The notes below the pieces were generated by a model that worked only from the letters and a program-made list of their open reading frames with translations, did not search any database and was not told the DNA's origin. A stretch of DNA of 64,000 nucleotides from Nonomuraea gerenzanensis (GTDB lineage Bacteria > Actinomycetota > Actinomycetes > Streptosporangiales > Streptosporangiaceae). Position numbers and translations under genes: made by a program. The DNA is taken from assembly GCF_020215645.1 (NCBI RefSeq), contig NZ_CP084058.1, forward strand, positions 6,448,001 through 6,512,000. The letters run 5' to 3'. Positions 1 to 64,000 of the stretch are shown piece after piece (positions within the stretch are counted from its first letter, which is position 1; the number at the start of each line of letters is the position of its first letter).

Positions 1-11
1 GCGGGCCGCGC

Positions 12-1016
12 GTGACACCGGTTGCGGACGAGTGGCGCCTGGCGGCGATGGCGGAGGAGCGAGGTGAGACCGGGGTGGCGCAGGCCGTTCCGGAAGAGGC
101 CGCGGCGGCGGTGCTCAGCGTGGGGCGGATCGGCGGGTTGCGTCCGCGCCGCCGTCCCGGTGACGGTGGCGAGGCGTCGGGCGCCGACGTGGACCTGATC
201 GACTCGCTGGCCTCCGCCACCCGCCGCACGATCGCCGCCTGGCTGCTCGACAAGCAGTCCGCGGCCACCCGGCAGACCCGGCTGCAGGTGCTGGCCGCGT
301 TCCTGCGCTGGCTGCACAGCGTGGACCCGGACGTCGAGCTGCTCGCGGTCACCGGCGCGCAGCTCGACGCCTACTGCGACGCCGCGATCGCCGGCACGCT
401 GACGATCGGCGTGCGCAACCCCGGCAGGCCGCTGTCACGGACGACCGTGTCCAGGAAGCGGGCGGTGCTGTCGTCGTTCTACACCTTCGCCTGGCGCAGC
501 GGCGTCATCCGGCACGTCCCCGCCTCCGCCGTGCCGCGCCCGGCCCCGGCCCACGACTGCGCCATGCCGAGCCGCGAGGAGCGGCGGCTGCTGCGCGCGG
601 GCGTCGCCCGGCTGGCCGCCGAGGGCAGGGCGGCCGAGGCCGCGGCGGTCGCGTTGCTGGACGCCACCGGCGCGCCCGTGTCCGCCCTGGCGGGGCTGAC
701 CGTGCAGGACCTGCGGGCGGTGACGGCCGGCGAGCCCGCCGTCGTGACCGTGCACGACGGGCGGGGCGACCTGGTGGCCTTCCCGGTGCCGCCGCTGGTC
801 CGGTCTCTGCTGCGTACGCTGTCGGCCTCGCGTACGGCCGGGGAGCCGCTGATCAGGCGGTCCGACGGGCGGCCGGTGGACGTGCAGTGGATGCGGCAGG
901 CGCTCACCGAGGCGGCGCTCGCGGGCGGCGTCCCGCGCAAGCGGGCGGAGCTGCTCGACCCGCACCTGATGCGCGCCACCACCGTGACGGAGCTGCTGCG
1001 CGACCAGGCTCTCTGA
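12..1016 (+). pseudogene. Decayed tyrosine recombinase (XerC/integrase-like)
   Basis: The product resembles a phage/Xer-type tyrosine recombinase: a SAM-like core-binding domain (about residues 60-165, including a LxAFLRWLH segment) followed by a catalytic-domain-like part. The first catalytic Arg, expected in a G-x-R-x-x-E/A-L context, is replaced (GAPVSALAGL). The H-x-x-R box survives as HLMR near residue 318. The frame stops at DQAL, before any LGH motif or catalytic Tyr. Directly at the stop, another frame reads LNHVR, which matches the family's next conserved stretch, so a frameshift probably ended the gene. It begins with GTG 11 bases into the window, and ATG at 48 is an alternative start; the true start may lie outside. 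Catalysis looks lost. Recognition of the fold is good, inactivity is an inference. Confidence 0.6.
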
Positions 1017-1458
1017 ACCACGTCCGCAGGGGCCCCGGGCGAGGGCATCCTGCGGCGCGGTGGGTCAGGGCAGGATGCACGCCAGATGGGGGGTGACGCC
1101 ACCGCCGTGGCCAGCCCGGCACCATGGCCCGGCTCCTCGAACCCGCCACCGCCCCCACTCAGGCGGCGTCGCCGCGGCGGCCGAGGAGAGCGTCGCCGTC
1201 CCGCGCGAGACCCGGCAGGCGGTGCTGGACCTCATCGGGCGCACCCAGACCCTCCAGCAGCAGGGGCGCGGGTGAGCCTGGCGGCCAGGCGGCGCAGGTG
1301 CGCGGTGAGCCCGGCGGGTGCGTGCACCTCGAACTCGCCGCCCGGCGTCGTCAGCCGGAAGGCCGGCCAGTCGAGACGGCCACCGCCTCCTCCTCGTCCA
1401 GCATTCGTCAAGGCCATGGAGTGCGTGCGGAGCGCCCGCTTCTTCTGATGCCCCGCGC
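1017..1458. other. Intergenic stretch with a possible WYL-domain regulator remnant
   Basis: This 442-bp stretch has no intact gene. On the minus strand at about 1235-1400 a short reading frame encodes FRLTTPGGEFEVHAPAGL followed by a helix rich in Leu/Arg. This resembles the C-terminal tail of WYL-domain (YafY-like) transcriptional regulators. It has no start, no HTH and no continuation, so if real it is a fragment. The rest shows nothing I can name. Confidence 0.3.
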
Positions 1459-2055
1459 CTACCGGCCGGCGTGGGCCGCGAGGTCGAGCAGGCTGCGGGC
1501 GCACAGGTCGCGCAGCTCGGCGCGGCTGATCTCGCGGGTGTCGAGCCAGTCGAGGACGAGCATCCGGCACATGAGGATCCAGCCCCGCACGGCGACGCGG
1601 AGCCGGGGGCCGCCCGGCACCCCGGCCCGGCTCAGCTGGTCGAGGATGCGGTCCTCATGGCGGCGGGCCTTGCCGGCGATGATCGCGCGGACGTGCTCGT
1701 CGGCGGAGGCGGCACCGGTGTAGGCGGCGCGCAGGAGCGTGGCGTTGGCCTCGAAGTGGTCGAGGTAGCGGTCGAGGCCGGCCCGCACCTGCTCGTCGAG
1801 CGGCAGCCCGGGGTCGGGGTCGGTGAGGTCGACGAGGTGGTCGGCGGTCGCCTGGACCACCGCGCGGAACAGGTCGCGCTTGGTGGCGAAGTAGCGGTAC
1901 ATCAGCCCCCGCGACACCCCGGCGCGGGCGGCGATCTCCTCGATGGAGACCTGGTCGTAGGGGCGCTCGGCGAACAGGCGGGCGCCGACGTCGAGGAGTT
2001 GCTGGCGGCGTCCGGCGGGGTCGAGCCGGGTACGGCTCCGCACGGGCTCTGCCAT
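1459..2055 (-). CDS. TetR/AcrR-family transcriptional regulator
   Basis: This is a 198-aa TetR-type repressor. The N-terminal helix-turn-helix is clear (LLDVGARLFAERPYDQVSIEEIAARAGVS, then a GLMYRYFATKRDLF recognition segment, about residues 22-70). The remaining roughly 125 residues are the variable ligand/dimerisation domain. The gene is divergent from a ThDP-dependent enzyme across a 108-bp gap that contains a perfect TCACTA-CC-TAGTGA palindrome. The simplest reading is that it represses that enzyme and itself in response to an unknown ligand. The ATG at 2055 starts directly before the HTH domain and leaves little N-terminal extension. Family assignment is firm; the effector is unknown. 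Confidence 0.9.
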   Translation of the reverse strand: MAEPVRSRTRLDPAGRRQQLLDVGARLFAERPYDQVSIEEIAARAGVSRGLMYRYFATKRDLFRAVVQATADHLVDLTDPDPGLPLDEQVRAGLDRYLDHFEANATLLRAAYTGAASADEHVRAIIAGKARRHEDRILDQLSRAGVPGGPRLRVAVRGWILMCRMLVLDWLDTREISRAELRDLCARSLLDLAAHAGR

Positions 2056-2097
2056 GCCCCCAGGGTAGTTGACAGTGGTTCGCCGGCGGTGCCACGC

Positions 2098-2111
2098 TCA
2101 CTACCTAGTGA
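2098..2111. promoter_or_regulatory. Putative TetR operator in divergent promoter region
   Basis: TCACTACCTAGTGA is a perfect 6-bp inverted repeat with a 2-bp spacer. It lies between the divergent TetR gene and the ThDP-enzyme gene. Immediately to the right, TGAA-CAGTGA-TTCA forms a second, shorter inverted repeat. The position and the short palindromic form fit a TetR-family binding site; binding itself is inferred. Confidence 0.5.
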
Positions 2112-2163
2112 ACAGTGATTCATTAGTGGGCGGGCCTCGTCCGTCCTGAGGGAGGCCGTGCGG

Positions 2164-3720
2164 ATGAACGGTGCCCAGGCGCTGCTGCGGACCCTGGCCG
2201 AGGCGGGTGTCCAGGTGTGCTTCACCAATCCGGGCACGTCGGAGATGCACTTCGTGGCCGCGCTGGACGAGGTCCCGCGGATGCGGGCGGTGCTGACACT
2301 GTTCGAGGGGGTGGCGACCGGCGCCGCCGACGGGTACGCGCGGATGGCCGGGCACCCGGCGGCGACGCTGCTGCATCTCGGCCCCGGGCTGGGCAACGGG
2401 CTGGCGAACCTGCACAACGCGGCCAAGGGCGGCTCCGGCGTGGTCAACATCGTCGGCGACCACGCCACCTATCACGCCGGCTACGACGCGCCCCTCCAGT
2501 CCGACATCGCCACGGCGGCCCGCAACGTGTCCGGCTGGGTGCGCACGTCCAGGACCACCGCCGGGCTGCCTGCCGACGCGGTGGAGGCGGTCGCGGTCGC
2601 CTCGGGGCCGCCCGGCCAGGTCGCGACGCTGATCCTGCCCGCCGACGTCTCGTGGGACGACGGCGCCCAGCCGGCCCCGCCCGCCGAGCCGGCCAAGCCC
2701 GCCCAGGTGGACCAGGCGGTGGTGCGGCGGCTCGCCGCGGTGCTGGACGGCGGCGAGCGCACGGGGCTGCTGCTGGGCGGGCGCGCCCTGCGGGAGCGCG
2801 GGCTGGTCGCGGCGGCCAGGCTGGCGGCGGCCCGGGGCGTGCGCGTGCTCGCCGAGACCTTCCCCGCGCGGCTGGAGCGGGGCGCGGGCCTGCCCGGGGT
2901 GGACCGCCTGGCCTACCTGGCCGAGTTCGCCACCGCGCAGCTCGCCGGCCTCGACGACCTGATCCTGGTGGACGCCAAGGACCCGGTGTCGTTCTTCGCC
3001 TATCCCGGCAAGCCCAGCCGCCTGGCCCCCGACGGCTGCCGCGTCCATCGCCTGACCGGTGGCCCCGACGACGTGCCGGCGACGCTGGAGGCGCTGGTGG
3101 AGGCGGCGGGCGCGACCGGCGCCGCGCCGCAGCTGCGGCAGCCGGCCACGCCGGAGCTGCCCTCGGGCCCGCTGTCGGCGCGCGCGGTGTGCCAGGCGGT
3201 CGGCGCGCTCCTGCCGCCGGGCGCGATCATCTCCGACGAGGCGCAGACCTCGGGCATCTTCCTGGCCGAGGCCACCGCCGGGGCGCCGCGGCACGACGTG
3301 CTCTGCCTGACCGGCGGCAGCATCGGGCAGGGCCTGCCGGTCGCGGTCGGCGCGGCCGTCGCCTGCCCCGACCGGCCGGTGATCGCGCTGGAGGCCGACG
3401 GCTCGGCCCTCTACACCTTCCAGGCGTTGTGGACGATGGCCCGCGAGAACCTGAACGTGACGGTCGTGCTGTTCAACAACCGCTCGTACGCGGTGCTGAA
3501 CATGGAGCTCGACCGGGTCGGCGCGGGCTCGCCCGGCCCCCGGGCCAGGGCGCAGCTCGACCTGTCGGAGCCGCCGGTCGACTTCGTGGCGCTGGCCTCC
3601 GGCCTGGGCGTGCCCGCCTCCAGGCCGGAGACCGCCGAGGAGCTGGTGGCCGACCTGCGGCGGGCGCTCGCCGAGCCCGGCCCGCACCTGATCGAGGCCG
3701 TCGTCGAGCCGATCTTCTGA
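2164..3720 (+). CDS. ThDP-dependent acetolactate synthase/decarboxylase-like enzyme
   Basis: This 518-aa protein has the three-domain build of thiamine-diphosphate enzymes (acetolactate synthase, benzoylformate decarboxylase). The N-terminal PYR domain carries the catalytic Glu in LFEGVATGAADGYARM near residue 47. The C-terminal PP domain carries a GSIGQGLPVAVGAA segment and the ThDP/metal motif EADGS followed by NN (VVLFNNRSYAVLN) about 30 residues later. Such proteins are often labelled acetolactate synthase large subunit, but no regulatory subunit gene is adjacent. A decarboxylase or carboligase acting on a 2-oxo acid is equally possible. ATG 2164 lies 9 bases after GGAGG; an in-frame GTG at 2158 is the alternative start. 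It is probably controlled by the divergent TetR gene. It converges on the PKS gene with only 7 bases between stops. Confidence 0.85.
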   Translation: MNGAQALLRTLAEAGVQVCFTNPGTSEMHFVAALDEVPRMRAVLTLFEGVATGAADGYARMAGHPAATLLHLGPGLGNGLANLHNAAKGGSGVVNIVGDHATYHAGYDAPLQSDIATAARNVSGWVRTSRTTAGLPADAVEAVAVASGPPGQVATLILPADVSWDDGAQPAPPAEPAKPAQVDQAVVRRLAAVLDGGERTGLLLGGRALRERGLVAAARLAAARGVRVLAETFPARLERGAGLPGVDRLAYLAEFATAQLAGLDDLILVDAKDPVSFFAYPGKPSRLAPDGCRVHRLTGGPDDVPATLEALVEAAGATGAAPQLRQPATPELPSGPLSARAVCQAVGALLPPGAIISDEAQTSGIFLAEATAGAPRHDVLCLTGGSIGQGLPVAVGAAVACPDRPVIALEADGSALYTFQALWTMARENLNVTVVLFNNRSYAVLNMELDRVGAGSPGPRARAQLDLSEPPVDFVALASGLGVPASRPETAEELVADLRRALAEPGPHLIEAVVEPIF

Positions 3721-3727
3721 GCGGGCC

Positions 3728-6700
3728 TCACCCTCCGATCACGGGCATGCTCTCCGGTACGGCCCGCGCCACCGGCCTCGCCGCCGCGAGCAGCTCCACC
3801 AGGTGGTCGGCGATGGCGGAGATGGTGGGCTGCTGCCACAGCAGGGTCGCGGGCAGGCGGCAGCCGAAGCGCTTCTCCAGGCGCCGCCGCACCATGACGG
3901 TCATCACCGAGTCCAGCCCCTGCTCGACCAGGGGGCGCCGGACGGCGAGGTCCTCCAGGTCCAGCCGCATCACGGCCGCGATCTCCGCCCGCACCTCGGG
4001 CAGCACGCGCTCGCGCAGCGCCTCGGGTGACAGCCCGGCGAACGACTGCGCGGCCTCGTGCAGCTCCTCCCCCGGCGGGGAGGGCGCGTCGATCACCGGG
4101 TAGCGCAGCCCGGTGAGGTGCCCGGCCACCTGGCCGTCCGCATCGGCCAGGAGCACCCGTACGGTGTCGTCGGCGGACGGGTCCACGGCCGCGTCGATGA
4201 TCACGGTCGCGGGTGGCGGGCCGGTGAGCAGCACCTCGTCGATGTGCACGACCATGCGCAGCACCTGCTCGCCGGGGAAGGCGCAGGGCGCCACGGACAT
4301 CGCCGCGTCCAGCGCCGGTGCCCAGCTGTCCGCGTCCCCGGTGCGTACCGTGGCGCGCAGCACGCCGTCCCCGCTGAGCAGCGTCTCGATCGTCCAGTCG
4401 AAGCCCGTGGCGGGCACGCCGACGCCGGCGAGCCGCTTGAGCACGGTGCCGGGGTCGATCGGGGTGAGGGCGCCGGCGTGCGGCAGCACGTCCGGCTTCA
4501 CCTGGCCGGGGGCGGCCACCTCCGCGCCGGCGTGCACGAGCCAGGCGGGCTCCGGCTCGCCGGGGCCGGCCGGGGTGCGGGCCGCGATCCGCACGGCCGG
4601 AGGCTCGTGCACGACCTGGATCTGCCTGCGCTCGGCGGTCATCAGCGGGTGCATCATCTCCACGCCGGTCAGCATCACATCCTCGGCCACGGCCAGGAAC
4701 GTGGTGACCAGCACGGCGGCGGGCACGATCTCGACCCCGTTGAGCGCGTGGCTGCCCGGGTAGGGCCGGTTGGCGTCCTCCAGGCTGGTCCGCCACATGC
4801 GGGCCTGGCTGCCCGCGAGGCTGGTCACGGCGCCGAGCAGGGTGTGGGAGTGCACGTCGTGGCCCCGGTTGCCGTCCTCGGCGTAGGCCTCGCGCCAGTG
4901 GCGGCGGTGCTGCCAGGCGTACGGCGGCAGGTCGGCCAGCCCGCCGGACGGCTGCAGCCGGCTCCAGTCCACCTCGACGCCGTGGCAGTGCGCCGTGGCC
5001 ACGGCGACGCGCAGGCTCTCCCGCTCCGGCTGGTTCCTGCGCAGGGACGTGCCGACGAACACGTCCTCGAAGCCGTTCTCGGAGAGCGTCTCGGTGACGG
5101 AGTGCGCGACCACGGGGTGCGGGGAGATCTCCAGGAACGCGCGGTAGCCGTCCTGCGCCGCGGCCGTCACCGCCGCGGTGAGCCGGACCGGGTCGCGCAG
5201 GTTGGCCGCCCAGTACGCGCCGTCCAGGACGAGGGTGGACCGCGGGTCCGCCAGCGCGGTCGTGTACATGGGGATGCGCGGCGCGCCGAGCGTGAGGTCG
5301 GCGGTGGCGGCGGCCAGCTCGGCGGCCAGGGGCTCCATGTGGGGGCTGTGGAAGGCGACGTCCGAGGCGACCCGGCGCACCACGATGCCCTCGGCGGGCC
5401 ACTCGTCCACCACCGCCTCGACCGCGGCGATGTCGCCGGACAGCACGGTGGAGCCGGGCGCCGACGAGATCGCCGCCACCAGGTCGGTGCGGCCGGCCAG
5501 CCGCTGCTCCGCCTCCTCGAACGGCAGGTCGACCATCACCATGGCGCCCTTGCCCGCGGCCCGGCGCAACAGCCGGGAGCGGCGGCAGATCAGGCGGGCG
5601 CCATCGGCGACACTCATCGCGCCGGCCGTCACCGCCGCCGCCAGCTCGCCCACGGAGTGGCCGATGACGGCCTTGGGCGTGACCCCGTGCGCGTTCCAGA
5701 GCCTGGCGAGGCCGAGCTGCATCACGAAGATCATGGTCTGCACGCGGTCGATCGTGTCCAGCTCGCCGCCGGCCAGGACCTGCCGGGGGGAGAAGCCGAT
5801 CTCCTCGGCGAAGATCGGCTCCACCTCCTCCACCAGGGCGGAGAACTCCGGCACGGACAGCAGGTCGCGGCCCATGCCGCGCCACTGGCAGCCCTGCCCG
5901 GAGAAGACCCAGACCGGGCCGGGGCCGGGGTCTGGCAGCACGTCCCCGGTGAGGACGGCCTCGGCCGGCACGTCGTCGGCGAGCCTGCGCAGGGCGGCGG
6001 CCAGCTCGGCCGCGTCCGCGGCGATCACGACGGCGCGGACGGGCAGGTGGGTGCGGCGCAGCGCCAGCGTGTGACCGACCGAAGCCAGGTCGAGCCCGCC
6101 CCTGGCGCGCCCGTCACTGTCACGCCCGCCGCTAACGCGCCCGTCACTGTCACGCCCGTCGCGGTCGGTCCCGTCGCGGTCGGTCCCGCCGAGATCGGAC
6201 CCGCCGAGATCGGACCCGCCGAGATCGGACCCGCCGAGGCCGGACGCGCCGGCGCTGTCGAGGCGGGCGGCCAGGGTGCCCGCGTACTGCCGCAGGGCCT
6301 GTTCCGAGGCGGCCGACAGCGGGAACAGCCGCTCCCCCACCGGCTGCTCGGCCCCGGGAGCCGGCGCGGCGGGAGGCGCCTGTTCGAGCACGATGTGCGC
6401 GACCGTGCCGCCGTATCCGAAGCTGGAGACGCCCGCCCGGCGCGGGTGGTCGCGGCGCGGCCAGGCCGACCGCTCCGTCACCACGCGCAGGCCGGAGCCC
6501 TCCCAGGCGATGGCCGGGTTCAGGGTGGTCAGCACGCTCGGCGGGATCTCACCGCGGTGCAGGGCGAGCACGGCCTTGATGACACCGGCGATGCCGGCGG
6601 CGCCTTCGAGGTGGCCGATGTTGGACTTGACCGAGCCGACGAGGCACGGGTCGCCGGGGTCGCGCCCCGCGCCGTACACGGCCGACAGCGCGCCCGCTTC

Positions 6701-7681
6701 GAGCGGGTCGCCCAGCCGGGTGCCGGTGCCGTGCGCCTCGACGTAGTCGACGGTGGACGGGGCGATGCCCGCCTGCCGGCACGCCCTGGCCATCACGTGT
6801 TCCTGGGCCTGCCCGCAGGGCGCCATGATGCCGTTGGTGTGCCCGTCCTGGTTCACGGCGCTGCCGATGACCAGCGCGAGGATCCGGTCGCCGTCGCGCC
6901 GGGCGTCGGCGAGCCGCTTGAGCACGACCACGCCGCAGCCCTCGCCGCGCCCGTAGCCGTCGGCCGAGGCGTCGAACGACTTGGAGCGCCCGTCGGGGGC
7001 CAGGGCTCCGGCGGTGCCGAGCGTGAGCGTCTGCCCGGGGGTGACCAGCAGATTCACGCCGCCGGCGAGGGCGACGTCACTCTCGCCGAGCCGCAGGCTC
7101 TGCGCGGCCAGGTGCAGCGCGACGAGCGACGCCGAGCAGGCGGTGTCGATCGCCATGCTGGGCCCGCGCAGATCCAGGGAGTAGGAGATGCGGTTGGCGA
7201 CGGCGCAGGTGGCGGCGCCGATGCCGGTCCACGCCTCGATCTGGGGCAGGTCCTCCAGCAGGCGGCCGCCGTAGTCGGCGGTGCAGACCCCGACGAACAC
7301 CCCGGCGTCGGTGCCGGCCAGCTCGTGCGGCGGCAGGCCGGCGTGCTCCAGGGCCTGCCACGCGGTCTCCATCAGGATCCGCTGCTGCGGATCCATCAGC
7401 TCGGCCTCGCGCGGCGACACCCCGAAGAACTCCGCGTCGAAGCCCTCGATGTCGCTCAGGAAGCTGCCGTGCCGTACGGCGTCGCGCAGCGCGGCGGCGT
7501 CCTCCGGGCTGCGGTGCTCGTAGCGGAGCCAGCGTTCGGCGGGCAGCGGCCCGGTCGTGTTCCGGCCGGCGCACAGCAGGTCCCAGAACTCGTCCGGTGA
7601 GTGCACGTCGCCGGGCAGGCGGCAGCCGATCCCGACCACCGCCACCGGTTCCGCCTGGCCTGCGCGCGGAGTGTCGGCCAT
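3728..7681 (-). CDS. Iterative type I polyketide synthase, KS-AT-TH/DH-ACP, no ketoreductase (orsellinate-synthase type)
   Basis: The 1317-aa protein contains a KS (about 12-435; Cys182 in DTACSAS, His317 in EAHGTGT, His357 in NIGH). The AT follows at about 588-880, with GHSVG Ser676 and an AFHS motif at 776-779 typical of malonyl-specific ATs. Next is a hot-dog domain (about 941-1195, HxxxGxxxxP with His978 and Asp1125). A C-terminal ACP carries Ser1258 in GLDSV. There is no ketoreductase between hot-dog domain and ACP and no terminal thioesterase. This size and order match bacterial orsellinic acid synthases (AviM/CalO5 type) and not the longer, KR-containing 6-methylsalicylate synthases. 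The expected product is therefore an unreduced tetraketide aromatic acid. ATG 7681 with AAGGGA upstream is the right start, because the longer frame reads antisense of the neighbouring KAS III. It is the last gene of a four-gene minus-strand operon. The KS-AT linker carries an unusual repeat. Confidence 0.9.
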   Translation of the reverse strand: MADTPRAGQAEPVAVVGIGCRLPGDVHSPDEFWDLLCAGRNTTGPLPAERWLRYEHRSPEDAAALRDAVRHGSFLSDIEGFDAEFFGVSPREAELMDPQQRILMETAWQALEHAGLPPHELAGTDAGVFVGVCTADYGGRLLEDLPQIEAWTGIGAATCAVANRISYSLDLRGPSMAIDTACSASLVALHLAAQSLRLGESDVALAGGVNLLVTPGQTLTLGTAGALAPDGRSKSFDASADGYGRGEGCGVVVLKRLADARRDGDRILALVIGSAVNQDGHTNGIMAPCGQAQEHVMARACRQAGIAPSTVDYVEAHGTGTRLGDPLEAGALSAVYGAGRDPGDPCLVGSVKSNIGHLEGAAGIAGVIKAVLALHRGEIPPSVLTTLNPAIAWEGSGLRVVTERSAWPRRDHPRRAGVSSFGYGGTVAHIVLEQAPPAAPAPGAEQPVGERLFPLSAASEQALRQYAGTLAARLDSAGASGLGGSDLGGSDLGGSDLGGTDRDGTDRDGRDSDGRVSGGRDSDGRARGGLDLASVGHTLALRRTHLPVRAVVIAADAAELAAALRRLADDVPAEAVLTGDVLPDPGPGPVWVFSGQGCQWRGMGRDLLSVPEFSALVEEVEPIFAEEIGFSPRQVLAGGELDTIDRVQTMIFVMQLGLARLWNAHGVTPKAVIGHSVGELAAAVTAGAMSVADGARLICRRSRLLRRAAGKGAMVMVDLPFEEAEQRLAGRTDLVAAISSAPGSTVLSGDIAAVEAVVDEWPAEGIVVRRVASDVAFHSPHMEPLAAELAAATADLTLGAPRIPMYTTALADPRSTLVLDGAYWAANLRDPVRLTAAVTAAAQDGYRAFLEISPHPVVAHSVTETLSENGFEDVFVGTSLRRNQPERESLRVAVATAHCHGVEVDWSRLQPSGGLADLPPYAWQHRRHWREAYAEDGNRGHDVHSHTLLGAVTSLAGSQARMWRTSLEDANRPYPGSHALNGVEIVPAAVLVTTFLAVAEDVMLTGVEMMHPLMTAERRQIQVVHEPPAVRIAARTPAGPGEPEPAWLVHAGAEVAAPGQVKPDVLPHAGALTPIDPGTVLKRLAGVGVPATGFDWTIETLLSGDGVLRATVRTGDADSWAPALDAAMSVAPCAFPGEQVLRMVVHIDEVLLTGPPPATVIIDAAVDPSADDTVRVLLADADGQVAGHLTGLRYPVIDAPSPPGEELHEAAQSFAGLSPEALRERVLPEVRAEIAAVMRLDLEDLAVRRPLVEQGLDSVMTVMVRRRLEKRFGCRLPATLLWQQPTISAIADHLVELLAAARPVARAVPESMPVIGG
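6157..6244. repeat. 15-bp minisatellite in the PKS KS-AT linker
   Basis: Two tandem copies of a 15-bp unit (CGTCGCGGTCGGTCC) at 6157-6186 run into four copies of a second 15-bp unit (CCCGCCGAGATCGGA, the last copy imperfect) at 6185-6244. Read on the coding minus strand they give repeated GGSDL and RDGTD pentapeptides around residues 480-510. The reading frame is kept because the unit is a multiple of three. Sequence this regular suggests recent replication-slippage expansion. Confidence 0.85.
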
Positions 7682-7701
7682 CTGCGTTCGTTCCCTTCGG
7701 T

Positions 7702-8745
7702 TCAGGCCCACTGAGGAGTGTCGATGATCTGGATCACGGCGCTGGACACGGTCACTCCCGGCCCGGTGCCGAGCATCAGCAGGTGGTCGCCGGGGCCCAG
7801 CTCCCCGGTCACGAGCAGGCGGTCGAGGGAGAGGACCTGGTCGCTGGCCCCGCAGTGGCCGATGGTGCGGCCGTACTCCCAGGTCGAGCGGGACATGGGC
7901 AGGTCGAGCAGGGCCATGCAGCGCTGCTCGACGATCTCCTCCGAGTAGTTCATGAACGCCACCCGGGTCAGGTCGCCCGCCTCGATCCCGCTCTCCTCCA
8001 GCACGCGCTCGACGACCTCCATGAGCGCCCGCTGGATGTTGAACAGCGCGGCCGTGGCCTCGCCCGTGGGCATGACCTGCTGCCTGAACTGCTCGTTGCG
8101 CGCGGCGAAGCTCATCTTGCGGCCGACCGTGACGCCAGGGGGGAACAGCGGCTCGCTGCCCCGGTGCAGCTCCTCGGCCTCGGCCACCGTCGTGGTGCAG
8201 ACCGACGTCAGGCGGGCGAAGCCGGGCTCCCTGGTGAGGACGAGCGCGCTGGCGGCGTCGCCGCCGATGTAGCCGGGGCCCATCCGCCACCGGTCCATCA
8301 GCGGGGTGCCGTAGTTGTCGGCGGCGACGAGCAGGGCGGCCTGCCGGCCCGGCACGGCGGCCAGGTGGCCGGCCGCCAGCTCCATGGCCAGGAACATGCC
8401 GTTGCAGCCCTGCCGGATCTCGGTGGCCAGCACGTCCCCGCCGACGAGGTGACGCTGCAGGTAGGAGTGCGGGGGCCAGCCGTCGGGGCCCTGGTGCCAG
8501 GTGGAGGCGTACAGGAGGAGGTCCAGGTCGGCCGGCGCCCGCCCGCTGCGCTTGAGCGCGCTCTGCGCGGCGTGCAGCGCCATCTCGGGAGCCGGTACGT
8601 CGCCGGCCACCACCGTCGCGGCCAGGTTGTGCAGCTCGGCCTCCTGCGCCGGGTACCAGCCCTTGGCGACGGCCTTCTCGACGCTGACGACGGTCCGGGG
8701 GAGGTAGGCTCCCAGGCCGCTGATGTACGTGTCCGCGTACCGCAT
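7702..8745 (-). CDS. KAS III-like acyltransferase (CerJ/ChlB3 family), second copy
   Basis: This 347-aa protein has the thiolase fold of ketoacyl-ACP synthase III, with nucleophile Cys114 in the IRQGCNGM context. Like CerJ/ChlB3-type acyltransferases it has GHCGASDQ where condensing FabH enzymes have GNT, so acyl transfer is more likely than Claisen condensation. The His present in its sister (VAFPHGRR) is replaced here (VAFMNYSEE), so the catalytic residues are incomplete relative to that copy. In the chlorothricin pathway one such enzyme moves the aryl acid from the PKS to a discrete ACP and a second moves it to the acceptor. The gene set here fits that scheme by analogy. Start ATG 8745 follows GAGGG. 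It lies 18 bases after the ACP gene and 20 bases before the PKS start. Confidence 0.8.
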   Translation of the reverse strand: MRYADTYISGLGAYLPRTVVSVEKAVAKGWYPAQEAELHNLAATVVAGDVPAPEMALHAAQSALKRSGRAPADLDLLLYASTWHQGPDGWPPHSYLQRHLVGGDVLATEIRQGCNGMFLAMELAAGHLAAVPGRQAALLVAADNYGTPLMDRWRMGPGYIGGDAASALVLTREPGFARLTSVCTTTVAEAEELHRGSEPLFPPGVTVGRKMSFAARNEQFRQQVMPTGEATAALFNIQRALMEVVERVLEESGIEAGDLTRVAFMNYSEEIVEQRCMALLDLPMSRSTWEYGRTIGHCGASDQVLSLDRLLVTGELGPGDHLLMLGTGPGVTVSSAVIQIIDTPQWA

Positions 8746-8763
8746 GATGTGCCCTCGCCCCGG

Positions 8764-9015
8764 CTAGACGGTCTGGAGTTCGCTGACCATCGCGACGATG
8801 GCCGAGACGTCCCTGAAGTTGTCGGGGTCGAGCTTGGCGGCGGGGATCGCCACGCCGAGGTCCTTGCGCAGGAAGTTGAGCAGCTTCGCCGTCCGCAGGG
8901 AGTCCAGCAGGCCCGAGACGAGGAGCGGGGTCGTCTCGTCGACCTTGATGTCGTCGCCGTCCTGGACGAGGTCGTCCTGGATGAAGTCGACCAGCCGCCG
9001 CGTGAGGTCGGTCAT
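8764..9015 (-). CDS. Discrete acyl carrier protein of the aromatic PKS cassette
   Basis: This 83-aa protein has the size and helix pattern of an acyl carrier protein, with the phosphopantetheine Ser in GLLDSLR near residue 39. It sits between the two KAS III-like acyltransferases; its ATG overlaps the upstream stop (ATGA at 9012-9015). By analogy with ChlB2 of chlorothricin biosynthesis it would receive the aromatic acyl group released from the PKS ACP and hold it for tailoring or transfer. The exact role is inferred from context only. Confidence 0.85.
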   Translation of the reverse strand: MTDLTRRLVDFIQDDLVQDGDDIKVDETTPLLVSGLLDSLRTAKLLNFLRKDLGVAIPAAKLDPDNFRDVSAIVAMVSELQTV

Positions 9016-10064
9016 GCGCGTGCTCCGCTCGTGACGGGGGTGGTGGACAGGACCCTGAACGCCGCCGCGGCGACGGACGTGCCCGAGCCGAAGCCGACCA
9101 TGAGCAGGTGGTCGCCCGCGACCAGCCCGCCGGTGGCGAGCAGGTGCTCGAAGGCGATGAACTGGTCCACCGCGCCGCAGTGGCCGACGCGCCGCCCGTA
9201 GTCCCAGGTCGTCTGCTCCTCCTTGATGCCCAGCCAGGACATCTGCCCGTCCAGGTCCTCGCGGCGGCCGTGCGGGAACGCCACCCGCGTGATGTCGCCG
9301 AGCCCGATCCCGGCCTCCTCCAGGGTCTGCTCGACCTGCTGCATCATCGTCTTCTGGATGGTCAGGTGGATGCCGGTGCCCTGCGCCTTCAGCAGCCGCT
9401 GGCGGAACTCCTCGTGCCGGTCCCCGAAGCTCAGCCCTCGGCCGACGGTGGCGTCCGGCGGGAACAGGGGGTAGGCGCCGTCGTTGACCGCGTCGGCCTC
9501 CGGGATCACCGTCACGTTCACCGACAGCAGCTCGGCCATGCCGTAGTCCTTGCCGAGGAGGAGCGCGGCCGCGGCGTCGCCGATCAGCGCGCCCGGGGTC
9601 ATCCGCCAGCGGTCCACCAGCGGGGTGCCGTGGTTGTCGGAGGAGACGACCATGGCCGTCCGCCTGCGCGCGTCGGCCTGCAGGTAGCTCGCCGCCAGCT
9701 CCAGCGAGCTGATCATCCCGACGCAGCCGCTGCGGATCTCGAACGCCGGCACGTTCCCGCCGAGCAGGTGCATCTGCAGGTAGTGCTGGGGCTGCCAGCC
9801 GTTCGGGCCCTGGTGCCAGACGGACGGATAGAGCAGCAGGTCGAGGTCGCGCGGGGAGGACTCGCCCCAGCGGTCGTACGCGTCCAGGACCGCGAGCCGC
9901 GCCATCTCGGGCGCGGGCATGTCGCCGGCCACCGCCGCGCCGAGCTGCTGGAACCGCTCGGCCTCCGCCGCCGGGTACCAGCCCTCGCGGACCGCCTGCT
10001 CGACGCTCACGCTGTCAGGCACATGGACGCCGAGGCTCCTGACGAACATGTTGGATGTACGCAC
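9012..10064 (-). CDS. KAS III-like acyltransferase (CerJ/ChlB3 family), first copy
   Basis: This 350-aa KAS III-fold protein is a clear paralogue of the copy at 7702-8745; they share WHQGP.GW, GHCGA.DQ and similar flanks. It has Cys114 in IRSGCVGM, a His in VAFPHGRR, and an Asp in GHCGAVDQ 35 residues later. This Cys-His-Asp set is the one described for CerJ-type O-acyltransferases, replacing the Cys-His-Asn set of FabH. It is the first gene of the cassette. The start is GTG 10064, preceded by AAGGGG at 4 bases; the in-frame ATG at 10049 lacks a ribosome-binding site. The substrate is probably the aryl group made by the downstream PKS. No glycosyltransferase, halogenase or obvious acceptor gene lies nearby. 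Confidence 0.82.
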   Translation of the reverse strand: MRTSNMFVRSLGVHVPDSVSVEQAVREGWYPAAEAERFQQLGAAVAGDMPAPEMARLAVLDAYDRWGESSPRDLDLLLYPSVWHQGPNGWQPQHYLQMHLLGGNVPAFEIRSGCVGMISSLELAASYLQADARRRTAMVVSSDNHGTPLVDRWRMTPGALIGDAAAALLLGKDYGMAELLSVNVTVIPEADAVNDGAYPLFPPDATVGRGLSFGDRHEEFRQRLLKAQGTGIHLTIQKTMMQQVEQTLEEAGIGLGDITRVAFPHGRREDLDGQMSWLGIKEEQTTWDYGRRVGHCGAVDQFIAFEHLLATGGLVAGDHLLMVGFGSGTSVAAAAFRVLSTTPVTSGARA

Positions 10065-10356
10065 ACGTCCCCTTAACTCATCGCCGACCCGGACCACGCC
10101 CCCGGCACTGGAAGGCGGCTTATCCGATTTATTTCGGGCCCCGGGATAAAGCGCGGCCCCCGGCCGGTCGAGAAAACAACGCGGAATTAGCCGGCGAGCC
10201 GTCACCGGCAAGGATAGGGGTGGCTCATCGAATGAAGCAATATGTGCGTCCACAAATCGGTCCGGCGACATTCGGTGATCAGCACCGGACGGAACGTGGT
10301 GCATTTCGGCAATGCGCATTTCCGCTTTACGTCGCGGATTCTTTCGCAAGTGGTAA
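10065..10356. other. Promoter-bearing intergenic region upstream of the aromatic PKS operon
   Basis: About 290 bp without a credible gene, clearly less GC-rich than its surroundings. It must carry the minus-strand promoter of the KAS III-ACP-KAS III-PKS operon. A short inverted repeat TTATCC / GGATAA brackets about 20 bases near 10120-10155 and could be an operator. The long upstream extension of the KAS III frame through here has poor codon bias and is rejected. Confidence 0.4.
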
Positions 10357-10401
10357 GCGCCGGGCCCGAAACCGAATGGCGTACGGTTCCGGGCCCGGCG
10401 C
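10357..10401 (-). terminator. Strong stem-loop after the CBM2 esterase gene
   Basis: Two 17-base arms (10357-10373 and 10385-10401, core CGGGCCCG with flanking GCGC and AACC/GGTT) pair with one mismatch around an 11-base loop. The structure starts 7 bases beyond the esterase stop on the minus strand. No long U-run follows, as is usual for actinobacterial terminators. Confidence 0.7.
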
Positions 10402-10407
10402 GCCGCC

Positions 10408-11733
10408 TCAGAGGCTCGCCACTCTCGTGCAGACGACGTTGTTGAGTTTGAACTGGGCGGGAATGTCGTTCGTGCCGGTGGCGGTCGCAGAGAAGCCGAG
10501 GCTCTGGCTGGAGCCGGGGCCGATGTAGGAGTTGTGGCCGGCGTCCCTTGCGGTCACCTGGTTGCCGGTCTGGGTGACCGTGGCGTTCCAGGCGCCGGTG
10601 ATCTGCTGGTTGCCCGACCAGGTCCACGTCACGGCCCAGCCGCTGACGGGGGTCGTGCCGGTGTTCCTGACGGTCACGCTGCCGTTGAAGGCGCCGTTCC
10701 AGGCGCCGGTGGAGTAGGCGACCTCGCAGGAGGTGCCCAGCTTGAGCCCGCCGCGCAGGAAGGTCGCGAAGTTGGCCCAGGTGGGGTTCAGCGTGCCCGT
10801 CCGTACGGTCTCGGTGCAGTCGGTGGTGGTGTAGACGGTCTCGGCGCCGTGGTGGGCGGGGTCCATGATCTGGGTCAGCATGTGGTCCGCGCCGGGCACC
10901 GAGACGAACGTGAGGTCACCGCACGCCGCCTTGATCCTGTTGTAGAGCAGGACGCTCTGCCCGTGCGGCACCAGGAAGTCGGCCTGGCCGTGCAGCACCA
11001 TCAGCGGCGGGTCGTTGCCGTCGACGTAGGTCATCGGGTTGGCCTGCGCCACCGTGGCCGGGCAGGTCTGGATCGGGCAGCCGACCAGCAGGGACTCCGG
11101 GGAGGCGGGCGAGTTGTGGTCCAGCCCGCCGCTCGGCAGGTTCTGCGCGTTCATCTGCAGGAAGTCGGTCGGGCTGTAGAAGGCCAGCCCCACCTGCACG
11201 GCGCTGGAGACGCCGGTCGTGCCGACCGTGCCCTCCAGCGACGCCACCCCGCCGGACAGGGTGGCCATCTCCGTCAGCCAGCCGCCCGAGGAGTCGCCCA
11301 CCATCGCGAAGCGGTTCGGGTCGAGCTGGTACGTGGCGGCGTTGGCGCGCAGCCACCGGATGGCCGCCTTGATGTCGTGCACCTGGGCGGGGAAGATGGC
11401 CTGGCCGCTGGAGCGGACGCTGACGCCGGCCACGGCGAAGCCCAGCGGGTTGAAGACGCTCGCGATCGCGTCCGCGCCGTCCTTGCCGTCGTCGCTCGTC
11501 CACGCCGAGCCCTTGTGCCAGATGATCAGCGGGCGGGGCGTGACGCCGGTGGACGGCAGGTAGAGATCCAGCATGTGCCCCCGGCTGCCGGCGGGCTGGG
11601 CGGGCGCGTACGAGACGTCGGTGATCACCTGCGCGGCGTGGGCCGGCGGCGAGAAGGCCGCCGACACCCCCACGGCGGCCAGCATGGTCATCGCCATGCC
11701 GACGAGTAAGGCCTTGCAGATTCGAGCTTGCAT
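10408..11733 (-). CDS. Secreted alpha/beta-hydrolase (esterase) with C-terminal CBM2
   Basis: This is a 441-aa exported enzyme. The N-terminus is a signal peptide (Arg/Lys, then a hydrophobic core ending in PAHA-A near residue 33). The hydrolase domain (about 35-320) has the nucleophile elbow GDSSGG and a late His in PGADHM, the pattern of the carbohydrate-esterase/prolyl-peptidase-like BD-FAE group. After a Cys-containing link, residues about 340-436 form a family 2 carbohydrate-binding module (SGWAVTWTW, conserved Trp residues, Cys at both ends). It probably deacylates plant polysaccharide while bound to cellulose or chitin. ATG 11733 follows GGAG and begins the signal peptide; the longer frame is not supported. 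A strong hairpin follows the stop. Confidence 0.88.
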   Translation of the reverse strand: MQARICKALLVGMAMTMLAAVGVSAAFSPPAHAAQVITDVSYAPAQPAGSRGHMLDLYLPSTGVTPRPLIIWHKGSAWTSDDGKDGADAIASVFNPLGFAVAGVSVRSSGQAIFPAQVHDIKAAIRWLRANAATYQLDPNRFAMVGDSSGGWLTEMATLSGGVASLEGTVGTTGVSSAVQVGLAFYSPTDFLQMNAQNLPSGGLDHNSPASPESLLVGCPIQTCPATVAQANPMTYVDGNDPPLMVLHGQADFLVPHGQSVLLYNRIKAACGDLTFVSVPGADHMLTQIMDPAHHGAETVYTTTDCTETVRTGTLNPTWANFATFLRGGLKLGTSCEVAYSTGAWNGAFNGSVTVRNTGTTPVSGWAVTWTWSGNQQITGAWNATVTQTGNQVTARDAGHNSYIGPGSSQSLGFSATATGTNDIPAQFKLNNVVCTRVASL

Positions 11734-12181
11734 GGTTGCGACTCCGTTGGTCGGATGATCGCCGCTGACCGGCCCCCGTGCTCGTGTGTCGCGGCTCACA
11801 TCGATATGGCGGGGAGACGATATGACACGTAAGTGAGGATGGTCAAAGGTTTCGCCGTATCGTTCCAATGCAACCTGGAAAGCAGGATAAATCGTACTTT
11901 ATGGACCCAAAGGGCGATGGAGGGGTCAGATGATCACTCCAGCACCCAGGGCGCCCTCCGCGAGCCTTGGCCGGGAAAGCTGGAACTCCAGAAATGGAAC
12001 TACAGATAAGTAACGTCGGCCTTACGTGTGGTAAACATCCGTGAAACGCGCTCGCCCGCCGCCATTACGCGGCCGAAAGTTTTCGGGCCCGCGCCGCCGC
12101 CGATCCCGACATGACAATGTGCCTGGCTCATGGTGAGTGATATTGTCCAGCGTCATGATCTCCCCAGTCGCAGGAGGACGA
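11734..12181. other. Divergent intergenic region between esterase and small secreted protein
   Basis: This 448-bp region is less GC-rich than the genes. It must hold the divergent promoters of the minus-strand esterase and the plus-strand small secreted protein. I see no clear -35/-10 pair, no CebR-type palindrome, and no frame with convincing codon bias or ribosome-binding site. Confidence 0.4.
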
Positions 12182-12406
12182 ATGCGAAAGGCACGCGCTG
12201 TTCTCGTCACGGCCGTCATGGCCCTCGGAGTGTCCCTGACGGTCGGCGCCACCCCCGCACAGGCGGAGGGCGAAAGGCTGGCCGGCGTGTTCAGGGACTA
12301 CTCGGAGTGCCAGCGGATCGGCAACCACGGCATCGCCCAGGGCTGGTGGGACGACTTCTCCTGCGAGTGGGAGGGTCGTTACCGTTACTACTTCCTCTAC
12401 GCGTGA
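12182..12406 (+). CDS. Small secreted protein of unknown function
   Basis: This 74-aa protein starts at ATG 12182, four bases after a perfect AGGAGG. It begins with a signal peptide (MRKAR then a hydrophobic stretch ending ATPAQA, about 28 residues). The mature part is only about 46 residues, rich in aromatic residues (WWDDF, YRYYF), with two Cys (SECQRIG and FSCEW) that could form one disulfide. Small secreted proteins of this layout are common in actinomycetes and mostly uncharacterised. The upstream in-frame ATG at 12137 has no such Shine-Dalgarno. Confidence 0.75.
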   Translation: MRKARAVLVTAVMALGVSLTVGATPAQAEGERLAGVFRDYSECQRIGNHGIAQGWWDDFSCEWEGRYRYYFLYA

Positions 12407-12486
12407 CCTCGTGAGCCGCGCGCGCTCCCTGCCCTGAGGGGTGATGGTGGGAGCGCGCGTGCGCGCCGCCCCGCCCGCCGCGCCGG

Positions 12487-13306
12487 TCAGGCGAGCGCGC
12501 CACCGTCGTACACCATCTCACCCCCGATGACAGCGGCGCCGACGGTCAGCGAGGCGATGCGGTCGGGCGCGACCGCCAGCAGGTCGTCCGACAGCACGGC
12601 GAAGTCGGCCGGCATCCCGCGCGCCAGCCTCCCCTTACGCTCCCCGGCATGCTCAGCGTAGGCAGAGCCCACCGTGTACGCACGCAACGCCTGCTCCGCC
12701 GTGACCGCCTCCCGAGGAGCCGGCGGCGCCTCGGAGGCGGTACGCCGATTCACCATGTCGTCGATGTTCGGCAACGGACTGCCATGCGCCACGGGCGCGT
12801 CACTGCCCGGCAGAACAGCCCCGGCCTCGGTCAGGCTGCGCATGCGATAGCAGCGCTCACTCCGCTCAGGCCCCAGCGCCGCGATCAGGCCGTCACCGAT
12901 CTCGGTCAGGAACCGCCCCTGCGGAACGGCGATGGCTCCGAGCGCGATCAGCCGCTTGACCTGGGCGTCCGTGGCGACCGCGAAGGGTTCGACCCGATGG
13001 CGGACATCGCGTCGCGGGTGAGCTGCCCGGGCGGCGGCGAAGGCGTCCAGCGCGCGGTCGATGGCGTCGCGGCTCGAAGACCCCAGGTCGTGCAGCACCG
13101 TGAGATGCGGCATGACCGTGGCCCTGACGTGCAGCAGTCCGCGCTCGACCGCCAGCTGGAAGGCGTGCAGATCGACCGGCCCGTGCCCGATGCCGCCCCC
13201 CGCGGCGATGCCGGGCTCGGTGAAGCTGGTCAGCCCCTCCGACGGGCCCAGGGTGTCGGCCGCGGCGATCCAGGCCACGATCGACTCGGCGCGCAGCGGG
13301 GACCGC
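12487..13306 (-). pseudogene. C-terminal fragment of a YtcJ-like metal-dependent amidohydrolase
   Basis: About 270 residues match the C-terminal half of amidohydrolase-3/YtcJ-type hydrolases: GLTSFTEPG at the front, RHRVEPFAV, VLPGSDAPVAHGSPL, then the terminal RLARGMPADFAVLSDDLL composite-domain strand. Full-length members have more than 500 residues with an N-terminal metal site, which is missing here. Upstream of about 13300 the frame turns into Arg-rich antisense of the carboxylesterase gene. No start codon or ribosome-binding site fits. It looks like a 5'-deleted gene, probably broken when the neighbouring esterase segment was joined to it. Confidence 0.7.
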
Positions 13307-14803
13307 CTACTGCAGCGGGAGCGCCTCGAAAGCGTGCCCGGCCCACAACCCCCGCGACCTCTCCTCCGGATACACCGCGACGCCCGCCTCCGCACCGATG
13401 ATCCAGCTCTGCCCCCCTCGCGGCTCGTACGCCGGCCACCCCGGATCCCCCACCGCGGCGAAGGCGACCCAAGCCGCGCGAACCCGCGCCGACAGCTCGG
13501 CCGCGACCGCTGGCGGCTCCCGCCCGATGAGCAGCCCCGCCGCCCCCGCCGTCAGGTTGCCGAACGTCAGCGGCAGCCCGAGCCCGTGACAGGCACCGAG
13601 AAGCTCACCCCCCATGCCAGGAGCCGGCCAGGTCAGCTCGTACAGGTAGGCCCGCCCGTGCCTCCCCCGCGCCTCGGCCAGCCGCGCGGAAGGCATCCGG
13701 AACAGCCAGTCGGAGTGCACCAGCTCATACAGCAGCTCCGCGTCCGCCTCCGGGAAGGCGGCGCGGTAGGCGGGCGGGTCGGGGGCGAGCTCGCGCAGTG
13801 CCGCGTCCGCCTGCTCCCCCGTGACCTGGCCCAGCTCGCCCTTGATGGCCATGAACAGCCGGTACTCGTCGCGCGTGTGCCCCGCGATCAGCTCCACCCC
13901 GGGCGCGGCGCCGTCCGACAGCGCCTGCCAGGGCGTCGCGGGCAGCACCTCGCCGTCCACGACGGGCGCGAACGGCATCTGGACGAACGCGGCCCGGCCC
14001 CACCGCGAGCGGCCGGCCATCTTGTCCGCGACGGCGTCCCCCGCATCGAGCAGCCGCTCAGGCGACAGGCGGGCGAGTTGGCCCGCGACCGGGGGCAGGC
14101 CCAGCTCGCCCGCCACCGCGACGGCCAGGTCGGCGGCCAGCTCGGCGGAGAAGAACACCCCCGGCACGCTCTGCGCGATCGCCCCGCGGAACAGACCGGC
14201 CGCCGCCGGCATCGCCATCAGAGCCGCGATGCTCCCCGCGCCGGCGGACTCGCCGAACACGGTGACCCGGCCGGGGTCGCCGCCGAACGCCGCGATGTTG
14301 TCGTGCACCCAGCGCAGGGCGGCCACCTGGTCCAGGAACCCGCGGTTCGCCGGTGCGCCGTGGAAGTGACCGAAGCCCTCGGCGGAGACCCGGTAGTTGA
14401 AGGTGACGAGGACCACACCGTCGCGGGCGAGCACGCGGCCGTCGAAGAGCGGGTCGCCGGACCGCCCGTACATGTAGCCGCCGCCTTGGATCCACACCAT
14501 CACCGGCAGCCGGGCCGCGCCCAGGTCGGCGGACCACACGTTGACGGTCAGCCAGTCGCCGTCGCCGCCGTCCGCGCCGGAGGTGCCCAGCAGCCTGGAC
14601 TGCGGCGGCGGCGCGCCGAACGCGACGGCCTCGCGCACCCCGTCCCACGGCTCGGCCGGCACCGGCGCGGCCAGCCGCAGGTCGCCCACCGGCGGTCGCC
14701 CGAACGGGATGCCGCGGAAGACGGCCACGCCGTCCTCCATCCGCCCGCGCAGCCTTCCCGTGCTCACCCGGACCTCCGGGCCCGCCGATCCGCTGGTGCT
14801 CAT
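13307..14803 (-). CDS. Type-B carboxylesterase
   Basis: This 498-aa enzyme belongs to the carboxylesterase type B/para-nitrobenzyl esterase family. Visible family marks are VAVFRGIPFGRPPVGDLR, the oxyanion loop IQGGGYMYG, the nucleophile motif GESAGAGS, and HDNIAAFGGDPGRVTVFGE. A catalytic His is expected in the GACHGLGLP segment near residue 415. There is no signal peptide, so it should be cytoplasmic and act on small esters. ATG 14803 has GGAGGAG six bases upstream. It is divergent from a MarR regulator (122-bp gap), a pairing often seen for detoxifying esterases, and likely repressed by it. Downstream lies a truncated amidohydrolase. Confidence 0.9.
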   Translation of the reverse strand: MSTSGSAGPEVRVSTGRLRGRMEDGVAVFRGIPFGRPPVGDLRLAAPVPAEPWDGVREAVAFGAPPPQSRLLGTSGADGGDGDWLTVNVWSADLGAARLPVMVWIQGGGYMYGRSGDPLFDGRVLARDGVVLVTFNYRVSAEGFGHFHGAPANRGFLDQVAALRWVHDNIAAFGGDPGRVTVFGESAGAGSIAALMAMPAAAGLFRGAIAQSVPGVFFSAELAADLAVAVAGELGLPPVAGQLARLSPERLLDAGDAVADKMAGRSRWGRAAFVQMPFAPVVDGEVLPATPWQALSDGAAPGVELIAGHTRDEYRLFMAIKGELGQVTGEQADAALRELAPDPPAYRAAFPEADAELLYELVHSDWLFRMPSARLAEARGRHGRAYLYELTWPAPGMGGELLGACHGLGLPLTFGNLTAGAAGLLIGREPPAVAAELSARVRAAWVAFAAVGDPGWPAYEPRGGQSWIIGAEAGVAVYPEERSRGLWAGHAFEALPLQ

Positions 14804-14925
14804 GGCACGCTCCTCCGCCGGGGGTGCCTGCTCCCACAGCCAGGCGCGGTCATCTTCTCCCGGACTCCCGCGCCGCCGCACCTGGATATCGGGCCGGGCA
14901 TTTAGTAAGTGATAGCGTAATAAGG

Positions 14926-15366
14926 ATGAATCAGCAGCTCACCGCGGAGGCGGTCGCGCCGCGGCTGCGCGGCGCGGTGCTGCGGCTCGCGCGCCGGCTG
15001 CGTGTGGACCGCGACAGGTCGGCGCTGAGCAACAACAAGATCGCGGTGCTCAGCCACCTCATCCGCGCGGGTGAGAGCACTCCGTCGCGGGTCAGCAGGG
15101 ACGAGCGGCAGCACCCGCAGTCGCTGACGCGGGTGTTCGCCGAGCTGGTGCAGGACGGGCTGATCGAGCGCGTCGTGGACCCGGACGACGGCCGCCGCAG
15201 CCGGCTCCGGCTCACCGGGGCGGGGCGGGCCGCGTTCGAGCACGACATGGCGCTGCGCGACAGGTGGCTGGCCGCCGCCCTCGATGGTCTCAGCCCGGCC
15301 GAGCTGCGCCTGCTCGCCGACGCCGCACGGCTTCTCGATCGGATCGGAGCACCTGGTGACGAGTGA
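14926..15366 (+). CDS. MarR-family transcriptional regulator
   Basis: This 146-aa winged-helix regulator starts at ATG 14926 after AAGG. The MarR core is clear: VLSHLIRAGESTPSRVSRDERQHPQSLTRVFAELVQDGLIERVVDPDDGRRSRLRLTGAG holds the recognition helix and the DxR wing (about residues 42-105). The AT-richer leader just before the gene (TTAGTAAGTGATAGCGTAATAA) is a likely self-operator region. Divergent from the carboxylesterase, which is its most probable target. Its last 11 bases overlap the start of the amylase-family gene, so those two may be co-transcribed. Confidence 0.88.
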   Translation: MNQQLTAEAVAPRLRGAVLRLARRLRVDRDRSALSNNKIAVLSHLIRAGESTPSRVSRDERQHPQSLTRVFAELVQDGLIERVVDPDDGRRSRLRLTGAGRAAFEHDMALRDRWLAAALDGLSPAELRLLADAARLLDRIGAPGDE

Positions 15367-16780
15367 CCCGGCCGGCTCCGGCCTGCCGACTGACCCGGCC
15401 GGCTCCGGCCTGCCGGCTGACCCGACCGGCTCGGACGTGCCATCCGGATCGGCACGACTCGTGGCGGAGCGCCCGGCGAGGCCTGAGCCGGGCTGGGTCA
15501 GGAGTGCGGTCTGGTGGCGGATCTACCCGCTGGGCTTCGTCGGCGCCTTCCCCGAGCCGCCCACCGGCCCCGCCCACCCCGGCGAGCACCGGCTGCTGCG
15601 GGTGATCGACTGGCTCGACCACGCCGTGGCGCTCGGCGCGACAGGCCTCGCGCTCGGCCCCGTCTTCGCCTCCGCCAGCCACGGATACGACACCCTCGAC
15701 CACTTCGCGATCGACCCGCGGCTCGGCGACGACTCCGACTTCGACCGGCTCGCCGCCGCGGCCTCGGAGCGGGGCCTGCGGCTCCAGCTCGACGGCGTGT
15801 TCAACCACGTCGGCCGCTGCCACCCCCTGGTGCAGGAGGCGCTGCGGCAGGGGCCCGGCGGCGAGGCGATGCGCTGGTTCCGCCCTGCAGTGGACGAGCG
15901 GGGACGGGCCCGGCTCGGCACGTTCGAAGGGCACGACCAGCTCGTCACGCTGAACCACGACGAACCGGCCGTGCGGGCGTACGTCGTCGAGGTCATGCGG
16001 CACTGGCTCGACCGGGGCGCCGACGCCTGGCGGCTCGACGCCGCCTACAGCGTCCCCACCGGCTTCTGGGCGGACGTCCTGCCGCAGGTGCGCCGCAGTC
16101 ACCCGGACGTCTGGTTCGAGGCCGAGGTCATCCACGGCGACTACACGGCGTTCGTCGCGGAGAGCACCGCCGACACGGTCACCCAGTACGAGCTGTGGAA
16201 GGCCGTCTGGTCGAGCATCGAGGACCGCAACTTCTTCGAGCTGGACTGGACGCTCCAGCGCCACAACGCCATGCTGGACACCTTCGTGCCGGCCACCTTC
16301 GTCGGCAACCACGACGTCACCCGCATCGCCAGCCGGATCACCGACCCCCGCCACCTCCCGCACGCCATCGCCCTGCTCGCGCTGCTCGGCGGCACCCCCA
16401 CCGTCTACGCCGGCGACGAGTACGGCCTGCGCGCCGTCAAGGAGGAACGAGCGGGCGGCGACGACGCGATCAGGCCCGAGTTCCCGCCCCGCCCGCCTTC
16501 CGCGACCGGGATCCTCCACCTCCACCGGCGGCTCCTCGCGCTGCGCCGCCGCCACCCGTGGCTGCACCGTGCGCGCAGCCGCGCCCAGGTGCTGCGGAAC
16601 CGGCAGTACGTGATCACCCTCGAAGCGGGCGGCAGGGCGCTCGACCTCGCCCTCAACCTCGACGACGGTGAACTCCCCCTCGCTCCCGGGTCCGTGCTGC
16701 TGGACGGCGACGCCTCCTCACGTGTGCTCACCGGGGCAGTCGCCCCGCACGGATGGGCGATCAGCCGTCCCGGCGGGTGA
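15356..16780 (+). CDS. Alpha-amylase-family (GH13) glycoside hydrolase
   Basis: This 474-aa protein has a GH13 (beta/alpha)8 barrel. Conserved regions are visible: LDGVFNHVG (region I), DAWRLDAAY with the nucleophile Asp (region II), WFEAEVIHG with the acid/base Glu (region III), FVGNHDVTRI with the transition-state Asp (region IV). A short C-terminal beta domain follows. No signal peptide is seen, so an intracellular role in maltodextrin or trehalose metabolism is likely; the precise specificity cannot be read. GTG 15356 overlaps the MarR gene end. The first 30 residues come from a 27-bp tandem repeat (DPAGSGLP units) and are probably disordered, so translation could also start a little further in. 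Confidence 0.85.
   Translation: MTSDPAGSGLPTDPAGSGLPADPTGSDVPSGSARLVAERPARPEPGWVRSAVWWRIYPLGFVGAFPEPPTGPAHPGEHRLLRVIDWLDHAVALGATGLALGPVFASASHGYDTLDHFAIDPRLGDDSDFDRLAAAASERGLRLQLDGVFNHVGRCHPLVQEALRQGPGGEAMRWFRPAVDERGRARLGTFEGHDQLVTLNHDEPAVRAYVVEVMRHWLDRGADAWRLDAAYSVPTGFWADVLPQVRRSHPDVWFEAEVIHGDYTAFVAESTADTVTQYELWKAVWSSIEDRNFFELDWTLQRHNAMLDTFVPATFVGNHDVTRIASRITDPRHLPHAIALLALLGGTPTVYAGDEYGLRAVKEERAGGDDAIRPEFPPRPPSATGILHLHRRLLALRRRHPWLHRARSRAQVLRNRQYVITLEAGGRALDLALNLDDGELPLAPGSVLLDGDASSRVLTGAVAPHGWAISRPGG
15364..15435. repeat. 27-bp tandem repeat at the 5' end of the GH13 gene
   Basis: Two near-identical 27-bp units (TGACCCGGCCGGCTCCGGCC plus seven bases) at 15364-15390 and 15391-15417 are followed by a partial third. 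In the amylase frame they encode the repeated octa/nonapeptide DPAGSGLP. The first unit covers the MarR stop codon. Confidence 0.85.
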
Positions 16781-16904
16781 CGGAGGGGGCGGTGTGGCGT
16801 AACGTCGGTTCATGGGTGAGAAGCAGGGGGCCACAGAGGCGGCGCACGTCCGGCAAGACCTGCCCGAGGCCGGGCTGCCCGCCCGCCCATCCCCGGGCTG
16901 AGCC

Positions 16905-17174
16905 GTGTCGCGCTACTTCGAGGCCCCGGGCGGCCTCCGGATCCAGCCGGTGGACGTCGTTCCCGGCAGCCCGCACTGGATCTTCGTCCGCATGATCGCG
17001 CCTGACGTCCAGCCGGGTGAGGTGTGGTACCTCGTGACCCGGCGCGGCGCGGCCGTGGGCCGGCTGCCGGGCTACTACCAGTTGCACGAGCTGACCGACC
17101 TGCTGGAGACGCTCGGCCTGAGCCTCGCCGACCTCCGGGAGACGGGCGGTGGCGCGGAGACCGGCACCGCGTGA
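16905..17174 (+). CDS. Small hypothetical protein
   Basis: An 89-aa protein beginning at GTG 16905. It has strong third-position GC bias and a sequence that looks like a compact soluble domain (WIFVRMIAPDVQPGEVWYLVTRRG then an amphipathic helix LHELTDLLETLGLSLADL). I do not recognise the family. No signal peptide, membrane segment or Cys is present. The Shine-Dalgarno is weak. The stop overlaps a GTG that opens the next, possibly frameshifted frame, suggesting translational coupling. Confidence 0.5.
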   Translation: MSRYFEAPGGLRIQPVDVVPGSPHWIFVRMIAPDVQPGEVWYLVTRRGAAVGRLPGYYQLHELTDLLETLGLSLADLRETGGGAETGTA

Positions 17175-17532
17175 CCCCGCCGCCCGCGCCGGGGCCGCCG
17201 CTGACGCTGCTGGCACCCCACTGTCGCGGCTGTTTCGGGCACCCCGACACCCCCGGGCCCCACGCCTATCCCAGCACCGACCGCACCCCCGAGACCTGCT
17301 GTCCCGCTGCGCGCCGGCGTGGCCGGCGCTCGCCACGGCCGTGCCGATCCTGCTGCCGGCGGCCGGGGAGCGTCCGCGCCACGGGCTGGGCGAGTTGCTC
17401 GGGGTCGCCGTGCGGGCCGCGGGCCTGGCGAGGGCGCGGGAGGCGGTGCCCGGGCCGGCGGAGCTCGCGGGGCGCAAGGGGCCGAGCCTGGTCGTTCACG
17501 AGGCCCGTCGCCTGCACAGCGCGATCTCGTAG
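17171..17532 (+). pseudogene. Possible frameshifted hypothetical gene
   Basis: A GTG at 17171 overlaps the preceding stop as GTGA. It opens a frame with good GC3 (TLLAPHCRGCFGHPDTPG, then YPSTDRTPETC) for about 40 codons. Coding-like bias then moves to another frame (LLSRCAPAWPALATAVPILLPAAGERPRHGLGELLG to RRLHSAIS, stop 17532). The simplest reading is one small gene with a frameshift near 17300. No family is recognised in either part. Apart from this the 17175-17608 gap shows nothing. Confidence 0.35.
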
Positions 17533-17608
17533 GGCGCCACCATGGCCTCATCGCCATGTGTCATAGATTGGTCACCTGGCGTGAAGACGTGCCACACGGG
17601 AGGAGACC

Positions 17609-19087
17609 ATGGCGATCGCTCGCCGGGACGTGCTCAGGCTGGGCGGCGCGGCCCTGCTGACCGGAGGGGCGGGCGCGGCACTCGGCGCCTGCGGCTCCAC
17701 GGCCACCTCCACGTTCGCGCTGCCCGGCAGGGCCGACCACGTGCTGCGGATCGGGACCGGCCTGGTCGAGCTGGCACCCGACACGGTCGTGTCCACCACG
17801 ACCTACAACGGCCGGTTCCCCGGCCCGCTGCTGCGGCTCACCGAGGGCCGCCCCGTCGTGGTGGACGTGCACAACGACACCGACACCCCCGAGCAGCTGC
17901 ACTGGCACGGCCAGATCGTGCCCGTGGACGTCGACGGCTCGGCCGAGGAGGGCACCCCGTACATCCCGGCCCACGGCATGCGGCGCCTGTCGTTCACCCC
18001 GGGCCCGGCGGGTTTCCGCTTCTACCACACCCACCTGGTGCCGCGCGACGACCTGTCGAAGGGCCAGTACAGCGGCCAGGTGGGGCCCGTCTACATCGAG
18101 CCCAGGGCCGACCTCGGCGCGTACGACCAGGAGGTGTTCCTGGTGCTGAAGGAGTTCCAGCCCGCCTTCAGCAGCGGCGGCGACATGGCGGCCGACTTCC
18201 TGGCCGGCGCGCCGGTGCCCGAGCTGCGGCGCAGGGGCGAGCAGGCGATGGCCGCGTCGCTGCGGCGCGGCATGCCGCACGGCTTCGAGGTCGGCTACAG
18301 CCTCTTCAGCGTCAACGGCCGCATGCTGGGCCACGGCGAGCCGATCAAGGTTAGGGCAGGGCAGCGGGTGCTGTTCCACGTGCTCAACGGCAGCGCCACC
18401 GAGATCCGCAGCCTGGCCCTGCCCGGGCACTCCTTCCGGGTCGTCGCGCTCGACGGGAACCCGGTGCCGCGGCCGGCCGAGGTGCCGGTGTTGTGGCTGG
18501 GCACCGCAGAACGCGTCTCGGCGATCGTGGAGATGAACCGTCCCGGCGTGTGGGTGCTGGGCGACCTGTCGGACGACGACCGGGGAGCCGGGATGGGCAC
18601 GGTGGTCGAGTACGCCGGGCGCACGGGCTCCCCGCGGTGGCGCGCGCCCGCCGCGTTCCGCTGGGACTACCGGGCCTTCGCCCGGCCCGGCGCCTCCGCC
18701 GTACGGCCCGATGAGGTGATCGACCTGCTGGTGGAGAAGCGCAACGCCGCCGACGAGGGGTTCAACGTCTGGACGATGAACGGCACCGCGTTCTCCATGC
18801 GCGCCAACGGACCGGTCCTGCCGATCGAGCGCGGCAAGCGCTACCGGGTGCGCCTGCGCAACGCCACCGACGACGTGCATCCCGTGCACCTGCACCGTCA
18901 CACGTTCGAGATCGCCCACGTCGCAGGCACGCCCGTCCACGGCCTGCTCAAGGACGTGGTCATGCTCGGCGGCTACCAGCGCCTCGACTTCGACTTCACC
19001 GCCGACCAGCCGGGGCTGTCGCTGTTCCACTGCCATCAGCAGCTGCACATGGACTACGGGTTCATGTTGCTGCTGCGCTGTTCCTGA
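17609..19087 (+). CDS. Exported multicopper oxidase
   Basis: This 492-aa oxidase has a Tat-like N-terminus (RRDVLRLGGAALLTGG) that also ends in a lipobox-like LGAC at about residue 30. It is probably exported folded and perhaps lipid-anchored. All four copper-ligand motifs are present: HWHGQ, FYHTHL, HPVHLHRHTF and FHCHQQLHMDYG. The last lacks the usual HCH-IxxHxxxGM wording but keeps the His/Cys set. Such enzymes oxidise phenols, metals or Cu(I) with reduction of O2 to water. ATG 17609 follows GGAGG. It precedes the YHS-domain protein by about 155 bp. Exact substrate unknown. Confidence 0.9.
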   Translation: MAIARRDVLRLGGAALLTGGAGAALGACGSTATSTFALPGRADHVLRIGTGLVELAPDTVVSTTTYNGRFPGPLLRLTEGRPVVVDVHNDTDTPEQLHWHGQIVPVDVDGSAEEGTPYIPAHGMRRLSFTPGPAGFRFYHTHLVPRDDLSKGQYSGQVGPVYIEPRADLGAYDQEVFLVLKEFQPAFSSGGDMAADFLAGAPVPELRRRGEQAMAASLRRGMPHGFEVGYSLFSVNGRMLGHGEPIKVRAGQRVLFHVLNGSATEIRSLALPGHSFRVVALDGNPVPRPAEVPVLWLGTAERVSAIVEMNRPGVWVLGDLSDDDRGAGMGTVVEYAGRTGSPRWRAPAAFRWDYRAFARPGASAVRPDEVIDLLVEKRNAADEGFNVWTMNGTAFSMRANGPVLPIERGKRYRVRLRNATDDVHPVHLHRHTFEIAHVAGTPVHGLLKDVVMLGGYQRLDFDFTADQPGLSLFHCHQQLHMDYGFMLLLRCS

Positions 19088-19242
19088 TCTTCGGTGGGTA
19101 CGAGCGGGGGCGCATGATCGCCGCACGCTACTCCCCTCGCGGTAGGCGGCGGATCGTCCGTCCGCCGGATGTCCCCGCATACCCTCCCAGGGCATCGTGG
19201 ACCTCGGCCGGGAAGTCCGTTCCGAGGGATTGGGGTGAGGTC

Positions 19243-19905
19243 ATGCTGCTGATCGAGGTCTTCGTGCCCGCGGGAGCCCTGCGTGCGGACGAGCGTCAGG
19301 CGCTGGGGCGCCTGCTCATCGACACGCTGATGTCCGAGGACGACAGCCACGCCATCGAGATCATCGACGCCGAGCGGCTGATCACGCAGGTGCTCGTGCA
19401 CGAGCCCGCCACCTGGGTGCTCGGTCAGCGGCCGGCCGCCGATCCGGCGGATCCGCCGCGTTATCTGGTACGGGTCACGGTCCCGGCGTCGTGGCGCAGG
19501 GAGATGTGCGAGGAGGTGGTCACCATGGTCACCGACGCCCTGGCCGAGACCGAGCGGCAGGCCGGTCGCGATCCGGGGCGGGTGCGGCGCGAACCGCACG
19601 CGGTGGTCCTCGTCGAAGGGGTCAGCGAGGGTGGCATCGGGATCCATGGCAAGGCCATGAGCACCTTGGAGCTGACCGAGCTCATCTCCCGCCCCTACCG
19701 GGACCGTACCGCCGGCCAGGAGGCGCCGGCCGGGGCGGCGGGCAAGCTGATCGACCCGATCTGCGGCATGAGCGTGGAACCTGACTCGCCGATCACCCTC
19801 GTGCACGAAGGCACCTTGTACGGTTTCTGCCACGGTCTGTGCCGCCGGGCCTTCGCGGACGAGCACGGCCTGACGCCCGCCGGGGAGCACCCTCCGACCG
19901 CCTGA
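19243..19905 (+). CDS. Tautomerase-like domain fused to a C-terminal YHS metal-binding domain
   Basis: This 220-aa protein starts at ATG 19243 right behind GGGGTGAGG. Residues 1-150 look like a tandem 4-oxalocrotonate-tautomerase-type domain (repeated beta-alpha-beta units, LLIEVFVPAGAL and LVRVTVPASWRREMCEEVVTMVTDAL, then VVLVEGVSEGGIGIHGKAM); this part is a tentative call. Residues about 168-215 are a YHS domain (DPICGMSVEPDSPITLVHEGTLYGFCHGLCRRAFA) with four Cys/His candidate ligands, as in copper/heavy-metal handling proteins. The multicopper oxidase upstream supports a metal or redox role. It lies 136 bases before the DosR-like regulator. Confidence 0.7.
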   Translation: MLLIEVFVPAGALRADERQALGRLLIDTLMSEDDSHAIEIIDAERLITQVLVHEPATWVLGQRPAADPADPPRYLVRVTVPASWRREMCEEVVTMVTDALAETERQAGRDPGRVRREPHAVVLVEGVSEGGIGIHGKAMSTLELTELISRPYRDRTAGQEAPAGAAGKLIDPICGMSVEPDSPITLVHEGTLYGFCHGLCRRAFADEHGLTPAGEHPPTA

Positions 19906-19992
19906 ACGGGCGGGCGTGCAGCGCCTGACGCGGCGGGAGAGCACGGCCTGACGGGTGGGCGGGCACGGCGGGACCTTCGGCCGGCCGCTTGG

Positions 19993-20006
19993 GGGACTTT
20001 GGTCCT
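19993..20006. promoter_or_regulatory. DosR/DevR-type box upstream of the response regulator
   Basis: GGGACTTTGGTCCT matches 12 of 14 positions of the core of the DosR motif (GGGACTWWAGTCCC) and is flanked by TTGG as in the full motif. It lies 35 bases upstream of the ATG of a DosR-like regulator, so autoregulation is likely. The match is by eye. Confidence 0.6.
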
Positions 20007-20041
20007 ACCGTGCAGGTCAGCGCCTCGGTAGCGTCAGCGGC

Positions 20042-20683
20042 ATGATTCGGGTGTTCCTGCTCGACGACCACGAGGTCGTCCGCCGTGGCGTCGCCGCCCT
20101 GCTCGACTCCGAGGACGACATCGAGGTGATCGGCGAGGCGGGCACCGCCGAATCCGCCATCGCGCGCATCCCCGCACTCGTGCCGGACGTGGCGGTGCTG
20201 GACGTGCGGCTGCCCGACGGCAACGGCGTGGACGTCTGCCGCGAGGTGCGCTCACGGGTGCCGGGCCTGGCGTGCCTGATGCTGACCTCGTTCGCCGACG
20301 ACGACGCCCTGTTCGACGCCGTGATGGCCGGAGCCTCAGGCTACGTGCTCAAGCAGATCCACGGCTCCGACCTGGTGGGCGCCGTGCGCACGGTCGCCTC
20401 CGGCCAGTCGCTGCTCGACCCGCAGACCACCGCCGCCATGCTCCAGCGGCTGCGCGACCAGGCCGCCAGGAAGGACCCCCTCGCCGCGCTCACCGACCAG
20501 GAACGGCAGATCCTCGACCTCATCGGTGAGGGGCTGACGAACCGGCAGATCGGCGAGCGCATGTTCCTGGCCGAGAAGACGGTCAAGAACTACGTCTCCA
20601 ACCTGCTGTCCAAACTCGACATGCAGCGCCGCACCCAGGCCGCCGCCCTGGCCGCCCGATTGCGGGCCGGCCGTGAGGCGTGA
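20042..20683 (+). CDS. NarL/FixJ-family response regulator, DosR/DevR-like
   Basis: This 213-aa response regulator has a receiver domain with Asp54 in VAVLDVRLPDG, acidic residues DDH at 8-10, Thr in MLTSF, and Lys in YVLKQIHG. The C-terminal LuxR-type HTH reads LTDQERQILDLIGEGLTNRQIGERMFLAEKTVKNYVSNLLSKL. Overall wording is close to mycobacterial DosR (LLDDHEVVRRGV, TVKNYVSNLL), a regulator of responses to hypoxia, NO or CO. No sensor kinase is adjacent, so a GAF-type DevS partner must be elsewhere. A DosR-like box precedes it, and a similar palindrome precedes the universal stress protein gene in this window, consistent with a small regulon. Confidence 0.9.
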   Translation: MIRVFLLDDHEVVRRGVAALLDSEDDIEVIGEAGTAESAIARIPALVPDVAVLDVRLPDGNGVDVCREVRSRVPGLACLMLTSFADDDALFDAVMAGASGYVLKQIHGSDLVGAVRTVASGQSLLDPQTTAAMLQRLRDQAARKDPLAALTDQERQILDLIGEGLTNRQIGERMFLAEKTVKNYVSNLLSKLDMQRRTQAAALAARLRAGREA

Positions 20684-20854
20684 CCCCGGGCGCGCGGGCG
20701 CAGCTCTCCCCTGGCGTCCGCAGCAGCCGGTCGGCCTCGGCGCCGGCTCGGCCCGCGCCGGTGCGGCGTGGATCAGCCGGCGGCGCGGCTCGATGTACTG
20801 CTCGCGGTAGGTGGCCGGCAGCGACGCCGGTGTGGCGCCGCGTTCCCGCCGTCG

Positions 20855-21544
20855 CTAGGCGGAGTCCGGGCCGTAGAGCTCGGCGATGGTCTTGGAGCCG
20901 GCCCATCCGCTGTAGGTGGGCGACTTCGGCCAGCCCTCGGGCGAGTCCTGCCACTCCTCCTGCCGCCCGTACGGCAGCACGTCGATCAGCGGGAAGGTGT
21001 GGCTGAGCTGCTCGGTGCCCCGGCCGTTGGTGTGCCAGGTGCGGTACACGGTCTCACCGTCGCGCAGGAACACGTTGACGGCGAAGCCGCCGCCGGGAGG
21101 GGCGCCGACGTCCGCGCCGAACGGGCTGTTCGCGGTGGAGTACCAGGTCATCTCGTTGCCGACGCGGCGCTTGTAGGCGAGCGCCTCGTCGATGGGGCCC
21201 TGGGTGACGATGACGAACCGGGCGTCGTAGTTGTCCAGGAAGTGCAGCCGGGTGAACTGCGAGGTGAAGCCGGTGCAGCCCCCGCACTGCCACTCCTCGC
21301 CCGGGAACCACATGTGGTTGTAGACGATGAGCTGTCTCTTGCCCTCGAAGACGTCGGCGAGCCGGACGGGGCCGTTCTCGCCCTCCAGGGTGTAGTCCGG
21401 CATCCGGACCATGGGCAGGCGGCGGCGCTGGGCGGCGATGGCGTCGAGCTCCCTGGTCGCGGCCTTCTCCCTGGCGCGCAGCGCGTCGAGCTCGCGCTGC
21501 CAGGTGTCGGTGTCGACGACGGGCGGTAGTGCGTTCGCGCTCAT
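20855..21544 (-). CDS. DUF899 thioredoxin-like protein
   Basis: This 229-aa protein matches the DUF899 (AhpC/thioredoxin-like) family: N-terminal helix with REKAATRELDAIAAQRRRLPMV, then LADVFEGKRQLIVYNHMWFP, the ECQ-like CGGCTGFTSQ segment with two Cys, and terminal YGRQEEWQDSPEGWPKSPTYSGW. Members are predicted cytosolic redox proteins with no proven reaction. ATG 21544 lies near a GAGGGA Shine-Dalgarno. It stands alone between the DosR-like gene (convergent) and an LLM oxidoreductase gene on the same strand. Confidence 0.85.
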   Translation of the reverse strand: MSANALPPVVDTDTWQRELDALRAREKAATRELDAIAAQRRRLPMVRMPDYTLEGENGPVRLADVFEGKRQLIVYNHMWFPGEEWQCGGCTGFTSQFTRLHFLDNYDARFVIVTQGPIDEALAYKRRVGNEMTWYSTANSPFGADVGAPPGGGFAVNVFLRDGETVYRTWHTNGRGTEQLSHTFPLIDVLPYGRQEEWQDSPEGWPKSPTYSGWAGSKTIAELYGPDSA

Positions 21545-21609
21545 GATCCCTCACTGGTTCGTTCGGAGCGTGCACGTGCGCAGGGATAGACCTCGCCCGG
21601 CCGCGGAAC

Positions 21610-22587
21610 TCATCGCAGCTGCGGCATGACCTTCTCGCCGAACAGCCGGATCGCGGCGAGCACCTCGTCGCGTGGCAGGCCGCCGATGTCGATCAGCACC
21701 AGGTGCGCGTCCAGGCCCAGCAGCTTGCGCTGCGCGTTGAGCCGGTCGGCGACCTCGCTGGGGTCGCCGCAGATCGCCGCGCCCTCCATCAGCGCGTCGA
21801 TGTCGATCGCCCGGCCGTCGCCCCGCCACGGGCTGGCGAACGAGGCGTACGCCTCCAGGTAGGGCCGCCACCGCTCCCGGGCACCGCGCTCGGCGACGAA
21901 CACGTGGCTGGGCAGCGCCACCCGGCCCGGCCCGTACCGCCGGTAGCCGGCCACCACGTCCACGTAGACGCCGGGGTCGCGCAGGGTGCTGGGCAGCATG
22001 AGCGGCAGGCCCAGCTCGGCGGCGAAGTCGGCGGAGGCCGCCGAGCCGCTGCCGACCCACAACGTCGGGTGGGGCCGCTGGATGGGGCGGGGCGTGGTGG
22101 TCACGTTCGCCAGCGGGCTGCGGAACGTGCCGCGCCAGGTGACGTCCTCCTCCTGCAACAGCTTCAGCAGCAGGCGCAGGTACTCGTGTAACCGGGGCCG
22201 CAGGTCGGACGCGGTGATGCCGAAGGCGACGTCGGTCTCCTTGGACACGCCTCTGGCCACGATCAGCTCGGCCCGCCCGCCGGACAGCACGTCGAGGGTG
22301 GCGAGCTCCTCGGCGACGCGTACGGGGTCGTGGTGGGCCAGCAGCGTGACACCGGTGGACAGCCGCAGCCTGGACGTGCGGGCGGCGATGGTGGCGAGCA
22401 GCAGCTCAGGCGCGGAGATGATGTAACGGGTGAAGTGGTGCTCACCGACGGCGACGCCGGTGAACCCGGCCTCCTCGGCCGCGACGGCCTGCTCGACGAT
22501 GGCTCGGATGCGCTCTGGCTCGGAAGGTGCTCGTCCGGTACGTGGATCCGGCAGATGATCCCCCAGGATCAGCAGGTAGACCTCCAC
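21610..22587 (-). CDS. LLM-class flavin-dependent oxidoreductase
   Basis: This 325-aa protein is a luciferase-like monooxygenase (F420- or FMN-dependent barrel). Family signs: GFTGVAVGEHHFTRYIISAPELLLATIAARTSRLRLSTGVTLL near the N-terminus, then VRVAEELATLDVLSGGRAELIVARG and a C-terminal GDPSEVADRLN. The cofactor and substrate cannot be told. The start is taken as GTG 22587 because the frame upstream is antisense-like Arg/Pro/Gly sequence; its Shine-Dalgarno is weak. Its start is only 11 bases beyond the SDR stop, on the same strand, so the two form an operon. Confidence 0.85.
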   Translation of the reverse strand: MEVYLLILGDHLPDPRTGRAPSEPERIRAIVEQAVAAEEAGFTGVAVGEHHFTRYIISAPELLLATIAARTSRLRLSTGVTLLAHHDPVRVAEELATLDVLSGGRAELIVARGVSKETDVAFGITASDLRPRLHEYLRLLLKLLQEEDVTWRGTFRSPLANVTTTPRPIQRPHPTLWVGSGSAASADFAAELGLPLMLPSTLRDPGVYVDVVAGYRRYGPGRVALPSHVFVAERGARERWRPYLEAYASFASPWRGDGRAIDIDALMEGAAICGDPSEVADRLNAQRKLLGLDAHLVLIDIGGLPRDEVLAAIRLFGEKVMPQLR

Positions 22588-22598
22588 AGATCTGGACT

Positions 22599-23552
22599 CT
22601 ACCCGCCGATCGTCCGGTGCCGGCGGGACGAGCCTGCCGCGGGCAGGTCGTAGGTGACGCCGGTGCGGCGTTCGGACAGCCGCCACAGATCCGCGGCGGT
22701 CGCGGCGTCGCGGATGGCGCGCTCCCGCGTCCTGCGGGTCGGCTCGCCCCGCAGTTGCAGCGGGCCGTCGGGGACGATGTAGCTGCCGCCGGGCAGATCC
22801 GGCACGGTCGCCGCGTACAGGGAGGTCCGCGCCCCCTCCGAGACCGGGCGGAAGGCCACCCGGATCAGCAGCCGGACGAGGGTCGCGTACAGCCGTCCCC
22901 TGCTGCTGTTGGCGCCGCCGGTGAGCACGCCGGTGCGGGTGAGGCCGGGCGCGACGGCCATGCTGCGCAGCCGCAGCCCGGCGGCGTCGGCGCGGCGCTG
23001 CAACTCCACGGCGAAGTAGAGGTTGGCGCGCTTGGACTGCACGTACGCGAACGCCGCCCGGTAACCGCGCTCGGCGTCGAGGTTGCCCAGGTCGAAGCGG
23101 GCGAACCGCTGCCCCTCGCTGCTCACGGTGACCACGCGGGGATCGAGCGCGGCCAGCAGGTGCGGCAGCAGCAGGCCGGTCAGCGCGAACGTGCCCAGAT
23201 GGTTGACGCCGAACTGCGACTCGAACCCGTCGGCCGTCCTGGCGTAGGGCACCATCGCCACCCCCGCGTTGTTCACCAGCAGGTCGAGCCGGTCGTGCCG
23301 CCAGCCGGCGGCGAACTCCCTGATCGAGGCGAGGCTGCCGAGATCCACCCGGCCCAGCTCGAGCCGCGCGCCGGGCACCTCGTCCCGCATGCGGGCCAGG
23401 GCTGCCCCGCCGCGTCCCGGGTCGCGGCAGGCCAGCACGACGTGGGCGCCGTGGCGGGCCAGCTCGCGGGCGGTGACGTAGCCGATGCCGCTGTTGGCGC
23501 CGGTCACCATCGCGATGCGGCCGGTCTGGTCGGGGATGGCGGGGTTGCGCAT
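22599..23552 (-). CDS. Short-chain dehydrogenase/reductase
   Basis: This 317-aa SDR shows the Rossmann TGANSGIG motif (about residues 17-24), NNAG, a Ser in VTVSSEG and the active-site YVQSK (Tyr-x-x-x-Lys). The sequence is closest to the retinol-dehydrogenase/WW-domain-oxidoreductase-like SDRs. These are NADP-dependent and act on varied alcohols or ketones. ATG 23552 follows CTAGGTGG. It is divergent from a TetR gene over a 97-bp region holding two ATCGCAAC operators, and is followed by the LLM oxidoreductase. The pair probably forms a TetR-controlled oxidoreductive detoxification unit. Confidence 0.88.
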   Translation of the reverse strand: MRNPAIPDQTGRIAMVTGANSGIGYVTARELARHGAHVVLACRDPGRGGAALARMRDEVPGARLELGRVDLGSLASIREFAAGWRHDRLDLLVNNAGVAMVPYARTADGFESQFGVNHLGTFALTGLLLPHLLAALDPRVVTVSSEGQRFARFDLGNLDAERGYRAAFAYVQSKRANLYFAVELQRRADAAGLRLRSMAVAPGLTRTGVLTGGANSSRGRLYATLVRLLIRVAFRPVSEGARTSLYAATVPDLPGGSYIVPDGPLQLRGEPTRRTRERAIRDAATAADLWRLSERRTGVTYDLPAAGSSRRHRTIGG

Positions 23553-23579
23553 GATGGGCCACCTAGGAGATCGGGAACG

Positions 23580-23651
23580 TATCGCAACTTCGTGTTGCGA
23601 TAGCCTGATCGTGCCATCCGTATCCGACATATCGCAACTCGGAGTTGCAAT
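23580..23651. promoter_or_regulatory. Two TetR-type operators between SDR and TetR genes
   Basis: Site 1 (23580-23602) is a perfect inverted repeat, TATCGCAAC, 5-bp spacer, GTTGCGATA. Site 2 (23631-23651) repeats ATCGCAAC, 5-bp spacer, GTTGCAAT with one mismatch. Site 2 covers the Shine-Dalgarno and the first two bases of the TetR start codon, so bound repressor would block its own expression directly. Site 1 covers the promoter side of the SDR gene. Confidence 0.75.
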
Positions 23652-24291
23652 GCAGCCTGATCCTTCCCCGTCCCCTGCCTCTGGCAGGCCGCCGGTCGGG
23701 CGCGGCGCCAAGGTGCGCGCCGCCGTCCATGCCGCCACCCTCGCCGAGCTCGTGGACAGGGGCTACGCCGAGCTGACCGTGGAGCACGTCGCCCAGCGCG
23801 CCGGGGTGCACAAGACGACGGTGTACCGGCGGTGGAAGGACCGGGAGAGCCTGATCACCGACGCGCTGGCCGAGCACATGGCGATGGACATCCCCGTCCC
23901 CGACACCGGCGCGATCGAGACCGACCTGCGGGCGCTGGCGCGCTCACTCGTCCAGACGTTCACCAGCCCCACCGGGCAGGCCCTCCTCGCCGCCATGTTC
24001 ACCGACGCGGCCCGCCTGCCCGAGATCGCGGCGGCCCGGCGGCAGGTGTTCGACGACCGGCTCGCCAGGGCGGAGCCGGTGGTGGCGCGTGCCGTCTCAC
24101 GGGGTGAGCTGCCTCGGGACACCGATCCCGGCGAAGTGCTGAAGACCCTGGCCGCGCCGATCTACCTGCGCCTGCTCGTCACCGGCGACCCGGTGGACGA
24201 GGCCACCGCCGACCGGGCCGCTCTCGTCACGCTGGCCGCCGCCCGCGCCGGCGCCTGCGGGCGATCGCTCCCGCCCGCGGCCACGCCATGA
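23650..24291 (+). CDS. TetR/AcrR-family transcriptional regulator
   Basis: This 213-aa TetR regulator has its HTH at about residues 20-65 (AVHAATLAELVDRGYAELTVEHVAQRAGVHKTTVYRRWKDRESLI) and a C-terminal TetR_C domain (RALARSLVQTFTSPTGQALLAAMF). ATG 23650 is chosen because CGGAG precedes it and the HTH starts soon after; the longer frame crosses the operator region. It almost surely controls the divergent SDR-LLM operon through two ATCGCAAC palindromes, one of which overlaps its own start. Confidence 0.9.
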   Translation: MQPDPSPSPASGRPPVGRGAKVRAAVHAATLAELVDRGYAELTVEHVAQRAGVHKTTVYRRWKDRESLITDALAEHMAMDIPVPDTGAIETDLRALARSLVQTFTSPTGQALLAAMFTDAARLPEIAAARRQVFDDRLARAEPVVARAVSRGELPRDTDPGEVLKTLAAPIYLRLLVTGDPVDEATADRAALVTLAAARAGACGRSLPPAATP

Positions 24292-24331
24292 TCTGCTCCG
24301 GCGCGGCGGACGGGACGCGCGCGGTGCTGCC

Positions 24332-25120
24332 ATGAGCTGGTGGCAAGGTCTCCTAGGTTTCACGTCGGGCCTGGTGATCGCCATCGTGACCGCCCCCGTC
24401 GGCGTCTCGGGCGCCGTGTTCCTGCTGCCCGTCCAGCTCAGCGTGCTCGGCGTGCCGAGCCCGGCCGTGACCCCCACCAACCTGCTCTACAACGTCGTGG
24501 CCACCCCGGGCGCACTCCTGCGCTACCTGGGGCGCGGCCAGCTCGGCGGCCCGCTGACCCGGCTGCTGGTGGCCGGGACCCTGCCGGGCGTGGTCGCCGG
24601 CGCGCTCGTGCGCGTCTTCCTGCTCCCCGGCCCGCAGGTGTTCCGCCTCCTGGTCGCCGGCTTGCTCCTGCCGCTGGGCCTGTGGCTGTGGGTACGCACG
24701 CTGCGCCCGCCCCGCCGTCCCGGCACCGTGGTCGACCCCGCCCCGCGTGCGGTCGTCGTACTGGGGTTCTGTGTGGGCGTCGCGGGCGGGATCTACGGCA
24801 TCGGCGGCGGGTCGCTGCTGGGGCCGATCCTGGCCGGTCGCGGGCTGCCGGTCGCCAGGGTGGCGCCCGCCGCGCTCGCCTCGACGTTCCTCACCTCGAT
24901 CGCCGGGGCGCTCACCTACGCCGTCCTGGCGCTGAGCGCTCCCGGCGACATCGCGCCCGAGTGGGCGCTGGGGCTGGCGTGCGGGGCCGGCGGGCTGATC
25001 GGCGGGTACGCGGGCGCGCACCTGCAGCCGCGCCTGCCCGAGCGCGGGCTGCGGCTGCTGCTGGGCGGCCTGGCCGTCGCGCTGGCCCTCCTCTACGCCG
25101 CCCAGGCGCTCAGCGGCTGA
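24332..25120 (+). CDS. TauE/SafE-family membrane exporter
   Basis: This 262-aa membrane protein has about eight hydrophobic segments in two halves. Both halves carry the family's Gly-rich turn (VTAPVGVSGAVFLLP and GVAGGIYGIGGGSLLGPIL). Members export sulfite, sulfoacetate or related organosulfonates, or act as general anion permeases. ATG 24332 lies 40 bases after the TetR stop, so it may be read from the same promoter. The substrate cannot be read from the sequence. Confidence 0.88.
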   Translation: MSWWQGLLGFTSGLVIAIVTAPVGVSGAVFLLPVQLSVLGVPSPAVTPTNLLYNVVATPGALLRYLGRGQLGGPLTRLLVAGTLPGVVAGALVRVFLLPGPQVFRLLVAGLLLPLGLWLWVRTLRPPRRPGTVVDPAPRAVVVLGFCVGVAGGIYGIGGGSLLGPILAGRGLPVARVAPAALASTFLTSIAGALTYAVLALSAPGDIAPEWALGLACGAGGLIGGYAGAHLQPRLPERGLRLLLGGLAVALALLYAAQALSG

Positions 25121-25252
25121 GCCGCGCGCACATGCCGTACAAGGGGCGATACCGGTCGTGCGGGCCCGTTCCCGGGACAGGGCCCGCGGAGATCCCGTAC
25201 GGTGGCGCGTTGACGATCGGCCAAGCCCGCCAGCCTTCCGGAGCCCTGATTC

Positions 25253-26290
25253 ATGCGAACCGCCGCGGCGATCCTCTCCTTCGTCCTCGCCATCGCCCTT
25301 CTGCCCGTCCGGTCTGCCGCCGCCACCCAGACCGCCGCCCCGGCACTGCCAGGAGGGAAGAGCACGTTCGTGGTCTCGCAGGGCCACCTCAAGGCCGCGT
25401 CCCGGCAGAACTGGGTGCGTCTCGGCAGCTACCGCTTCGCCGCGAACGGCACGGTCAGCGCCTCCATGTACCTGTGGTGGCAGCGCCGTCCCGAGGCCAG
25501 GCAGCGCACCGGGATGGTGCCCGACCAGGGCTGCACCACCAAGGCGGGCGGCTCGGCCACGCGCGCCCGCACCTGCCGGGTGCTCACCGCGGGCGGCTTC
25601 ACCGGCGCCCCGGACGAGAGCCGCGCGGGGACGTACACGATGGCGGGCGACGTCCTGACCATCCGCTGGAAGATCGCCCAGACGTGGACGGAGCAGTGGA
25701 ACGTGCGCCGCTCCCCCGACGGCAAGCTGGCCCGCCTCGATCTCAGGCGGAGCACCCTCGCCACGCACGGGTACGGCTACGGCAGCAACGCCGCGATCGG
25801 CACCCGGCGCGCGATGAGCTCGGTCAAGGCGTTCCCGGGCTCGCTCAGGCAGGATCTGACGAGCTGGGCCGGCGGCAAGCTCGTCACCTCCGGCAACCAG
25901 CCGTTCAGCCACTCCGCCTTCCGTGCCTGCGCCACCACGACCTCGTGCCTGACGTACCTGCAGCCGTCCTCGCGCGGCGCCTGCCAGAAGTCGGGCGGCT
26001 GCCCCCGCTACGGCGGCGGGACGAAGGCCGGCGTCAGCTCCATCCAGTACTACCTGACGAAGATCTCCGACTCCGACCGCCGCGACACGATGTGGCACTG
26101 GTGCACCTGCCTGGCGATGGAGCGCCGCGAGTTCTGCTACACCGGCAACTCCCACGTCAAGCCGCTCATGCAGATCGTCGACGACGACGGCGCGTTCCGC
26201 GGCTGGGTGGGCGCCGAGGCGTCCTTCTCGACGGGGGCGTCGCGGGCGGCGGACATGCTGGCGGTGTTCCGCCTCACGGACTTCCGCTGA
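25253..26290 (+). CDS. Secreted protein of unknown function, cysteine-containing
   Basis: This 345-aa protein has a signal peptide (MRTAAAILSFVLAIALLPVRSAAA). The mature part is rich in Trp, Tyr, Ser and Thr and holds about ten Cys, including close groups SGGCPRYGGG, WHWCTCLAM and REFCYTG. This suggests an extracellular disulfide-stabilised beta fold. I recognise no catalytic motif. ATG 25253 follows CCGGAG. It stands alone, with a 132-bp gap after the exporter. Confidence 0.75.
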   Translation: MRTAAAILSFVLAIALLPVRSAAATQTAAPALPGGKSTFVVSQGHLKAASRQNWVRLGSYRFAANGTVSASMYLWWQRRPEARQRTGMVPDQGCTTKAGGSATRARTCRVLTAGGFTGAPDESRAGTYTMAGDVLTIRWKIAQTWTEQWNVRRSPDGKLARLDLRRSTLATHGYGYGSNAAIGTRRAMSSVKAFPGSLRQDLTSWAGGKLVTSGNQPFSHSAFRACATTTSCLTYLQPSSRGACQKSGGCPRYGGGTKAGVSSIQYYLTKISDSDRRDTMWHWCTCLAMERREFCYTGNSHVKPLMQIVDDDGAFRGWVGAEASFSTGASRAADMLAVFRLTDFR

Positions 26291-26470
26291 ACGGGCGGCT
26301 CACGTGGTCCTGCACGTCCCGCGGTGGAATCCGGTCACCGTGGCGCCCTCGGCCATGAGGCCGCCCAGCCCGAACACGGCGTCCCTCGCCACCAACGGCA
26401 GGCGTGTCACCCGCCGGGCCGCTGATCCGGCGTGCGAAGGCACCGGCGACGCAGGAGGCAGGGGCGCGGG

Positions 26471-27313
26471 TCAGGCGCGGACCACGGCCACCGGGCAGCG
26501 GGCGTGGTGCAACACGTTCCTGCTGACCGAGCCGAGCAGCGCCGACCCCAGCGCGCCCCGCCCGTGCGAGCCCACCACCAGCAGGCCGGCCTGCTCGGCC
26601 GCCTCGGTGAGCGCGTCCACGGGATGCGCGGGCCGCACGTCCTCCGTCACGTTCACCTGCGGGTAGTCGCGGCTGAACGTCTTCAGCCGGTCGCGGACGA
26701 CCTGGAGGCTCGCGGCCCGTACCTCGTCGAGGTCGTAGGGGATCTCGGGCGCGTACGCGTGCACCGGCAACTGCCAGGCGTGCACGGCCCGCAGCGGCGC
26801 GCCGCGTAGTCTCGCCTGCTCGAACGCGTAGGCCAGCGCGGGCTCGCACTCCGGCGAGTCGTCCACCCCCACCACGATCTCCCCGTCGGCGGACAGCTGC
26901 TCGCCGCGCACCACCACGACGGGGCAGTGCACGTGCCCGGCCAGGTGCATGCTCACCGAGCCCAGCAGCGCGCCCGCGAACCCGCCGAGCCCGCGGCTGC
27001 CCACCACCAGCTCGCTCGCGCCACCGGCCTGCGCGGGCAGCATCTCGGCGGGCCGGCCCGTCACCAGCTCGGTGGTGACCTCGGCAGCCGGCTGACGCTC
27101 GACGGCGAGCGCCTCGGCCTCGCCGAGCACCTGCTCCCCCGCGCGCAGCAGCGAGTCAGGGAGGGTGGCGTCGGGGCGTTTGCCCACCTGGTACCAGGAG
27201 GTGTCCACGACGTGCACGATCCGGAGCGGCACGTGCCTGCGCGCGGCGTCGCCGGCGGCCCACTCCACGGCGGCTCGCGACGCCACGGATCCATCGACTC
27301 CTACGATGATCAC
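26471..27313 (-). CDS. Tandem universal stress protein
   Basis: This 280-aa protein contains two UspA domains (about 1-140 and 145-280). Each ends with an ATP-binding G-x2-G-x9-G-S motif (GSRGLGGFAGALLGSVS and GSHGRGALGSALLGSVS), and each begins with VGVDGS or VGVDDSPE. Tandem ATP-binding Usp proteins of this kind are typical members of actinobacterial hypoxia/dormancy regulons controlled by DosR-like regulators. A palindrome AGGGCC-CAAC-GGCCCT lies 77 bases upstream of its ATG and resembles such regulator sites. ATG 27313 has GGAGG upstream. Confidence 0.92.
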   Translation of the reverse strand: MIIVGVDGSVASRAAVEWAAGDAARRHVPLRIVHVVDTSWYQVGKRPDATLPDSLLRAGEQVLGEAEALAVERQPAAEVTTELVTGRPAEMLPAQAGGASELVVGSRGLGGFAGALLGSVSMHLAGHVHCPVVVVRGEQLSADGEIVVGVDDSPECEPALAYAFEQARLRGAPLRAVHAWQLPVHAYAPEIPYDLDEVRAASLQVVRDRLKTFSRDYPQVNVTEDVRPAHPVDALTEAAEQAGLLVVGSHGRGALGSALLGSVSRNVLHHARCPVAVVRA

Positions 27314-27389
27314 GATTTGCCTCCTTTGTCACCTCCTATCGCACCATGCTCATACCCGTCCGCGGCAGGGTCCGAGGCCCCCGTTCCCC

Positions 27390-27405
27390 AGGGCCCAACG
27401 GCCCT
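27390..27405. promoter_or_regulatory. Possible DosR/OsdR-type site upstream of the Usp gene
   Basis: AGGGCC-CAAC-GGCCCT is a perfect 6-bp inverted repeat 77 bases before the Usp start. It shares the GGG-x-C and G-x-CCC anchors of DosR-family sites. An alternative reading is a terminator hairpin for the VOC gene ending at 27506. Confidence 0.35.
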
Positions 27406-27505
27406 GCCCGCCCGGCCCCGGATGTCGCGTGACTCGGCGCCGGCACGATCCCGCACCGGCGCCGAGCTGCTACCGCTACCCCTACTCGGCCACTCGGCTA
27501 CTCGG

Positions 27506-27919
27506 CTACTCGGCGTAGGGCTGGTCCGTGCCCCGGGCGCTGTAGCCGAGGCTCCAGATGTACCCGTCCGGGTCCGCGAACGTGCCACCGTAACCGCCCC
27601 ACGGCAGGGCGCCGGCGGGCTTCAGCACCGTGGCGCCCGCCTTCTCGGCCTCCGCCATGACCTCGTCGACCCGCGCCTCACTGCGGACGACGTAGGTGAG
27701 CACGAGCCCGCTGAACCCGCTGCCCTCCGCGCTCGTGCCCACCTGTTCGGCCAGGCCCTCGCGGCGGTAGAAGCCGACGGGCGAGGCTCCGTCCGATTCG
27801 AAGAACACCGAGATGCCCCAGTCGTTCTTGACCGTCCAGCCGAGCCCTTCGGTGTAGAACCGCTTGGCCCGCTCCATGTCGCGGACGCCGAGCAGGATCG
27901 AGCTGACGTGAGCTTTCAT
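27506..27919 (-). CDS. VOC-superfamily (glyoxalase-like) protein
   Basis: This 137-aa single VOC module has the beta-alpha-beta-beta-beta halves SSILLGVRDMERAKRFYTEGLGW and LTYVVRSEARVDEVMAEAEKAGATVLKPAG, ending FADPDGYIWSLGY. Members include glyoxalase I, dioxygenases and antibiotic-binding proteins; the function here is open. ATG 27919 follows GGAGAC. A 9-bp tandem repeat (TCGGCTACT-type) at its 3' end encodes the last residues. It is divergent from an ECF41-like sigma factor gene and probably one of its targets. Confidence 0.85.
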   Translation of the reverse strand: MKAHVSSILLGVRDMERAKRFYTEGLGWTVKNDWGISVFFESDGASPVGFYRREGLAEQVGTSAEGSGFSGLVLTYVVRSEARVDEVMAEAEKAGATVLKPAGALPWGGYGGTFADPDGYIWSLGYSARGTDQPYAE

Positions 27920-27976
27920 GCCATGTCTCCCTATATATGTACGTAGCGGGGTGAGACACCCGGGATGTGCCCGGAA

Positions 27977-28037
27977 GTCACATCGGCGCAAGTTCGCCGG
28001 TCAATAAGTAATGACCGGCGATACGGAGGAATGTGAC
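27977..28037. promoter_or_regulatory. Mirror-image divergent promoter region of the ECF41-like locus
   Basis: From outside to inside the sequence is symmetric: GTCACAT (27977-27983), CGCCGGTCA (27995-28003), 8-bp centre, TGACCGGCG (28012-28020), ATGTGAC (28031-28037). Each strand thus offers a TCACA element followed 14-15 bases later by CGGTCA. This resembles the TGTCACA / CGTC promoter type reported for ECF41 sigma factors. The two promoters would face each other and serve the sigma gene and the VOC gene. Confidence 0.6.
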
Positions 28038-28039
28038 AG

Positions 28040-28924
28040 ATGGTCGAGCACGATTGGGTGAGCGAGCGGTTCGCCGAGCACCAGGCCCGCTTGCACGCGG
28101 TGGCCTACCGGATGCTCGGCTCACCCGGCGAGGCGGAGGACGCGGTGCAGGAGGCGTGGCTGCGGGTCAGCCGCGCCGACACCGGGCAGGTGGAGAACCC
28201 GGCCGGCTGGCTGACGACGGTCGTCGCCCGCGTCTGCCTGAACATGCTGGAGGCGCGCCGCAACCGGCGCGAGGACGCGGCGGGGGCGCTACCGCCCGAG
28301 CCGGACGAGCCGCACCTGCCGCGCACGCACGTCCATCCGGCCGGCCAGGCAGGGCCCGAGGACGAGGCCCTGCTGGCCGATTCGGTCGGCGTCGCGCTGA
28401 TGGTGGTGCTGGACACGCTGACGCCCGCGGAACGGCTCGCGTTCGTGCTGCATGACGTCTTCGCCGTGTCGTTCGCGGAGATCGGCACCATCATCGACCG
28501 CTCCCCCACCGCGGCCAGGCAGCTCGCCAGCCGGGCCCGGCGCCGCGTTCAGGGAGCGGCAGGCGCCTCCGACGCCGCGCGGTCCGCCAAGCGCGACATC
28601 GTCGAGGCCTTCCTGTCCGCCTCCAGGAACGGCGACTTCGCCGCCCTGCTCGAACTCCTCGATCCGGACGCGGTGGTCGGCGAGATCCGCGGCGGCAACG
28701 CGGTGGCGACCTTCTTCACCGGCGGCGCAAAGGCCGCCCGGCTCGCCCTGGTGGACGGCGTGCCGTCGGCCGTCTGGCTGCACCGCGGCCGCCCCAGGGC
28801 CGTCTTCGCGTTCACCATCAGCGAGGGGCGGATCACCCGCATCGCCATCGACACCGACCCCGACCGCCTCCGCGACCTCGACATCGTCTATCTCGCCAAC
28901 CACGACAGCAAGGAACGTCTTTGA
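28040..28924 (+). CDS. ECF41-like RNA polymerase sigma factor with SnoaL-like C-terminal domain
   Basis: This 294-aa protein has sigma region 2 (FAEHQARLHAVAYRMLGSPGEAEDAVQEAWLRV) and region 4 (TLTPAERLAFVLHDVFAVSFAEIGTIIDRSPTAARQLASRARRR). A C-terminal roughly 110-residue SnoaL/NTF2-like domain begins near KRDIVEAFLSA. It ends in TDPDRLRDLDI, which resembles the NPDKL motif of ECF41 factors. ECF41 members lack an anti-sigma factor and are tuned by this extension. Typical partners are carboxymuconolactone decarboxylases, oxidoreductases or epimerases; here the partners are VOC proteins on both sides. ATG 28040 follows GGAGG. The stop overlaps the next VOC start. Confidence 0.9.
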   Translation: MVEHDWVSERFAEHQARLHAVAYRMLGSPGEAEDAVQEAWLRVSRADTGQVENPAGWLTTVVARVCLNMLEARRNRREDAAGALPPEPDEPHLPRTHVHPAGQAGPEDEALLADSVGVALMVVLDTLTPAERLAFVLHDVFAVSFAEIGTIIDRSPTAARQLASRARRRVQGAAGASDAARSAKRDIVEAFLSASRNGDFAALLELLDPDAVVGEIRGGNAVATFFTGGAKAARLALVDGVPSAVWLHRGRPRAVFAFTISEGRITRIAIDTDPDRLRDLDIVYLANHDSKERL

Positions 28925-29349
28925 CCGGCACGCGGTTCAAGCTCTCGATGTGCACCCTCCCCGTCCACGACCTCGACGCGGCGCTCGGCTTCTACCGCGA
29001 CGTGCTCGGCTTCCAGGTACGCCAGGACGGGGAGCCGGATGAGCTCCACCGGGTGAGCGTCGGCCCGCCGGAGCAGCCGGAGGTGCGCATCTTCCTCTCC
29101 CCGCCGGGCGCGGACCCTGGCGTGTCGCCGGCGGATCGGCGGGCGATCGAGAGCCTGATGGCCAAGGGGCTGCTGGGCCGCCTCGTCTTCGCCACCGACG
29201 ACTGCGACGCCACGTTCGTGCGTGTGGAGGCGGCGGGGGCCGAGGTGCTACAGGAACCGATCGATCGGTCTGATGGTGCTCGTGACTGCGCCTTCCTCGA
29301 TCCTTCTGGGAACATTGTGCGGTTCACTCAGCGGCGGGAGGGGGCTTAG
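28921..29349 (+). CDS. VOC-superfamily protein co-transcribed with the sigma factor
   Basis: A 142-aa glyoxalase/bleomycin-resistance-like module: FKLSMCTLPVHDLDAALGFYRDVLGFQVRQD at the front and LVFATDDCDATFVRVEAAGAEVLQEP, then DCAFLDPSGNIVRFTQ at the end. The start is TTG 28921, overlapping the sigma stop as TTGA, with AAGGAA at a good distance. Translational coupling to the sigma factor is therefore likely. This is the second VOC protein at this locus; its substrate is unknown. Confidence 0.82.
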   Translation: MTGTRFKLSMCTLPVHDLDAALGFYRDVLGFQVRQDGEPDELHRVSVGPPEQPEVRIFLSPPGADPGVSPADRRAIESLMAKGLLGRLVFATDDCDATFVRVEAAGAEVLQEPIDRSDGARDCAFLDPSGNIVRFTQRREGA

Positions 29350-29719
29350 AGGCGTGATGCGCGCCGGCCCCTCCGGGTGCTACTGGCGGAGGAGAGGTGG
29401 GCGCGGGTGCGGCATGGTGGATCGGCTGTGATCGGCGGCGACGACTGCCTCCGGCTCCATGCCGCCGCCGCTGCCCCGGCATCGCCGTGCTGCGCCTCTT
29501 CGCCGAGCCGCAGGCGTGTCGCATGCGGCTCCAGCGGACTTCGTCCAGCCCGGTGACGGGGTCGCGGTCCTCGTCCATGAGTGGCCATCTCGCCCGACGA
29601 GACCGATGGTTCCGGACGTCGAAGGGCCGGTTCTGGCGCCTTGGCATTCCTCCGTGGGCTGAAGCAGATCTGAAGCCGTCGTGACACACCCGGCTGGTTG
29701 ACTCCGGCGCAGGCAGCAG
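29350..29719. other. Intergenic stretch with a possible HEAT-repeat protein remnant
   Basis: This 370-bp stretch has no intact gene. On the minus strand near 29500-29580 the reading DPVTGLDEVRWSRMRHACGSA resembles the N-terminal segment (LDxVxWxxLRHAYGSA) of actinobacterial HEAT-repeat-like proteins. It then loses similarity at once, so it would be a remnant. No other feature is seen. Confidence 0.3.
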
Positions 29720-30286
29720 GTGGTGACGGAAGGGGCTGGGGTGCCTGGGTTTCTCGTGCTCGCGGCGGTGCCGGTCGTCGCCGGAGTCGCCGTCGGCCGC
29801 CTGCGGGGCGGTTGCCTGGTGGGCATCGCGGGCGGTTTTCGGGCGTACTGGCTGCTGTGGCTGGCGGTCGCGGTCCAGGCCGTGCACGCCTACGTGGTGG
29901 ACGCCGCGCCGCTCCTCGTCCTGACCTTCGCCATCGTCCTGGTGTGGCTGGCGGTCAACTTCCCGCGCTTCTCGCCGCGGATGCGCCGGGCCGCCGTGCT
30001 CGTCCTGGCCGGGGCCGCGATGAACGGGCTGGCCATCGCGCTGAACGGGGCCATGCCGTACTCGGCTTGGGCGGCGGAGGTCATCGGGCTGCCGCCCGGC
30101 AGTGCCACGGCCAAGAACGAGCCGGCCTCGTCCGGCACGCAGCTGCTCTTCCTGGCCGACATCATTCCGATCCCCGGCCTGCGGAAGATCGTCAGCTTGG
30201 GCGATGTCGTCCTCTCGGTCGGCACCGCTCTGCTCATCGCCGCCGCGATGCGGCGGCATCCCGACACGAAAGGTCGTTCGTCATGA
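29720..30286 (+). CDS. DUF5317-type integral membrane protein
   Basis: This 188-aa protein has about five hydrophobic helices. Its wording is typical of DUF5317 (RLRGGCLVGI near the front, MNGLAIALNGAMPYS in the middle, FLADIIPIPGLRKIVSLGDVVLSVG near the end). The conserved polar stretch between the helices suggests a channel or enzyme, but the function is unknown. The start is taken as GTG 29720; a slightly later start is possible. The stop overlaps the ATG of a 34-aa membrane peptide gene. Confidence 0.75.
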   Translation: MVTEGAGVPGFLVLAAVPVVAGVAVGRLRGGCLVGIAGGFRAYWLLWLAVAVQAVHAYVVDAAPLLVLTFAIVLVWLAVNFPRFSPRMRRAAVLVLAGAAMNGLAIALNGAMPYSAWAAEVIGLPPGSATAKNEPASSGTQLLFLADIIPIPGLRKIVSLGDVVLSVGTALLIAAAMRRHPDTKGRSS

Positions 30287-30387
30287 AGCGCGTCAAGAAC
30301 TCGCCCAGGATCGCCCAGGCGGTGTGCGCGTTGTTCGCGCTCGCCACGTTGCTCTACACCGTGGGGGCGCCCTGGGACTCGCACTGA
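30283..30387 (+). CDS. 34-aa single-pass membrane peptide coupled to DUF5317
   Basis: ATG 30283 overlaps the DUF5317 stop (ATGA) and opens a 34-codon frame with good GC3. The peptide has a positive N-terminus (MKRVKNSPR), one hydrophobic helix (IAQAVCALFALATLLYTVG) and a short PWDSH tail. The coupling and composition argue for a real small subunit or partner of the DUF5317 protein. No family is recognised. Confidence 0.55.
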   Translation: MKRVKNSPRIAQAVCALFALATLLYTVGAPWDSH

Positions 30388-30616
30388 CTGCATCCGCCGC
30401 CGGCCTGGGGTGAGGACGGCGGCCCGGGGCGGGTCGTCGGTGAGCACGTGCGAGGGCAGGAGAGCGGCCGCTGTCGTGAACGACGCAGCGGAGCGGCTCG
30501 CGATCGCCAAGTGGCCGCTGTCGCAGGCGATGCCGCAGACAGCCGTTACTCACAAGTGCCGACTGACTTGGCATCTGAGGGTAGAAGGGGGGTCCACCTA
30601 GCAAGGGAGGTCCACG

Positions 30617-31063
30617 ATGGACACCCCGCACACCCCCACCGCCCGCACACCCCTGCAGCTCGCCGCCCTCATCGTCGGTGCGGCATTCCTGCTGGTCGGG
30701 GTGCTGGGCTTCATCCCCGGCATCACCACTGACTACGACGAGCTGCAGTTCGCCGGCCACGAGTCCGGCGCGCACCTGCTCGGCGTCTTCCAGGTATCGA
30801 TCCTGCACAACATCGTCCACCTGTTGTTCGGCATCGTCGGCGTCCTGCTCGCCCGGACCTGGAGCGGCGCGCGCAACTTCCTCATCGGCGGAGGCGTGAT
30901 CTACCTGCTGCTGTGGATCTACGGCCTGCTGGTCGGGCATGACACGCCGGCCAACTTCGTCCCGCTGAACACTGCCGACAACTGGCTGCACCTGGGGCTG
31001 GGCATCGTCATGATCGCCCTCGGCCTGGTCCTGAGCCGCCGCCGCGTCACCGCGGAGCGCTGA
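30617..31063 (+). CDS. DUF4383-family membrane protein
   Basis: This 148-aa protein has four transmembrane helices and the DUF4383 pattern: LAALIVGAAFLLVGVLGFIPGIT, HLLGVFQVSILHNIVHLLFGIVGVLLAR, VIYLLLWIYGLL, and NTADNWLHLGLGIVMIALG. These proteins are widespread in actinobacteria and of unknown function. ATG 30617 follows GGGAGG. A hairpin with a U-rich tail lies about 60 bases after the stop. Confidence 0.88.
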   Translation: MDTPHTPTARTPLQLAALIVGAAFLLVGVLGFIPGITTDYDELQFAGHESGAHLLGVFQVSILHNIVHLLFGIVGVLLARTWSGARNFLIGGGVIYLLLWIYGLLVGHDTPANFVPLNTADNWLHLGLGIVMIALGLVLSRRRVTAER

Positions 31064-31120
31064 CCCCGGGGACGGCGGAAAGTTTTACCCAGCCGCGGAT
31101 CGCCGACTGGGACGGCGATG

Positions 31121-31149
31121 AAGGCCCCCACCCCCAGGGGACCTTCTTT
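31121..31149 (+). terminator. Probable rho-independent terminator after DUF4383
   Basis: AAGGCCCCC and GGGGACCTT pair with one mismatch around a short C-rich loop and are followed by CTTTG, 58 bases beyond the DUF4383 stop. The position is right for ending that transcript before the riboswitch leader begins. Confidence 0.5.
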
Positions 31150-31295
31150 GCCATATTTGCACCGCTTTTGGGGTGATATGTACCTTCGATAGGCAGGCAA
31201 CGCACGTACTGACGCGTTCGTGTCAGGTCGTCGCCTGCACTGTCGACCGGACCGAGCGCCGTTCCCGCCGGCTCTGACCGCGAGAACGACGCCCG

Positions 31296-31415
31296 GCCGC
31301 CGAATCCGCATGACCCGCGGAACCGGGGACCCAATCTTTCCGGGGTGAATCGGGCGCACGCCGCGCCCGTAGGGCACTTCCAGGCCCGAACCCGTCAGCT
31401 AACCCGGTAGGCGGC
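31296..31415 (+). promoter_or_regulatory. c-di-AMP riboswitch (ydaO-yuaA class)
   Basis: The leader before the lysozyme gene carries the conserved blocks of the ydaO class as found in actinobacteria: GGAACCGGGGACCCA, GGGGTGAATCGGGC, CCCGTAGGGCACTTC, and CCCGAACCCGTCAGCTAACC followed by GGTAGGCGG. The closing P1 stem is GCCGCC (31296-31301) with GGCGGC (31410-31415). This class binds cyclic di-AMP and in actinobacteria usually turns off cell-wall hydrolase genes. That agrees with the GH25 gene starting 25 bases downstream. Recognised by eye, no covariance search was run. Confidence 0.88.
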
Positions 31416-31439
31416 ATGGAAGCAAGGAGTCATCCCCTC

Positions 31440-32210
31440 ATGCCCAAGCCCCGGCTTGCCACCACCCTGAAGAACCAGCTCACCGAGCGCTGCGCGCTGG
31501 CCGTCGGCGGCGCGATCCTGGCGGGCGCCACCGCCCTGACCGGCGTGGCCGGCACGGCGCTGGCCTCGTCCGCCGGCCACGTCACCCAGCACGAGACCCC
31601 GCAGGGATCCCAGCAGGGGGCCCGCTCGCTCTCCTACGGCCTGGACATCTCCAACTACGAGCCGCTCTACGACTGGAACGCCAGCTCGGCCCAGTTCGGC
31701 ATCGTCAAGGCCACGGAGGGCACCGAGTTCCGCGACGCCTCGTTCGCCAGGAACTGGCGGGAGCTGGGCGCCAAGGGCATCGTGCGCGGCGCCTACCACT
31801 ACGGCCACCCCGGCAACGACCCCATCGCCGAGGCCGACCACTTCCTGTCCGTGGTGAACGCGCAGCCCGCCGAGCCCGGCGATCTGCTGGTCCTGGACCT
31901 GGAGACGGCCGACGACCGGTCCGTCGAGCAGGTGAACGCCTGGGCCAAGGCGTGGCTGGCCCACGTCAAGGCCAGGACCGGGGTCACCCCGATGTTCTAC
32001 AGCGGCTGGAACTTCGCCGACACCTACGGCAAGGGCCTGGCCGACTACCCGCTCTGGGTGGCGCACTACGGTAAGGCCAAGGGCATGATCACCCCGCCCG
32101 CCGACTGGAAGTCCTGGACGATCCACCAGTACACCGACTCCCCGATCGACCAGAACGTCTCCTCTCTGAGCCCCGACGAGCTGCGCGACCTGGGCAGGCG
32201 CACCGCCTGA
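31440..32210 (+). CDS. Secreted GH25 lysozyme (peptidoglycan muramidase)
   Basis: This 256-aa protein has a long signal peptide (positively charged first 17 residues, then ALAVGGAILAGATALTGVAGTALA) and a GH25 domain. Visible are YGLDISNYEP with the first Asp, FGIVKATEGTEF, GAYHYGHPGNDPIAEADHFL, and the catalytic LVLDLETAD. It should cleave the MurNAc-GlcNAc bond in the cell wall. ATG 31440 is chosen because AAGGAG lies 10 bases upstream; the ATG at 31416 abuts the riboswitch stem and lacks one. Expression is probably lowered when c-di-AMP is high. Confidence 0.92.
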   Translation: MPKPRLATTLKNQLTERCALAVGGAILAGATALTGVAGTALASSAGHVTQHETPQGSQQGARSLSYGLDISNYEPLYDWNASSAQFGIVKATEGTEFRDASFARNWRELGAKGIVRGAYHYGHPGNDPIAEADHFLSVVNAQPAEPGDLLVLDLETADDRSVEQVNAWAKAWLAHVKARTGVTPMFYSGWNFADTYGKGLADYPLWVAHYGKAKGMITPPADWKSWTIHQYTDSPIDQNVSSLSPDELRDLGRRTA

Positions 32211-32319
32211 GGCGCGGCCTGCGTGGCCGCGCCGAGAAGTGCCGCCGGTGATGTCGAGACGGCGCGCCCGGCTCCGACCTCCTCCTGAGAGCACCGATCG
32301 AGACGGAGGAGGGCTCACG

Positions 32320-32886
32320 ATGAGCAAGGTGGTGCTGGACGTGTCGGTGTCCCTGGACGGTTTCACGACCGGGCCGGACGTCCGGGAGGACGAGCCCATG
32401 GGCGACGGCGGCGAACGGCTGCACGAGTGGATGGGCGGCGGCGGGATCGACGAGGTGGTCCGCCGCCAGGTGGACGAGGCGGTGGGGGCCACGGTCATCG
32501 GGCGGCGCACGTTCGACCTGGGTCTGCGTCCGTGGGGCGGCACTCCGTGGGCCGGCGTGCCGAGCTTCGTGGTCACCCACCGGACCAGGCAGGACCTTCT
32601 CGGGGACAACGGCGGGACGTTCGCGTTCGACGGGCTGGAGGCGGCGGTCCGGCGTGCCGGGGACGCGGCCGGGGGCAAGGACGTCCTGGTGCTGGGTGCG
32701 GGCGTCGCCCGGCAGTTGCTCGCGGCGGGGTTGCTCGACGAGGTGTGGCTGCACCTGGTTCCGGTGCTGCTCGGCGGGGGCACGCCGCTGTTCGGCGGCG
32801 AACGGGCCGAGCTGGTCCCGGTCGGGGAGCCGGGCACAGGCGACGCGCTCGTGACTCATTTGCGCTACCGCGTCGCCCGCCCCTGA
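32320..32886 (+). CDS. Dihydrofolate reductase-like (RibD C-terminal) protein
   Basis: This 188-aa protein matches the RibD_C/DHFR-like family: VVLDVSVSLDGFTTGPD at the start, ATVIGRRTFDLG, FVVTHR, DVLVLGAGVARQLLAAGLLDEVWLHLVPVLLGGGTPLF near the end. Such single-domain proteins are NADPH-dependent reductases of unknown substrate and often have no role in folate or riboflavin synthesis. ATG 32320 with GGAGGAGGG upstream begins just at the conserved first strand. It is a single-gene unit. Confidence 0.88.
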   Translation: MSKVVLDVSVSLDGFTTGPDVREDEPMGDGGERLHEWMGGGGIDEVVRRQVDEAVGATVIGRRTFDLGLRPWGGTPWAGVPSFVVTHRTRQDLLGDNGGTFAFDGLEAAVRRAGDAAGGKDVLVLGAGVARQLLAAGLLDEVWLHLVPVLLGGGTPLFGGERAELVPVGEPGTGDALVTHLRYRVARP

Positions 32887-32970
32887 AGCCCTACCGCGTC
32901 GCCCGCCCTCGAAGCCCGGATCTGCGGAGAATCGCCGCCTGGTGGGCGCTTCCGGCGCTAACGTGATCTT

Positions 32971-33636
32971 GTGGCGGACATGCGTGAGGGACGGCTGACG
33001 GCGTGGCGGCTCCTGCTGGTCGCGGCAACCGTGACGGGCCTGGTGTGCCTGACGTCGTCGATCGGCCGCCCATGGGCCTACTTCACGGTCCAGAGCAACG
33101 TCATGCTGGCGCTCTACTACGGCTGGCGGGTGGCCGCGGGCCGCAGGAGGCCCGCCTCCGCCGCAGTCAAGGGCGCGGTGACGCTGTACCTGCTGGTCAC
33201 CTGCCTGGTCAACTACGTCTCGCGCGATCTGGAGAACCCGCTGGCGCTGCTGGACGGGGGCGGCGCGCGCGGATGGGGCAACTTCCTGCTGCACTACGTG
33301 ACGCCGCTCATGGCGGTGACCGACTGGATCGCGTTCGACCGGGGAAGCCGGGCGCGGTGGGCGGCGCCGTTCGCCTGGCTGGGGTATCCGCTGCTGTACG
33401 GCGCGTTCGTGCTGCTCGCCGCCCCCAACCTGCCGCGCCGCTACGTCTACCCGTTCCTGAACGTGGAACGGCTGGGCTGGCCGACGGTGGCGTCGGTGGC
33501 CGCCGGCGTGCTGGCCGCCTTCGTGGTGCTGGGGTACGCCCTGCTCGGCCTGCGCCGGCTCACCACCCCCAAGGCGGGGGTCGGGGATGCCCGGCCCGCT
33601 CCCCATGTCCCAGAGGTGCCGCGCCCGCGGGCGTGA
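32971..33636 (+). CDS. Pr6Pr-family membrane protein
   Basis: This 221-aa protein has six hydrophobic helices and the Pr6Pr (FAR-17a/AIG1-like) signature: SSIGRPWAYFTVQSNVMLALYYGWR, VTLYLLVTCLVNYVSRDL, NFLLHYVTPLMAVTDWIAFDRG, and YPLLYGAFVLL with RYVYPFLNV. Eukaryotic relatives (AIG1/ADTRP) hydrolyse fatty-acid esters of hydroxy fatty acids using a membrane Thr and His; whether bacterial ones do so is not known. The start GTG 32971 precedes the first helix. No partner gene is obvious. Confidence 0.8.
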   Translation: MADMREGRLTAWRLLLVAATVTGLVCLTSSIGRPWAYFTVQSNVMLALYYGWRVAAGRRRPASAAVKGAVTLYLLVTCLVNYVSRDLENPLALLDGGGARGWGNFLLHYVTPLMAVTDWIAFDRGSRARWAAPFAWLGYPLLYGAFVLLAAPNLPRRYVYPFLNVERLGWPTVASVAAGVLAAFVVLGYALLGLRRLTTPKAGVGDARPAPHVPEVPRPRA

Positions 33637-33786
33637 GGCCGAGCCGCAGGCCGGTCTCGTTCTGACTACCGGGCACCGCCGTCATGCAGCCGGTCGTCAG
33701 CGCTGGCGCGAGGGTGGCACTGCCGCTCCCACCGGACAGATCGGTGGTAACTTCTCCGGGTTCCCCCACCCGGAGTAGGACCCTTC

Positions 33787-35043
33787 ATGACCGGCATCGC
33801 CCCGCTGCGCAAGAACGTGCGCTTCCAGTTGCTCTGGGCCGGCAGCGCCGTCTCCCAGCTCGGCTCGGAGCTCACCAGGCTCGCCATGCCGCTGCTGGTG
33901 CTGGCCCTCACCGGCTCGCCGGGTCTGGCGGGCGTCGTGGCCGGCGCCCGTACGGTCGCCTTCGTGCTGATCCAGCTGCCGGCCGGCGTCTGGGTGGACC
34001 GGTGGGACCGCCGGCGCACGCTGATCACCGCCCAGGGGCTGCAGGCCGCCGTCTCAGCGCTGCTGACGGCGCTGGTTCTCACCGGTGACGTGCGGGTGTG
34101 GCAGTTCGTCGCGCTGGCGGTGCTGGACGGGTTGTGCGCCGCGTTCGTCGGGCCCGTGCTGGACACGGCGATCCGCGGCATCGTCCCCGCCGCCCAGTTG
34201 CACAGCGCCTACGCGCAGGAGGAGTCCCGCACCCACGCGGCCGGGCTGGTCGGCCCTCCGCTCGGCGGCCTGCTGTACGGGCTGGGGCGGGCGGTGCCGT
34301 TCCTCGTGGACACCCTCACCTTCCTGGCCGCCACGCTCCTCTACGTGCTGGCGAAGGTGCCGCGCCGCCCGGCGGACCAGCCCGCGCCCGCCCCCGGGCA
34401 GGAGCGGCGCGGCATGCGCCGGGAGGCGGCCGAGGCGCTGTCCTGGCTGTGGCGGCAGCGGGGCCTGCGGGAGGCCACGGCGGCGGTGATGGTGCTCAAC
34501 CTGCTGGGCGGGGCGTTCCTGATCCCGCTGATCGTGCTCGTCGGGGAGCGCGGCGGCGACGCCCGCGTCACCGGCGTGGTGCTGGCCGGCCTCGGGATCG
34601 GCGGGCTGGCCGGGGCGCTGCTGTCGGGCCGGATCAGCCGGCTCCTGCCGCCCGGCAGGCTGCTGCCGGCCGTCGTGGCGATCTTCGGCGCCGCGCTCGC
34701 GGCCACGGCGCTGCCGTGGGGGGTGTGGTGGCCGATGGTCCCGCTGGTGTTCATCACCCTGTCCACGCCGTCGCTGAACGTGGTGATGAACGTGGTGGTC
34801 GCGCGGATGGTGCCCGAGGAGCTGCTCGGCCGGATGGGCGCGGTCATGAGCATGGGCGGGATGGTGCTCAAGCCGCTCGGGCCGGTCCTCGGCGGCGCGC
34901 TGGCCGCCGCGCTGGGCGGTGCGGGGGCGCTGCTCGCGCTCGGCGGGCTGCTCGGCCTGACCGCCGCCGTCGCCGCGCTCAGCCCCCGGTTGCGCAGCTT
35001 CACCGGAACAGCCGAGGACGAAGTCCCGCACGCGCCCGCCTGA
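33787..35043 (+). CDS. MFS exporter (drug/macrolide-efflux-like)
   Basis: This 418-aa protein has 12 predicted transmembrane helices. The MFS A-motif appears as AGVWVDRWDRRRTLI (about residues 66-80), and the front reads RFQLLWAGSAVSQLGSELTRLAMPLLVLALTGSP, typical of the MefA/enterobactin-exporter-like MFS_3 group. Probably a proton-driven exporter of a small lipophilic compound. ATG 33787 starts after a short leader. It lies before the ole cluster but is separated from it by 434 bp, so participation in that pathway is unproven. Confidence 0.88.
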   Translation: MTGIAPLRKNVRFQLLWAGSAVSQLGSELTRLAMPLLVLALTGSPGLAGVVAGARTVAFVLIQLPAGVWVDRWDRRRTLITAQGLQAAVSALLTALVLTGDVRVWQFVALAVLDGLCAAFVGPVLDTAIRGIVPAAQLHSAYAQEESRTHAAGLVGPPLGGLLYGLGRAVPFLVDTLTFLAATLLYVLAKVPRRPADQPAPAPGQERRGMRREAAEALSWLWRQRGLREATAAVMVLNLLGGAFLIPLIVLVGERGGDARVTGVVLAGLGIGGLAGALLSGRISRLLPPGRLLPAVVAIFGAALAATALPWGVWWPMVPLVFITLSTPSLNVVMNVVVARMVPEELLGRMGAVMSMGGMVLKPLGPVLGGALAAALGGAGALLALGGLLGLTAAVAALSPRLRSFTGTAEDEVPHAPA

Positions 35044-35222
35044 GCCCTTCCCCATACGCGGCTCGCTCGCCCGGCTCCGGCCGCACCCCCTCCTGCGGCG
35101 CCTGGGCGGTGAGCGGGGGGCAGCGGCGGCAGCGGCGGCAGCGCGGTCACCTCCGGCCGGCCGGAGGCCGCCGCCGTCGCGGTGAGCAGCAGGGCGGGCA
35201 GCACGGCGCGCAGCGATCTCAT
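35000..35222 (-). other. Possible frameshifted small secreted ORF in the gap before oleA
   Basis: The 434-bp gap 35044-35477 holds on the minus strand an ATG (35222) followed by a typical signal-peptide reading (MRSLRAVLPALLLTATAAA) with high GC3. At a run of six C residues near 35115 the coding bias switches to the +1 frame and stops at 35000-35002, inside the MFS gene end. The start resembles those of the two small secreted proteins further on, but similarity beyond the signal peptide cannot be shown. The Shine-Dalgarno is poor. Confidence 0.25.
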
Positions 35223-35354
35223 GCGTGAACTCTGGGAACGCGGACCCGCGCACGGCGCCGGCCAGAAGAAGGACTGCCCCGTGAGCCGGGCCCTCCAGCC
35301 TGCCGTGCACCGGGTGACCCTGGTCAAAGGCTCGGCAAGCCGGGTCGTACGCTC

Positions 35355-35378
35355 GGCGGTTCACCTAGGTTCGCCGCC
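35355..35378. promoter_or_regulatory. Interrupted palindrome upstream of the oleA-like gene
   Basis: GGCGG-3-ACCTAGGT-3-CCGCC forms a 24-bp two-fold symmetric sequence, 100 bases before the oleA-like start. The symmetry, the spacing of the outer arms and its position before the gene suggest an operator, perhaps for a regulator encoded elsewhere. Confidence 0.4.
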
Positions 35379-35477
35379 GGGTCTTGCTTATCGTGGGCGC
35401 CTGTTGCCCAGGAAAGGCGGACTTGGCATGGTCTATCGGCAATCTGCGCGGCCCGTACGGGGAAGGGGCGAGCCCGC

Positions 35478-36488
35478 ATGAGCCGGTCGCGGTACTCCCG
35501 CGTGGCGGGGGCGGCGGTGCATCTGCCGGACGGCGGCCTGACGACGCCGCAGCTGGAGGACCTGCTGGCCGAGCGCAACCCCGGCATCAGCGTGCCGCGC
35601 GGCCTGATCGAGCGGCACAGCGGCGTGCGCTTCCGCCACGTCGCGCCGCCGGGGTGGATGGCCTCGGACCTGGCGGTCGCGGCGGCCCGCGAGCTGCTGC
35701 GGCAGACGGGGCACACGCCGCCGTCGATCGACCTGATCATCTACGCCGGGGTGTCCGGCGACGCCGTCGAGCCAGCGACGGGGCACATGGTGGCGGCCAA
35801 GCTGGGGGCCGACTGCCCGGTCTTCGACGTGCGGGACGCCTGCAACAGCGTGCTGCGGGCGATCCACCTGGCCGACGCGCTCATCACCGGCGGCCATCAC
35901 CGTACGGTGCTCGTCGCCTGCGGCGAGGTCGTCACCTCCAGCATCCAGTGGCGGCTGGAGTCGCAGGCGGACTTCGAGCCGGCGATCCCGTCCTACACGG
36001 TCTCCGACTCGGGCACGGCGCTGCTGCTGGAGTCCAGCGGCACCCCCGGGGTGCTCGGGGGCCGGTTCGGGGCGAACTCCGCGTACTACGAGGCCTCGAT
36101 CATGCCGTTCGTGCACGACGGCGCCGGGGGGCTGCGGGCCGGTCGGTTCACCATCGATCCGGTCGCGCTGGCCATCGGCGTGCAGAAGCTGGATCTGGGC
36201 GTGCTGCGGCAGCCGCTGGCCGAGCGGGGGCTCGGCTGGGAGGACGTGGCGGTGGTGTGCGTGCACCAGCCGTCGCTGGCGGCGCTGCACTGGTTGTGCG
36301 AGCTGATCGAGCTGCCCCGGGACAAGGCCGAGGTGACGATCGCCGAGCACGGCAACCTGGCCGCCGCCACGCTGCCGATGCAGCTGCATTTGGCCGAGCG
36401 GGCGGGGCGGCTCGCGCGCGGTGACCTCGTCGCCCTGGTGGGGGTGGCCAGCGGGCTCAGCTCGGGCACGGTGCTGCTGCGCTGGTGA
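35478..36488 (+). CDS. oleA: OleA-like ketoacyl synthase III (head-to-head acyl condensation)
   Basis: This 336-aa protein has the thiolase fold with a full KAS III catalytic set: Cys122 in DVRDACNSV, His263 in VCVHQPS and Asn293 in EHGNLAAAT. The neighbouring genes for an alpha/beta-hydrolase, an NAD-dependent reductase and an AMP-ligase make it an OleA candidate, which joins two fatty acyl-CoAs head to head into a 2-alkyl-3-ketoacid. A simple FabH function is less likely given this context. ATG 35478 follows GGAAGGGGCGAG. Its stop overlaps the MMPL gene (GTGA). Gene symbol by context and fold, not by a database match. Confidence 0.78.
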   Translation: MSRSRYSRVAGAAVHLPDGGLTTPQLEDLLAERNPGISVPRGLIERHSGVRFRHVAPPGWMASDLAVAAARELLRQTGHTPPSIDLIIYAGVSGDAVEPATGHMVAAKLGADCPVFDVRDACNSVLRAIHLADALITGGHHRTVLVACGEVVTSSIQWRLESQADFEPAIPSYTVSDSGTALLLESSGTPGVLGGRFGANSAYYEASIMPFVHDGAGGLRAGRFTIDPVALAIGVQKLDLGVLRQPLAERGLGWEDVAVVCVHQPSLAALHWLCELIELPRDKAEVTIAEHGNLAAATLPMQLHLAERAGRLARGDLVALVGVASGLSSGTVLLRW

Positions 36489-38668
36489 GAAGGGCCCTCA
36501 TGCCGGTCGGTACGGGACACCGCCGAGCCCTGCTGCCCGCCGGGCGGGTCCTGCCGCAGGACAGGCCCGGCGTCCTCGACCGGCTCGGGCGGTCGGCGGC
36601 GGGCCCTGCCGGGCGGCTGGTCATCGCGGTGTGGCTGCTCCTGCTCGGCGCGGCCGTGATGTGGCTGCCGGGCCTGCCCCAGCGGCTGGCCCCGCCGTCG
36701 CTGGAGGTGCCGGGCTCCCCGTCGGCGGTGGCCGCGGCGGAGATCGCGCGCGGCTTCCCTGAGCTGGGGAGCGAGCAGATGATGCTGGCCTTCGGCTCGG
36801 CGACCCTGGGCACCGGCGAGCCGCGCTACCAGCGGGCGCTGGCCGCCACGGTGGCCGCGCTGGCCGCCCGGCCGGACGTCGGCGCGATGTTGCCGCTGCC
36901 GGAGACCGCCGGCGGGCATCCCCGCCACTCCTACGTGCTGGTGGGCGTGCACGGCGACGAGCCGGCCCGGCAGCGCAACCTGCCCGCCCAGCTCGCGGCC
37001 GCGCGGCAGGCCGCCGCGGACGCCTCGGCGGGCGCCGTCACCGTGACGATCCTGGGGGTGAGCCGTGCCTTCGCGCAGCTCGCGCACGCCGACCTGGCGG
37101 ACCTGCGGTCGATGGAGGCCATGACGGTCCCGGTGGCGGCGGCGCTGCTGGTGCTGGGCCTGGGCGCGGTGGGCGCGGCGCTGCTGCCGCTGGTCGTGGG
37201 CGGCGCGGCGATCGTGACCGGTGTGGGCGCGCTCGCGGCGGCGGCTGCGCTGGCGCCCGTCGACTCGACCATGCTGACCTACACGGTCACCATGTCGCTG
37301 GGGCTGGGGCTGGACTACACACTGCTGATCCTGCTGCGTTACCGCCAGGCCCGGCGTGCGGGCCTGCCGCCCCGGACGGCCGCCGGACGGGCCACCGCCA
37401 CCGCGGGCGGCACCGTGATCTGGTGCGCGGCGGCGATCGTCGTCACCTCCTGCGCGCTGCTGGTCGTGGACGTGCCGTGGGCGCACTCCCTGGCGCTGGC
37501 CGGCATGCTGGCCGCCCTGGTCACCCTGGCCGCCGCGCTGACGCTGGGCCCGGCGCTGCTGTCCCGGCTCGACCGGTGGCTGGGGTGGGGCACGCTGCCG
37601 TGGCGGCGGCGTGGCGGGCGCCCGAGGCGGCAGCCCGCGTGGCTGCGGGCCGCCGAGCACATGATGCGGCGGCCCGGCCGGTACGCCGTGGCCGCCGCCG
37701 CCGTGCTGGTCCTGGCCGCCGTGCCGGTGCTGCACCTGCGGATGGGGCTGCACTACGACCGTCCGGCGCTGGCGGGCACCGACCTGGGCGCCGGGCTGGC
37801 CGGGCTGGAGCGGGACAGGGTGGCCGGGCTGACCGCCGTGGCGCTGCCGCATCCGGGCAGCGCCGCTCCCGTGGACACCTTCGCGTTCCAGCAGGCGCTG
37901 CGGGCCGATCCGAGGGTGTCCATGGCGACCGTGCTGGACAACGGCAGGGACCTGACCGTGCTGCTCGTCGCCGACCGGTGCCCGCCGGACGGGGCCGCCG
38001 CCGCCGCGTTCCAGCACGACCTGCGCGCGCTGGGAGCGCGCCTGCTGCCGGCCGGTCAGCGGCTGCTGGCCGTCGGGCCGGCGGCGCGGCTCGGTGACCT
38101 GGCGGCGGGCGCGCTGGAAGGGCTGTGGCAGGTGCTGGCGGTGGTGCTGCTGGCGTCGTTCGGGCTGCTGCTGCTGACCTTCCGCAGCCTGCTCATCCCG
38201 GTCAAGGCGGTCGCGATGAACCTGCTGTGCGTCTGCGCCGCCTTCGGGCTGCTCACCGTCGTCTTCCAGGACCTGGGCCCGCCGGGCGCCGACGTCAACG
38301 CGCTGCTGCCGCTGATCGTCTTCACCGTCGTGTTCGGCCTGTCGCTGGACTACGAGGTCTTCCTCGTCCACCGCATCGCCGAGCACTACCGCCGGGACGG
38401 CGACAACACCGCGGCCGTGCTGCACGGGCTGCGGCACACGGCGCGTCCCATCACGCTGGCAGCGGCCATCATGGCGGTCACGTTCGGCGGGCTGATGCTG
38501 ACCCGGCGGCTGGACTTCCAGCAGGGCGGGTTCGCGGTGGCGGCGGCGATCGTCCTGGACGCCACGGTGATCCGTATGGTGCTGGTGCCGAGCCTGATGC
38601 GGCTGCTCGGGCACCGGAACTGGTGGCTGCCCTGGTCGCGGGCGCTCACCGCCGCAGGAAGGCGGTGA
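36485..38668 (+). CDS. MMPL/RND-family lipid transporter
   Basis: This is a 727-aa membrane protein of the MMPL family, with two repeated halves. Each has one helix (VIAVWLLLLGAAVMWLP; YAVAAAAVLVLAAVPVL), a large extracytoplasmic domain, and five clustered helices including the conserved MSLGLGLDYTLLILLRYR and VVFGLSLDYEVFLVHRI segments (GLDY / SLDY proton-relay motifs). MMPL proteins move lipids and lipid-like products to the envelope, so it is the likely exporter of the ole pathway product. GTG 36485 overlaps the oleA stop; ATG 36500, 5 bases after AGAAGGG, may be the real start. The gene end overlaps the convergent oleB-like gene by 23 bp. Confidence 0.88.
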   Translation: MRRALMPVGTGHRRALLPAGRVLPQDRPGVLDRLGRSAAGPAGRLVIAVWLLLLGAAVMWLPGLPQRLAPPSLEVPGSPSAVAAAEIARGFPELGSEQMMLAFGSATLGTGEPRYQRALAATVAALAARPDVGAMLPLPETAGGHPRHSYVLVGVHGDEPARQRNLPAQLAAARQAAADASAGAVTVTILGVSRAFAQLAHADLADLRSMEAMTVPVAAALLVLGLGAVGAALLPLVVGGAAIVTGVGALAAAAALAPVDSTMLTYTVTMSLGLGLDYTLLILLRYRQARRAGLPPRTAAGRATATAGGTVIWCAAAIVVTSCALLVVDVPWAHSLALAGMLAALVTLAAALTLGPALLSRLDRWLGWGTLPWRRRGGRPRRQPAWLRAAEHMMRRPGRYAVAAAAVLVLAAVPVLHLRMGLHYDRPALAGTDLGAGLAGLERDRVAGLTAVALPHPGSAAPVDTFAFQQALRADPRVSMATVLDNGRDLTVLLVADRCPPDGAAAAAFQHDLRALGARLLPAGQRLLAVGPAARLGDLAAGALEGLWQVLAVVLLASFGLLLLTFRSLLIPVKAVAMNLLCVCAAFGLLTVVFQDLGPPGADVNALLPLIVFTVVFGLSLDYEVFLVHRIAEHYRRDGDNTAAVLHGLRHTARPITLAAAIMAVTFGGLMLTRRLDFQQGGFAVAAAIVLDATVIRMVLVPSLMRLLGHRNWWLPWSRALTAAGRR

Positions 38669-39554
38669 CGGCGGGGACGAGGCGGTCGTGGGCGTCCTCC
38701 AGCACGTAGTGCCCGGCCCGGGGGAAGAGGTGCACCTGGGCGTTCGGCAGGCGCCGCCGCCACTCGCGTAGCATGAGCGGGTCGAAGACCGGGTCGCGCA
38801 GCCCCCAGCCGATCAGGACGGGCCGGTCGGCGAAGGCGGCCACGCTCTCCCCCGCCCGCAGCAGCAGCGGCCACGACCGGTCGCCGGGGCCGAGCGGGAT
38901 GTCCTGGACGAACCGCTGCACGGCCAGGCGGTGCTCCAGCTGGTCTCCGGGGGCGAGGAAGGCGGCACGCACGTCCCCGGGCAGCCGGTGACGGACTCCG
39001 AACGGCGGCAGCGTGGCCAGCCTGGCGAAGGCGTGGTGGCGCAGGAACAGGCGCTCGCCCAGGCGCGTCTCGCGCAGCAGCCACAGCGGCAGCCGCAGCG
39101 CCGGGCGCACGCGCGGGCCGTGCGGGTTGGGGAAGGCGGCGGTGTTGAGCACGACCAGCCGGGACACCCGGCCAGGGTGGCGGGCGGCCCAGGCCATGCC
39201 GATGGGGCCGCCCCAGTCGTGCATCACGAGCGTCCAGCCGTGGTCGGGGGCGCCCCGTTCGGCGATGAGGTGGCCGGTGAGCGCGTCGAGGTCGGCCACG
39301 CGGGAGGCCAGCGTGTGGGAGTAGCGGTCCGCGCCCGGCTTGTCCGACAGGCCCATGCCGAGGTGGTCGGGGGCGAGGCAGCGGTGCTCGCCGCGCAGCG
39401 CCAGGATGAGCCGCCGCCACAGGTAGCTCCACGACGGGTTGCCGTGCAGCATGAGCACGGGCGCGCCGGTCGCCTCGCCCTCGTCCAGGTAGTGGTGGCG
39501 CAGGCCCTCGCGGACGAACCAGCGGGGGCGGAAGGGGTAGCCGGGCAGGTGCAT
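38646..39554 (-). CDS. oleB: OleB-like alpha/beta-hydrolase (beta-lactone decarboxylase)
   Basis: This 302-aa protein belongs to the haloalkane-dehalogenase-like branch of alpha/beta-hydrolases: oxyanion segment HGNPSWSYLWR (residues 38-48), nucleophile Asp113 in MHDWGGPIGM, and base His282 in RAGHYVLED. OleB enzymes of this type decarboxylate the beta-lactone made by OleC to a cis-olefin. ATG 39554 overlaps the stop of the oleD-like gene by one base (TGATG), so it is the last gene of the operon ACP-KS-secreted protein-oleC-oleD-oleB. Its presence argues for an olefin as end product and not a stable beta-lactone. Confidence 0.8.
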   Translation of the reverse strand: MHLPGYPFRPRWFVREGLRHHYLDEGEATGAPVLMLHGNPSWSYLWRRLILALRGEHRCLAPDHLGMGLSDKPGADRYSHTLASRVADLDALTGHLIAERGAPDHGWTLVMHDWGGPIGMAWAARHPGRVSRLVVLNTAAFPNPHGPRVRPALRLPLWLLRETRLGERLFLRHHAFARLATLPPFGVRHRLPGDVRAAFLAPGDQLEHRLAVQRFVQDIPLGPGDRSWPLLLRAGESVAAFADRPVLIGWGLRDPVFDPLMLREWRRRLPNAQVHLFPRAGHYVLEDAHDRLVPAVTAFLRR

Positions 39555-40558
39555 CAGGGCCTCCGCGAGGTGTTCCCCGACAGGTGGGCGGCGAGCCTGC
39601 CCATGCCCGCCGCCGTGCTGACGCGCGGCTCGTATCCGAGGTCGCGGCGGGCGGCGGAGATGTCGAACCAGTGGGAGGTGGTGGCCTGGACGGCCGCCAT
39701 CCGGGTGATCGGCGGTGCGGCCCGGACGCGGGCGAGCCGGTAGGCGTACTCGACGGCGGTGGCGGCCAGGCGGGCCGGGCGGGCCGGCACCCGCCGGGCC
39801 ACCGGGGGCAGCCCGGCCGCCGCGAGCAGGCCGTCGATCCAGTCGGCGAGCGTGGTCGGCTCGCCCTGGGTGATGAAGTAGGCGCGGCCGGCGGGGGGTG
39901 CCCCGAAAGTCAGGGCGTCCAGGGCCAGGAGGTGGGCTTCTGCGGCGTTGTCGACGTACACGGTGTCGACGCGCTTGCCGGGGGCGTGCGGCAGGACGAG
40001 CCGGCCGCACCTGGCCTTGGCGGCGAGGTGCGGCAGGAAGTGCGGGTCGCCCGGCCCCCAGACGAGGTGGGGGCGCAGCGCGACCGTGGCCAGCCGGTCA
40101 CCGTCGGCGGCCAGCACCAGCCGTTCGGCGCCGGCCTTGCTCGCCGGGTAGGCGGCGGGGAAGCGGCGCGCGTACGGGGCCGACTCGTCCACGCCCTCCA
40201 GGTCGCGGCCGGCGTGCACGACGCTCGGCGAGGAGGTGTGCACCAGGCGGGCGACGCCGGCGCGCAGGCAGGCGTCGATGACGTTCGCCGTGCCCCGCAC
40301 GTTGGTCGAGCGGTAGGCGGAGGCCGGCCCCCACAGGCCGGCCAGGGCGGCGCAGTGCACGACGGCCTCGCAGCCGGTCACGGCGGCCCGTACGGCGTCC
40401 TGGTCGCGGATGTCGGCGGCGTGCTGGACCACGCCCAGCTCGGCCAGCGCCGGGTAGCGGCGGCGGTTCAGCGCCGAGACCTGCTCGCCCCGCTCCGCCA
40501 GGAGGCGGCAGACGGCCTGGCCGAGGAACCCGCCGCCGCCGGTCACCAGGACCTTCAC
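39554..40558 (-). CDS. oleD: OleD-like NAD(P)-dependent 2-alkyl-3-ketoacid reductase
   Basis: This 334-aa extended SDR of the 3-beta-HSD/epimerase type has the nucleotide-binding VTGGGGFLGQ at residues 5-14 and the active-site Tyr137-x-x-x-Lys141 (YPASK), with DNAAEAHLLAL typical of the group. In ole pathways OleD reduces the 2-alkyl-3-ketoacid from OleA to the 2-alkyl-3-hydroxyacid that OleC then cyclises. Start GTG 40558 overlaps the stop of the AMP-ligase gene (GTGA); the much longer upstream frame is antisense. Both neighbours are oleB- and oleC-like, which supports the call. Confidence 0.82.
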   Translation of the reverse strand: MKVLVTGGGGFLGQAVCRLLAERGEQVSALNRRRYPALAELGVVQHAADIRDQDAVRAAVTGCEAVVHCAALAGLWGPASAYRSTNVRGTANVIDACLRAGVARLVHTSSPSVVHAGRDLEGVDESAPYARRFPAAYPASKAGAERLVLAADGDRLATVALRPHLVWGPGDPHFLPHLAAKARCGRLVLPHAPGKRVDTVYVDNAAEAHLLALDALTFGAPPAGRAYFITQGEPTTLADWIDGLLAAAGLPPVARRVPARPARLAATAVEYAYRLARVRAAPPITRMAAVQATTSHWFDISAARRDLGYEPRVSTAAGMGRLAAHLSGNTSRRP

Positions 40559-42162
40559 CGCTCCTCCGTGCCGAGCCTGCGCGCCGCCCAGCGGGCCAGC
40601 AGCGGGCGGCGGATCTTGCTGGCGTGCCGGACGTCCATCGGGAAGCACGGGTGCGCCAGCACGTGGGCGATGTCGCCGATGACGCCTGCCTGCGCCCGCA
40701 CCCGTTCGACGACCTCGCGGCGCGCGCGGCGCGAGGCGCCGGGCTCGCACTCCACGCACAGGACCGCGCGCCGGCCGTCCGTCGGGCCCACGCCCACCAG
40801 GGCGCTGCGCCGCACTCCCGGCAGCGCGTTCACGATCGGTTCGACCTGGTCGGTGTACAGCTCGCCGCCGCCGGTGCGCACGCGCTCGCTCTTGCGCCCG
40901 GCGAACCACAGCCGCCCCCGCTCGTCCTGCCAGCCGAGGTCGCCCATGCGGTGCACGGGCTCGCCGTGGTCGTCGATGCGGGCCAGGGCGCTCTCGTACG
41001 GGCGGGCGAGGTACGGATCCCCGACCGCCGGGCCCGACACGGTGATCTCCCCCACGGTCCCCGGCGGCACCAGCAGGTCGTCCGACCAGCGCGGGATCGC
41101 CTCGTCGGTGATGCGCACGACGCGGACCCGGTTGCCCGGCAGGACACCGCCCAGGCAGGTGCCGGCGCCCCGGGCGGTGGCCGCGGCCGTGGCGGCGAGC
41201 TCGGCGGCGTCGGCCATGCTGACCAGCAGGCATTCGGTGGCCCCGTACACCGAGCGCACGTCGGCGTGCGCGGGCAGGCACTGCTGGGCGCGGCGCAGCG
41301 TACGGAACGGCAGCGGCGCGCCGGCGGTGAGCACCACCTCCACGCTGTCCAGCACCAGCCCGTGCCGCAGGCAGTGGCGGGCGAGCCGGTCCAGCAGGGC
41401 GGGCGCGGCGAACAGGGCGCGCACGCCGTGCGTGGTGATGGAGCGGGCCATGGCGGCCGGGTCGGTGCGTTCGGGGCGGCGCAGGTCGAGCCGGGGGATG
41501 ACCGCCGCGCAGCCCATCGACGGCGCCGCCACCGCGAACGGCAGGAACGTCGAGTACACCGTGGCTCCCGGCTCCAGCACGCCGAGGTGCGCCAGCAGCC
41601 CCGTCTGCCCGGCCAGGTGCCGGTGACGGTAGGGCACCCCCTTGGGCGCGCCGGTGGAGCCCGAGGTGAAGGCGATCAACGCCGGTCCGCCGGCGTCCTG
41701 GCTCGTTGCCGGCCTGTCGCGGTGGCGGGCGAACCACAGGGTGCGGGTGGCGAGCGTGACCGTCGTGTGCAGGCTGTCCCGCGCCCATCCCAGCAGGACG
41801 CGCGCCAGGTGCGCGCGCGGGACCGCGACGAACGCTCCCGGAGCCGCCTCGGCCAGGCACGCGCCGACGGCCCGCGCGCCGAGTCCCGGGTCAATCAGGA
41901 CGGGTACGGCCCGCAGCCGCAGCAGTGCCAGCACCACGGCGACCAGATCCTGCCCTGGCGGCACCATCACGGCGGTCCGCGTCCCCGGCCGCACGCCGGC
42001 ATCGGCCAGCCGGGTCGCGGCGCGGGTGATGAGGTCGTCGAGCTGCGCGTAGGTCAGTGTCTCCGCGTGGCGGCGCCGGTCGACGTGGCAGGCCACCGTG
42101 CCGGGGTGGGCGCGCGTCCAGTGCTCGGTCATGGCCACGACGTCGAAGAGCGGGGTGGTCAC
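40555..42162 (-). CDS. oleC: OleC-like AMP-dependent ligase (beta-lactone synthetase)
   Basis: This 535-aa member of the ANL superfamily has the ATP-binding loop ALIAFTSGSTGAPKG (residues 161-175), an SVYGATECL segment (A5), the MGDLGWQDERGRLWFAGRKSERVRTGG block (A7-A8), and a C-terminal domain ending in the DVRHASKIRR segment with its Lys. In ole clusters this protein activates the 2-alkyl-3-hydroxyacid with ATP and closes a beta-lactone ring. Close homologues act in nocardiolactone and lipstatin biosynthesis. GTG 42162 lies 27 bases after the secreted-protein gene, and its end overlaps oleD. A plain fatty acyl-CoA ligase role cannot be excluded. Confidence 0.82.
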   Translation of the reverse strand: MTTPLFDVVAMTEHWTRAHPGTVACHVDRRRHAETLTYAQLDDLITRAATRLADAGVRPGTRTAVMVPPGQDLVAVVLALLRLRAVPVLIDPGLGARAVGACLAEAAPGAFVAVPRAHLARVLLGWARDSLHTTVTLATRTLWFARHRDRPATSQDAGGPALIAFTSGSTGAPKGVPYRHRHLAGQTGLLAHLGVLEPGATVYSTFLPFAVAAPSMGCAAVIPRLDLRRPERTDPAAMARSITTHGVRALFAAPALLDRLARHCLRHGLVLDSVEVVLTAGAPLPFRTLRRAQQCLPAHADVRSVYGATECLLVSMADAAELAATAAATARGAGTCLGGVLPGNRVRVVRITDEAIPRWSDDLLVPPGTVGEITVSGPAVGDPYLARPYESALARIDDHGEPVHRMGDLGWQDERGRLWFAGRKSERVRTGGGELYTDQVEPIVNALPGVRRSALVGVGPTDGRRAVLCVECEPGASRRARREVVERVRAQAGVIGDIAHVLAHPCFPMDVRHASKIRRPLLARWAARRLGTEER

Positions 42163-42189
42163 ACCGCATCACCTCTCACAGCTCGGGGG

Positions 42190-42567
42190 TCAGCAGGAGG
42201 TGGCTTCCAGGACGCGTACCTCCCTGGGCAGCCGGAAGCCGAAGAGCTGCGACGGCGGTGGCGCCGCGCCCGCGGCCGTCGCGCCCGTCGCGCCCGTCGC
42301 GCCCTCAGCCGGGGCGGGGGCCGCGGCGGGAGCCGTCGCGGGTTGCGCTGACGCGGCGGGAGCCGTCGCCGCGGAGGCTGACGCGGCGCTTACCCCCGAG
42401 CTGAAGAAGTCGCTGAAGGCCTGGGCGAGTGCCTGGACGGGCACGGTGACGCACACCCGCTCCGGGTCCGGCCCGGCTTGAGCGAGGTCGGGCCCGTCGG
42501 CGGCGGCGGCCGGACCGGCGGATGCGGAGACGATCAGGGTGGCGGCGAGCAGAGCGGAGAGGCGCAT
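42190..42567 (-). CDS. Small secreted protein ending in cysteine (paralogue A)
   Basis: This 125-aa protein has a signal peptide (MRLSALLAATLIVSASAGPAAA), then a conserved core RVCVTVPVQALAQAFSDFF, a 55-residue Ala/Pro/Gly-rich low-complexity linker, and the C-terminus REVRVLEATSC. It is a paralogue of the protein at 45706-46152, which shares LCISVPVGAMAKTFSTF and ends VLQATYC. Only two Cys are present, one in the core and one as the very last residue. They could form a disulfide, or the terminal Cys could be modified. ATG 42567 follows AAGGA. It sits inside the ole operon between the ketosynthase and oleC. No known family. Confidence 0.75.
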   Translation of the reverse strand: MRLSALLAATLIVSASAGPAAAADGPDLAQAGPDPERVCVTVPVQALAQAFSDFFSSGVSAASASAATAPAASAQPATAPAAAPAPAEGATGATGATAAGAAPPPSQLFGFRLPREVRVLEATSC

Positions 42568-42580
42568 GAGAAGTCCTTGG

Positions 42581-43870
42581 TCAATGTGGCGAGAAGATGA
42601 GCGTGGCGTTGTGGCCGCCGAAGCCGAACGAGTTGGACAGCACCGGCCCCGGCGGCATGGGCCGGACCCGGCCGACGACGTCGACGTCGCACGCGGGGTC
42701 CAGGTGATCGAGGTTGGCGGTGGGCGGGATGGCGCGTTCGTTCATGGACAGGACTGCGGCCACGGCCTCGATGGCGCCGGCGGCGGCGATGGCGTGCCCG
42801 GTGACCCCCTTGATCGAGGTGACGGGGACCCCGGCGGGGCCGAACACCGCGCTGATCGCCCGGGCCTCGGCCACGTCGTTCAGCGGTGTCCCGGTGCCGT
42901 GCGCGTTGACGTGCGCGATCTCGACCGGTGACAGGCCGGCGTCGGCGAGCGCGGCCCGCATGCAGCGGGCGGCGCCCTCGCCGTCCGGCGGCGGCGCGGT
43001 GAGGTGGTGGGCGTCGGAGGTGGTGGCGTAGCCGGTCAGCTCGGCGTGGATGCGGGCGTCGCGGCGCAGCGCGTGCTCCAGGTTCTCCAGGACGAGGAAC
43101 GCCGCGCCCTCGGCCAGCACGAACCCGTCACGGTCACGGTCGAAGGGCCGGCTGGCGCGCTCGGGGTCGTCGTTGCGCAGCGACAGGGCCTGGCAGCGGT
43201 GGAAGGCGAGCAGCACGGTGGGGGTGACGCAGGCTTCTGCCCCACCGGCGACCACCAGGTCGGCCGAGCCGTCGCGCAGAAGGCGGGCCGCCTCGCCGAT
43301 GGCGTGCGCGCCGGAGGCGCAGGCCGTCTCCACCGACAGGCTCGGGCCCTGGATCCGGTGGTGGATGCCGATCGCCGCGGCGGCGGAGTTGTGCATGATC
43401 ATCGGGACGTGCAGCGGGCCGGGGTTGCCGCGCCCGGGATACCGGCCGGCGAGCATGCCCGCCTCGTCGGTCGTCCTGCCGCCCAGGGCGACGCCGGTCA
43501 CCACCGCCCGCCGCTCCGGTGGCGTCCCGGCCACCCCGTCGCCGTCGCCGTCGCCGTCGCCGGCGCCAGAGCCAGAGCCAGAGCCAGAGCCGGCGCGGGC
43601 GTCGGCGAGCGCGTCGGTGGCGGCGCAGAGCGCGAGCCTGGCCACCCGGTCGAGCCGGGAGGCCTGCTTGGGCGTCAGGTACGCCGAGGTGTCCAGGTCG
43701 GCGATCTGGCAGGCGAAGCGCACTCCCAGCCCCTCGGTGTCGAACGAGGTGATCGGCCGGGCGGTGGACCGGCCGGCCAGCAGCGCGTTCCACAGCTCCT
43801 TGGGGTGGGCGCCCGCCGTCGTGCGCACGCCCATCCCGGTCACCGCGATCCTGACGCGGCCAGTCCTCAC
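42581..43870 (-). CDS. Beta-ketoacyl-ACP synthase (KAS II/FabF-like)
   Basis: This 429-aa condensing enzyme has a complete Cys-His-His set: Cys184 in VETACASGAHA, His324 in NAHGTGTPLND, Lys354 and His359 in SIKGVTGHAIAAAG. There is no adjacent chain-length factor, so it does not look like half of a type II aromatic PKS pair. With the ACP gene just upstream it may extend or supply a special acyl chain for the ole enzymes. GTG 43870 overlaps the ACP stop (GTGA). Residues 94-112 are a Gly-Ser/Gly-Asp repeat coded by microsatellite DNA, an insertion in a surface loop not seen in FabF. Confidence 0.85.
   Translation of the reverse strand: MRTGRVRIAVTGMGVRTTAGAHPKELWNALLAGRSTARPITSFDTEGLGVRFACQIADLDTSAYLTPKQASRLDRVARLALCAATDALADARAGSGSGSGSGAGDGDGDGDGVAGTPPERRAVVTGVALGGRTTDEAGMLAGRYPGRGNPGPLHVPMIMHNSAAAAIGIHHRIQGPSLSVETACASGAHAIGEAARLLRDGSADLVVAGGAEACVTPTVLLAFHRCQALSLRNDDPERASRPFDRDRDGFVLAEGAAFLVLENLEHALRRDARIHAELTGYATTSDAHHLTAPPPDGEGAARCMRAALADAGLSPVEIAHVNAHGTGTPLNDVAEARAISAVFGPAGVPVTSIKGVTGHAIAAAGAIEAVAAVLSMNERAIPPTANLDHLDPACDVDVVGRVRPMPPGPVLSNSFGFGGHNATLIFSPH
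43538..43600. repeat. Hexanucleotide microsatellite inside the ketosynthase gene
   Basis: Four copies of GTCGCC (43538-43561) are followed by about four copies of AGAGCC (from 43567). On the coding strand they give (Gly-Asp)n and (Gly-Ser)n dipeptide runs. Both units preserve the frame, so copy number could change without inactivating the enzyme. Confidence 0.85.
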
Positions 43871-44115
43871 GCGGACCCGCTCAGCAGCAGCCGGGCCTTG
43901 GCGAGCACGTCGCCGACGGTCCTGACGTCGGCGAGGGTCTCGCGGGGCAGGGGCCCCCAGGAGTCCTCCAGGGCGATGTGCAGCTCGGCCAGGTCGAGGC
44001 TGTCGGCCTCCAGGTCCTCGCGCAGGAGTGCGCCTTCGGTGACCCGGCTCGGATCGACCTTGAGGATCTCGGCGCAACGCTCGCGTACCACGGTCACGAT
44101 GTCTTCTTCGCTCAC
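43867..44115 (-). CDS. Acyl carrier protein of the ole-linked operon
   Basis: This 82-aa ACP has the phosphopantetheine site in LEADSLDLAELHIALED, with a preceding ILKVDPSRVTEGALLREDL helix-loop. GTG 44115, six bases after GGAAGGAG, is the start; the longer frame enters the promoter region. It is the first gene of the minus-strand operon ACP-KAS-secreted protein-oleC-oleD-oleB and lies right behind promoter copy 1. A dedicated ACP is not part of standard ole clusters, so this one points to a special acyl supply. Confidence 0.88.
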   Translation of the reverse strand: MSEEDIVTVVRERCAEILKVDPSRVTEGALLREDLEADSLDLAELHIALEDSWGPLPRETLADVRTVGDVLAKARLLLSGSA

Positions 44116-44152
44116 GGCGGACTCCTTCCTGCCAGCGCGTCGGACGCGGCTG

Positions 44153-44235
44153 CTGTCACCCAGCATCGCCGCGCGGGCGATAGCTGATCACTTGTGGCGC
44201 GTCGTCCCCCGTTAAGAAGTTGATCAAGTTTTGCC
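44153..44235 (-). promoter_or_regulatory. Duplicated promoter element, copy 1 (before the ACP-ole operon)
   Basis: This 83-bp segment is 69/83 identical (13 substitutions, one 1-bp gap) to the segment at 46213-46294. Best conserved are CTGTCACCCAGC, TGATCACTTGTG, CCGTTAAG and TTGATCAAG. Each copy has two TGATCA palindromes about 40 bp apart that read TGATCA-2-TTG-like on the plus strand. Both copies stand in the same orientation at a similar distance before a minus-strand gene. It is very likely a shared promoter/operator. Confidence 0.75.
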
Positions 44236-44340
44236 GGGAGGCGGTTCGCCCGTGCCGCCGCAGATCATGCTCGCTTCTGTCGTGGGTGCGCCTGTGAGGG
44301 ATCAGCCGCGCACCGATCACGGCCAGTACGAGGAGATGAC

Positions 44341-44901
44341 ATGCCCGTTCACCCGCTCACACCCGTTCGCTTGCTTGTTCCCGTCGCCACGGCCGCCGTC
44401 CTGACGACCGCCCCCGCCTCGGCGGCGACCGTCCAGCAGACGTTGCTCACCTGCCAGGTCGCCACCACCCCGGACCGCCCGATCACGTTCAACCCGCCTG
44501 TCAGGCTGCTGCCGCGCACGGTGACGGCGCAGGCCGGGATCGTGCTGACCGGCTGCGTCTCCTCGGCGTCGTCGGCCGCGCACCTGCGCTCGGGCACCAT
44601 GACCGTGCACAGCACCGGCCGCGCCTCCTGCGCGGGCGTGCGGGACGTCCACGGCAAGGGCACCATCACCTGGTACGGGGCCGACGGCCGGCAGGCGGGC
44701 GTCTCCACGGTGCGGCCCTCGGTGGAGAAGGTGGCCGGTTACAACCCGGGCGACATGCTCCTCGGCGGGCGGATCAGCAAGGGAACGCTGGCCGGGGCCC
44801 GCCTGACCGGCACCGCCACCCCCACCTCGAACGTGAACTCCTGCGCCACCAAGGGGCTCGGCACCGTCCACGGCGTCGGCAGGATCACCTTCACCGCCTG
44901 A
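44341..44901 (+). CDS. Secreted protein of unknown function
   Basis: This 186-aa protein has a signal peptide (LLVPVATAAVLTTAPASAA) and a mature part rich in Thr, Val and Gly with four Cys (LLTCQV, LTGCVS, ASCAGV, NSCATKG). The alternating pattern suggests an extracellular beta-sandwich with two disulfides. ATG 44341 lies 5 bases after GAGGAG. It is divergent from the ACP-ole operon, so promoter copy 1 lies between the two genes and could drive both. Its end overlaps the methyltransferase gene by 11 bp. Function unknown. Confidence 0.72.
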   Translation: MPVHPLTPVRLLVPVATAAVLTTAPASAATVQQTLLTCQVATTPDRPITFNPPVRLLPRTVTAQAGIVLTGCVSSASSAAHLRSGTMTVHSTGRASCAGVRDVHGKGTITWYGADGRQAGVSTVRPSVEKVAGYNPGDMLLGGRISKGTLAGARLTGTATPTSNVNSCATKGLGTVHGVGRITFTA

Positions 44902-45619
44902 CGTAGGCGCGCTCGATGAAGGGGCGCTCACACAGGTGGTAGAAGAGGTAGATGCCGAGCTGGAAGGCCCCCGCGAAGGCGAGTCCCGCCAGCGAGCCGG
45001 ACCAGACGGCCCAGCCGTAGGCGTGCAGGTTGCCGGCCCCGTACATGGGGTTGCGCAGGTGCCGGTAGGGGCCGGCGACGACCAGCTCGCTCGCGTCCGT
45101 GAGCGGGCGGCCGTGGAACATGTCGCGGCAGTAGTAGGTGTCCAGGCCGGCCGTGCTGGCCGCCCATACCTTGTAGAGCGTGCCCACCGCCATGAGGGCC
45201 GCCCCGATGGTGTAGGCGGCCCAGGACGGGACGGCGGCGGGGAGGCTGTCGCCGTAGGCGTGGATGACGACGGCCTGGGCGAAGCCCTGGTTCATGAAGA
45301 GCAGGCCGAGGGCGACCTCGTACAGGGCGTAGGCGCGGTCCTCGCCGTAGCGGGCGATGAGCGCGGTGCGTCCGGGGCCGCCGAGCGTCAGGCTCAGCCC
45401 GCCGTAGTACAGCAGCCACACCGTCGCGGCGTAGGCGGTGGCGGCGGCCGGGGTCGTCAGCACGGGGGCGAGCAGGTACTGCAGGGTGGCCATCGAGGCG
45501 AACAGGAGCAGGCGTGCGGGGCGGTAGCGGGTGCCCCGGTCCAGGCGCAGGCCGGAGATGCCGAGCAGGATGATGGGCAGCCGCCAGGTGCTGGTCCGCG
45601 CGGCGGTGGTGGTGTGCAT
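44891..45619 (-). CDS. ICMT/PEMT-type integral membrane methyltransferase
   Basis: This 242-aa protein has about six hydrophobic helices and the C-terminal signature of the isoprenylcysteine carboxyl methyltransferase / phospholipid methyltransferase family: VAGPYRHLRNPMYGAGNLHAYGWAVW, then ERPFIERAY. This region binds S-adenosylmethionine at the membrane face. Members methylate carboxyl groups of C-terminal cysteines, phosphatidylethanolamine or other lipids. It lies 86 bases after a gene for a secreted protein whose last residue is Cys, and in a region with lipid-forming ole genes, so both a Cys-terminal protein and a lipid are candidate substrates. ATG 45619; weak Shine-Dalgarno. Confidence 0.78.
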   Translation of the reverse strand: MHTTTAARTSTWRLPIILLGISGLRLDRGTRYRPARLLLFASMATLQYLLAPVLTTPAAATAYAATVWLLYYGGLSLTLGGPGRTALIARYGEDRAYALYEVALGLLFMNQGFAQAVVIHAYGDSLPAAVPSWAAYTIGAALMAVGTLYKVWAASTAGLDTYYCRDMFHGRPLTDASELVVAGPYRHLRNPMYGAGNLHAYGWAVWSGSLAGLAFAGAFQLGIYLFYHLCERPFIERAYVRR

Positions 45620-45705
45620 GTGCGGGTCTTCCGGTCGCTGGACGGGTGGTGCCGGGCCGGCCTCGGCTCGCCGGGGGCCGGGCGGGGGTGGGTGGGTGGG
45701 CGCGG

Positions 45706-46152
45706 TCAGCAGTAGGTGGCTTGCAGGACGAGCATGCTCTCGGGCAGCGCGGGCCCGGACGCGGCGACGCCGGACACCGCGCCGCCGGCGGGCGAGGCGG
45801 CGGGCGAGGCGGCGGGCGAGGCGGCGCTCGCAGCCGCAGCACCGGCGCTCGTGGGCGCAGCACCCGCGCTCGGCGACACAGCGCCCGGAAGCGTGACGGC
45901 GCCGAAGGCCGGCCCGCCGGCGGGCGAGGCGGCGTTCGCCGCCGTGCCGGCGCCCATCTCGGCGGCGAAGCTGGTCACGAAGGTGCTGAAGGTCTTGGCC
46001 ATGGCGCCCACGGGCACGCTGATGCAGAGCTTGCCGGAATCACCGGCGAGCGCGGCGGCGTCCGGTGCGATGGCGGGCTCGGGAGTGTCGGCGGCGGCGG
46101 GCCCGGCGAGCAGGACAGCGCCCAGGGCGGCGGCGAGAACGCGGATGCGCAC
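45706..46152 (-). CDS. Small secreted protein ending in cysteine (paralogue B)
   Basis: This 148-aa protein starts at GTG 46152, five bases after GAGGAG; the longer frame is not supported. The layout equals that of paralogue A: signal peptide (RIRVLAAALGAVLLAGPAAA), core KLCISVPVGAMAKTFSTFVTSFAAE, a 75-residue Ala/Ser/Gly/Pro-rich region with repeated SPAA units, and a C-terminus MLVLQATYC. Only two Cys exist, again one in the core and one at the very end. It stands behind promoter copy 2 and before the ICMT-like gene. No known family; the conserved ends suggest a small folded unit formed by the core and tail with a flexible loop between. Confidence 0.75.
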   Translation of the reverse strand: MRIRVLAAALGAVLLAGPAAADTPEPAIAPDAAALAGDSGKLCISVPVGAMAKTFSTFVTSFAAEMGAGTAANAASPAGGPAFGAVTLPGAVSPSAGAAPTSAGAAAASAASPAASPAASPAGGAVSGVAASGPALPESMLVLQATYC

Positions 46153-46212
46153 GATGGCTCCTCGGTCGAGGCGGCGAGAGACCCGGCTCGGACGCATGGC
46201 GCCGGAGGCGGT

Positions 46213-46294
46213 CTGTCACCCAGCGTCGCCGATGCGGCAATAGATGATCACTTGTGACGCGACGTACACCGTTAAGGAATTGATCAAGTTTGCC
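46213..46294 (-). promoter_or_regulatory. Duplicated promoter element, copy 2 (before secreted paralogue B)
   Basis: Second copy of the roughly 83-bp element found at 44153-44235, in the same orientation and 60 bases before the start of the paralogue B gene (copy 1 ends 37 bases before its gene). The conservation is outside coding sequence and stops at both ends, so the duplication or selection concerns the control region itself. It links the secreted-protein/methyltransferase unit to the ole operon. Confidence 0.75.
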
Positions 46295-46399
46295 CCGCCC
46301 GCGATGGCTCATCCCGCCCAAGCCCGCTTCGGCCCCATCACCGATGATTTCCGCCGCCCGCCCGGGTCTGTCCTCTTACCGGTACCGAGCAGGGAGGAT

Positions 46400-46516
46400 C
46401 CGACGAGCCTGGGTGGCAAGCGCCGGACGGGCCCCGAAGGCACGCCGGGGATGCTCGTCGTCGGCCGCTTCGCCGACCCGGAGGGGAGCCTGGTCGGCGT
46501 GGCCGGCACCGCGTGA
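46400..46516 (+). pseudogene. C-terminal remnant of a VOC-family gene
   Basis: The plus-strand reading SLGGKRRTGPEGTPGMLVVGRFADPEGSLVGVAG is the end of a glyoxalase-like protein (LGG-K, then G-RFADPEGN-VG). Upstream the frame runs through promoter copy 2 and has no matching first half, so only the last 35 residues or so remain. The rest of the 46295-46537 gap shows nothing further. Confidence 0.55.
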
Positions 46517-46537
46517 GGAGAGGCTGCTCTACGGTGG

Positions 46538-47401
46538 ATGATCGTGAAGACGGAGCGATGGGCGCTGGGCGGCGATCTGAGCGTCGCGCGGATCGGCTAC
46601 GGCGCGATGAAGCTGACCGGCTGGCCGAGAGGCGACCGCCCTGACAGGGACACGGCCCTCGCCGTCCTGCGCCGGGCCGTGGAGCTCGGGGTGAACCACA
46701 TCGACACCTCGCACTACTACGCCCGTGACGGGGTGGCGGCCAACGAGCTGATCCGGGAGGCGCTGCATCCGTACCCGGACGACCTGGTGATCGTGACCAA
46801 GGTGGGCGCGCTGGTGGAGGGCGCCGACATCGACCTGCCCGCGTCGGCGAAGAGGGGCCTGACGCCCGACGGCCTGCGCCGCGGCGTCGAGGCGAACCTG
46901 CGCTCGCTCGGCGTGGACCGCCTCGACGTGGTGAACCTGCGGATGGGCGACCTCGACCGCGACGAGACGTCCCTGGCCGCGCCCTTGGAGACGTTGCTCG
47001 CGCTGCGTGAGGAGGGCCTGATCCGCCAGCTGGGCGTCTCCAACGTCACGGCCGGCGAGTTCGCCGAGGCCCGCGCGATGGCGCCGATCGCCTGCGTCCA
47101 GAACCTCTACAACCTGACGCGGCGTGAGGACGACCCGATCGTGGACGCGTGCGCGGAGGCCGGGATCGCGTTCGTCCCGTTCTTCCCGGTCGGCGGCTTC
47201 CAGCCGCTCACGGCCGCGCGCCTGGACGCCGTCGCCGCCCGGCACGGGGCCACCGTGCCGCAGGTGGCGCTGGCCTGGCTGCTGGCCCGCTCGCCGAACA
47301 TCCTGCTCATCCCCGGCACCGGTTCGCCGGCCCACCTGGAGGAGAACGTCGCCGCCGGGGCACTGAGCCTGAGCCCGGACGACCTGGCCGACCTCGGCTA
47401 G
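46538..47401 (+). CDS. Aldo/keto reductase
   Basis: This 287-aa protein has the AKR barrel pattern: RIGYGAMKLTG, VELGVNHIDTSHYYA (catalytic Asp and Tyr), VIVTKVG (Lys), LRSLGVDRLDVVNLRMGD, and GVSNVTAGEF, then VALAWLLARSPNILLIPGTGSPAHLEEN for NADPH binding. In the usual HxxRxG position the sequence NLRMGD lacks the His, which is a deviation from classic AKRs but common in the AKR5/AKR11-like bacterial group. It reduces carbonyl compounds with NADPH; substrate unknown. ATG 46538. Confidence 0.9.
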   Translation: MIVKTERWALGGDLSVARIGYGAMKLTGWPRGDRPDRDTALAVLRRAVELGVNHIDTSHYYARDGVAANELIREALHPYPDDLVIVTKVGALVEGADIDLPASAKRGLTPDGLRRGVEANLRSLGVDRLDVVNLRMGDLDRDETSLAAPLETLLALREEGLIRQLGVSNVTAGEFAEARAMAPIACVQNLYNLTRREDDPIVDACAEAGIAFVPFFPVGGFQPLTAARLDAVAARHGATVPQVALAWLLARSPNILLIPGTGSPAHLEENVAAGALSLSPDDLADLG

Positions 47402-47434
47402 CGGCACCCCTCCGCTCCGACTCTGCCCGCGACC

Positions 47435-48265
47435 TCAGGCCCACCAGCCCGCGACGACCTCCACGTCCTCGCTGTCGAGCGCCTTGTGCCAGACGGGGTC
47501 GCGCAGCAGCCGCGCCTCCCACGTCCGCACGACACCGTCAGGTCCGATGACCGCGTCCTGCCTGGACGGATGCAGGAACAGCTCGCTGGTGCCCTCGGGC
47601 AGGGCGGCGAGCCGGCGCAGGTAGTCGTCGCGCAGCCGCTCGTAGCTGCCGAGCTCGCGCGCCGTACGCCGGTTGGTCGCGATCGTCTGCGGGACGGGCA
47701 CGCCCAGCGCGTCGGCGTAGGCGATGGCGCGTTCGTGGGCGGCGGCGAGCGGGGGCGGGAGGGGCCCGCCGAAGTACGGCTCGGGGTCGCGGGGCAGCCG
47801 GAAGGCCAGGCCGTGGCGGGCACACCAGGCCAGCGACTCGGCCAGCCAGGATCGGCCGTGCAGCCCGTACAGGGTGCCGGAGTGCGAGTCGGCGGCCACG
47901 GGCGCCAGGCCCCGCTCGCGCATCCACCGGAGCTGCGCGTCCGCCTCCCGGATGACGTCCGCCGCCTCGCCACGGGCACCGAGCACGAAGGGGTCGTCGC
48001 TGAGCGTGCCGTCCGGATCGACGAGGCTGGCCGCGCCGTCGATCGGGCGCCAGCGGGGCAGCCCGCGCTCGCTGGTGAGCGTCACGTGCACGCGCGGCAC
48101 GACGCCGGTCACCGCCACCGCCGCGGCGGCCCGCTCCGCCTCGGGCGAGACGCAGATGAGCGTGGTCGCGGAGACATGTCCCTCGGCCAGCAGGGAGACG
48201 ATGACCTCGGTCGTCCCGGGCTCGCGGCCGAGGTCGTCGGCCGTGATCACGACGCGGCGGCTCAT
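47435..48265 (-). CDS. ChbG/YdjC-type carbohydrate deacetylase
   Basis: This 276-aa protein begins with VVITADDLGREPGTTEVIV, the metal-binding ADDLG motif of the YdjC/ChbG family, followed by PRVHVTLTSERGLP (HxxL-type) and DSHSGTLYGLHG (second metal His). Members are metal-dependent N-deacetylases for chito-oligosaccharides and other acetylated sugars. ATG 48265 overlaps the stop of the upstream symporter gene (ATGA), so they are one operon: a sugar is taken up and then deacetylated. The exact sugar is unknown. Confidence 0.87.
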   Translation of the reverse strand: MSRRVVITADDLGREPGTTEVIVSLLAEGHVSATTLICVSPEAERAAAAVAVTGVVPRVHVTLTSERGLPRWRPIDGAASLVDPDGTLSDDPFVLGARGEAADVIREADAQLRWMRERGLAPVAADSHSGTLYGLHGRSWLAESLAWCARHGLAFRLPRDPEPYFGGPLPPPLAAAHERAIAYADALGVPVPQTIATNRRTARELGSYERLRDDYLRRLAALPEGTSELFLHPSRQDAVIGPDGVVRTWEARLLRDPVWHKALDSEDVEVVAGWWA

Positions 48266-49653
48266 CGGGGACGCTCCGCGGGGGTCTCGCCGGAGGGGCC
48301 GGGCGGCTGCGGGTCGAACGGCTCGCCCGCCTCGGGCGGCGTCTCGACCGGCACCGAGACGAACCGCGCCGCGACCGCGCCGATCGCCGTCAGCACGAAC
48401 GGGTAGGCGCACAAGTACACCCGGAACGCCAGCCCGGGGTCGGCGCCCGGGTCGGCACCCGAGTTGTAGCCGAAGAACACGCCGAGCGAGGTGAGCGCGA
48501 GCCCGGTCACGACCCCGTTGAGCCGGGAGAAGAAGCCGAACGCGGACAGGAAGAGCCCTTCCCTGTGCTCCCCGTTGCGGGTCGCGTCGGCGTCCAGCAC
48601 CCGCGCCACGATGAGGTCGTTCGTCGCGAGCATCCCCGACCATCCGGCTCCGACGAGCACGCCTGCGGCGATCGCGGTGACCAGGCCGGTGGCGAAGAAC
48701 AGGCCGGCGAAGCTGACGGCGAGGACGGCGAAGGACAGCCGCCAGGTCCACAGAGCGCCACGACGGGTTACGACGCGGGTCCACACCGCGAGGCCGGCCG
48801 CCGAGACGAGGATGACGATGCCCTGGAGGTAGAGCGCGTTCCCGACGGGCAGGCCGAGCGAGTAGCGGACGTAGAGCTGGATGCCGGACAGCACGAGCGC
48901 CATGGCGACCCCGTAGCAGGCGCCGGTGAGCCCGACCGTCCAGAACAGCGGGTTGCGCACGATCGACCACACGCTGGGCAGCAGCCGGGGCCGCTCGCGC
49001 GTGGAGTAACGCGGCCGCTCGCGCGCGCTGATCGCCATGAACGCGATCACGGCGACCGCCACCACGCCGTAGATGACGGCGGTGGTCTGGAAGCCCTCGG
49101 TGGACTCCTCGGTGCCGAACACGCTGGTCGTGAGCAGCGGGGTGACCGCCAGCGAGATCACCAGCGCCACGAGCTGGAAGCCCTGCCGCAGGCTGTTGGC
49201 CACGGCGCGGTCACGCTCGCGCGGGTACAGCTCGGGCAGCAGCGCGCCGTAGTTCGCGTTGAGCATGGAGTCGAAGGCCTCGCACAGGATCGCGAACACC
49301 GCGAACCAGAGCACGAGCCCCATGCCCTCCAGGGAGGTCGGTGCGGAGAAGAACGCGATCATGCAGGCGGCGAGCATCGGCGCGCCGACGAGCAGCCACG
49401 GCCGGCGCCGGCCGAACCGGGTGCGGGTGCGGTCGGACAGGTGGCCGAGCAGCGGGTTGTCGAGGGCGTCGATGATCGCGTAGATCACCATGACGGCACC
49501 GTAGGCGCGGACGTCGAGCCCGAGGATGTCGACGTAGTACAGGATCATCGATCCCTTGATCATGTTGATCGGGATCGAGGTGCCGAACATTCCGATGGCG
49601 TAGCGCCACGCGGGGGTCCGTCCCGGGTCGGAGACCGTGGCGGGCTGGGACAC
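48262..49653 (-). CDS. GPH-family sugar:cation symporter (MFS)
   Basis: This 463-aa protein has about 12 helices and features of the glycoside-pentoside-hexuronide symporters: YAIIDALDNPLLGHLSDRTRTRFGRRRPWLLVGAP near the first cytoplasmic loop is the hallmark. The tail is hydrophilic and Pro/Glu-rich. GTG 49653. It is followed by the YdjC-type deacetylase in an ATGA overlap, which suggests uptake of a (possibly acetylated) oligosaccharide. Confidence 0.9.
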   Translation of the reverse strand: MSQPATVSDPGRTPAWRYAIGMFGTSIPINMIKGSMILYYVDILGLDVRAYGAVMVIYAIIDALDNPLLGHLSDRTRTRFGRRRPWLLVGAPMLAACMIAFFSAPTSLEGMGLVLWFAVFAILCEAFDSMLNANYGALLPELYPRERDRAVANSLRQGFQLVALVISLAVTPLLTTSVFGTEESTEGFQTTAVIYGVVAVAVIAFMAISARERPRYSTRERPRLLPSVWSIVRNPLFWTVGLTGACYGVAMALVLSGIQLYVRYSLGLPVGNALYLQGIVILVSAAGLAVWTRVVTRRGALWTWRLSFAVLAVSFAGLFFATGLVTAIAAGVLVGAGWSGMLATNDLIVARVLDADATRNGEHREGLFLSAFGFFSRLNGVVTGLALTSLGVFFGYNSGADPGADPGLAFRVYLCAYPFVLTAIGAVAARFVSVPVETPPEAGEPFDPQPPGPSGETPAERPR

Positions 49654-49686
49654 GCGATCACCTTCCTCGCGGGGGGGACGGCCGGC

Positions 49687-50151
49687 TCAGCCGGACTCGC
49701 CGAGCTGCTCGGTCAGCCGCTCCAGGCCGCCCTTGATGAGCCGCCCGTAGTCGTCGTCACCGAGCGCGCCGATCCCGGCCCGGGCCTGCTTGAGGTGCTC
49801 ACGGGCGCGATCGAGGTCGTCGAGCTTGCGATAGCACTCGCACAGGTTCAGGTGCAGCGACGGATACAGCCCCGCCATCGAGAACGGCACCCCCGCCTGC
49901 GCCACCCGCTGGTCGGTGAGCCGGTCGGCGGCGGCCAGCGCCCGCAGATCCCACGTCAGCTCCTCGTGCACGTCGTCCTGCACGTCGGCCATCGAGTGGG
50001 CCAGGACGCAGACATGCAGCGGGTCGCCCTGCTCGCCGCCGATGTCGTCCCAGATCTGCGTGAACAGGTCGCGAGCGGCTTCACGCCGGCCCTGGTGGTG
50101 ATGTAACTCCACCCCCTGGCCGATCCGGGTCATCGTCGGGTCAGTGGTCAT
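49687..50151 (-). CDS. Hypothetical TPR-like protein
   Basis: This 154-aa protein is mostly helical: GRREAARDLFTQIWDDIG, VCVLAHSMADVQDDVHEELTWDLRALAAAD, LYPSLHLNLCECYRKLDDLDRAREHLKQARAGIGAL. The last segment has tetratricopeptide-like spacing. It resembles a widespread actinobacterial group without known function. ATG 50151 has GAGGAG seven bases upstream, so it is preferred over 50178. It lies 33 bases upstream of the symporter gene on the same strand, possibly in its operon. Confidence 0.7.
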   Translation of the reverse strand: MTTDPTMTRIGQGVELHHHQGRREAARDLFTQIWDDIGGEQGDPLHVCVLAHSMADVQDDVHEELTWDLRALAAADRLTDQRVAQAGVPFSMAGLYPSLHLNLCECYRKLDDLDRAREHLKQARAGIGALGDDDYGRLIKGGLERLTEQLGESG

Positions 50152-50328
50152 CAGCGGCTCCTCGACCGTCGTGGGCAACCGGGGTCAGCCTACTGGCCCG
50201 GGCCTGGGTCAGGGATGGTTCCCGATGGGCGGTCCGCATGTCAGCACGGCGACGGTGCCGTGTCAGCGCGGGCGTCCATGCTGCATGCCATGACCACCTG
50301 CCGCCGCGAGATCTCCTGAGGAGCCCTC

Positions 50329-51528
50329 ATGACCCACACACTCCCCTCGATGCCCACCAGCCGTCAGCCCGGCTGCCCCTTCGACCCGCCCAAGGAGCTG
50401 ATCGAGGCGCGTGAGCACGGCCCGATCAGCCGCTTCCCCTTCCCCGACGGCCACCAGGGCTGGATCGTCACCGGCTACGACCTGGCCCGCTCGATCCTGG
50501 CCGACCCGCGCTTCAGCTCCCGCAAGGAGCTCATGAAGCACCACCCGACCGTCGACTACGGCGACATCGAGGTGCCTCCCGCACCGCCCGGTGAGTTCCT
50601 GCTGATGGACGAGCCGCAGCACGGCCGCTACCGCAAACCGCTGGTCGGCAAGTTCACCGTCCGCCGGATGCGGCTGCTCACCGAGCGGGTCGAGCAGATC
50701 ACCGCCGAGCACCTGGACGCCATGGAGAAGGCCGGGCCGACGGCCGACCTGGTGACCGCCTTCGCCAAGCCCATCCCCGCCATCATCATCTGCGAGCTGC
50801 TCGGCGTCCCCTATGCCGACCGGGGCCACTTCCAGGAGAACATCGACAAGTTCCTCGGCGGCGAAGTCGGCGACGACGAGCTGATCGCCGCCTACCTGGA
50901 GGTCCAGCGGTACCTCACCGAACTGGTCGCCGCCAAGCGCGCCGACCCCACCGACGACGTGCTCAGCGACCTGACCGACAGCGACCTGACCGACGAGGAG
51001 CTGCAGGGCATGGCCCTGATCCTGCTGTCGGCCGGGTTCGACACCACCGCCAACATGCTGGCGCTGGGCACCTTCGCCCTGCTGCGGAACCCCGATCAGC
51101 TCGCCGCCCTGCGCACCGACCCGTCACTCACCGACCAGGCCGTGGAAGAGCTGCTGCGCTACCTGACCGTCGCCAAGCAGTTCTTCCGGGTCGCGCTCGA
51201 AGACGTCGAGCTGGCCGGCCACACGATCACGGCCGGCACCACGGTCATCATCTCCCTCAACACCGCCAACCGCGACCCCGACCGCTTCACCGACCCCCAC
51301 GCCCTCGACATCCACCGGCAGGACGGCGGCCACCTGGCCTTCAGCCACGGCATCCACCAGTGCCTGGGCCAGCAGCTCGCCCGCGTCGAGCTGCGCGTCG
51401 CCCTGCCCGCCCTGCTCGACCGCTTCCCCACGCTGCGCCTGGCCGTACCGGCCGACCAGATCCCCCTGCGCCCGGAGGCCGCCGACATCTACGGCGTCAA
51501 GAGCCTGCCGGTCACCTGGGACGTGTAG
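50329..51528 (+). CDS. Cytochrome P450 (CYP105-like)
   Basis: This 399-aa soluble P450 shows the I-helix AGFDTTANML, the K-helix EELLRYL, and the heme-binding loop FSHGIHQCLGQQLARVE with Cys345. The wording (GCPFDPP at the N-terminus, HQCLGQ) is that of the actinobacterial CYP105 group, which hydroxylates diverse lipophilic compounds. Gln in LGQQ stands where Gly or Ala is more usual. ATG 50329 lies after TGAGGAG. No ferredoxin gene follows directly, so electrons come from partners elsewhere. Confidence 0.93.
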   Translation: MTHTLPSMPTSRQPGCPFDPPKELIEAREHGPISRFPFPDGHQGWIVTGYDLARSILADPRFSSRKELMKHHPTVDYGDIEVPPAPPGEFLLMDEPQHGRYRKPLVGKFTVRRMRLLTERVEQITAEHLDAMEKAGPTADLVTAFAKPIPAIIICELLGVPYADRGHFQENIDKFLGGEVGDDELIAAYLEVQRYLTELVAAKRADPTDDVLSDLTDSDLTDEELQGMALILLSAGFDTTANMLALGTFALLRNPDQLAALRTDPSLTDQAVEELLRYLTVAKQFFRVALEDVELAGHTITAGTTVIISLNTANRDPDRFTDPHALDIHRQDGGHLAFSHGIHQCLGQQLARVELRVALPALLDRFPTLRLAVPADQIPLRPEAADIYGVKSLPVTWDV

Positions 51529-51599
51529 ACGTGCGGACCCGTGCCGGTGGGGCGCTCGCGTCCTAGGGCTGGTCCCCGCCCCGGCTCTGCTGCCACTGC

Positions 51600-51838
51600 T
51601 CCATGACCTGCCGGAGCGGCGCGTTCACCAGGAGCAGGAACCCGGCGGCGACCCCGAAGCGGGCGCCCGCCGGGGGCTCGTTCGCGCTTGATCAGGCCCT
51701 GCTGTTCGAGGAAGGCGACGTTCTGCGAGATCGAGGCGGGGCTGACGTTGAGCCGCTGGACCAGCTCGGCGGCGGTGCGGGGCGCCGGAGTCGGTGACGT
51801 ACAGGCAGGCCAGCATCCTGGCCGCCATCCGGGGCATG
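51600..51838 (-). pseudogene. Frameshifted remnant of a GbsR/MarR-like regulator
   Basis: On the minus strand a short frame MPRMAARMLACLYVTDSG continues, after a frameshift near 51785, as RTAAELVQRLNVSPASISQNVAFLEQQGLIKRERAPGGR. This is a typical HTH of MarR/GbsR-type regulators (winged helix with LxxxGLI-RER). The C-terminal half decays into unrelated sequence. Both the frameshift and the missing end indicate a dead gene. Confidence 0.6.
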
Positions 51839-51840
51839 CC

Positions 51841-52130
51841 TTACCACGCCTTCTTCCGGATGCTGCTCAACGGCGGCGTGCACGACGGCGAGCGGATCCC
51901 GTCCAGCGCCGCCGTCGAGCTGATGACCACCAACCGGCTCACCCCCGAGCAGCTGGCCGCCCGGGACAACTGGGGCCGCGCCGGCGTCCATGCGGATTGC
52001 GGGCTGGGGCGGCACGGCGGCTGGAGCTTCGGGGTGGCGGTGCGCACGTACCGGGATGTCCACGCCGGACTCCGCGCGGGCCATCCACGACTTCTGGACC
52101 ACGTTGTACCAGGCGATCGACCGACCCGCA
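51841..52130 (+). pseudogene. Fragment of a beta-lactamase-family serine hydrolase
   Basis: The plus strand reads YHAFFRMLLNGGVHDGERIPSSAAVELMTTNRLTPEQLAARDNWGRAG and HGGWSFGVAVRTY, the C-terminal third of class-C beta-lactamase-like serine hydrolases. After about 52050 the similarity moves to another frame, GMSTPDSARAIHDFWTTLYQAID, which is the normal C-terminal end. The part between (Gly-Thr region) is deleted and the N-terminal domain with the catalytic Ser is missing. The regulator remnant beside it is probably its former partner. Confidence 0.6.
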
Positions 52131-52247
52131 CGCCCGGCGGCTCGTCAAGATCTCGTCATGTTTTCCGGCCTGTGCGTCCAGATCGCATAGAGATCCCCGT
52201 CCGCCGCCCCGCATCGCTCTAGCGTCTGTCACGTGGAAGAAAAGCAG

Positions 52248-52514
52248 ATGTCAGAGCCCCGCTTGTGCGTCCCGGTCAAGGCGGGCGCGTGCGCCTCGAC
52301 CCTTCGGTTGTTCCGCACGGCGTCGGGAGAGCGGACGGCGGTCGCGTTCACCTCGCCGCTCAAACTGGCCAAGGTGCTCGGCCCGCACCAGCCGTGGGTG
52401 CTGCTCACCGCCCCCGCGCTGCGTTCCATGCTCGCCGGGCTGGACGTGGCCGGCATCGTCACCGACCCCGCCGGCACCATGAGCGCGCCCGCCGCGCAGC
52501 AGCAGGTGTCATGA
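52248..52514 (+). CDS. SAV_915-like small protein
   Basis: An 88-aa protein starting at ATG 52248 (in-frame GTG 52233 is an alternative). It reads LCVPVKAGACASTLRLFRTASGERTAVAFTSPLKLAKVLGPHQPWVLLTAPALRSMLAGLDVAGIVTDP. This is the common layout of the actinobacterial SAV_915 family, related to SseB-like N-terminal domains. Function unknown. Two Cys near the start. It lies next to a stretch of dead genes but itself seems intact. Confidence 0.65.
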   Translation: MSEPRLCVPVKAGACASTLRLFRTASGERTAVAFTSPLKLAKVLGPHQPWVLLTAPALRSMLAGLDVAGIVTDPAGTMSAPAAQQQVS

Positions 52515-52575
52515 CGCGCCGGCTCACGCCGCCCTGATCCGTCGGCCCTGATCCGTCGGCCCTAATCCGTCGGCC

Positions 52576-53112
52576 CTAATCCGTCGGCAGGACCAGCAGG
52601 GCGATGACCGCGAGCGAGCCCAGCGTCGCCAGGGCGAACCGGGCCGCGACCACGGCCCGGAACCAGCCGGGATACTCCCGGGCGGCGGCACCGACCAGCG
52701 CGGCGACGTCGAGAGCACGCAGCTCGGGGTCGCCGGACCTCCTGGCGGCGGCCTCCAGGTACCGGGTGGTGAAGACCTCGCCGGGCATGATGACGCAGCC
52801 GAGCACGAACACGATCCCCTGGAAGATCCACGTCAGGACCCGTCCGGTGTCGCTGCCCGCCAAGTTGAGCACGGCGAGCACCACGAGGCACCCGCCGATG
52901 GACATCGCGACGACGACGCTGGCCCGACTGGCACCGAAGTCGATCCGGTGCCGGGCCAGGAGCCCGGCCGCTAACCCCTGTCTGGCCACCTCTGCCCCGG
53001 CCGCCGCCTGCGCGGCCGGGCCCCGGCCGCGCCCCACGACCGGGATGAGGAAGAACGTGGCCGCGAGCAGCAGCTGCAGCACCGACGCGGACACCACGGC
53101 GGCAGACATCAT
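52576..53112 (-). CDS. Integral membrane protein of unknown function
   Basis: This 178-aa protein has about four hydrophobic helices (VVSASVLQLLLAATFFLIPVVG; VVVAMSIGGCLVVLAVLNLAG; VLTWIFQGIVFVLGCVIMPG; FALATLGSLAVIALLVL). No family is recognised. ATG 53112 has GGAGGGG five bases upstream. It is divergent from a TetR regulator over 96 bp that holds two copies of a 19-bp operator, the nearer one only 16 bases before the start. It is very probably the main target of that TetR protein and may act in efflux or membrane stress. Confidence 0.75.
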   Translation of the reverse strand: MMSAAVVSASVLQLLLAATFFLIPVVGRGRGPAAQAAAGAEVARQGLAAGLLARHRIDFGASRASVVVAMSIGGCLVVLAVLNLAGSDTGRVLTWIFQGIVFVLGCVIMPGEVFTTRYLEAAARRSGDPELRALDVAALVGAAAREYPGWFRAVVAARFALATLGSLAVIALLVLPTD

Positions 53113-53127
53113 GGGAACCCCTCCAGA

Positions 53128-53181
53128 ACTTGCACAGTGTTCAAGTCGGATCGTAGAACCGCACTTGAACACTGTGCAAGT
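53128..53181. promoter_or_regulatory. Twin inverted TetR operators
   Basis: ACTTGCACAGTGTTCAAGT (53128-53146) and its exact reverse complement ACTTGAACACTGTGCAAGT (53163-53181) lie 16 bp apart. Each is itself a near-palindrome of the form ACTTG-x-ACA-x-TGT-x-CAAGT. The placement between the divergent TetR and membrane-protein genes fits two repressor dimers covering both promoters. Confidence 0.8.
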
Positions 53182-53208
53182 CCAGGGAGCACGCCCTATC
53201 CTGGGCGG

Positions 53209-53880
53209 GTGCCACGCGAGACCCTGACCAAGGAGCAGATCGTCCAGACCGCCGTCGAGCTGCTGGACAGCGACGGCGTCGAGGGCCTGAGCATGCGGCA
53301 GCTCGGCAGCCGGCTGAACTCCGCGGCGACCGCCGTCTACTGGCACGTCAAGAGCAAGGACGACCTCGTCGTGCTCGCCGCCGACGCGGTGTGGGCCGAG
53401 ATCGAGCTCCCCGACCTGGACGAGACCCCCTGGCGGGCGGCGGCCACGGCCATGGCCAAGGGCCTGTACGCGATGATCCTGCGCCACCCCTGGCTCGTGC
53501 CCGCCATGAGCACCCATCTCCTGTACGGCCCGGGCAAGTCGCGCCACGACGACCACCTGCTCGCCGTCTACCAGGCGGCCGGCTTCACCGGGCAGGGCGC
53601 CGAGCGGGCCATGAAGACCGTCTTCACCTTCGTCCTGGGCACCGCCCTCGGCGTGGCGTCCGAGGCGGCGTGGCGGTCGCGGCTGCGCCGCACCGGCGGC
53701 GACGAGCAGGAGCAGGCCCGCGAGCTCGTCGCGCGGGCGACGGAGATCGCGATGCGGTTCCCCAGGCTGCGCGCCCACACCGCGGCCCACCAGGGCGAGG
53801 AGCCCGGCCTGGACCTGGAGTTCGGCCTGCGGACGATCCTGAACGGCCTGCAGGCGGAGCTCGACATCCAGGAAGCATGA
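53209..53880 (+). CDS. TetR-family regulator (TetR_C-type, tetracycline-repressor-like class)
   Basis: This 223-aa regulator has the N-terminal HTH TLTKEQIVQTAVELLDSDGVEGLSMRQLGSRLNSAATAVYWHVKSKDDLVVLAADAVW, with the YWHVKSKDDL wording of true TetR-class repressors, and a TetR_C domain. GTG 53209 directly precedes it. The longer frame overlaps the operators and is rejected. It most likely represses the divergent membrane-protein gene and itself at the twin 19-bp sites. A hairpin follows the stop by 20 bases. Confidence 0.9.
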   Translation: MPRETLTKEQIVQTAVELLDSDGVEGLSMRQLGSRLNSAATAVYWHVKSKDDLVVLAADAVWAEIELPDLDETPWRAAATAMAKGLYAMILRHPWLVPAMSTHLLYGPGKSRHDDHLLAVYQAAGFTGQGAERAMKTVFTFVLGTALGVASEAAWRSRLRRTGGDEQEQARELVARATEIAMRFPRLRAHTAAHQGEEPGLDLEFGLRTILNGLQAELDIQEA

Positions 53881-53900
53881 GGCCGCGCCGCCCGGCCGGA

Positions 53901-53942
53901 GCCCGGTTCCCAGGCGGCGCATAGCGGGCCCGGGAACCGGGC
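53901..53942 (+). terminator. Hairpin after the TetR gene
   Basis: GCCCGGTTCCC (53901-53911) pairs perfectly with GGGAACCGGGC (53932-53942) across a 20-base loop, 20 bases after the TetR stop. No U-run follows. It separates the TetR unit from the kdp locus. Confidence 0.5.
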
Positions 53943-53959
53943 GGCGCGTAGCGGGCCCG
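53913..53959. repeat. 20-bp direct repeat between TetR and kdp genes
   Basis: GGCGGCGCATAGCGGGCCCG at 53913-53932 recurs with one substitution at 53940-53959. The repeat partly overlaps the hairpin arms. Purpose unknown; it may be a simple duplication or a binding site in the kdp upstream region. Confidence 0.6.
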
Positions 53960-54088
53960 TCAATATTCGGGCTCGCGCCGTATGAATCCCGTCAAGAACG
54001 GCAAAACCCCCCAATTCCCGGCGTTTGCTTGATCTGTAGCCGCTGCCGTGAGCAGCGGCGATCTCATCATTCGAGCTGAGGAGTGGGG

Positions 54089-54172
54089 ATGGCAGACGTC
54101 ATCTTCGTCGCCCTGACGATCGCGATCTTCGTGGTCCTGGGGCTGGTCGTGAAGGCGGTGGAGCGGCTGTGA
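54089..54172 (+). CDS. 27-aa membrane peptide leading the kdp operon
   Basis: ATG 54089 follows GAGGAG and opens a 27-codon frame coding for one hydrophobic helix ([18 protein letters not shown]) and the tail KAVERL. Its stop overlaps the next start (GTGA). Similar tiny proteins precede kdpF in other actinobacterial kdp loci, so it is probably real and may stabilise the KdpFABC complex. Function not shown. Confidence 0.7.
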
Positions 54173-54258
54173 GCGCCGTCAACGCCACCGGCCTGGTCGT
54201 GGCCGTCGGTCTGGTGATCTTCATGGTCGCGGCCCTGCTGTTCCCGGAGCGCTTCTGA
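54169..54258 (+). CDS. kdpF: KdpF, small subunit of the potassium-transporting ATPase
   Basis: A 29-aa peptide from GTG 54169 to a TGA sharing one base with the kdpA start. One membrane helix ([22 protein letters not shown]) ends in the FPERF motif usual for KdpF. In the complex it lies along KdpA and stabilises it. Overlap on both sides shows tight translational coupling. Confidence 0.85.
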
Positions 54259-55919
54259 TGAGCACGACCGTCGCGGGGATGCTCTTCATCGCCTCCCTGA
54301 TCGTCGCCCTGGCCCTGGTCTGGAAGCCGTTCGGCGACCACATGTACCGCGTCTACTCCACCACGAGGCACAACGTCGTGGAGCGCGGCATCTATCGCCT
54401 GCTGGGGGTGCGCGCCGACGCCGAGCAGAGCTGGGCCGTCTACGCGCGCGGCGTGCTGGCGTTCTCGGTGATCTCGATCCTGGTCGTCTACGGCATCCAG
54501 CGATTGCAGGACAAGCTGCCGCTGAGCGTCGGCATGGCCCCGGTCACCGACCACATCGCCTGGAACACCGCGATCAGCTTCGTCACCAACACCAACTGGC
54601 AGGCCTACTCCGGCGAGTCCACGATGGGTCACCTGACCCAGATGGCCGCCCTGGCGGTGCAGAACTTCGTCTCGGCCGCGGTGGGCATGGCGGTGGCGAT
54701 CGCGCTGGTGCGCGGCTTCGCCAGGCACAAGGCGGGCACGATCGGCAACTTCTGGGTGGACCTGGTGCGCGGCACCGTCCGCATCCTGCTGCCGATCGCG
54801 TTCGTGGGCGCGCTGGTGCTGGTCGCCGGCGGGCTGATCCAGAACTTCGCCGGCGTGCACGAGGTGGCCACGCTGACCGGCGGCACCCAGCCGATCACCG
54901 GCGGCCCGGTCGCCTCGCAGGAGGTGATCAAGGAGCTGGGCACCAACGGCGGCGGCTTCTACAACGTCAACTCCGCCCACCCGTTCGAGAACGCCGCCGC
55001 CTGGACGAACTGGTTCGAGATCTTCCTGATCCTGGTGATCCCGTTCTCCCTCACCCGCACCTTCGGCAAGCTCGTCGGCCAGGTCCGGCAGGGCTACGCG
55101 ATCCTCGCCGTGATGAGCGTGCTCGCGCTGGCCGGTGTCGTGCTGACCAACGTGTTCGAGCTGTCCGGCGACGCGACGGTGCCGCAGGCCGCCGGCGCGG
55201 CGATGGAGGGCAAGGAGGTGCGCTTCGGGGTCTCCAACTCCGCCACGTTCGGCGCGGCCACCACGCTCACGAGCACCGGGGCGGTGAACTCCTTCCACGA
55301 CTCCTACACGCCGTTCGGCGGCATGATGACGCTGCTCAACATGATGCTGGGCGAGGTCGCGCCGGGCGGGGTGGGCGCCGGCCTGTACGGCATGCTGATC
55401 CTCGCGGTCATCACGGTGTTCGTGGCCGGGCTGATGGTCGGCCGCACACCGGAGTACCTGGGCAAGAGGATCGGCGCCCGGGAGATCAAGCTGGCCTCGC
55501 TGTACTTCCTGGTCACGCCGGTGCTGGTGCTGGTCGGCACCGCGTTCGCGATGGGCTCGGCGCAGCAGCGCGCCAGCATGCTGAACACCGGCCCGCACGG
55601 CCTGTCGGAGGTCCTGTACGCCTTCACCTCCGCCTCCAACAACAACGGCTCCGCCTTCGCCGGCCTCACCGTCAACACCCCGTGGTACGACGTGGCGCTC
55701 GGCCTGTGCATGGCCTTCGGCCGGTTCCTGCCGATCATCCTGGTGCTGGCGCTGGCCGGGGCGCTGGCCGCGCAGGCCCCGGTCCCGGCGGGCGCGGGCA
55801 CCCTGCCCACGCACCGGCCGCAGTTCGTCGGCATGGTCGTCGGCGTGACGATCATCCTGGTCGCCCTCACCTTCCTGCCCGCGCTCGCGCTCGGCCCCAT
55901 CGCAGAAGGACTGTCCTGA
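54258..55919 (+). CDS. kdpA: KdpA, potassium-binding channel-like subunit
   Basis: This 553-aa membrane protein has about ten helices and four pore loops of the potassium-channel type. [29 protein letters not shown], the [23 protein letters not shown] segment and [14 protein letters not shown] are all visible. It binds K+ at the selectivity filter and, with KdpB, forms the high-affinity K+ uptake pump. Length and motifs are normal. Second long gene of the operon after two tiny peptides; one base separates it from kdpB. Confidence 0.96.
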
Positions 55920-55920
55920 C

Positions 55921-58017
<2,097 letters not shown>

Positions 58018-58836
58018 ATGGAACGCCTGCCCAGCTGGCTGCGCCAGCACCTCGCCGCCGTCAGGGCGGTCGCCGTCCTGACCGTGCTGCTCGGCCTGAT
58101 CTACCCGCTGGTCACCACCGGCGTCGCCCAGGCCCTGTTCAGCGGCAACGCCAACGGCTCGATCATCGAGCAGGACGGCAAGGCCGTCGGTAGCTCGCTG
58201 ATCGGCCAGTCCTTCACCGACGCCGACGGCAAGCCGGTCAGGAAGTACTTCCAGTCCCGCCCGTCGGCGGCCGGCGACGGCTACGACCCCACCTCCACCA
58301 GCGCCAGCAACCTCGGCCCCGAGGACGTCATCGACACCGGGGACCGGCAGTCGCTGCTCACCCAGGTGTGCGCCCGCTCCAAGGCGATCGGCGAGTTGGA
58401 GGGCGTCAGCGGCGCCCGCCCGTACTGCACCCCGGGCGGGGTCGGCGCGGTGCTCAAGGTCTTCCCCGGCAAGGCCGTCAGCGTCAACCAGCCCTGCCCC
58501 GCCGTCCCCTTCATCGCCACCTACCAGGGGCTGAAGGTGGAGTGCGCCCAGCCGGGCGAGGACTACGCGGCCGGCCGCACCGTCCCCGTCCGCGGGGACG
58601 TGACCGCCGTGCCGGTCCCCGCCGACGCGGTCACGGCCGGCGGCTCCGGCCTCGACCCGCACATCTCGGTCGCCTACGCCGAGCTCCAGGCCCCCCGCGT
58701 GGCCGAGGAACGCGGCCTCGGCCAGGCCGAGGTGCGGCAGCTCATCCGGCGGCACACCACCGGCCGGGCACTCGGCTTCATGGGCGAGCCCGCCGTCAAC
58801 GTGCTCGAACTCAACCTCGCCCTGGACCGGTCATGA
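58018..58836 (+). CDS. kdpC: KdpC with an enlarged extracytoplasmic domain
   Basis: At 272 aa it is clearly longer than the common roughly 190-aa KdpC. The N-terminal helix (AVAVLTVLLGLIYPLVTTGVAQALF) and the family blocks GSSLIGQSF, YFQSRPSAAGDGYDPTSTSASNLGP and SGLDPHISVAYAELQAPRVA are all present. Between the last two sits an insertion of roughly 90 residues (about 108-200) with four Cys (TQVCARS, PYCTPGG, QPCPAVP, VECAQPG). The insertion would face the cell exterior and could hold two disulfides. KdpC supports the pump at the outer side. Directly adjoins kdpB, and overlaps kdpD (ATGA). Confidence 0.93.
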   Translation: MERLPSWLRQHLAAVRAVAVLTVLLGLIYPLVTTGVAQALFSGNANGSIIEQDGKAVGSSLIGQSFTDADGKPVRKYFQSRPSAAGDGYDPTSTSASNLGPEDVIDTGDRQSLLTQVCARSKAIGELEGVSGARPYCTPGGVGAVLKVFPGKAVSVNQPCPAVPFIATYQGLKVECAQPGEDYAAGRTVPVRGDVTAVPVPADAVTAGGSGLDPHISVAYAELQAPRVAEERGLGQAEVRQLIRRHTTGRALGFMGEPAVNVLELNLALDRS

Positions 58837-61373
58837 CCAGGGGCCGCCTGCGGGTCTACCTCGGGGCGGCCCCCGGGGTGGGCAAGACCTACGCGATGCT
58901 CGGCGAGGGCCGGCGAGCACTCGAACGCGGCAGGGACGTGGTCGTGGGCCTGGTCGAGACCCACGGCCGCCCCCGCACCGCCGCCCTGCTGGAGGGCATG
59001 GAGATCGTGCCCCGCAGGACGGTCGTGCACCGGGGAGCCACGTTCACCGAGCTCGACGTGCCCGCCGTGCTCGCGCGCCGGCCGAAGGTGGCACTGATCG
59101 ACGAGCTGGCCCACACCAACGTGCCCGGCTCGAAGAACGTCAAGCGCTGGCAGGACATCGACGAGGTGCTCGACGCCGGCATCGACGTGATCACCACGGT
59201 GAACGTCCAGCACCTGGAGTCGCTCAACGACGTCGTCCAGGAGATCACCGGCGTCCCGCAGCGGGAGACCGTGCCCGACGAGGTGGTCCGCAGGGCCGAC
59301 CAGATCGAGCTGGTCGACATGTCGCCGGAGGCGCTGCGCCGCCGCATGGCGCACGGCAACGTCTACGCGCCCGAGAAGGTCAGCGCGGCCATGTCGAACT
59401 ACTTCCGCGTCGGCAACCTCACCGCGCTGCGCGAGCTGGCCCTGCTCTGGGTGGCGGGCAAGGTGGACGACCAGCTCGACCGCTACCGCGCCGACCACGG
59501 CATCGCCGGCACCTGGGAGACCCGCGAACGCGTCGTGGTCGCCCTGACCGGCGGCCCGGAAGGCGACACCCTGGTCAGGAGGGCCGCCCGCATCGCGACC
59601 CGCAGCAAGGGCGCCGACCTGATGGCCGTCCACGTCACCAGCGCCGACGGGCTGACCGGCGCCGACCCGGCCAGCCTGGCCCGCCAGCGCACGCTGGTCG
59701 AGAGCATGGGCGGCACCTACCACCAGGTCGTCGGCGACGACATCCCGCGTGCCCTGCTCGACTTCGCCCGTGGCGTCAACGCCACCCAGCTCGTCCTCGG
59801 CGCGTCGAGAAGAGGCCGCTTCGCGCAGCTCCTCTCCCGGGGCGTCGGCGTCGAGACCACCGCCCTGTCGGGCTCGATCGACGTGCACCTCGTCACCCAC
59901 GAGGAGGCCAAGAAGGGGCGCGGCAGGCGCGAGCGCAGCCGGGCCGCGCTGACCCGCGAACGCCGGCTGACAGGATGGGCCGTGGCTGTGGCCGGCCTGC
60001 CCGCGCTGACCGCCGCGCTGGCCCCCTTCCGCGACGTGCTGCGGCTGCCCAGCGAGATCCTGCTGTTCCTCTGCCTGGTCGTCGGAGTGGCGCTGATCGG
60101 CGGCATGTGGCCGGCGATCGTGGCGGCCGTGGGCGGCTCGCTCCTGCTCAACTGGTTCTTCACCCCGCCACTCGGGCAGCTCACCATCGCCGACCCGGAG
60201 AACCTGCTCGCGCTGATCGTGTTCGTCCTGGTGGCGGCGGCGGTCAGCACGATCGTGGACCTGGCGGCCCGCCGGACCCGCCAGGCCGCCCGCGCCGGCG
60301 CCGAGGCCGAGGCCCTGTCCACGCTGGCCGGGCACGTGTTGCGCGGCGAGGCCGCGCTGCCCTCCCTCCTGGGACGGCTGCGCGAGACCTTCGGCCTCGA
60401 CTCCGTCACCCTGCTCGAACGCATCGGCGAGCCCACCCCCGACGACCAGGCCGAGCCCGGCGCCTGGCGGATCATCGCCACCACCGGCGGCACCCCGTGC
60501 ACCGCGCCCGCCGTGGCCGACACCGACGTGCTGATCAGCGACGACCTGGTGCTCGCGGCGCGCGGCCGGCTGCTGGAGGCCGGCGACCGGCGGGTGCTGG
60601 AGGCGTTCGCCGCCGAGGCCGCCGTCGCGCTGCGCCAGGAGCGCCTCCAGGAGGAGGCGGAGCTGGCCAAGCCGCTGGCCGAGGCCGACAGGATGCGCAC
60701 CGCGCTGCTCGCCGCCGTCAGCCACGACCTGCGCACCCCGCTGTCGGCCGCCAAGGCCGCCGTCGAGAGCCTGCGCAACCAGGACATCACCTGGACCGAC
60801 GAGGACCGCGACGAGCTGCTCGCCACCGCCGACGAGTCCCTGACCCGGCTCGACCGGCTGGTGGAGAACCTGCTCGACATGAGCCGCCTTCAGGCCGGCG
60901 TGCTCGGCCTGGCGCTGCAGCCCGTCGCCCTGGAGGAGGTCGTGCCCCGGGCCGTCGACGACCTCGGCCCGCTGCGCGAGCGCGTCGAGGGTGACATCTC
61001 CGTCGACCTGCCCGACCTCGTGGCCGACCCCGCCCTGCTGGAACGGGTGCTGGTCAACCTCATGGCCAACGCCGTGCGCCACAGCCCGCAGGACCGCAAG
61101 GTGCTGATCACGGGCAGCCGGCACGAGGACATGGTCGAGATCCGCGTCGTCGACCGGGGCCCCGGCATCCCGCCCGAGCACCACGAGCGAGTCTTCCTGC
61201 CGTTCCAGCGGCTCGGTGACCGCGACAACGGCACCGGCGTCGGCCTCGGCCTCGCGCTCTCGCGCGGCCTCACCGAGGCCATGGGCGGCACACTCACCCC
61301 GGAGGAGACACCAGGAGGAGGTCTCACGATGATCGTCAGCATGCCGATCCACTCCCGGGCGGCGACGCCATGA
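58833..61373 (+). CDS. kdpD: KdpD, sensor histidine kinase
   Basis: This 846-aa sensor has the N-terminal KdpD domain with Walker-A-like GAAPGVGKT (about 11-19), then a Usp-like domain (VVVALTGGPEGDTLVRRAA). Four clustered helices follow (DUF4118, LTGWAVAVAGLPALTAALAPF onward), then a GAF-like domain. The kinase core carries HisKA (AVSHDLRTPLSAAKA) and HATPase (NLMANAVRHSPQ, DRGPGIP, GTGVGLGLALSRGL). It senses low K+ or turgor and phosphorylates KdpE. N-terminal Usp domains of KdpD can bind c-di-AMP in other bacteria, which would link it with the riboswitch signal in this window; that is inference. ATGA overlaps on both sides. Confidence 0.95.
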   Translation: MTRGRLRVYLGAAPGVGKTYAMLGEGRRALERGRDVVVGLVETHGRPRTAALLEGMEIVPRRTVVHRGATFTELDVPAVLARRPKVALIDELAHTNVPGSKNVKRWQDIDEVLDAGIDVITTVNVQHLESLNDVVQEITGVPQRETVPDEVVRRADQIELVDMSPEALRRRMAHGNVYAPEKVSAAMSNYFRVGNLTALRELALLWVAGKVDDQLDRYRADHGIAGTWETRERVVVALTGGPEGDTLVRRAARIATRSKGADLMAVHVTSADGLTGADPASLARQRTLVESMGGTYHQVVGDDIPRALLDFARGVNATQLVLGASRRGRFAQLLSRGVGVETTALSGSIDVHLVTHEEAKKGRGRRERSRAALTRERRLTGWAVAVAGLPALTAALAPFRDVLRLPSEILLFLCLVVGVALIGGMWPAIVAAVGGSLLLNWFFTPPLGQLTIADPENLLALIVFVLVAAAVSTIVDLAARRTRQAARAGAEAEALSTLAGHVLRGEAALPSLLGRLRETFGLDSVTLLERIGEPTPDDQAEPGAWRIIATTGGTPCTAPAVADTDVLISDDLVLAARGRLLEAGDRRVLEAFAAEAAVALRQERLQEEAELAKPLAEADRMRTALLAAVSHDLRTPLSAAKAAVESLRNQDITWTDEDRDELLATADESLTRLDRLVENLLDMSRLQAGVLGLALQPVALEEVVPRAVDDLGPLRERVEGDISVDLPDLVADPALLERVLVNLMANAVRHSPQDRKVLITGSRHEDMVEIRVVDRGPGIPPEHHERVFLPFQRLGDRDNGTGVGLGLALSRGLTEAMGGTLTPEETPGGGLTMIVSMPIHSRAATP

Positions 61374-62038
61374 CCAAGGTCCTCGTCGTCGACGACGAGC
61401 CGCAGATCCTGCGCGCCCTGCGCATCAACCTGACCGCCCGCCACTACGAGGTGGCGGTCGCCGCCGACGGCTCCTCGGCGCTGCGCCAGGCCGCCTCGTG
61501 GCACCCCGACCTCGTGCTGCTCGACCTCGGCCTGCCCGACCTCGACGGCATCGACGTCATCCACGGCCTGCGCGGCTGGACCCGCGTCCCCATCCTCGTG
61601 CTGTCCGGCCGCGCCGGGAACCAGGACAAGATCGACGCCCTGGACGCCGGTGCCGACGACTACGTGACGAAACCGTTCGGCATCGAGGAGCTCCTGGCCC
61701 GCATCAGGGCCGTCACCCGCCGCGCCGGCGTCCAGGAGGCCGAGCTGGCCGGCATCCGCATCGGCGAGCACACCGTGGACCTGGTCGGCAAGACGGTCTC
61801 AGGCGGCCTGCGGCTCACCCCCACCGAGTGGCACATCCTGGAGATCCTGCTGCGCAACCCCGGCAAGCTCATCCCCCAGCGCTACCTGCTGACCGAGGTG
61901 TGGGGCAGCAAGCACGTCAAGGAGACCCACTACCTGCGCCAGTACCTGGCCCAGCTGCGCAAGAAGCTCGAACAGGACCCCGCCCACCCCAGGCACCTCA
62001 TCACCGAGCCCGGCATGGGCTACCGCTACACCCCCTGA
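61370..62038 (+). CDS. kdpE: KdpE, OmpR-family response regulator
   Basis: This 222-aa regulator has a receiver domain with Asp52 in LVLLDLGLPDLDG and the conserved Lys in YVTKPFG. The C-terminal OmpR-type winged helix reads LTPTEWHILEILLRNPGKLIPQRYLLTEVWG, then the wing ending in ITEPGMGYRY. It activates the kdp structural genes on phosphorylation by KdpD. ATG 61370 overlaps the kdpD stop, giving an operon in which the regulators are read together with the pump. Confidence 0.96.
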   Translation: MTKVLVVDDEPQILRALRINLTARHYEVAVAADGSSALRQAASWHPDLVLLDLGLPDLDGIDVIHGLRGWTRVPILVLSGRAGNQDKIDALDAGADDYVTKPFGIEELLARIRAVTRRAGVQEAELAGIRIGEHTVDLVGKTVSGGLRLTPTEWHILEILLRNPGKLIPQRYLLTEVWGSKHVKETHYLRQYLAQLRKKLEQDPAHPRHLITEPGMGYRYTP

Positions 62039-62172
62039 CGGTGCGGGTGCGGGCCACCTGGATCCCGGGCTGTCCTCGTCGCGATCGGCCTGGCCGCCGT
62101 CAGGCGCAGGGCGCTCACCTGAGGATCGCGCGAGGAGCTCCCGTCCGGCTCTCCGGGCGAGAGCTCGTCGTG

Positions 62173-62901
62173 TCAGCTCTCCATGAGCCGGGCCAGGCGG
62201 TCCCAGGCCGGGGACGACGCCTCGGGCTGGGACTGCTGGGCCAGCCGGGCGATGGGCTCGTTGCGGACGGGGCGGTCCTCGCACCGGCTGTGGTGCCGGG
62301 CGAACCAGCTCCTGGTCCGGTCCGCGAGGCCCGGCAGGCGGGGGTCGTCCGGCGCCCAGCCGTAGGCGGTGTCGTGCTCGAGATAGAGGGCGCGGAACTC
62401 GGCGTCGCCGATCAGCTCGTGCTTCTCGGCGATCCACCCGGCGGCGTCCTCGGGCGAGGCGGTCTGCATGAGGATCCAGCCGTCGCGTTCCAGGTTCCGC
62501 TGGCGCTCGCTCACGCCGAGGCGGCGCAGCTCGTCGAGGTAGTCGGCGACCTCGGGCGAGACGAAGAGCCGGTCGCCGCCGCGCAGCTCGGCGAGCTGCT
62601 CGCGGGTCCGCCGCAGCCGCGTGATGCGTTCGTCGAGGTCGTGGTCGATCTCGGCGATGGCCGCCGTGAGCGTGTCGGCGTCGGCGTCGAGCAGGTCCTT
62701 GATGCGGGCCAGGGGCACGCCCGCCTGGGCCAAGGTCCTGATCTTGACGAGGTCGATCGCGTCCTGGGCGGTGTAGCGCCGGTAGCCGGAGGAGTCGCGG
62801 CCGGGCTCGGCGAGCAGGCCGCGCTCGTGGTAGTGGCGGATGGCCTTGGTGGTCACTCCGGCGTAGTCCGCGAGCTGGCCGATGGTGAGCATGCCGGACA
62901 T
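62173..62901 (-). CDS. MerR-family transcriptional regulator
   Basis: This 242-aa regulator begins with the MerR HTH MLTIGQLADYAGVTTKAIRHYHERGLLAEPGRDSSGYRRYTAQDAIDLVKIRTLAQAGVPLARIKDLLDAD. A coiled-coil (residues about 80-110) follows, then a roughly 130-residue C-terminal domain without metal-binding Cys. It is therefore more like the TipA/BmrR-type effector-binding regulators than metal sensors. The start is ATG 62892 or 62901. It lies 16 bases after the serine-hydrolase gene on the same strand, which it may control. Confidence 0.88.
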   Translation of the reverse strand: MSGMLTIGQLADYAGVTTKAIRHYHERGLLAEPGRDSSGYRRYTAQDAIDLVKIRTLAQAGVPLARIKDLLDADADTLTAAIAEIDHDLDERITRLRRTREQLAELRGGDRLFVSPEVADYLDELRRLGVSERQRNLERDGWILMQTASPEDAAGWIAEKHELIGDAEFRALYLEHDTAYGWAPDDPRLPGLADRTRSWFARHHSRCEDRPVRNEPIARLAQQSQPEASSPAWDRLARLMES

Positions 62902-62917
62902 CCTCCCACTCCGGTGA

Positions 62918-64000
62918 TCAGGCCCGCCGGGCCAGCCGGCCGCCGCCGTTGCGGAAGCGCGCCCGGCCGTCGCGCACGTCGTGGTAGGAGACGAGCAGCA
63001 GCCGCAGGTACCCGTCGAAGGCCTCCAGCGGATAGCCGGCGGGCGCGAACAGGCCGGGCCTGACCGGCACGTAGTGCTGCGGCGGCGCGGAGGTGGTGCC
63101 GCCGGCGAACTCGGTGAAGATCCGCTCCTGCGTGGCGTCCGCCGGCTCGTAGGTGGTCCGCTCCTCCAGCCGGCCGTCGACGATGCTGACGTCGATGCGG
63201 AGCTGGTCGGAGCGGTAGGTGCCCACGTACGGGGTGAGGTCGACGTCCTGCCGCGTCTCCGTGACCAGGCTGGGGATCCGGACCCCGAGGTGCTCGCGCA
63301 GCACCCACTGCAGGAGCTGGTCCTGCAGCATGATCGCCCCGGGTGTGTTGCCGAAGGCGGCGAGGACCAGGTCGTGCTCGGGGATGACGCACAGGAGGGA
63401 CACGCCGCCGGGCGAGGCGCCCGACATGGCCAGGACGGTCGTGTCGCCGAACGGGTAACGCACCCAGCCCAGACCCATCGGCGGCACGTTCGGGCTGCGC
63501 ATGTCGTGCGAGACCTGCTGCATCAGCGCGGTGGACGCGGCGGACAGCACGCGCGTGCCGGAGGGGGACACACCGCCCGCCAGGTGGGTACGGCCGAAGG
63601 CGAGCAGGTCGGCGATGGTGCCGATGGGGGTGCCGCCGGCCGGCCCCCACGTGTCGGGCAGGGTGAACATGCCGGTGGGCCTGGGCTCCGTGGTCTCGGG
63701 GTCGGGGAAGTGGCCGATCGCCGTGCCGCGCAGGATGGCCTGCTCGGCCGAGGTGCTGGAGTCGCGCATGCCGACGGGCGCGTAGAGGTCGCGGGCGAGC
63801 AGCTCGGGGAAGGACAGGCCGGTCACCACCTCCAGGAGGCGGCCGGCGACGATCATGCCGCCGTTGGAGTAGCTGAGCTGCTCGCCCGGCTCGAACAGGG
63901 TGCCGCAGCCGCTCGCCAGGCCGGCGACGTACGTATTGAGCGCGTCGCGGCCCTTGGCGTCGGGGAAGTACAGGTCGGCGTCGATGCCGTTGGTGTGGGA
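62918..64000 (-). CDS. Beta-lactamase-family serine hydrolase (5' end beyond the window)
   Basis: The reading frame is open to the window edge, so at least 360 residues are present. The Tyr-x-Asn motif lies in EQLSYSNGGMIVAGRLLE, encoded around 63860, and PAGGTPIGTIADLLAFGR, GLGWVRY and the later Gly-rich VLAMSGASPGGVSLLCVIPEHDLVLAAFGNTPGA stretch are typical of class-C beta-lactamase/DD-peptidase-like hydrolases. The Ser-x-x-Lys motif must lie beyond 64000. An additional C-terminal lipocalin-like part follows (YVGTYRSDQLRIDVSIVDGRL). The MerR gene follows after 16 bases. Substrate unknown. Confidence 0.87.
   Translation of the reverse strand, partial: SHTNGIDADLYFPDAKGRDALNTYVAGLASGCGTLFEPGEQLSYSNGGMIVAGRLLEVVTGLSFPELLARDLYAPVGMRDSSTSAEQAILRGTAIGHFPDPETTEPRPTGMFTLPDTWGPAGGTPIGTIADLLAFGRTHLAGGVSPSGTRVLSAASTALMQQVSHDMRSPNVPPMGLGWVRYPFGDTTVLAMSGASPGGVSLLCVIPEHDLVLAAFGNTPGAIMLQDQLLQWVLREHLGVRIPSLVTETRQDVDLTPYVGTYRSDQLRIDVSIVDGRLEERTTYEPADATQERIFTEFAGGTTSAPPQHYVPVRPGLFAPAGYPLEAFDGYLRLLLVSYHDVRDGRARFRNGGGRLARRA

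Follow-up and report, generated by a model that had tools for sequence, protein, structure and literature searches.

An oleABCD-type gene set within a conserved lipid and secreted-protein cluster of Nonomuraea

Introduction

Most discussion of Ole products treats them as hydrocarbons of the membrane. The locus described here raises the question of what a complete oleABCD-type set does among genes for an acyl carrier protein (ACP), a stand-alone ketosynthase (KS), an exporter and small secreted-type proteins. It was found in the soil bacterium Nonomuraea gerenzanensis (contig NZ_CP084058.1, assembly GCF_020215645.1) in the 64,000 nt from 6,448,001 to 6,512,000 of the forward strand; this whole stretch is referred to as the window, and coordinates below are counted along it. 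No product of such loci is known to us. On balance, the sequences favor a locus that makes and exports an OleA-type long-chain lipid, probably an olefin, in which two acyl chains are joined head to head.

Results

Gene content and order

The genes for OleA, OleB, OleC and OleD lie together in one cluster (35478-46152) with those for an MMPL exporter, an ACP, a FabF-type KS, the secreted-type proteins SP1 and SP2 and a PEMT-type methyltransferase. On the plus strand, two genes whose ends overlap (36485-36488) encode an OleA-like KAS III of 336 aa (35478-36488; PF08541/PF08545) and an MMPL-family protein of 727 aa (36485-38668; PF03176, E 1.7e-60). A minus-strand run from 44115 down to 38646 encodes, in this order, an ACP of about 82 aa with a DSL motif (43867-44115; PF00550, start codon picked by eye), the stand-alone KS (42581-43870; PF00109/PF02801), whose GTG start overlaps the ACP stop codon, SP1 (42190-42567), an OleC-like beta-lactone synthetase of 535 aa (40555-42162), an OleD-like reductase of 334 aa (39554-40558) and an OleB-like, haloalkane dehalogenase-type alpha/beta hydrolase (38646-39554; PF00561). 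The second minus-strand unit, from 46152 down to 44891, comprises SP2 (45706-46152), a paralogue of SP1 by sequence comparison, followed by a PEMT/ICMT-type membrane methyltransferase of 242 aa (44891-45619; PF04191, E 1e-17). The initial annotation had described this arrangement; coordinates and Pfam matches confirmed the plus-strand pair, and the composition of both minus-strand units was likewise as claimed. Its gene list lacked X186 (44341-44901), a secreted-type protein of 186 aa with four Cys in its mature part, encoded on the plus strand between the two minus-strand units.

Conservation, promoter and natural splits

A window-like cluster, termed type I, was present in 11 of the 54 Nonomuraea genomes searched. 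The arrangement is not due to chance, since it was syntenic in three further genomes, where identities were mostly 80-90% for the enzymes and MMPL, 65-83% for X186 and, over the aligned parts, 38-77% for SP1/SP2. Family matches and synteny thus upheld the proposal of a complete oleABCD-type set within a wider lipid and secreted-protein package.

Both minus-strand units had also been said to share the same promoter. Indeed, a conserved block on the minus strand precedes the ACP operon (core at 44185-44227) and the SP2-methyltransferase unit (46245-46287). A 43-bp pattern, derived by aligning 15 upstream regions from the 11 type I genomes, was scanned against the 54 Nonomuraea genomes with up to three mismatches, using the reversed pattern as control. 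It matched at 17 sites in 13 genomes, compared to 0 for the control; 15 of these sites, all in the type I genomes, were recovered by construction. The new sites were one each in G059 and G010, with no others, so that the block was found only where the cluster, in full or minimal form, is present.

In these two genomes, the promoter is accompanied by ACP, SP, OleA and KS, while no OleC was detected at 1e-60, no OleD match was better than 1.9e-13, and neither MMPL nor X186 was found in the 20 kb read. Because SP is kept without them, it depends on neither MMPL at the locus nor the Ole steps that follow OleA. The opposite split was observed in G076, which shares 92-96% DNA identity with its close relative G034 over three large blocks. 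G034 has the cluster X186, SP and MMPL; G076 keeps six biosynthetic genes, but the X186 stretch and SP are missing, the alignment ends at MMPL, and genome-wide searches detected neither MMPL (at 1e-60) nor SP (at 0.01). An X186 paralogue is retained elsewhere in the G076 genome. Since the package splits naturally in these ways, the extra genes look like an export or surface module that is not strictly tied to Ole. The claim that they are tied to the ole genes stood as far as their synteny with a complete ole set, but not as an obligate link: they are kept without OleC/OleD in G059 and G010, in 11 of the 17 other loci read an X186-type protein adjoins an MMPL gene away from ole, and G032 carries a lone SP with no such cluster neighbors. 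Findings of this kind were among those that the initial annotation had named as counting against its own proposal.

The exporter and X186

At a threshold of 1e-60, 10 of the 11 type I genomes had the MMPL gene. With MmpL3 and its relatives the protein shares PF03176, and MmpL3 was its best NCBIfam match; however, the score of 165.7 bits is far under the MmpL3 cut-off of 1400, and, unlike MmpL3, the window protein is paired with X186. The latter, which has no family in the Pfam scan, was likewise present in 10 of the 11 type I loci (56-83% identity in 9 of the 10 besides the window). In view of this recurrent pairing and the joint absence in G076, MMPL would export the product with X186 as its extracytoplasmic partner. 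We claim no fold for X186, whose all-beta prediction had a pLDDT of 48.5; its top Foldseek match was a dirigent protein at E 0.26, with none at 0.001.

The secreted-type proteins SP1 and SP2

Every SP relative read has an apparent signal peptide (judged by eye), one internal Cys and a C-terminal Cys. The terminal Cys was found in 9 of 9 SPs from a motif scan and in all 17 database matches, neither set being filtered on the C-terminus, although the profile behind the database search itself contains rows ending in Cys; SPs from another selection, which required a frame ending in Cys, were not counted as evidence. Sixteen of the 17 database relatives are named Nonomuraea, and all matches were at 2.7e-12 or better except P0033 (E 5.4e-4). 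A match in G061 (6.4e-4) was treated as chance, as was the single NCBIfam match of SP1 (E 1); SP1 has no Pfam family. The conserved ends showed dN < dS in 13 of 13 pairs, and the linker is variable, of low complexity and 19-83 residues long (SP1 and SP2 from four genomes).

The mean pLDDT of the AlphaFold2 model, 55.4, was too low for a fold to be assigned. Short strands at the internal and terminal Cys in this model hint at a disulfide between them, which we consider the probable state of both residues. No lipobox was seen by eye: the internal Cys follows ERV, GKL, GRA and similar residues, at least 6 residues past the apparent AxA site. Lipobox or sortase anchoring was rejected, as no motif of either kind was seen by eye.

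Judging by their signal peptides, SP1 and SP2 would be exported by Sec and act outside the cell, where they most likely bind or organize the exported lipid. They might instead be structural proteins of the hypha or spore surface, co-regulated with lipid synthesis and not lipid-binding, a minority possibility that deserves to be kept in mind: the variable low-complexity linker, the two conserved Cys and the lone SP in G032 would suit such a role. Against it, SP lies downstream of ACP or ACP-KS in 12 of the 13 promoter-bearing genomes, and SP, MMPL and the cluster X186 are jointly absent in G076.

The Ole enzymes and the predicted product

In line with the initial proposal, the OleA-like KAS III carries the OleA-type Glu. 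This residue, in VEPAT, aligns with LEPST of Xanthomonas OleA, and the Cys lies in DVRDAC, so that both the catalytic Cys and the Glu117 equivalent are present. The EP pair was kept in 40 of the 41 locus rows of the OleA alignment, and the one row without it is an unrelated KAS III; FabH carries F at this position. The title of one cited study names the OleA Glu as key to condensation. In a tree, the clade of the window OleA excluded the two FabH chains, but Xanthomonas-type OleA joined FabH (93/74) and not the window clade, with long branches flagged. A PDB search with the window protein gave 128.5 bits for FabH chains vs. 70.5 bits for Xanthomonas OleA. The published OleA pattern, EPxx[AS]x(14,18)DxxNACL (PMC7158056), was not matched by the window protein, which has EPATG and DVRDACN instead. 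Two actinobacterial OleA clades, one of them only weakly active, are reported in PMC7064751.

For OleC, the best model was OleC NF045786 (498 bits, under its cut-off of 900), and PRK09274 scored 493.5 bits, above its cut-off of 478. OleD NF042422 was the best NCBIfam model for OleD (394 bits, cut-off 580), so that both proteins fell under the NCBIfam equivalog cut-offs. OleB has HDWGGPIG and GHYV in common with the solved alpha/beta hydrolase chain 8ooh. The Cys and two His of KS are conserved relative to the FabF-type 1e5m; KS was rejected as a marker outside the genus, as 299 of 394 genomes matched at 1e-75 and it did not discriminate. Its nearest relatives outside Nonomuraea, among the matches listed, were ACP-KS pairs and KS genes adjoining oxoamine synthase-like genes (by eye).

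A dedicated acyl chain would be assembled or carried by ACP and KS. From the known chemistry of the Ole families, the OleA-family enzyme would then condense two chains into a beta-keto acid, which OleD would reduce; OleC would close a beta-lactone and OleB would remove CO2 to give an internal olefin. It is rather doubtful, although conceivable, that the end product is instead the beta-lactone or another OleA-derived compound, with ACP and KS giving an unusual chain and OleB serving another role. The minimal loci without OleC/OleD, the departure of OleA from the published pattern and a polyketide synthase (PKS) directly after oleA in three type I genomes (complete with reducing domains in G028) fit such a product; however, the OleB gene occurs in 11 of 11 type I loci, the window copy has the nucleophile motif HDWGG, and the beta-lactone clusters described in section 11 of PMC7064751 are without oleB.

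Comparison with related loci

The oleABCD systems of Xanthomonas and Micrococcus have the same four enzyme families, the OleA Glu and Cys and the OleB nucleophile motif; the window differs in having its own ACP, KS, MMPL, X186, SP1/SP2 and methyltransferase, and an OleA outside the published pattern. A second Streptosporangiaceae-type locus is an oleA-C-D-B operon, complete at 16 loci read in other genera of the family, with 8 more loci in Nonomuraea, with identities to the window of 49-55% for OleA and 51-57% for OleC in the other genera. At 15 of these 16 loci a KS match lies 6.2-6.9 kb from oleA, in the one examined (L141) as a 2,538-aa PKS; ACP, SP, X186, MMPL and methyltransferase gave no match at 1e-4. 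In another family, oleB-A-C-D is adjoined at one locus by a putative ACP, a KS and an MMPL. Chain-building genes near ole are thus not unique to the window, contrary to what had been proposed. The pfa-ole linkage of marine gammaproteobacteria, as presented in part of PMC6463001, also connects Ole enzymes to a dedicated chain builder, which there is a PUFA synthase rather than a stand-alone ACP and KS; that part does not mention secreted proteins.

The methyltransferase and the C-terminal Cys

A full-length methyltransferase match was found in only 4 of the 54 Nonomuraea genomes, with the gene following SP2 in four genomes, and a PDB profile search gave no match at E 1. Relatives lay outside Nonomuraea at 27 of 29 loci, of which 22 had no other cluster match at 1e-5 (several on short contigs). 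The other five were Streptomyces loci with PEMT, SDR and KS genes (L051, L055, L058, L064 and L065), where the methyltransferase is about 40% identical, a KS (about 42%) lies beside it in 4 of 5 and an MMPL (about 31%) occurs in 4 of 5; no OleA, OleB, OleC or SP match was seen. Aminotransferase-fold and GNAT genes at L058 suggest an amino-lipid, sphingolipid-like locus.

It had been proposed that the small secreted proteins may be methylated or lipidated. In its CAAX-like form, with the C-terminal Cys lipidated and carboxyl-methylated by the PEMT/ICMT-type enzyme, this is very improbable. The terminal Cys of every relative read and the methyltransferase after SP2 would agree with it, but the SPs read end with the Cys itself and no CAAX box was found, the terminal Cys also occurs without the methyltransferase, and the Streptomyces relatives sit in lipid-type loci without an SP match. 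Moreover, an exported C-terminus would be on the opposite side from the cytosolic methyl donor. The proposal was therefore left unsupported, and SP lipidation with ICMT-like methylation was rejected as the leading idea. The substrate of the methyltransferase is more likely to be the lipid than the secreted protein. We regard as a long shot, too, that SP represents a novel type of secreted lipid carrier, its terminal Cys covalently holding the long chain from ACP/KS/OleA, with a cap added by the methyltransferase in some species, which would be C-terminal lipidation without prenylation in bacteria.

Lipolanthines are RiPPs with a C-terminal core Cys, and a terminal Cys adjoining fatty-acid-type genes recalls them, but a RiPP precursor is the least credible reading of SP and was rejected, given the Sec-type signal peptide (by eye) and because the Pfam-scanned window genes included neither a lanthionine synthetase nor a decarboxylating flavoprotein.

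Discussion

The preferred reading, an exported OleA-type lipid with secreted proteins that bind or organize it, comes with a natural test set: full loci, G076 without the export and secreted genes, and G059 and G010 with ACP, SP, OleA and KS only. Within Streptosporangiaceae, X186 also emerges as a candidate partner of MMPL exporters. The gene content suggests that the lipid may be destined for the cell surface or the surroundings, and not solely for the membrane. If the reading is true, the union of Ole chemistry with a dedicated chain builder, an exporter with a recurring secreted partner and genus-restricted SPs would indicate that the lipid acts at the surface or outside the cell.

Gene Content of the Cluster and Its Promoters

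The cluster lies in the window (G000:C1:6448001-6512000), part of the largest contig in a genome of 12 Mb. On the plus strand, the gene of an MMPL exporter (PF03176) is overlapped by that of an OleA-like KAS III. The minus strand carries, with small gaps or overlaps between them, genes encoding an ACP, a FabF-type ketosynthase (KS) in which the FabF residues Cys-His-His are present, the small secreted-type protein SP1, OleC, OleD and OleB, in this order. A second minus-strand unit encodes SP2, a paralogue of SP1, and a PEMT/ICMT-type methyltransferase (PF04191). Between both minus-strand units, on the plus strand, the gene of a 186-aa secreted-type protein (X186, 44341-44901) was found, which was absent from the gene list of the initial annotation.

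The top NCBIfam matches of OleC and OleD were the Xanthomonas OleC model and the OleD model, respectively, each below its equivalog cut-off; OleC also matched PRK09274 above that model's own cut-off. OleB holds the HDWGG nucleophile motif common to OleB and a solved alpha/beta hydrolase, and haloalkane dehalogenases made up the majority of its remaining matches.

Two further features of the surroundings were observed. An aldo/keto reductase gene (46538-47401, plus strand) adjoins the SP2 unit; it is 90-92% identical in the other three methyltransferase-carrying genomes, and the remaining type I stretches that were read contained nothing matching it. Further, a second lipid/polyketide-type cluster (3728-10349, minus strand) encodes a 1,520-aa protein with KS, AT, DH and ACP domains and a KAS III, with a short ORF without Pfam match in between; a KS closely related to that of this cluster is located near the ole cluster of G015 (locus L041), on its other side.

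Alignment of 15 upstream regions (11 ACP operons and 4 SP2 units) revealed a conserved block of approximately 75 bp. It contains two TGATCA-type boxes at a spacing of 36 bp, and in 4 of the 15 regions one box is imperfect. When 54 Nonomuraea genomes were scanned with a 43-bp pattern allowing up to 3 mismatches, 17 sites were detected in 13 genomes, compared to 0 for the control. Fifteen were those from which the pattern was built; the others, each with 3 mismatches, were found one each in genomes G059 and G010.

Distribution of ole Loci

OleC matches at 1e-60 were detected in 17 of the 54 Nonomuraea genomes, and reading of the corresponding loci distinguished two kinds. Type I, window-like and with the extra genes, occurs in 11 genomes (G000, G070, G004, G015, G011, G021, G025, G029, G034, G028 and G076), and type II, an oleA-C-D-B operon without them, in 8; G015 and G028 carry both. 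A syntenic locus is present in Nonomuraea sp. PA05, and methyltransferase homologues in named Nonomuraea are 85-88% identical.

At 1e-100, OleC matched in 33/297 genomes of the order and 11/394 of the class. Among 23 loci fetched from outside Nonomuraea, 19 belong to the same family (L140-L158). Sixteen of these hold oleA-C-D-B, with a KS match 6.2-6.9 kb from oleA in 15; in L141, the one locus examined, this KS belongs to a 2,538-aa PKS as its first domain (KS, AT, DH, methyltransferase, ER-type, KR and ACP). No match to ACP, SP (the SP1/SP2 family), X186, MMPL or methyltransferase was obtained at 1e-4 in any of the 19. In L159, from another family, oleB-A-C-D is divergent from a putative ACP gene (recognized by eye) and a KS (46%), and an MMPL (31%) is also present.

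A PKS directly follows oleA in three type I genomes. The G028 copy is complete and separates oleA from the MMPL gene; those of G021 and G011 are cut by the contig end, the G011 contig holding the KS only. No PKS follows oleA in the window. As a side observation on these loci (L171, L172 and L173), the PKS has a C-methyltransferase domain in G028 and, although cut, in G021.

Identity of OleA

In a PDB search, the window OleA scored 128.5 bits against a FabH chain vs. 70.5 against Xanthomonas OleA. By alignment, its VEPAT motif corresponds to LEPST in Xanthomonas OleA, where FabH has F. This glutamate of OleA is reportedly important, going by the title of a paper cited in PMC7064751 (Jensen et al. 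2017).

In a tree of 44 rows, including two FabH chains and three Xanthomonas-type OleA rows, type I and type III rows formed a single clade (13 rows, 84/99) and 23 type II rows another (85/86), with L152 and G552 outside both. The FabH chains and the Xanthomonas-type OleA rows joined each other (93/74), on long branches flagged by the tool. These groupings place the window OleA, as judged from its sequence, outside FabH; Xanthomonas-type OleA groups with FabH on long branches, not with the window clade.

PMC7158056 uses the OleA pattern EPxx[AS]x(14,18)DxxNACL, which the window OleA does not match, and names Micrococcales as the sole Gram-positive order with oleABCD; this mismatch may be the reason for the latter statement. 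Regarding the same region, Asp replaces Asn at the second position ahead of the catalytic Cys (DVRDAC) in OleA of six type I genomes, that of the window (35478-36488) included; Asn was found there in the other 34 ole-type OleA rows among those listed.

Linkage of the Extra Genes and Its Natural Exceptions

MMPL (searched at 1e-60) was present in 10/11 type I genomes, and X186, as well as an SP gene between those of KS and OleC, in 10/11 type I loci. SP2 and the methyltransferase were found in 4/11. OleA was seen at the locus in 9/11; in G011 and G021, whose assemblies are broken, it lies on a different contig. Six loci (L092, L093, L095, L096, L098 and L099, from G011, G021, G025, G029, G034 and G028) encode an additional small two-Cys protein of the secreted type, SP3, located between SP and OleC in the opposite orientation, with the motif DCVLGxG...LPSP...C and variants thereof; among the best 30 rows, no match came from loci of the four methyltransferase genomes.

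The single-contig genomes G059 and G010 hold minimal loci with the promoter, ACP and SP, plus OleA (58-67%) and KS (62%) in divergent orientation. In the 20 kb read, OleB, OleC, OleD, MMPL, X186 and methyltransferase had no match at 1e-3; for OleB and MMPL, absence refers to these 20 kb. Genome-wide, no OleC was detected at 1e-60, and OleD matched generic-looking reductases only (best 1.9e-13). SP can therefore exist at a locus that lacks both MMPL and X186.

The G076 locus still holds oleA, ACP, KS, oleC, oleD and oleB, and aligned with that of G034 in three large blocks (92-96% DNA identity) plus one 88-bp block at 78%. X186 is absent together with a 607-base stretch around it, the SP gene is likewise absent, and the alignment ends at MMPL. 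Across the whole genome, neither MMPL at 1e-60 nor SP at 0.01 was found; an X186 paralogue lies elsewhere. With X186, SP and MMPL present in the remaining type I loci, the simplest reading would be loss in G076 at three separate places.

X186 and SP Families

X186 matched at 1e-5 in 48/297 genomes of the order. Seventeen loci outside the ole cluster were fetched; as they were hand-picked from the match list, their proportions are no unbiased estimate. An MMPL gene (45-61% identical) immediately adjoins X186 in 11, and none was present in the stretch read for 6.

SP, with a signal peptide apparent by eye, had no Pfam match and NCBIfam matches at chance level only. Among 5.8 billion proteins searched with a profile, 17 relatives were obtained, 16 from named Nonomuraea and one an unnamed metagenome protein, all with an internal and a C-terminal Cys. 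Searching with SP2 only gave 4 matches, one from the window's own or a near species, all with the C-terminal Cys. At 0.01, SP matched in 14/54 Nonomuraea genomes: 10 with type I loci, G059, G010, G032 and G061. The G032 product ends in TIAPC, with none of the cluster-type neighbour genes alongside; the G061 match was put down to chance. In the conserved ends of SP, dS exceeded dN in 13/13 between-species pairs, and linker lengths range from 19 to 83.

Methyltransferase Relatives

Full-length relatives of the methyltransferase were found in 4/54 Nonomuraea genomes, with partial, C-terminal matches only in 17 more. Outside the genus, 27 loci were obtained (31-42% identity), 22 of which showed no other match to the cluster. 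In five Streptomyces loci (L051, L055, L058, L064 and L065), SDR was present in all, and KS (approximately 42%) and MMPL in four each; in two of them, L055 and L058, the presence of GNAT, ACP and aminotransferase-fold genes was confirmed. Because the Streptomyces relatives pair the methyltransferase with such genes, a lipid would fit better than a protein as its substrate. In gene content (PEMT, SDR, KS, GNAT, ACP, aminotransferase-fold), these five loci resemble an amino-lipid pathway.

A Conserved ole Variant

In the open-access literature collection searched, no title among the matches listed concerned Nonomuraea ole genes or such secreted proteins, and no paper had oleABCD and MMPL together. 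The window cluster is a real, conserved ole variant with no description found among the matches listed in that collection, and it carries a putative export/surface module together with a genus-restricted secreted protein family.
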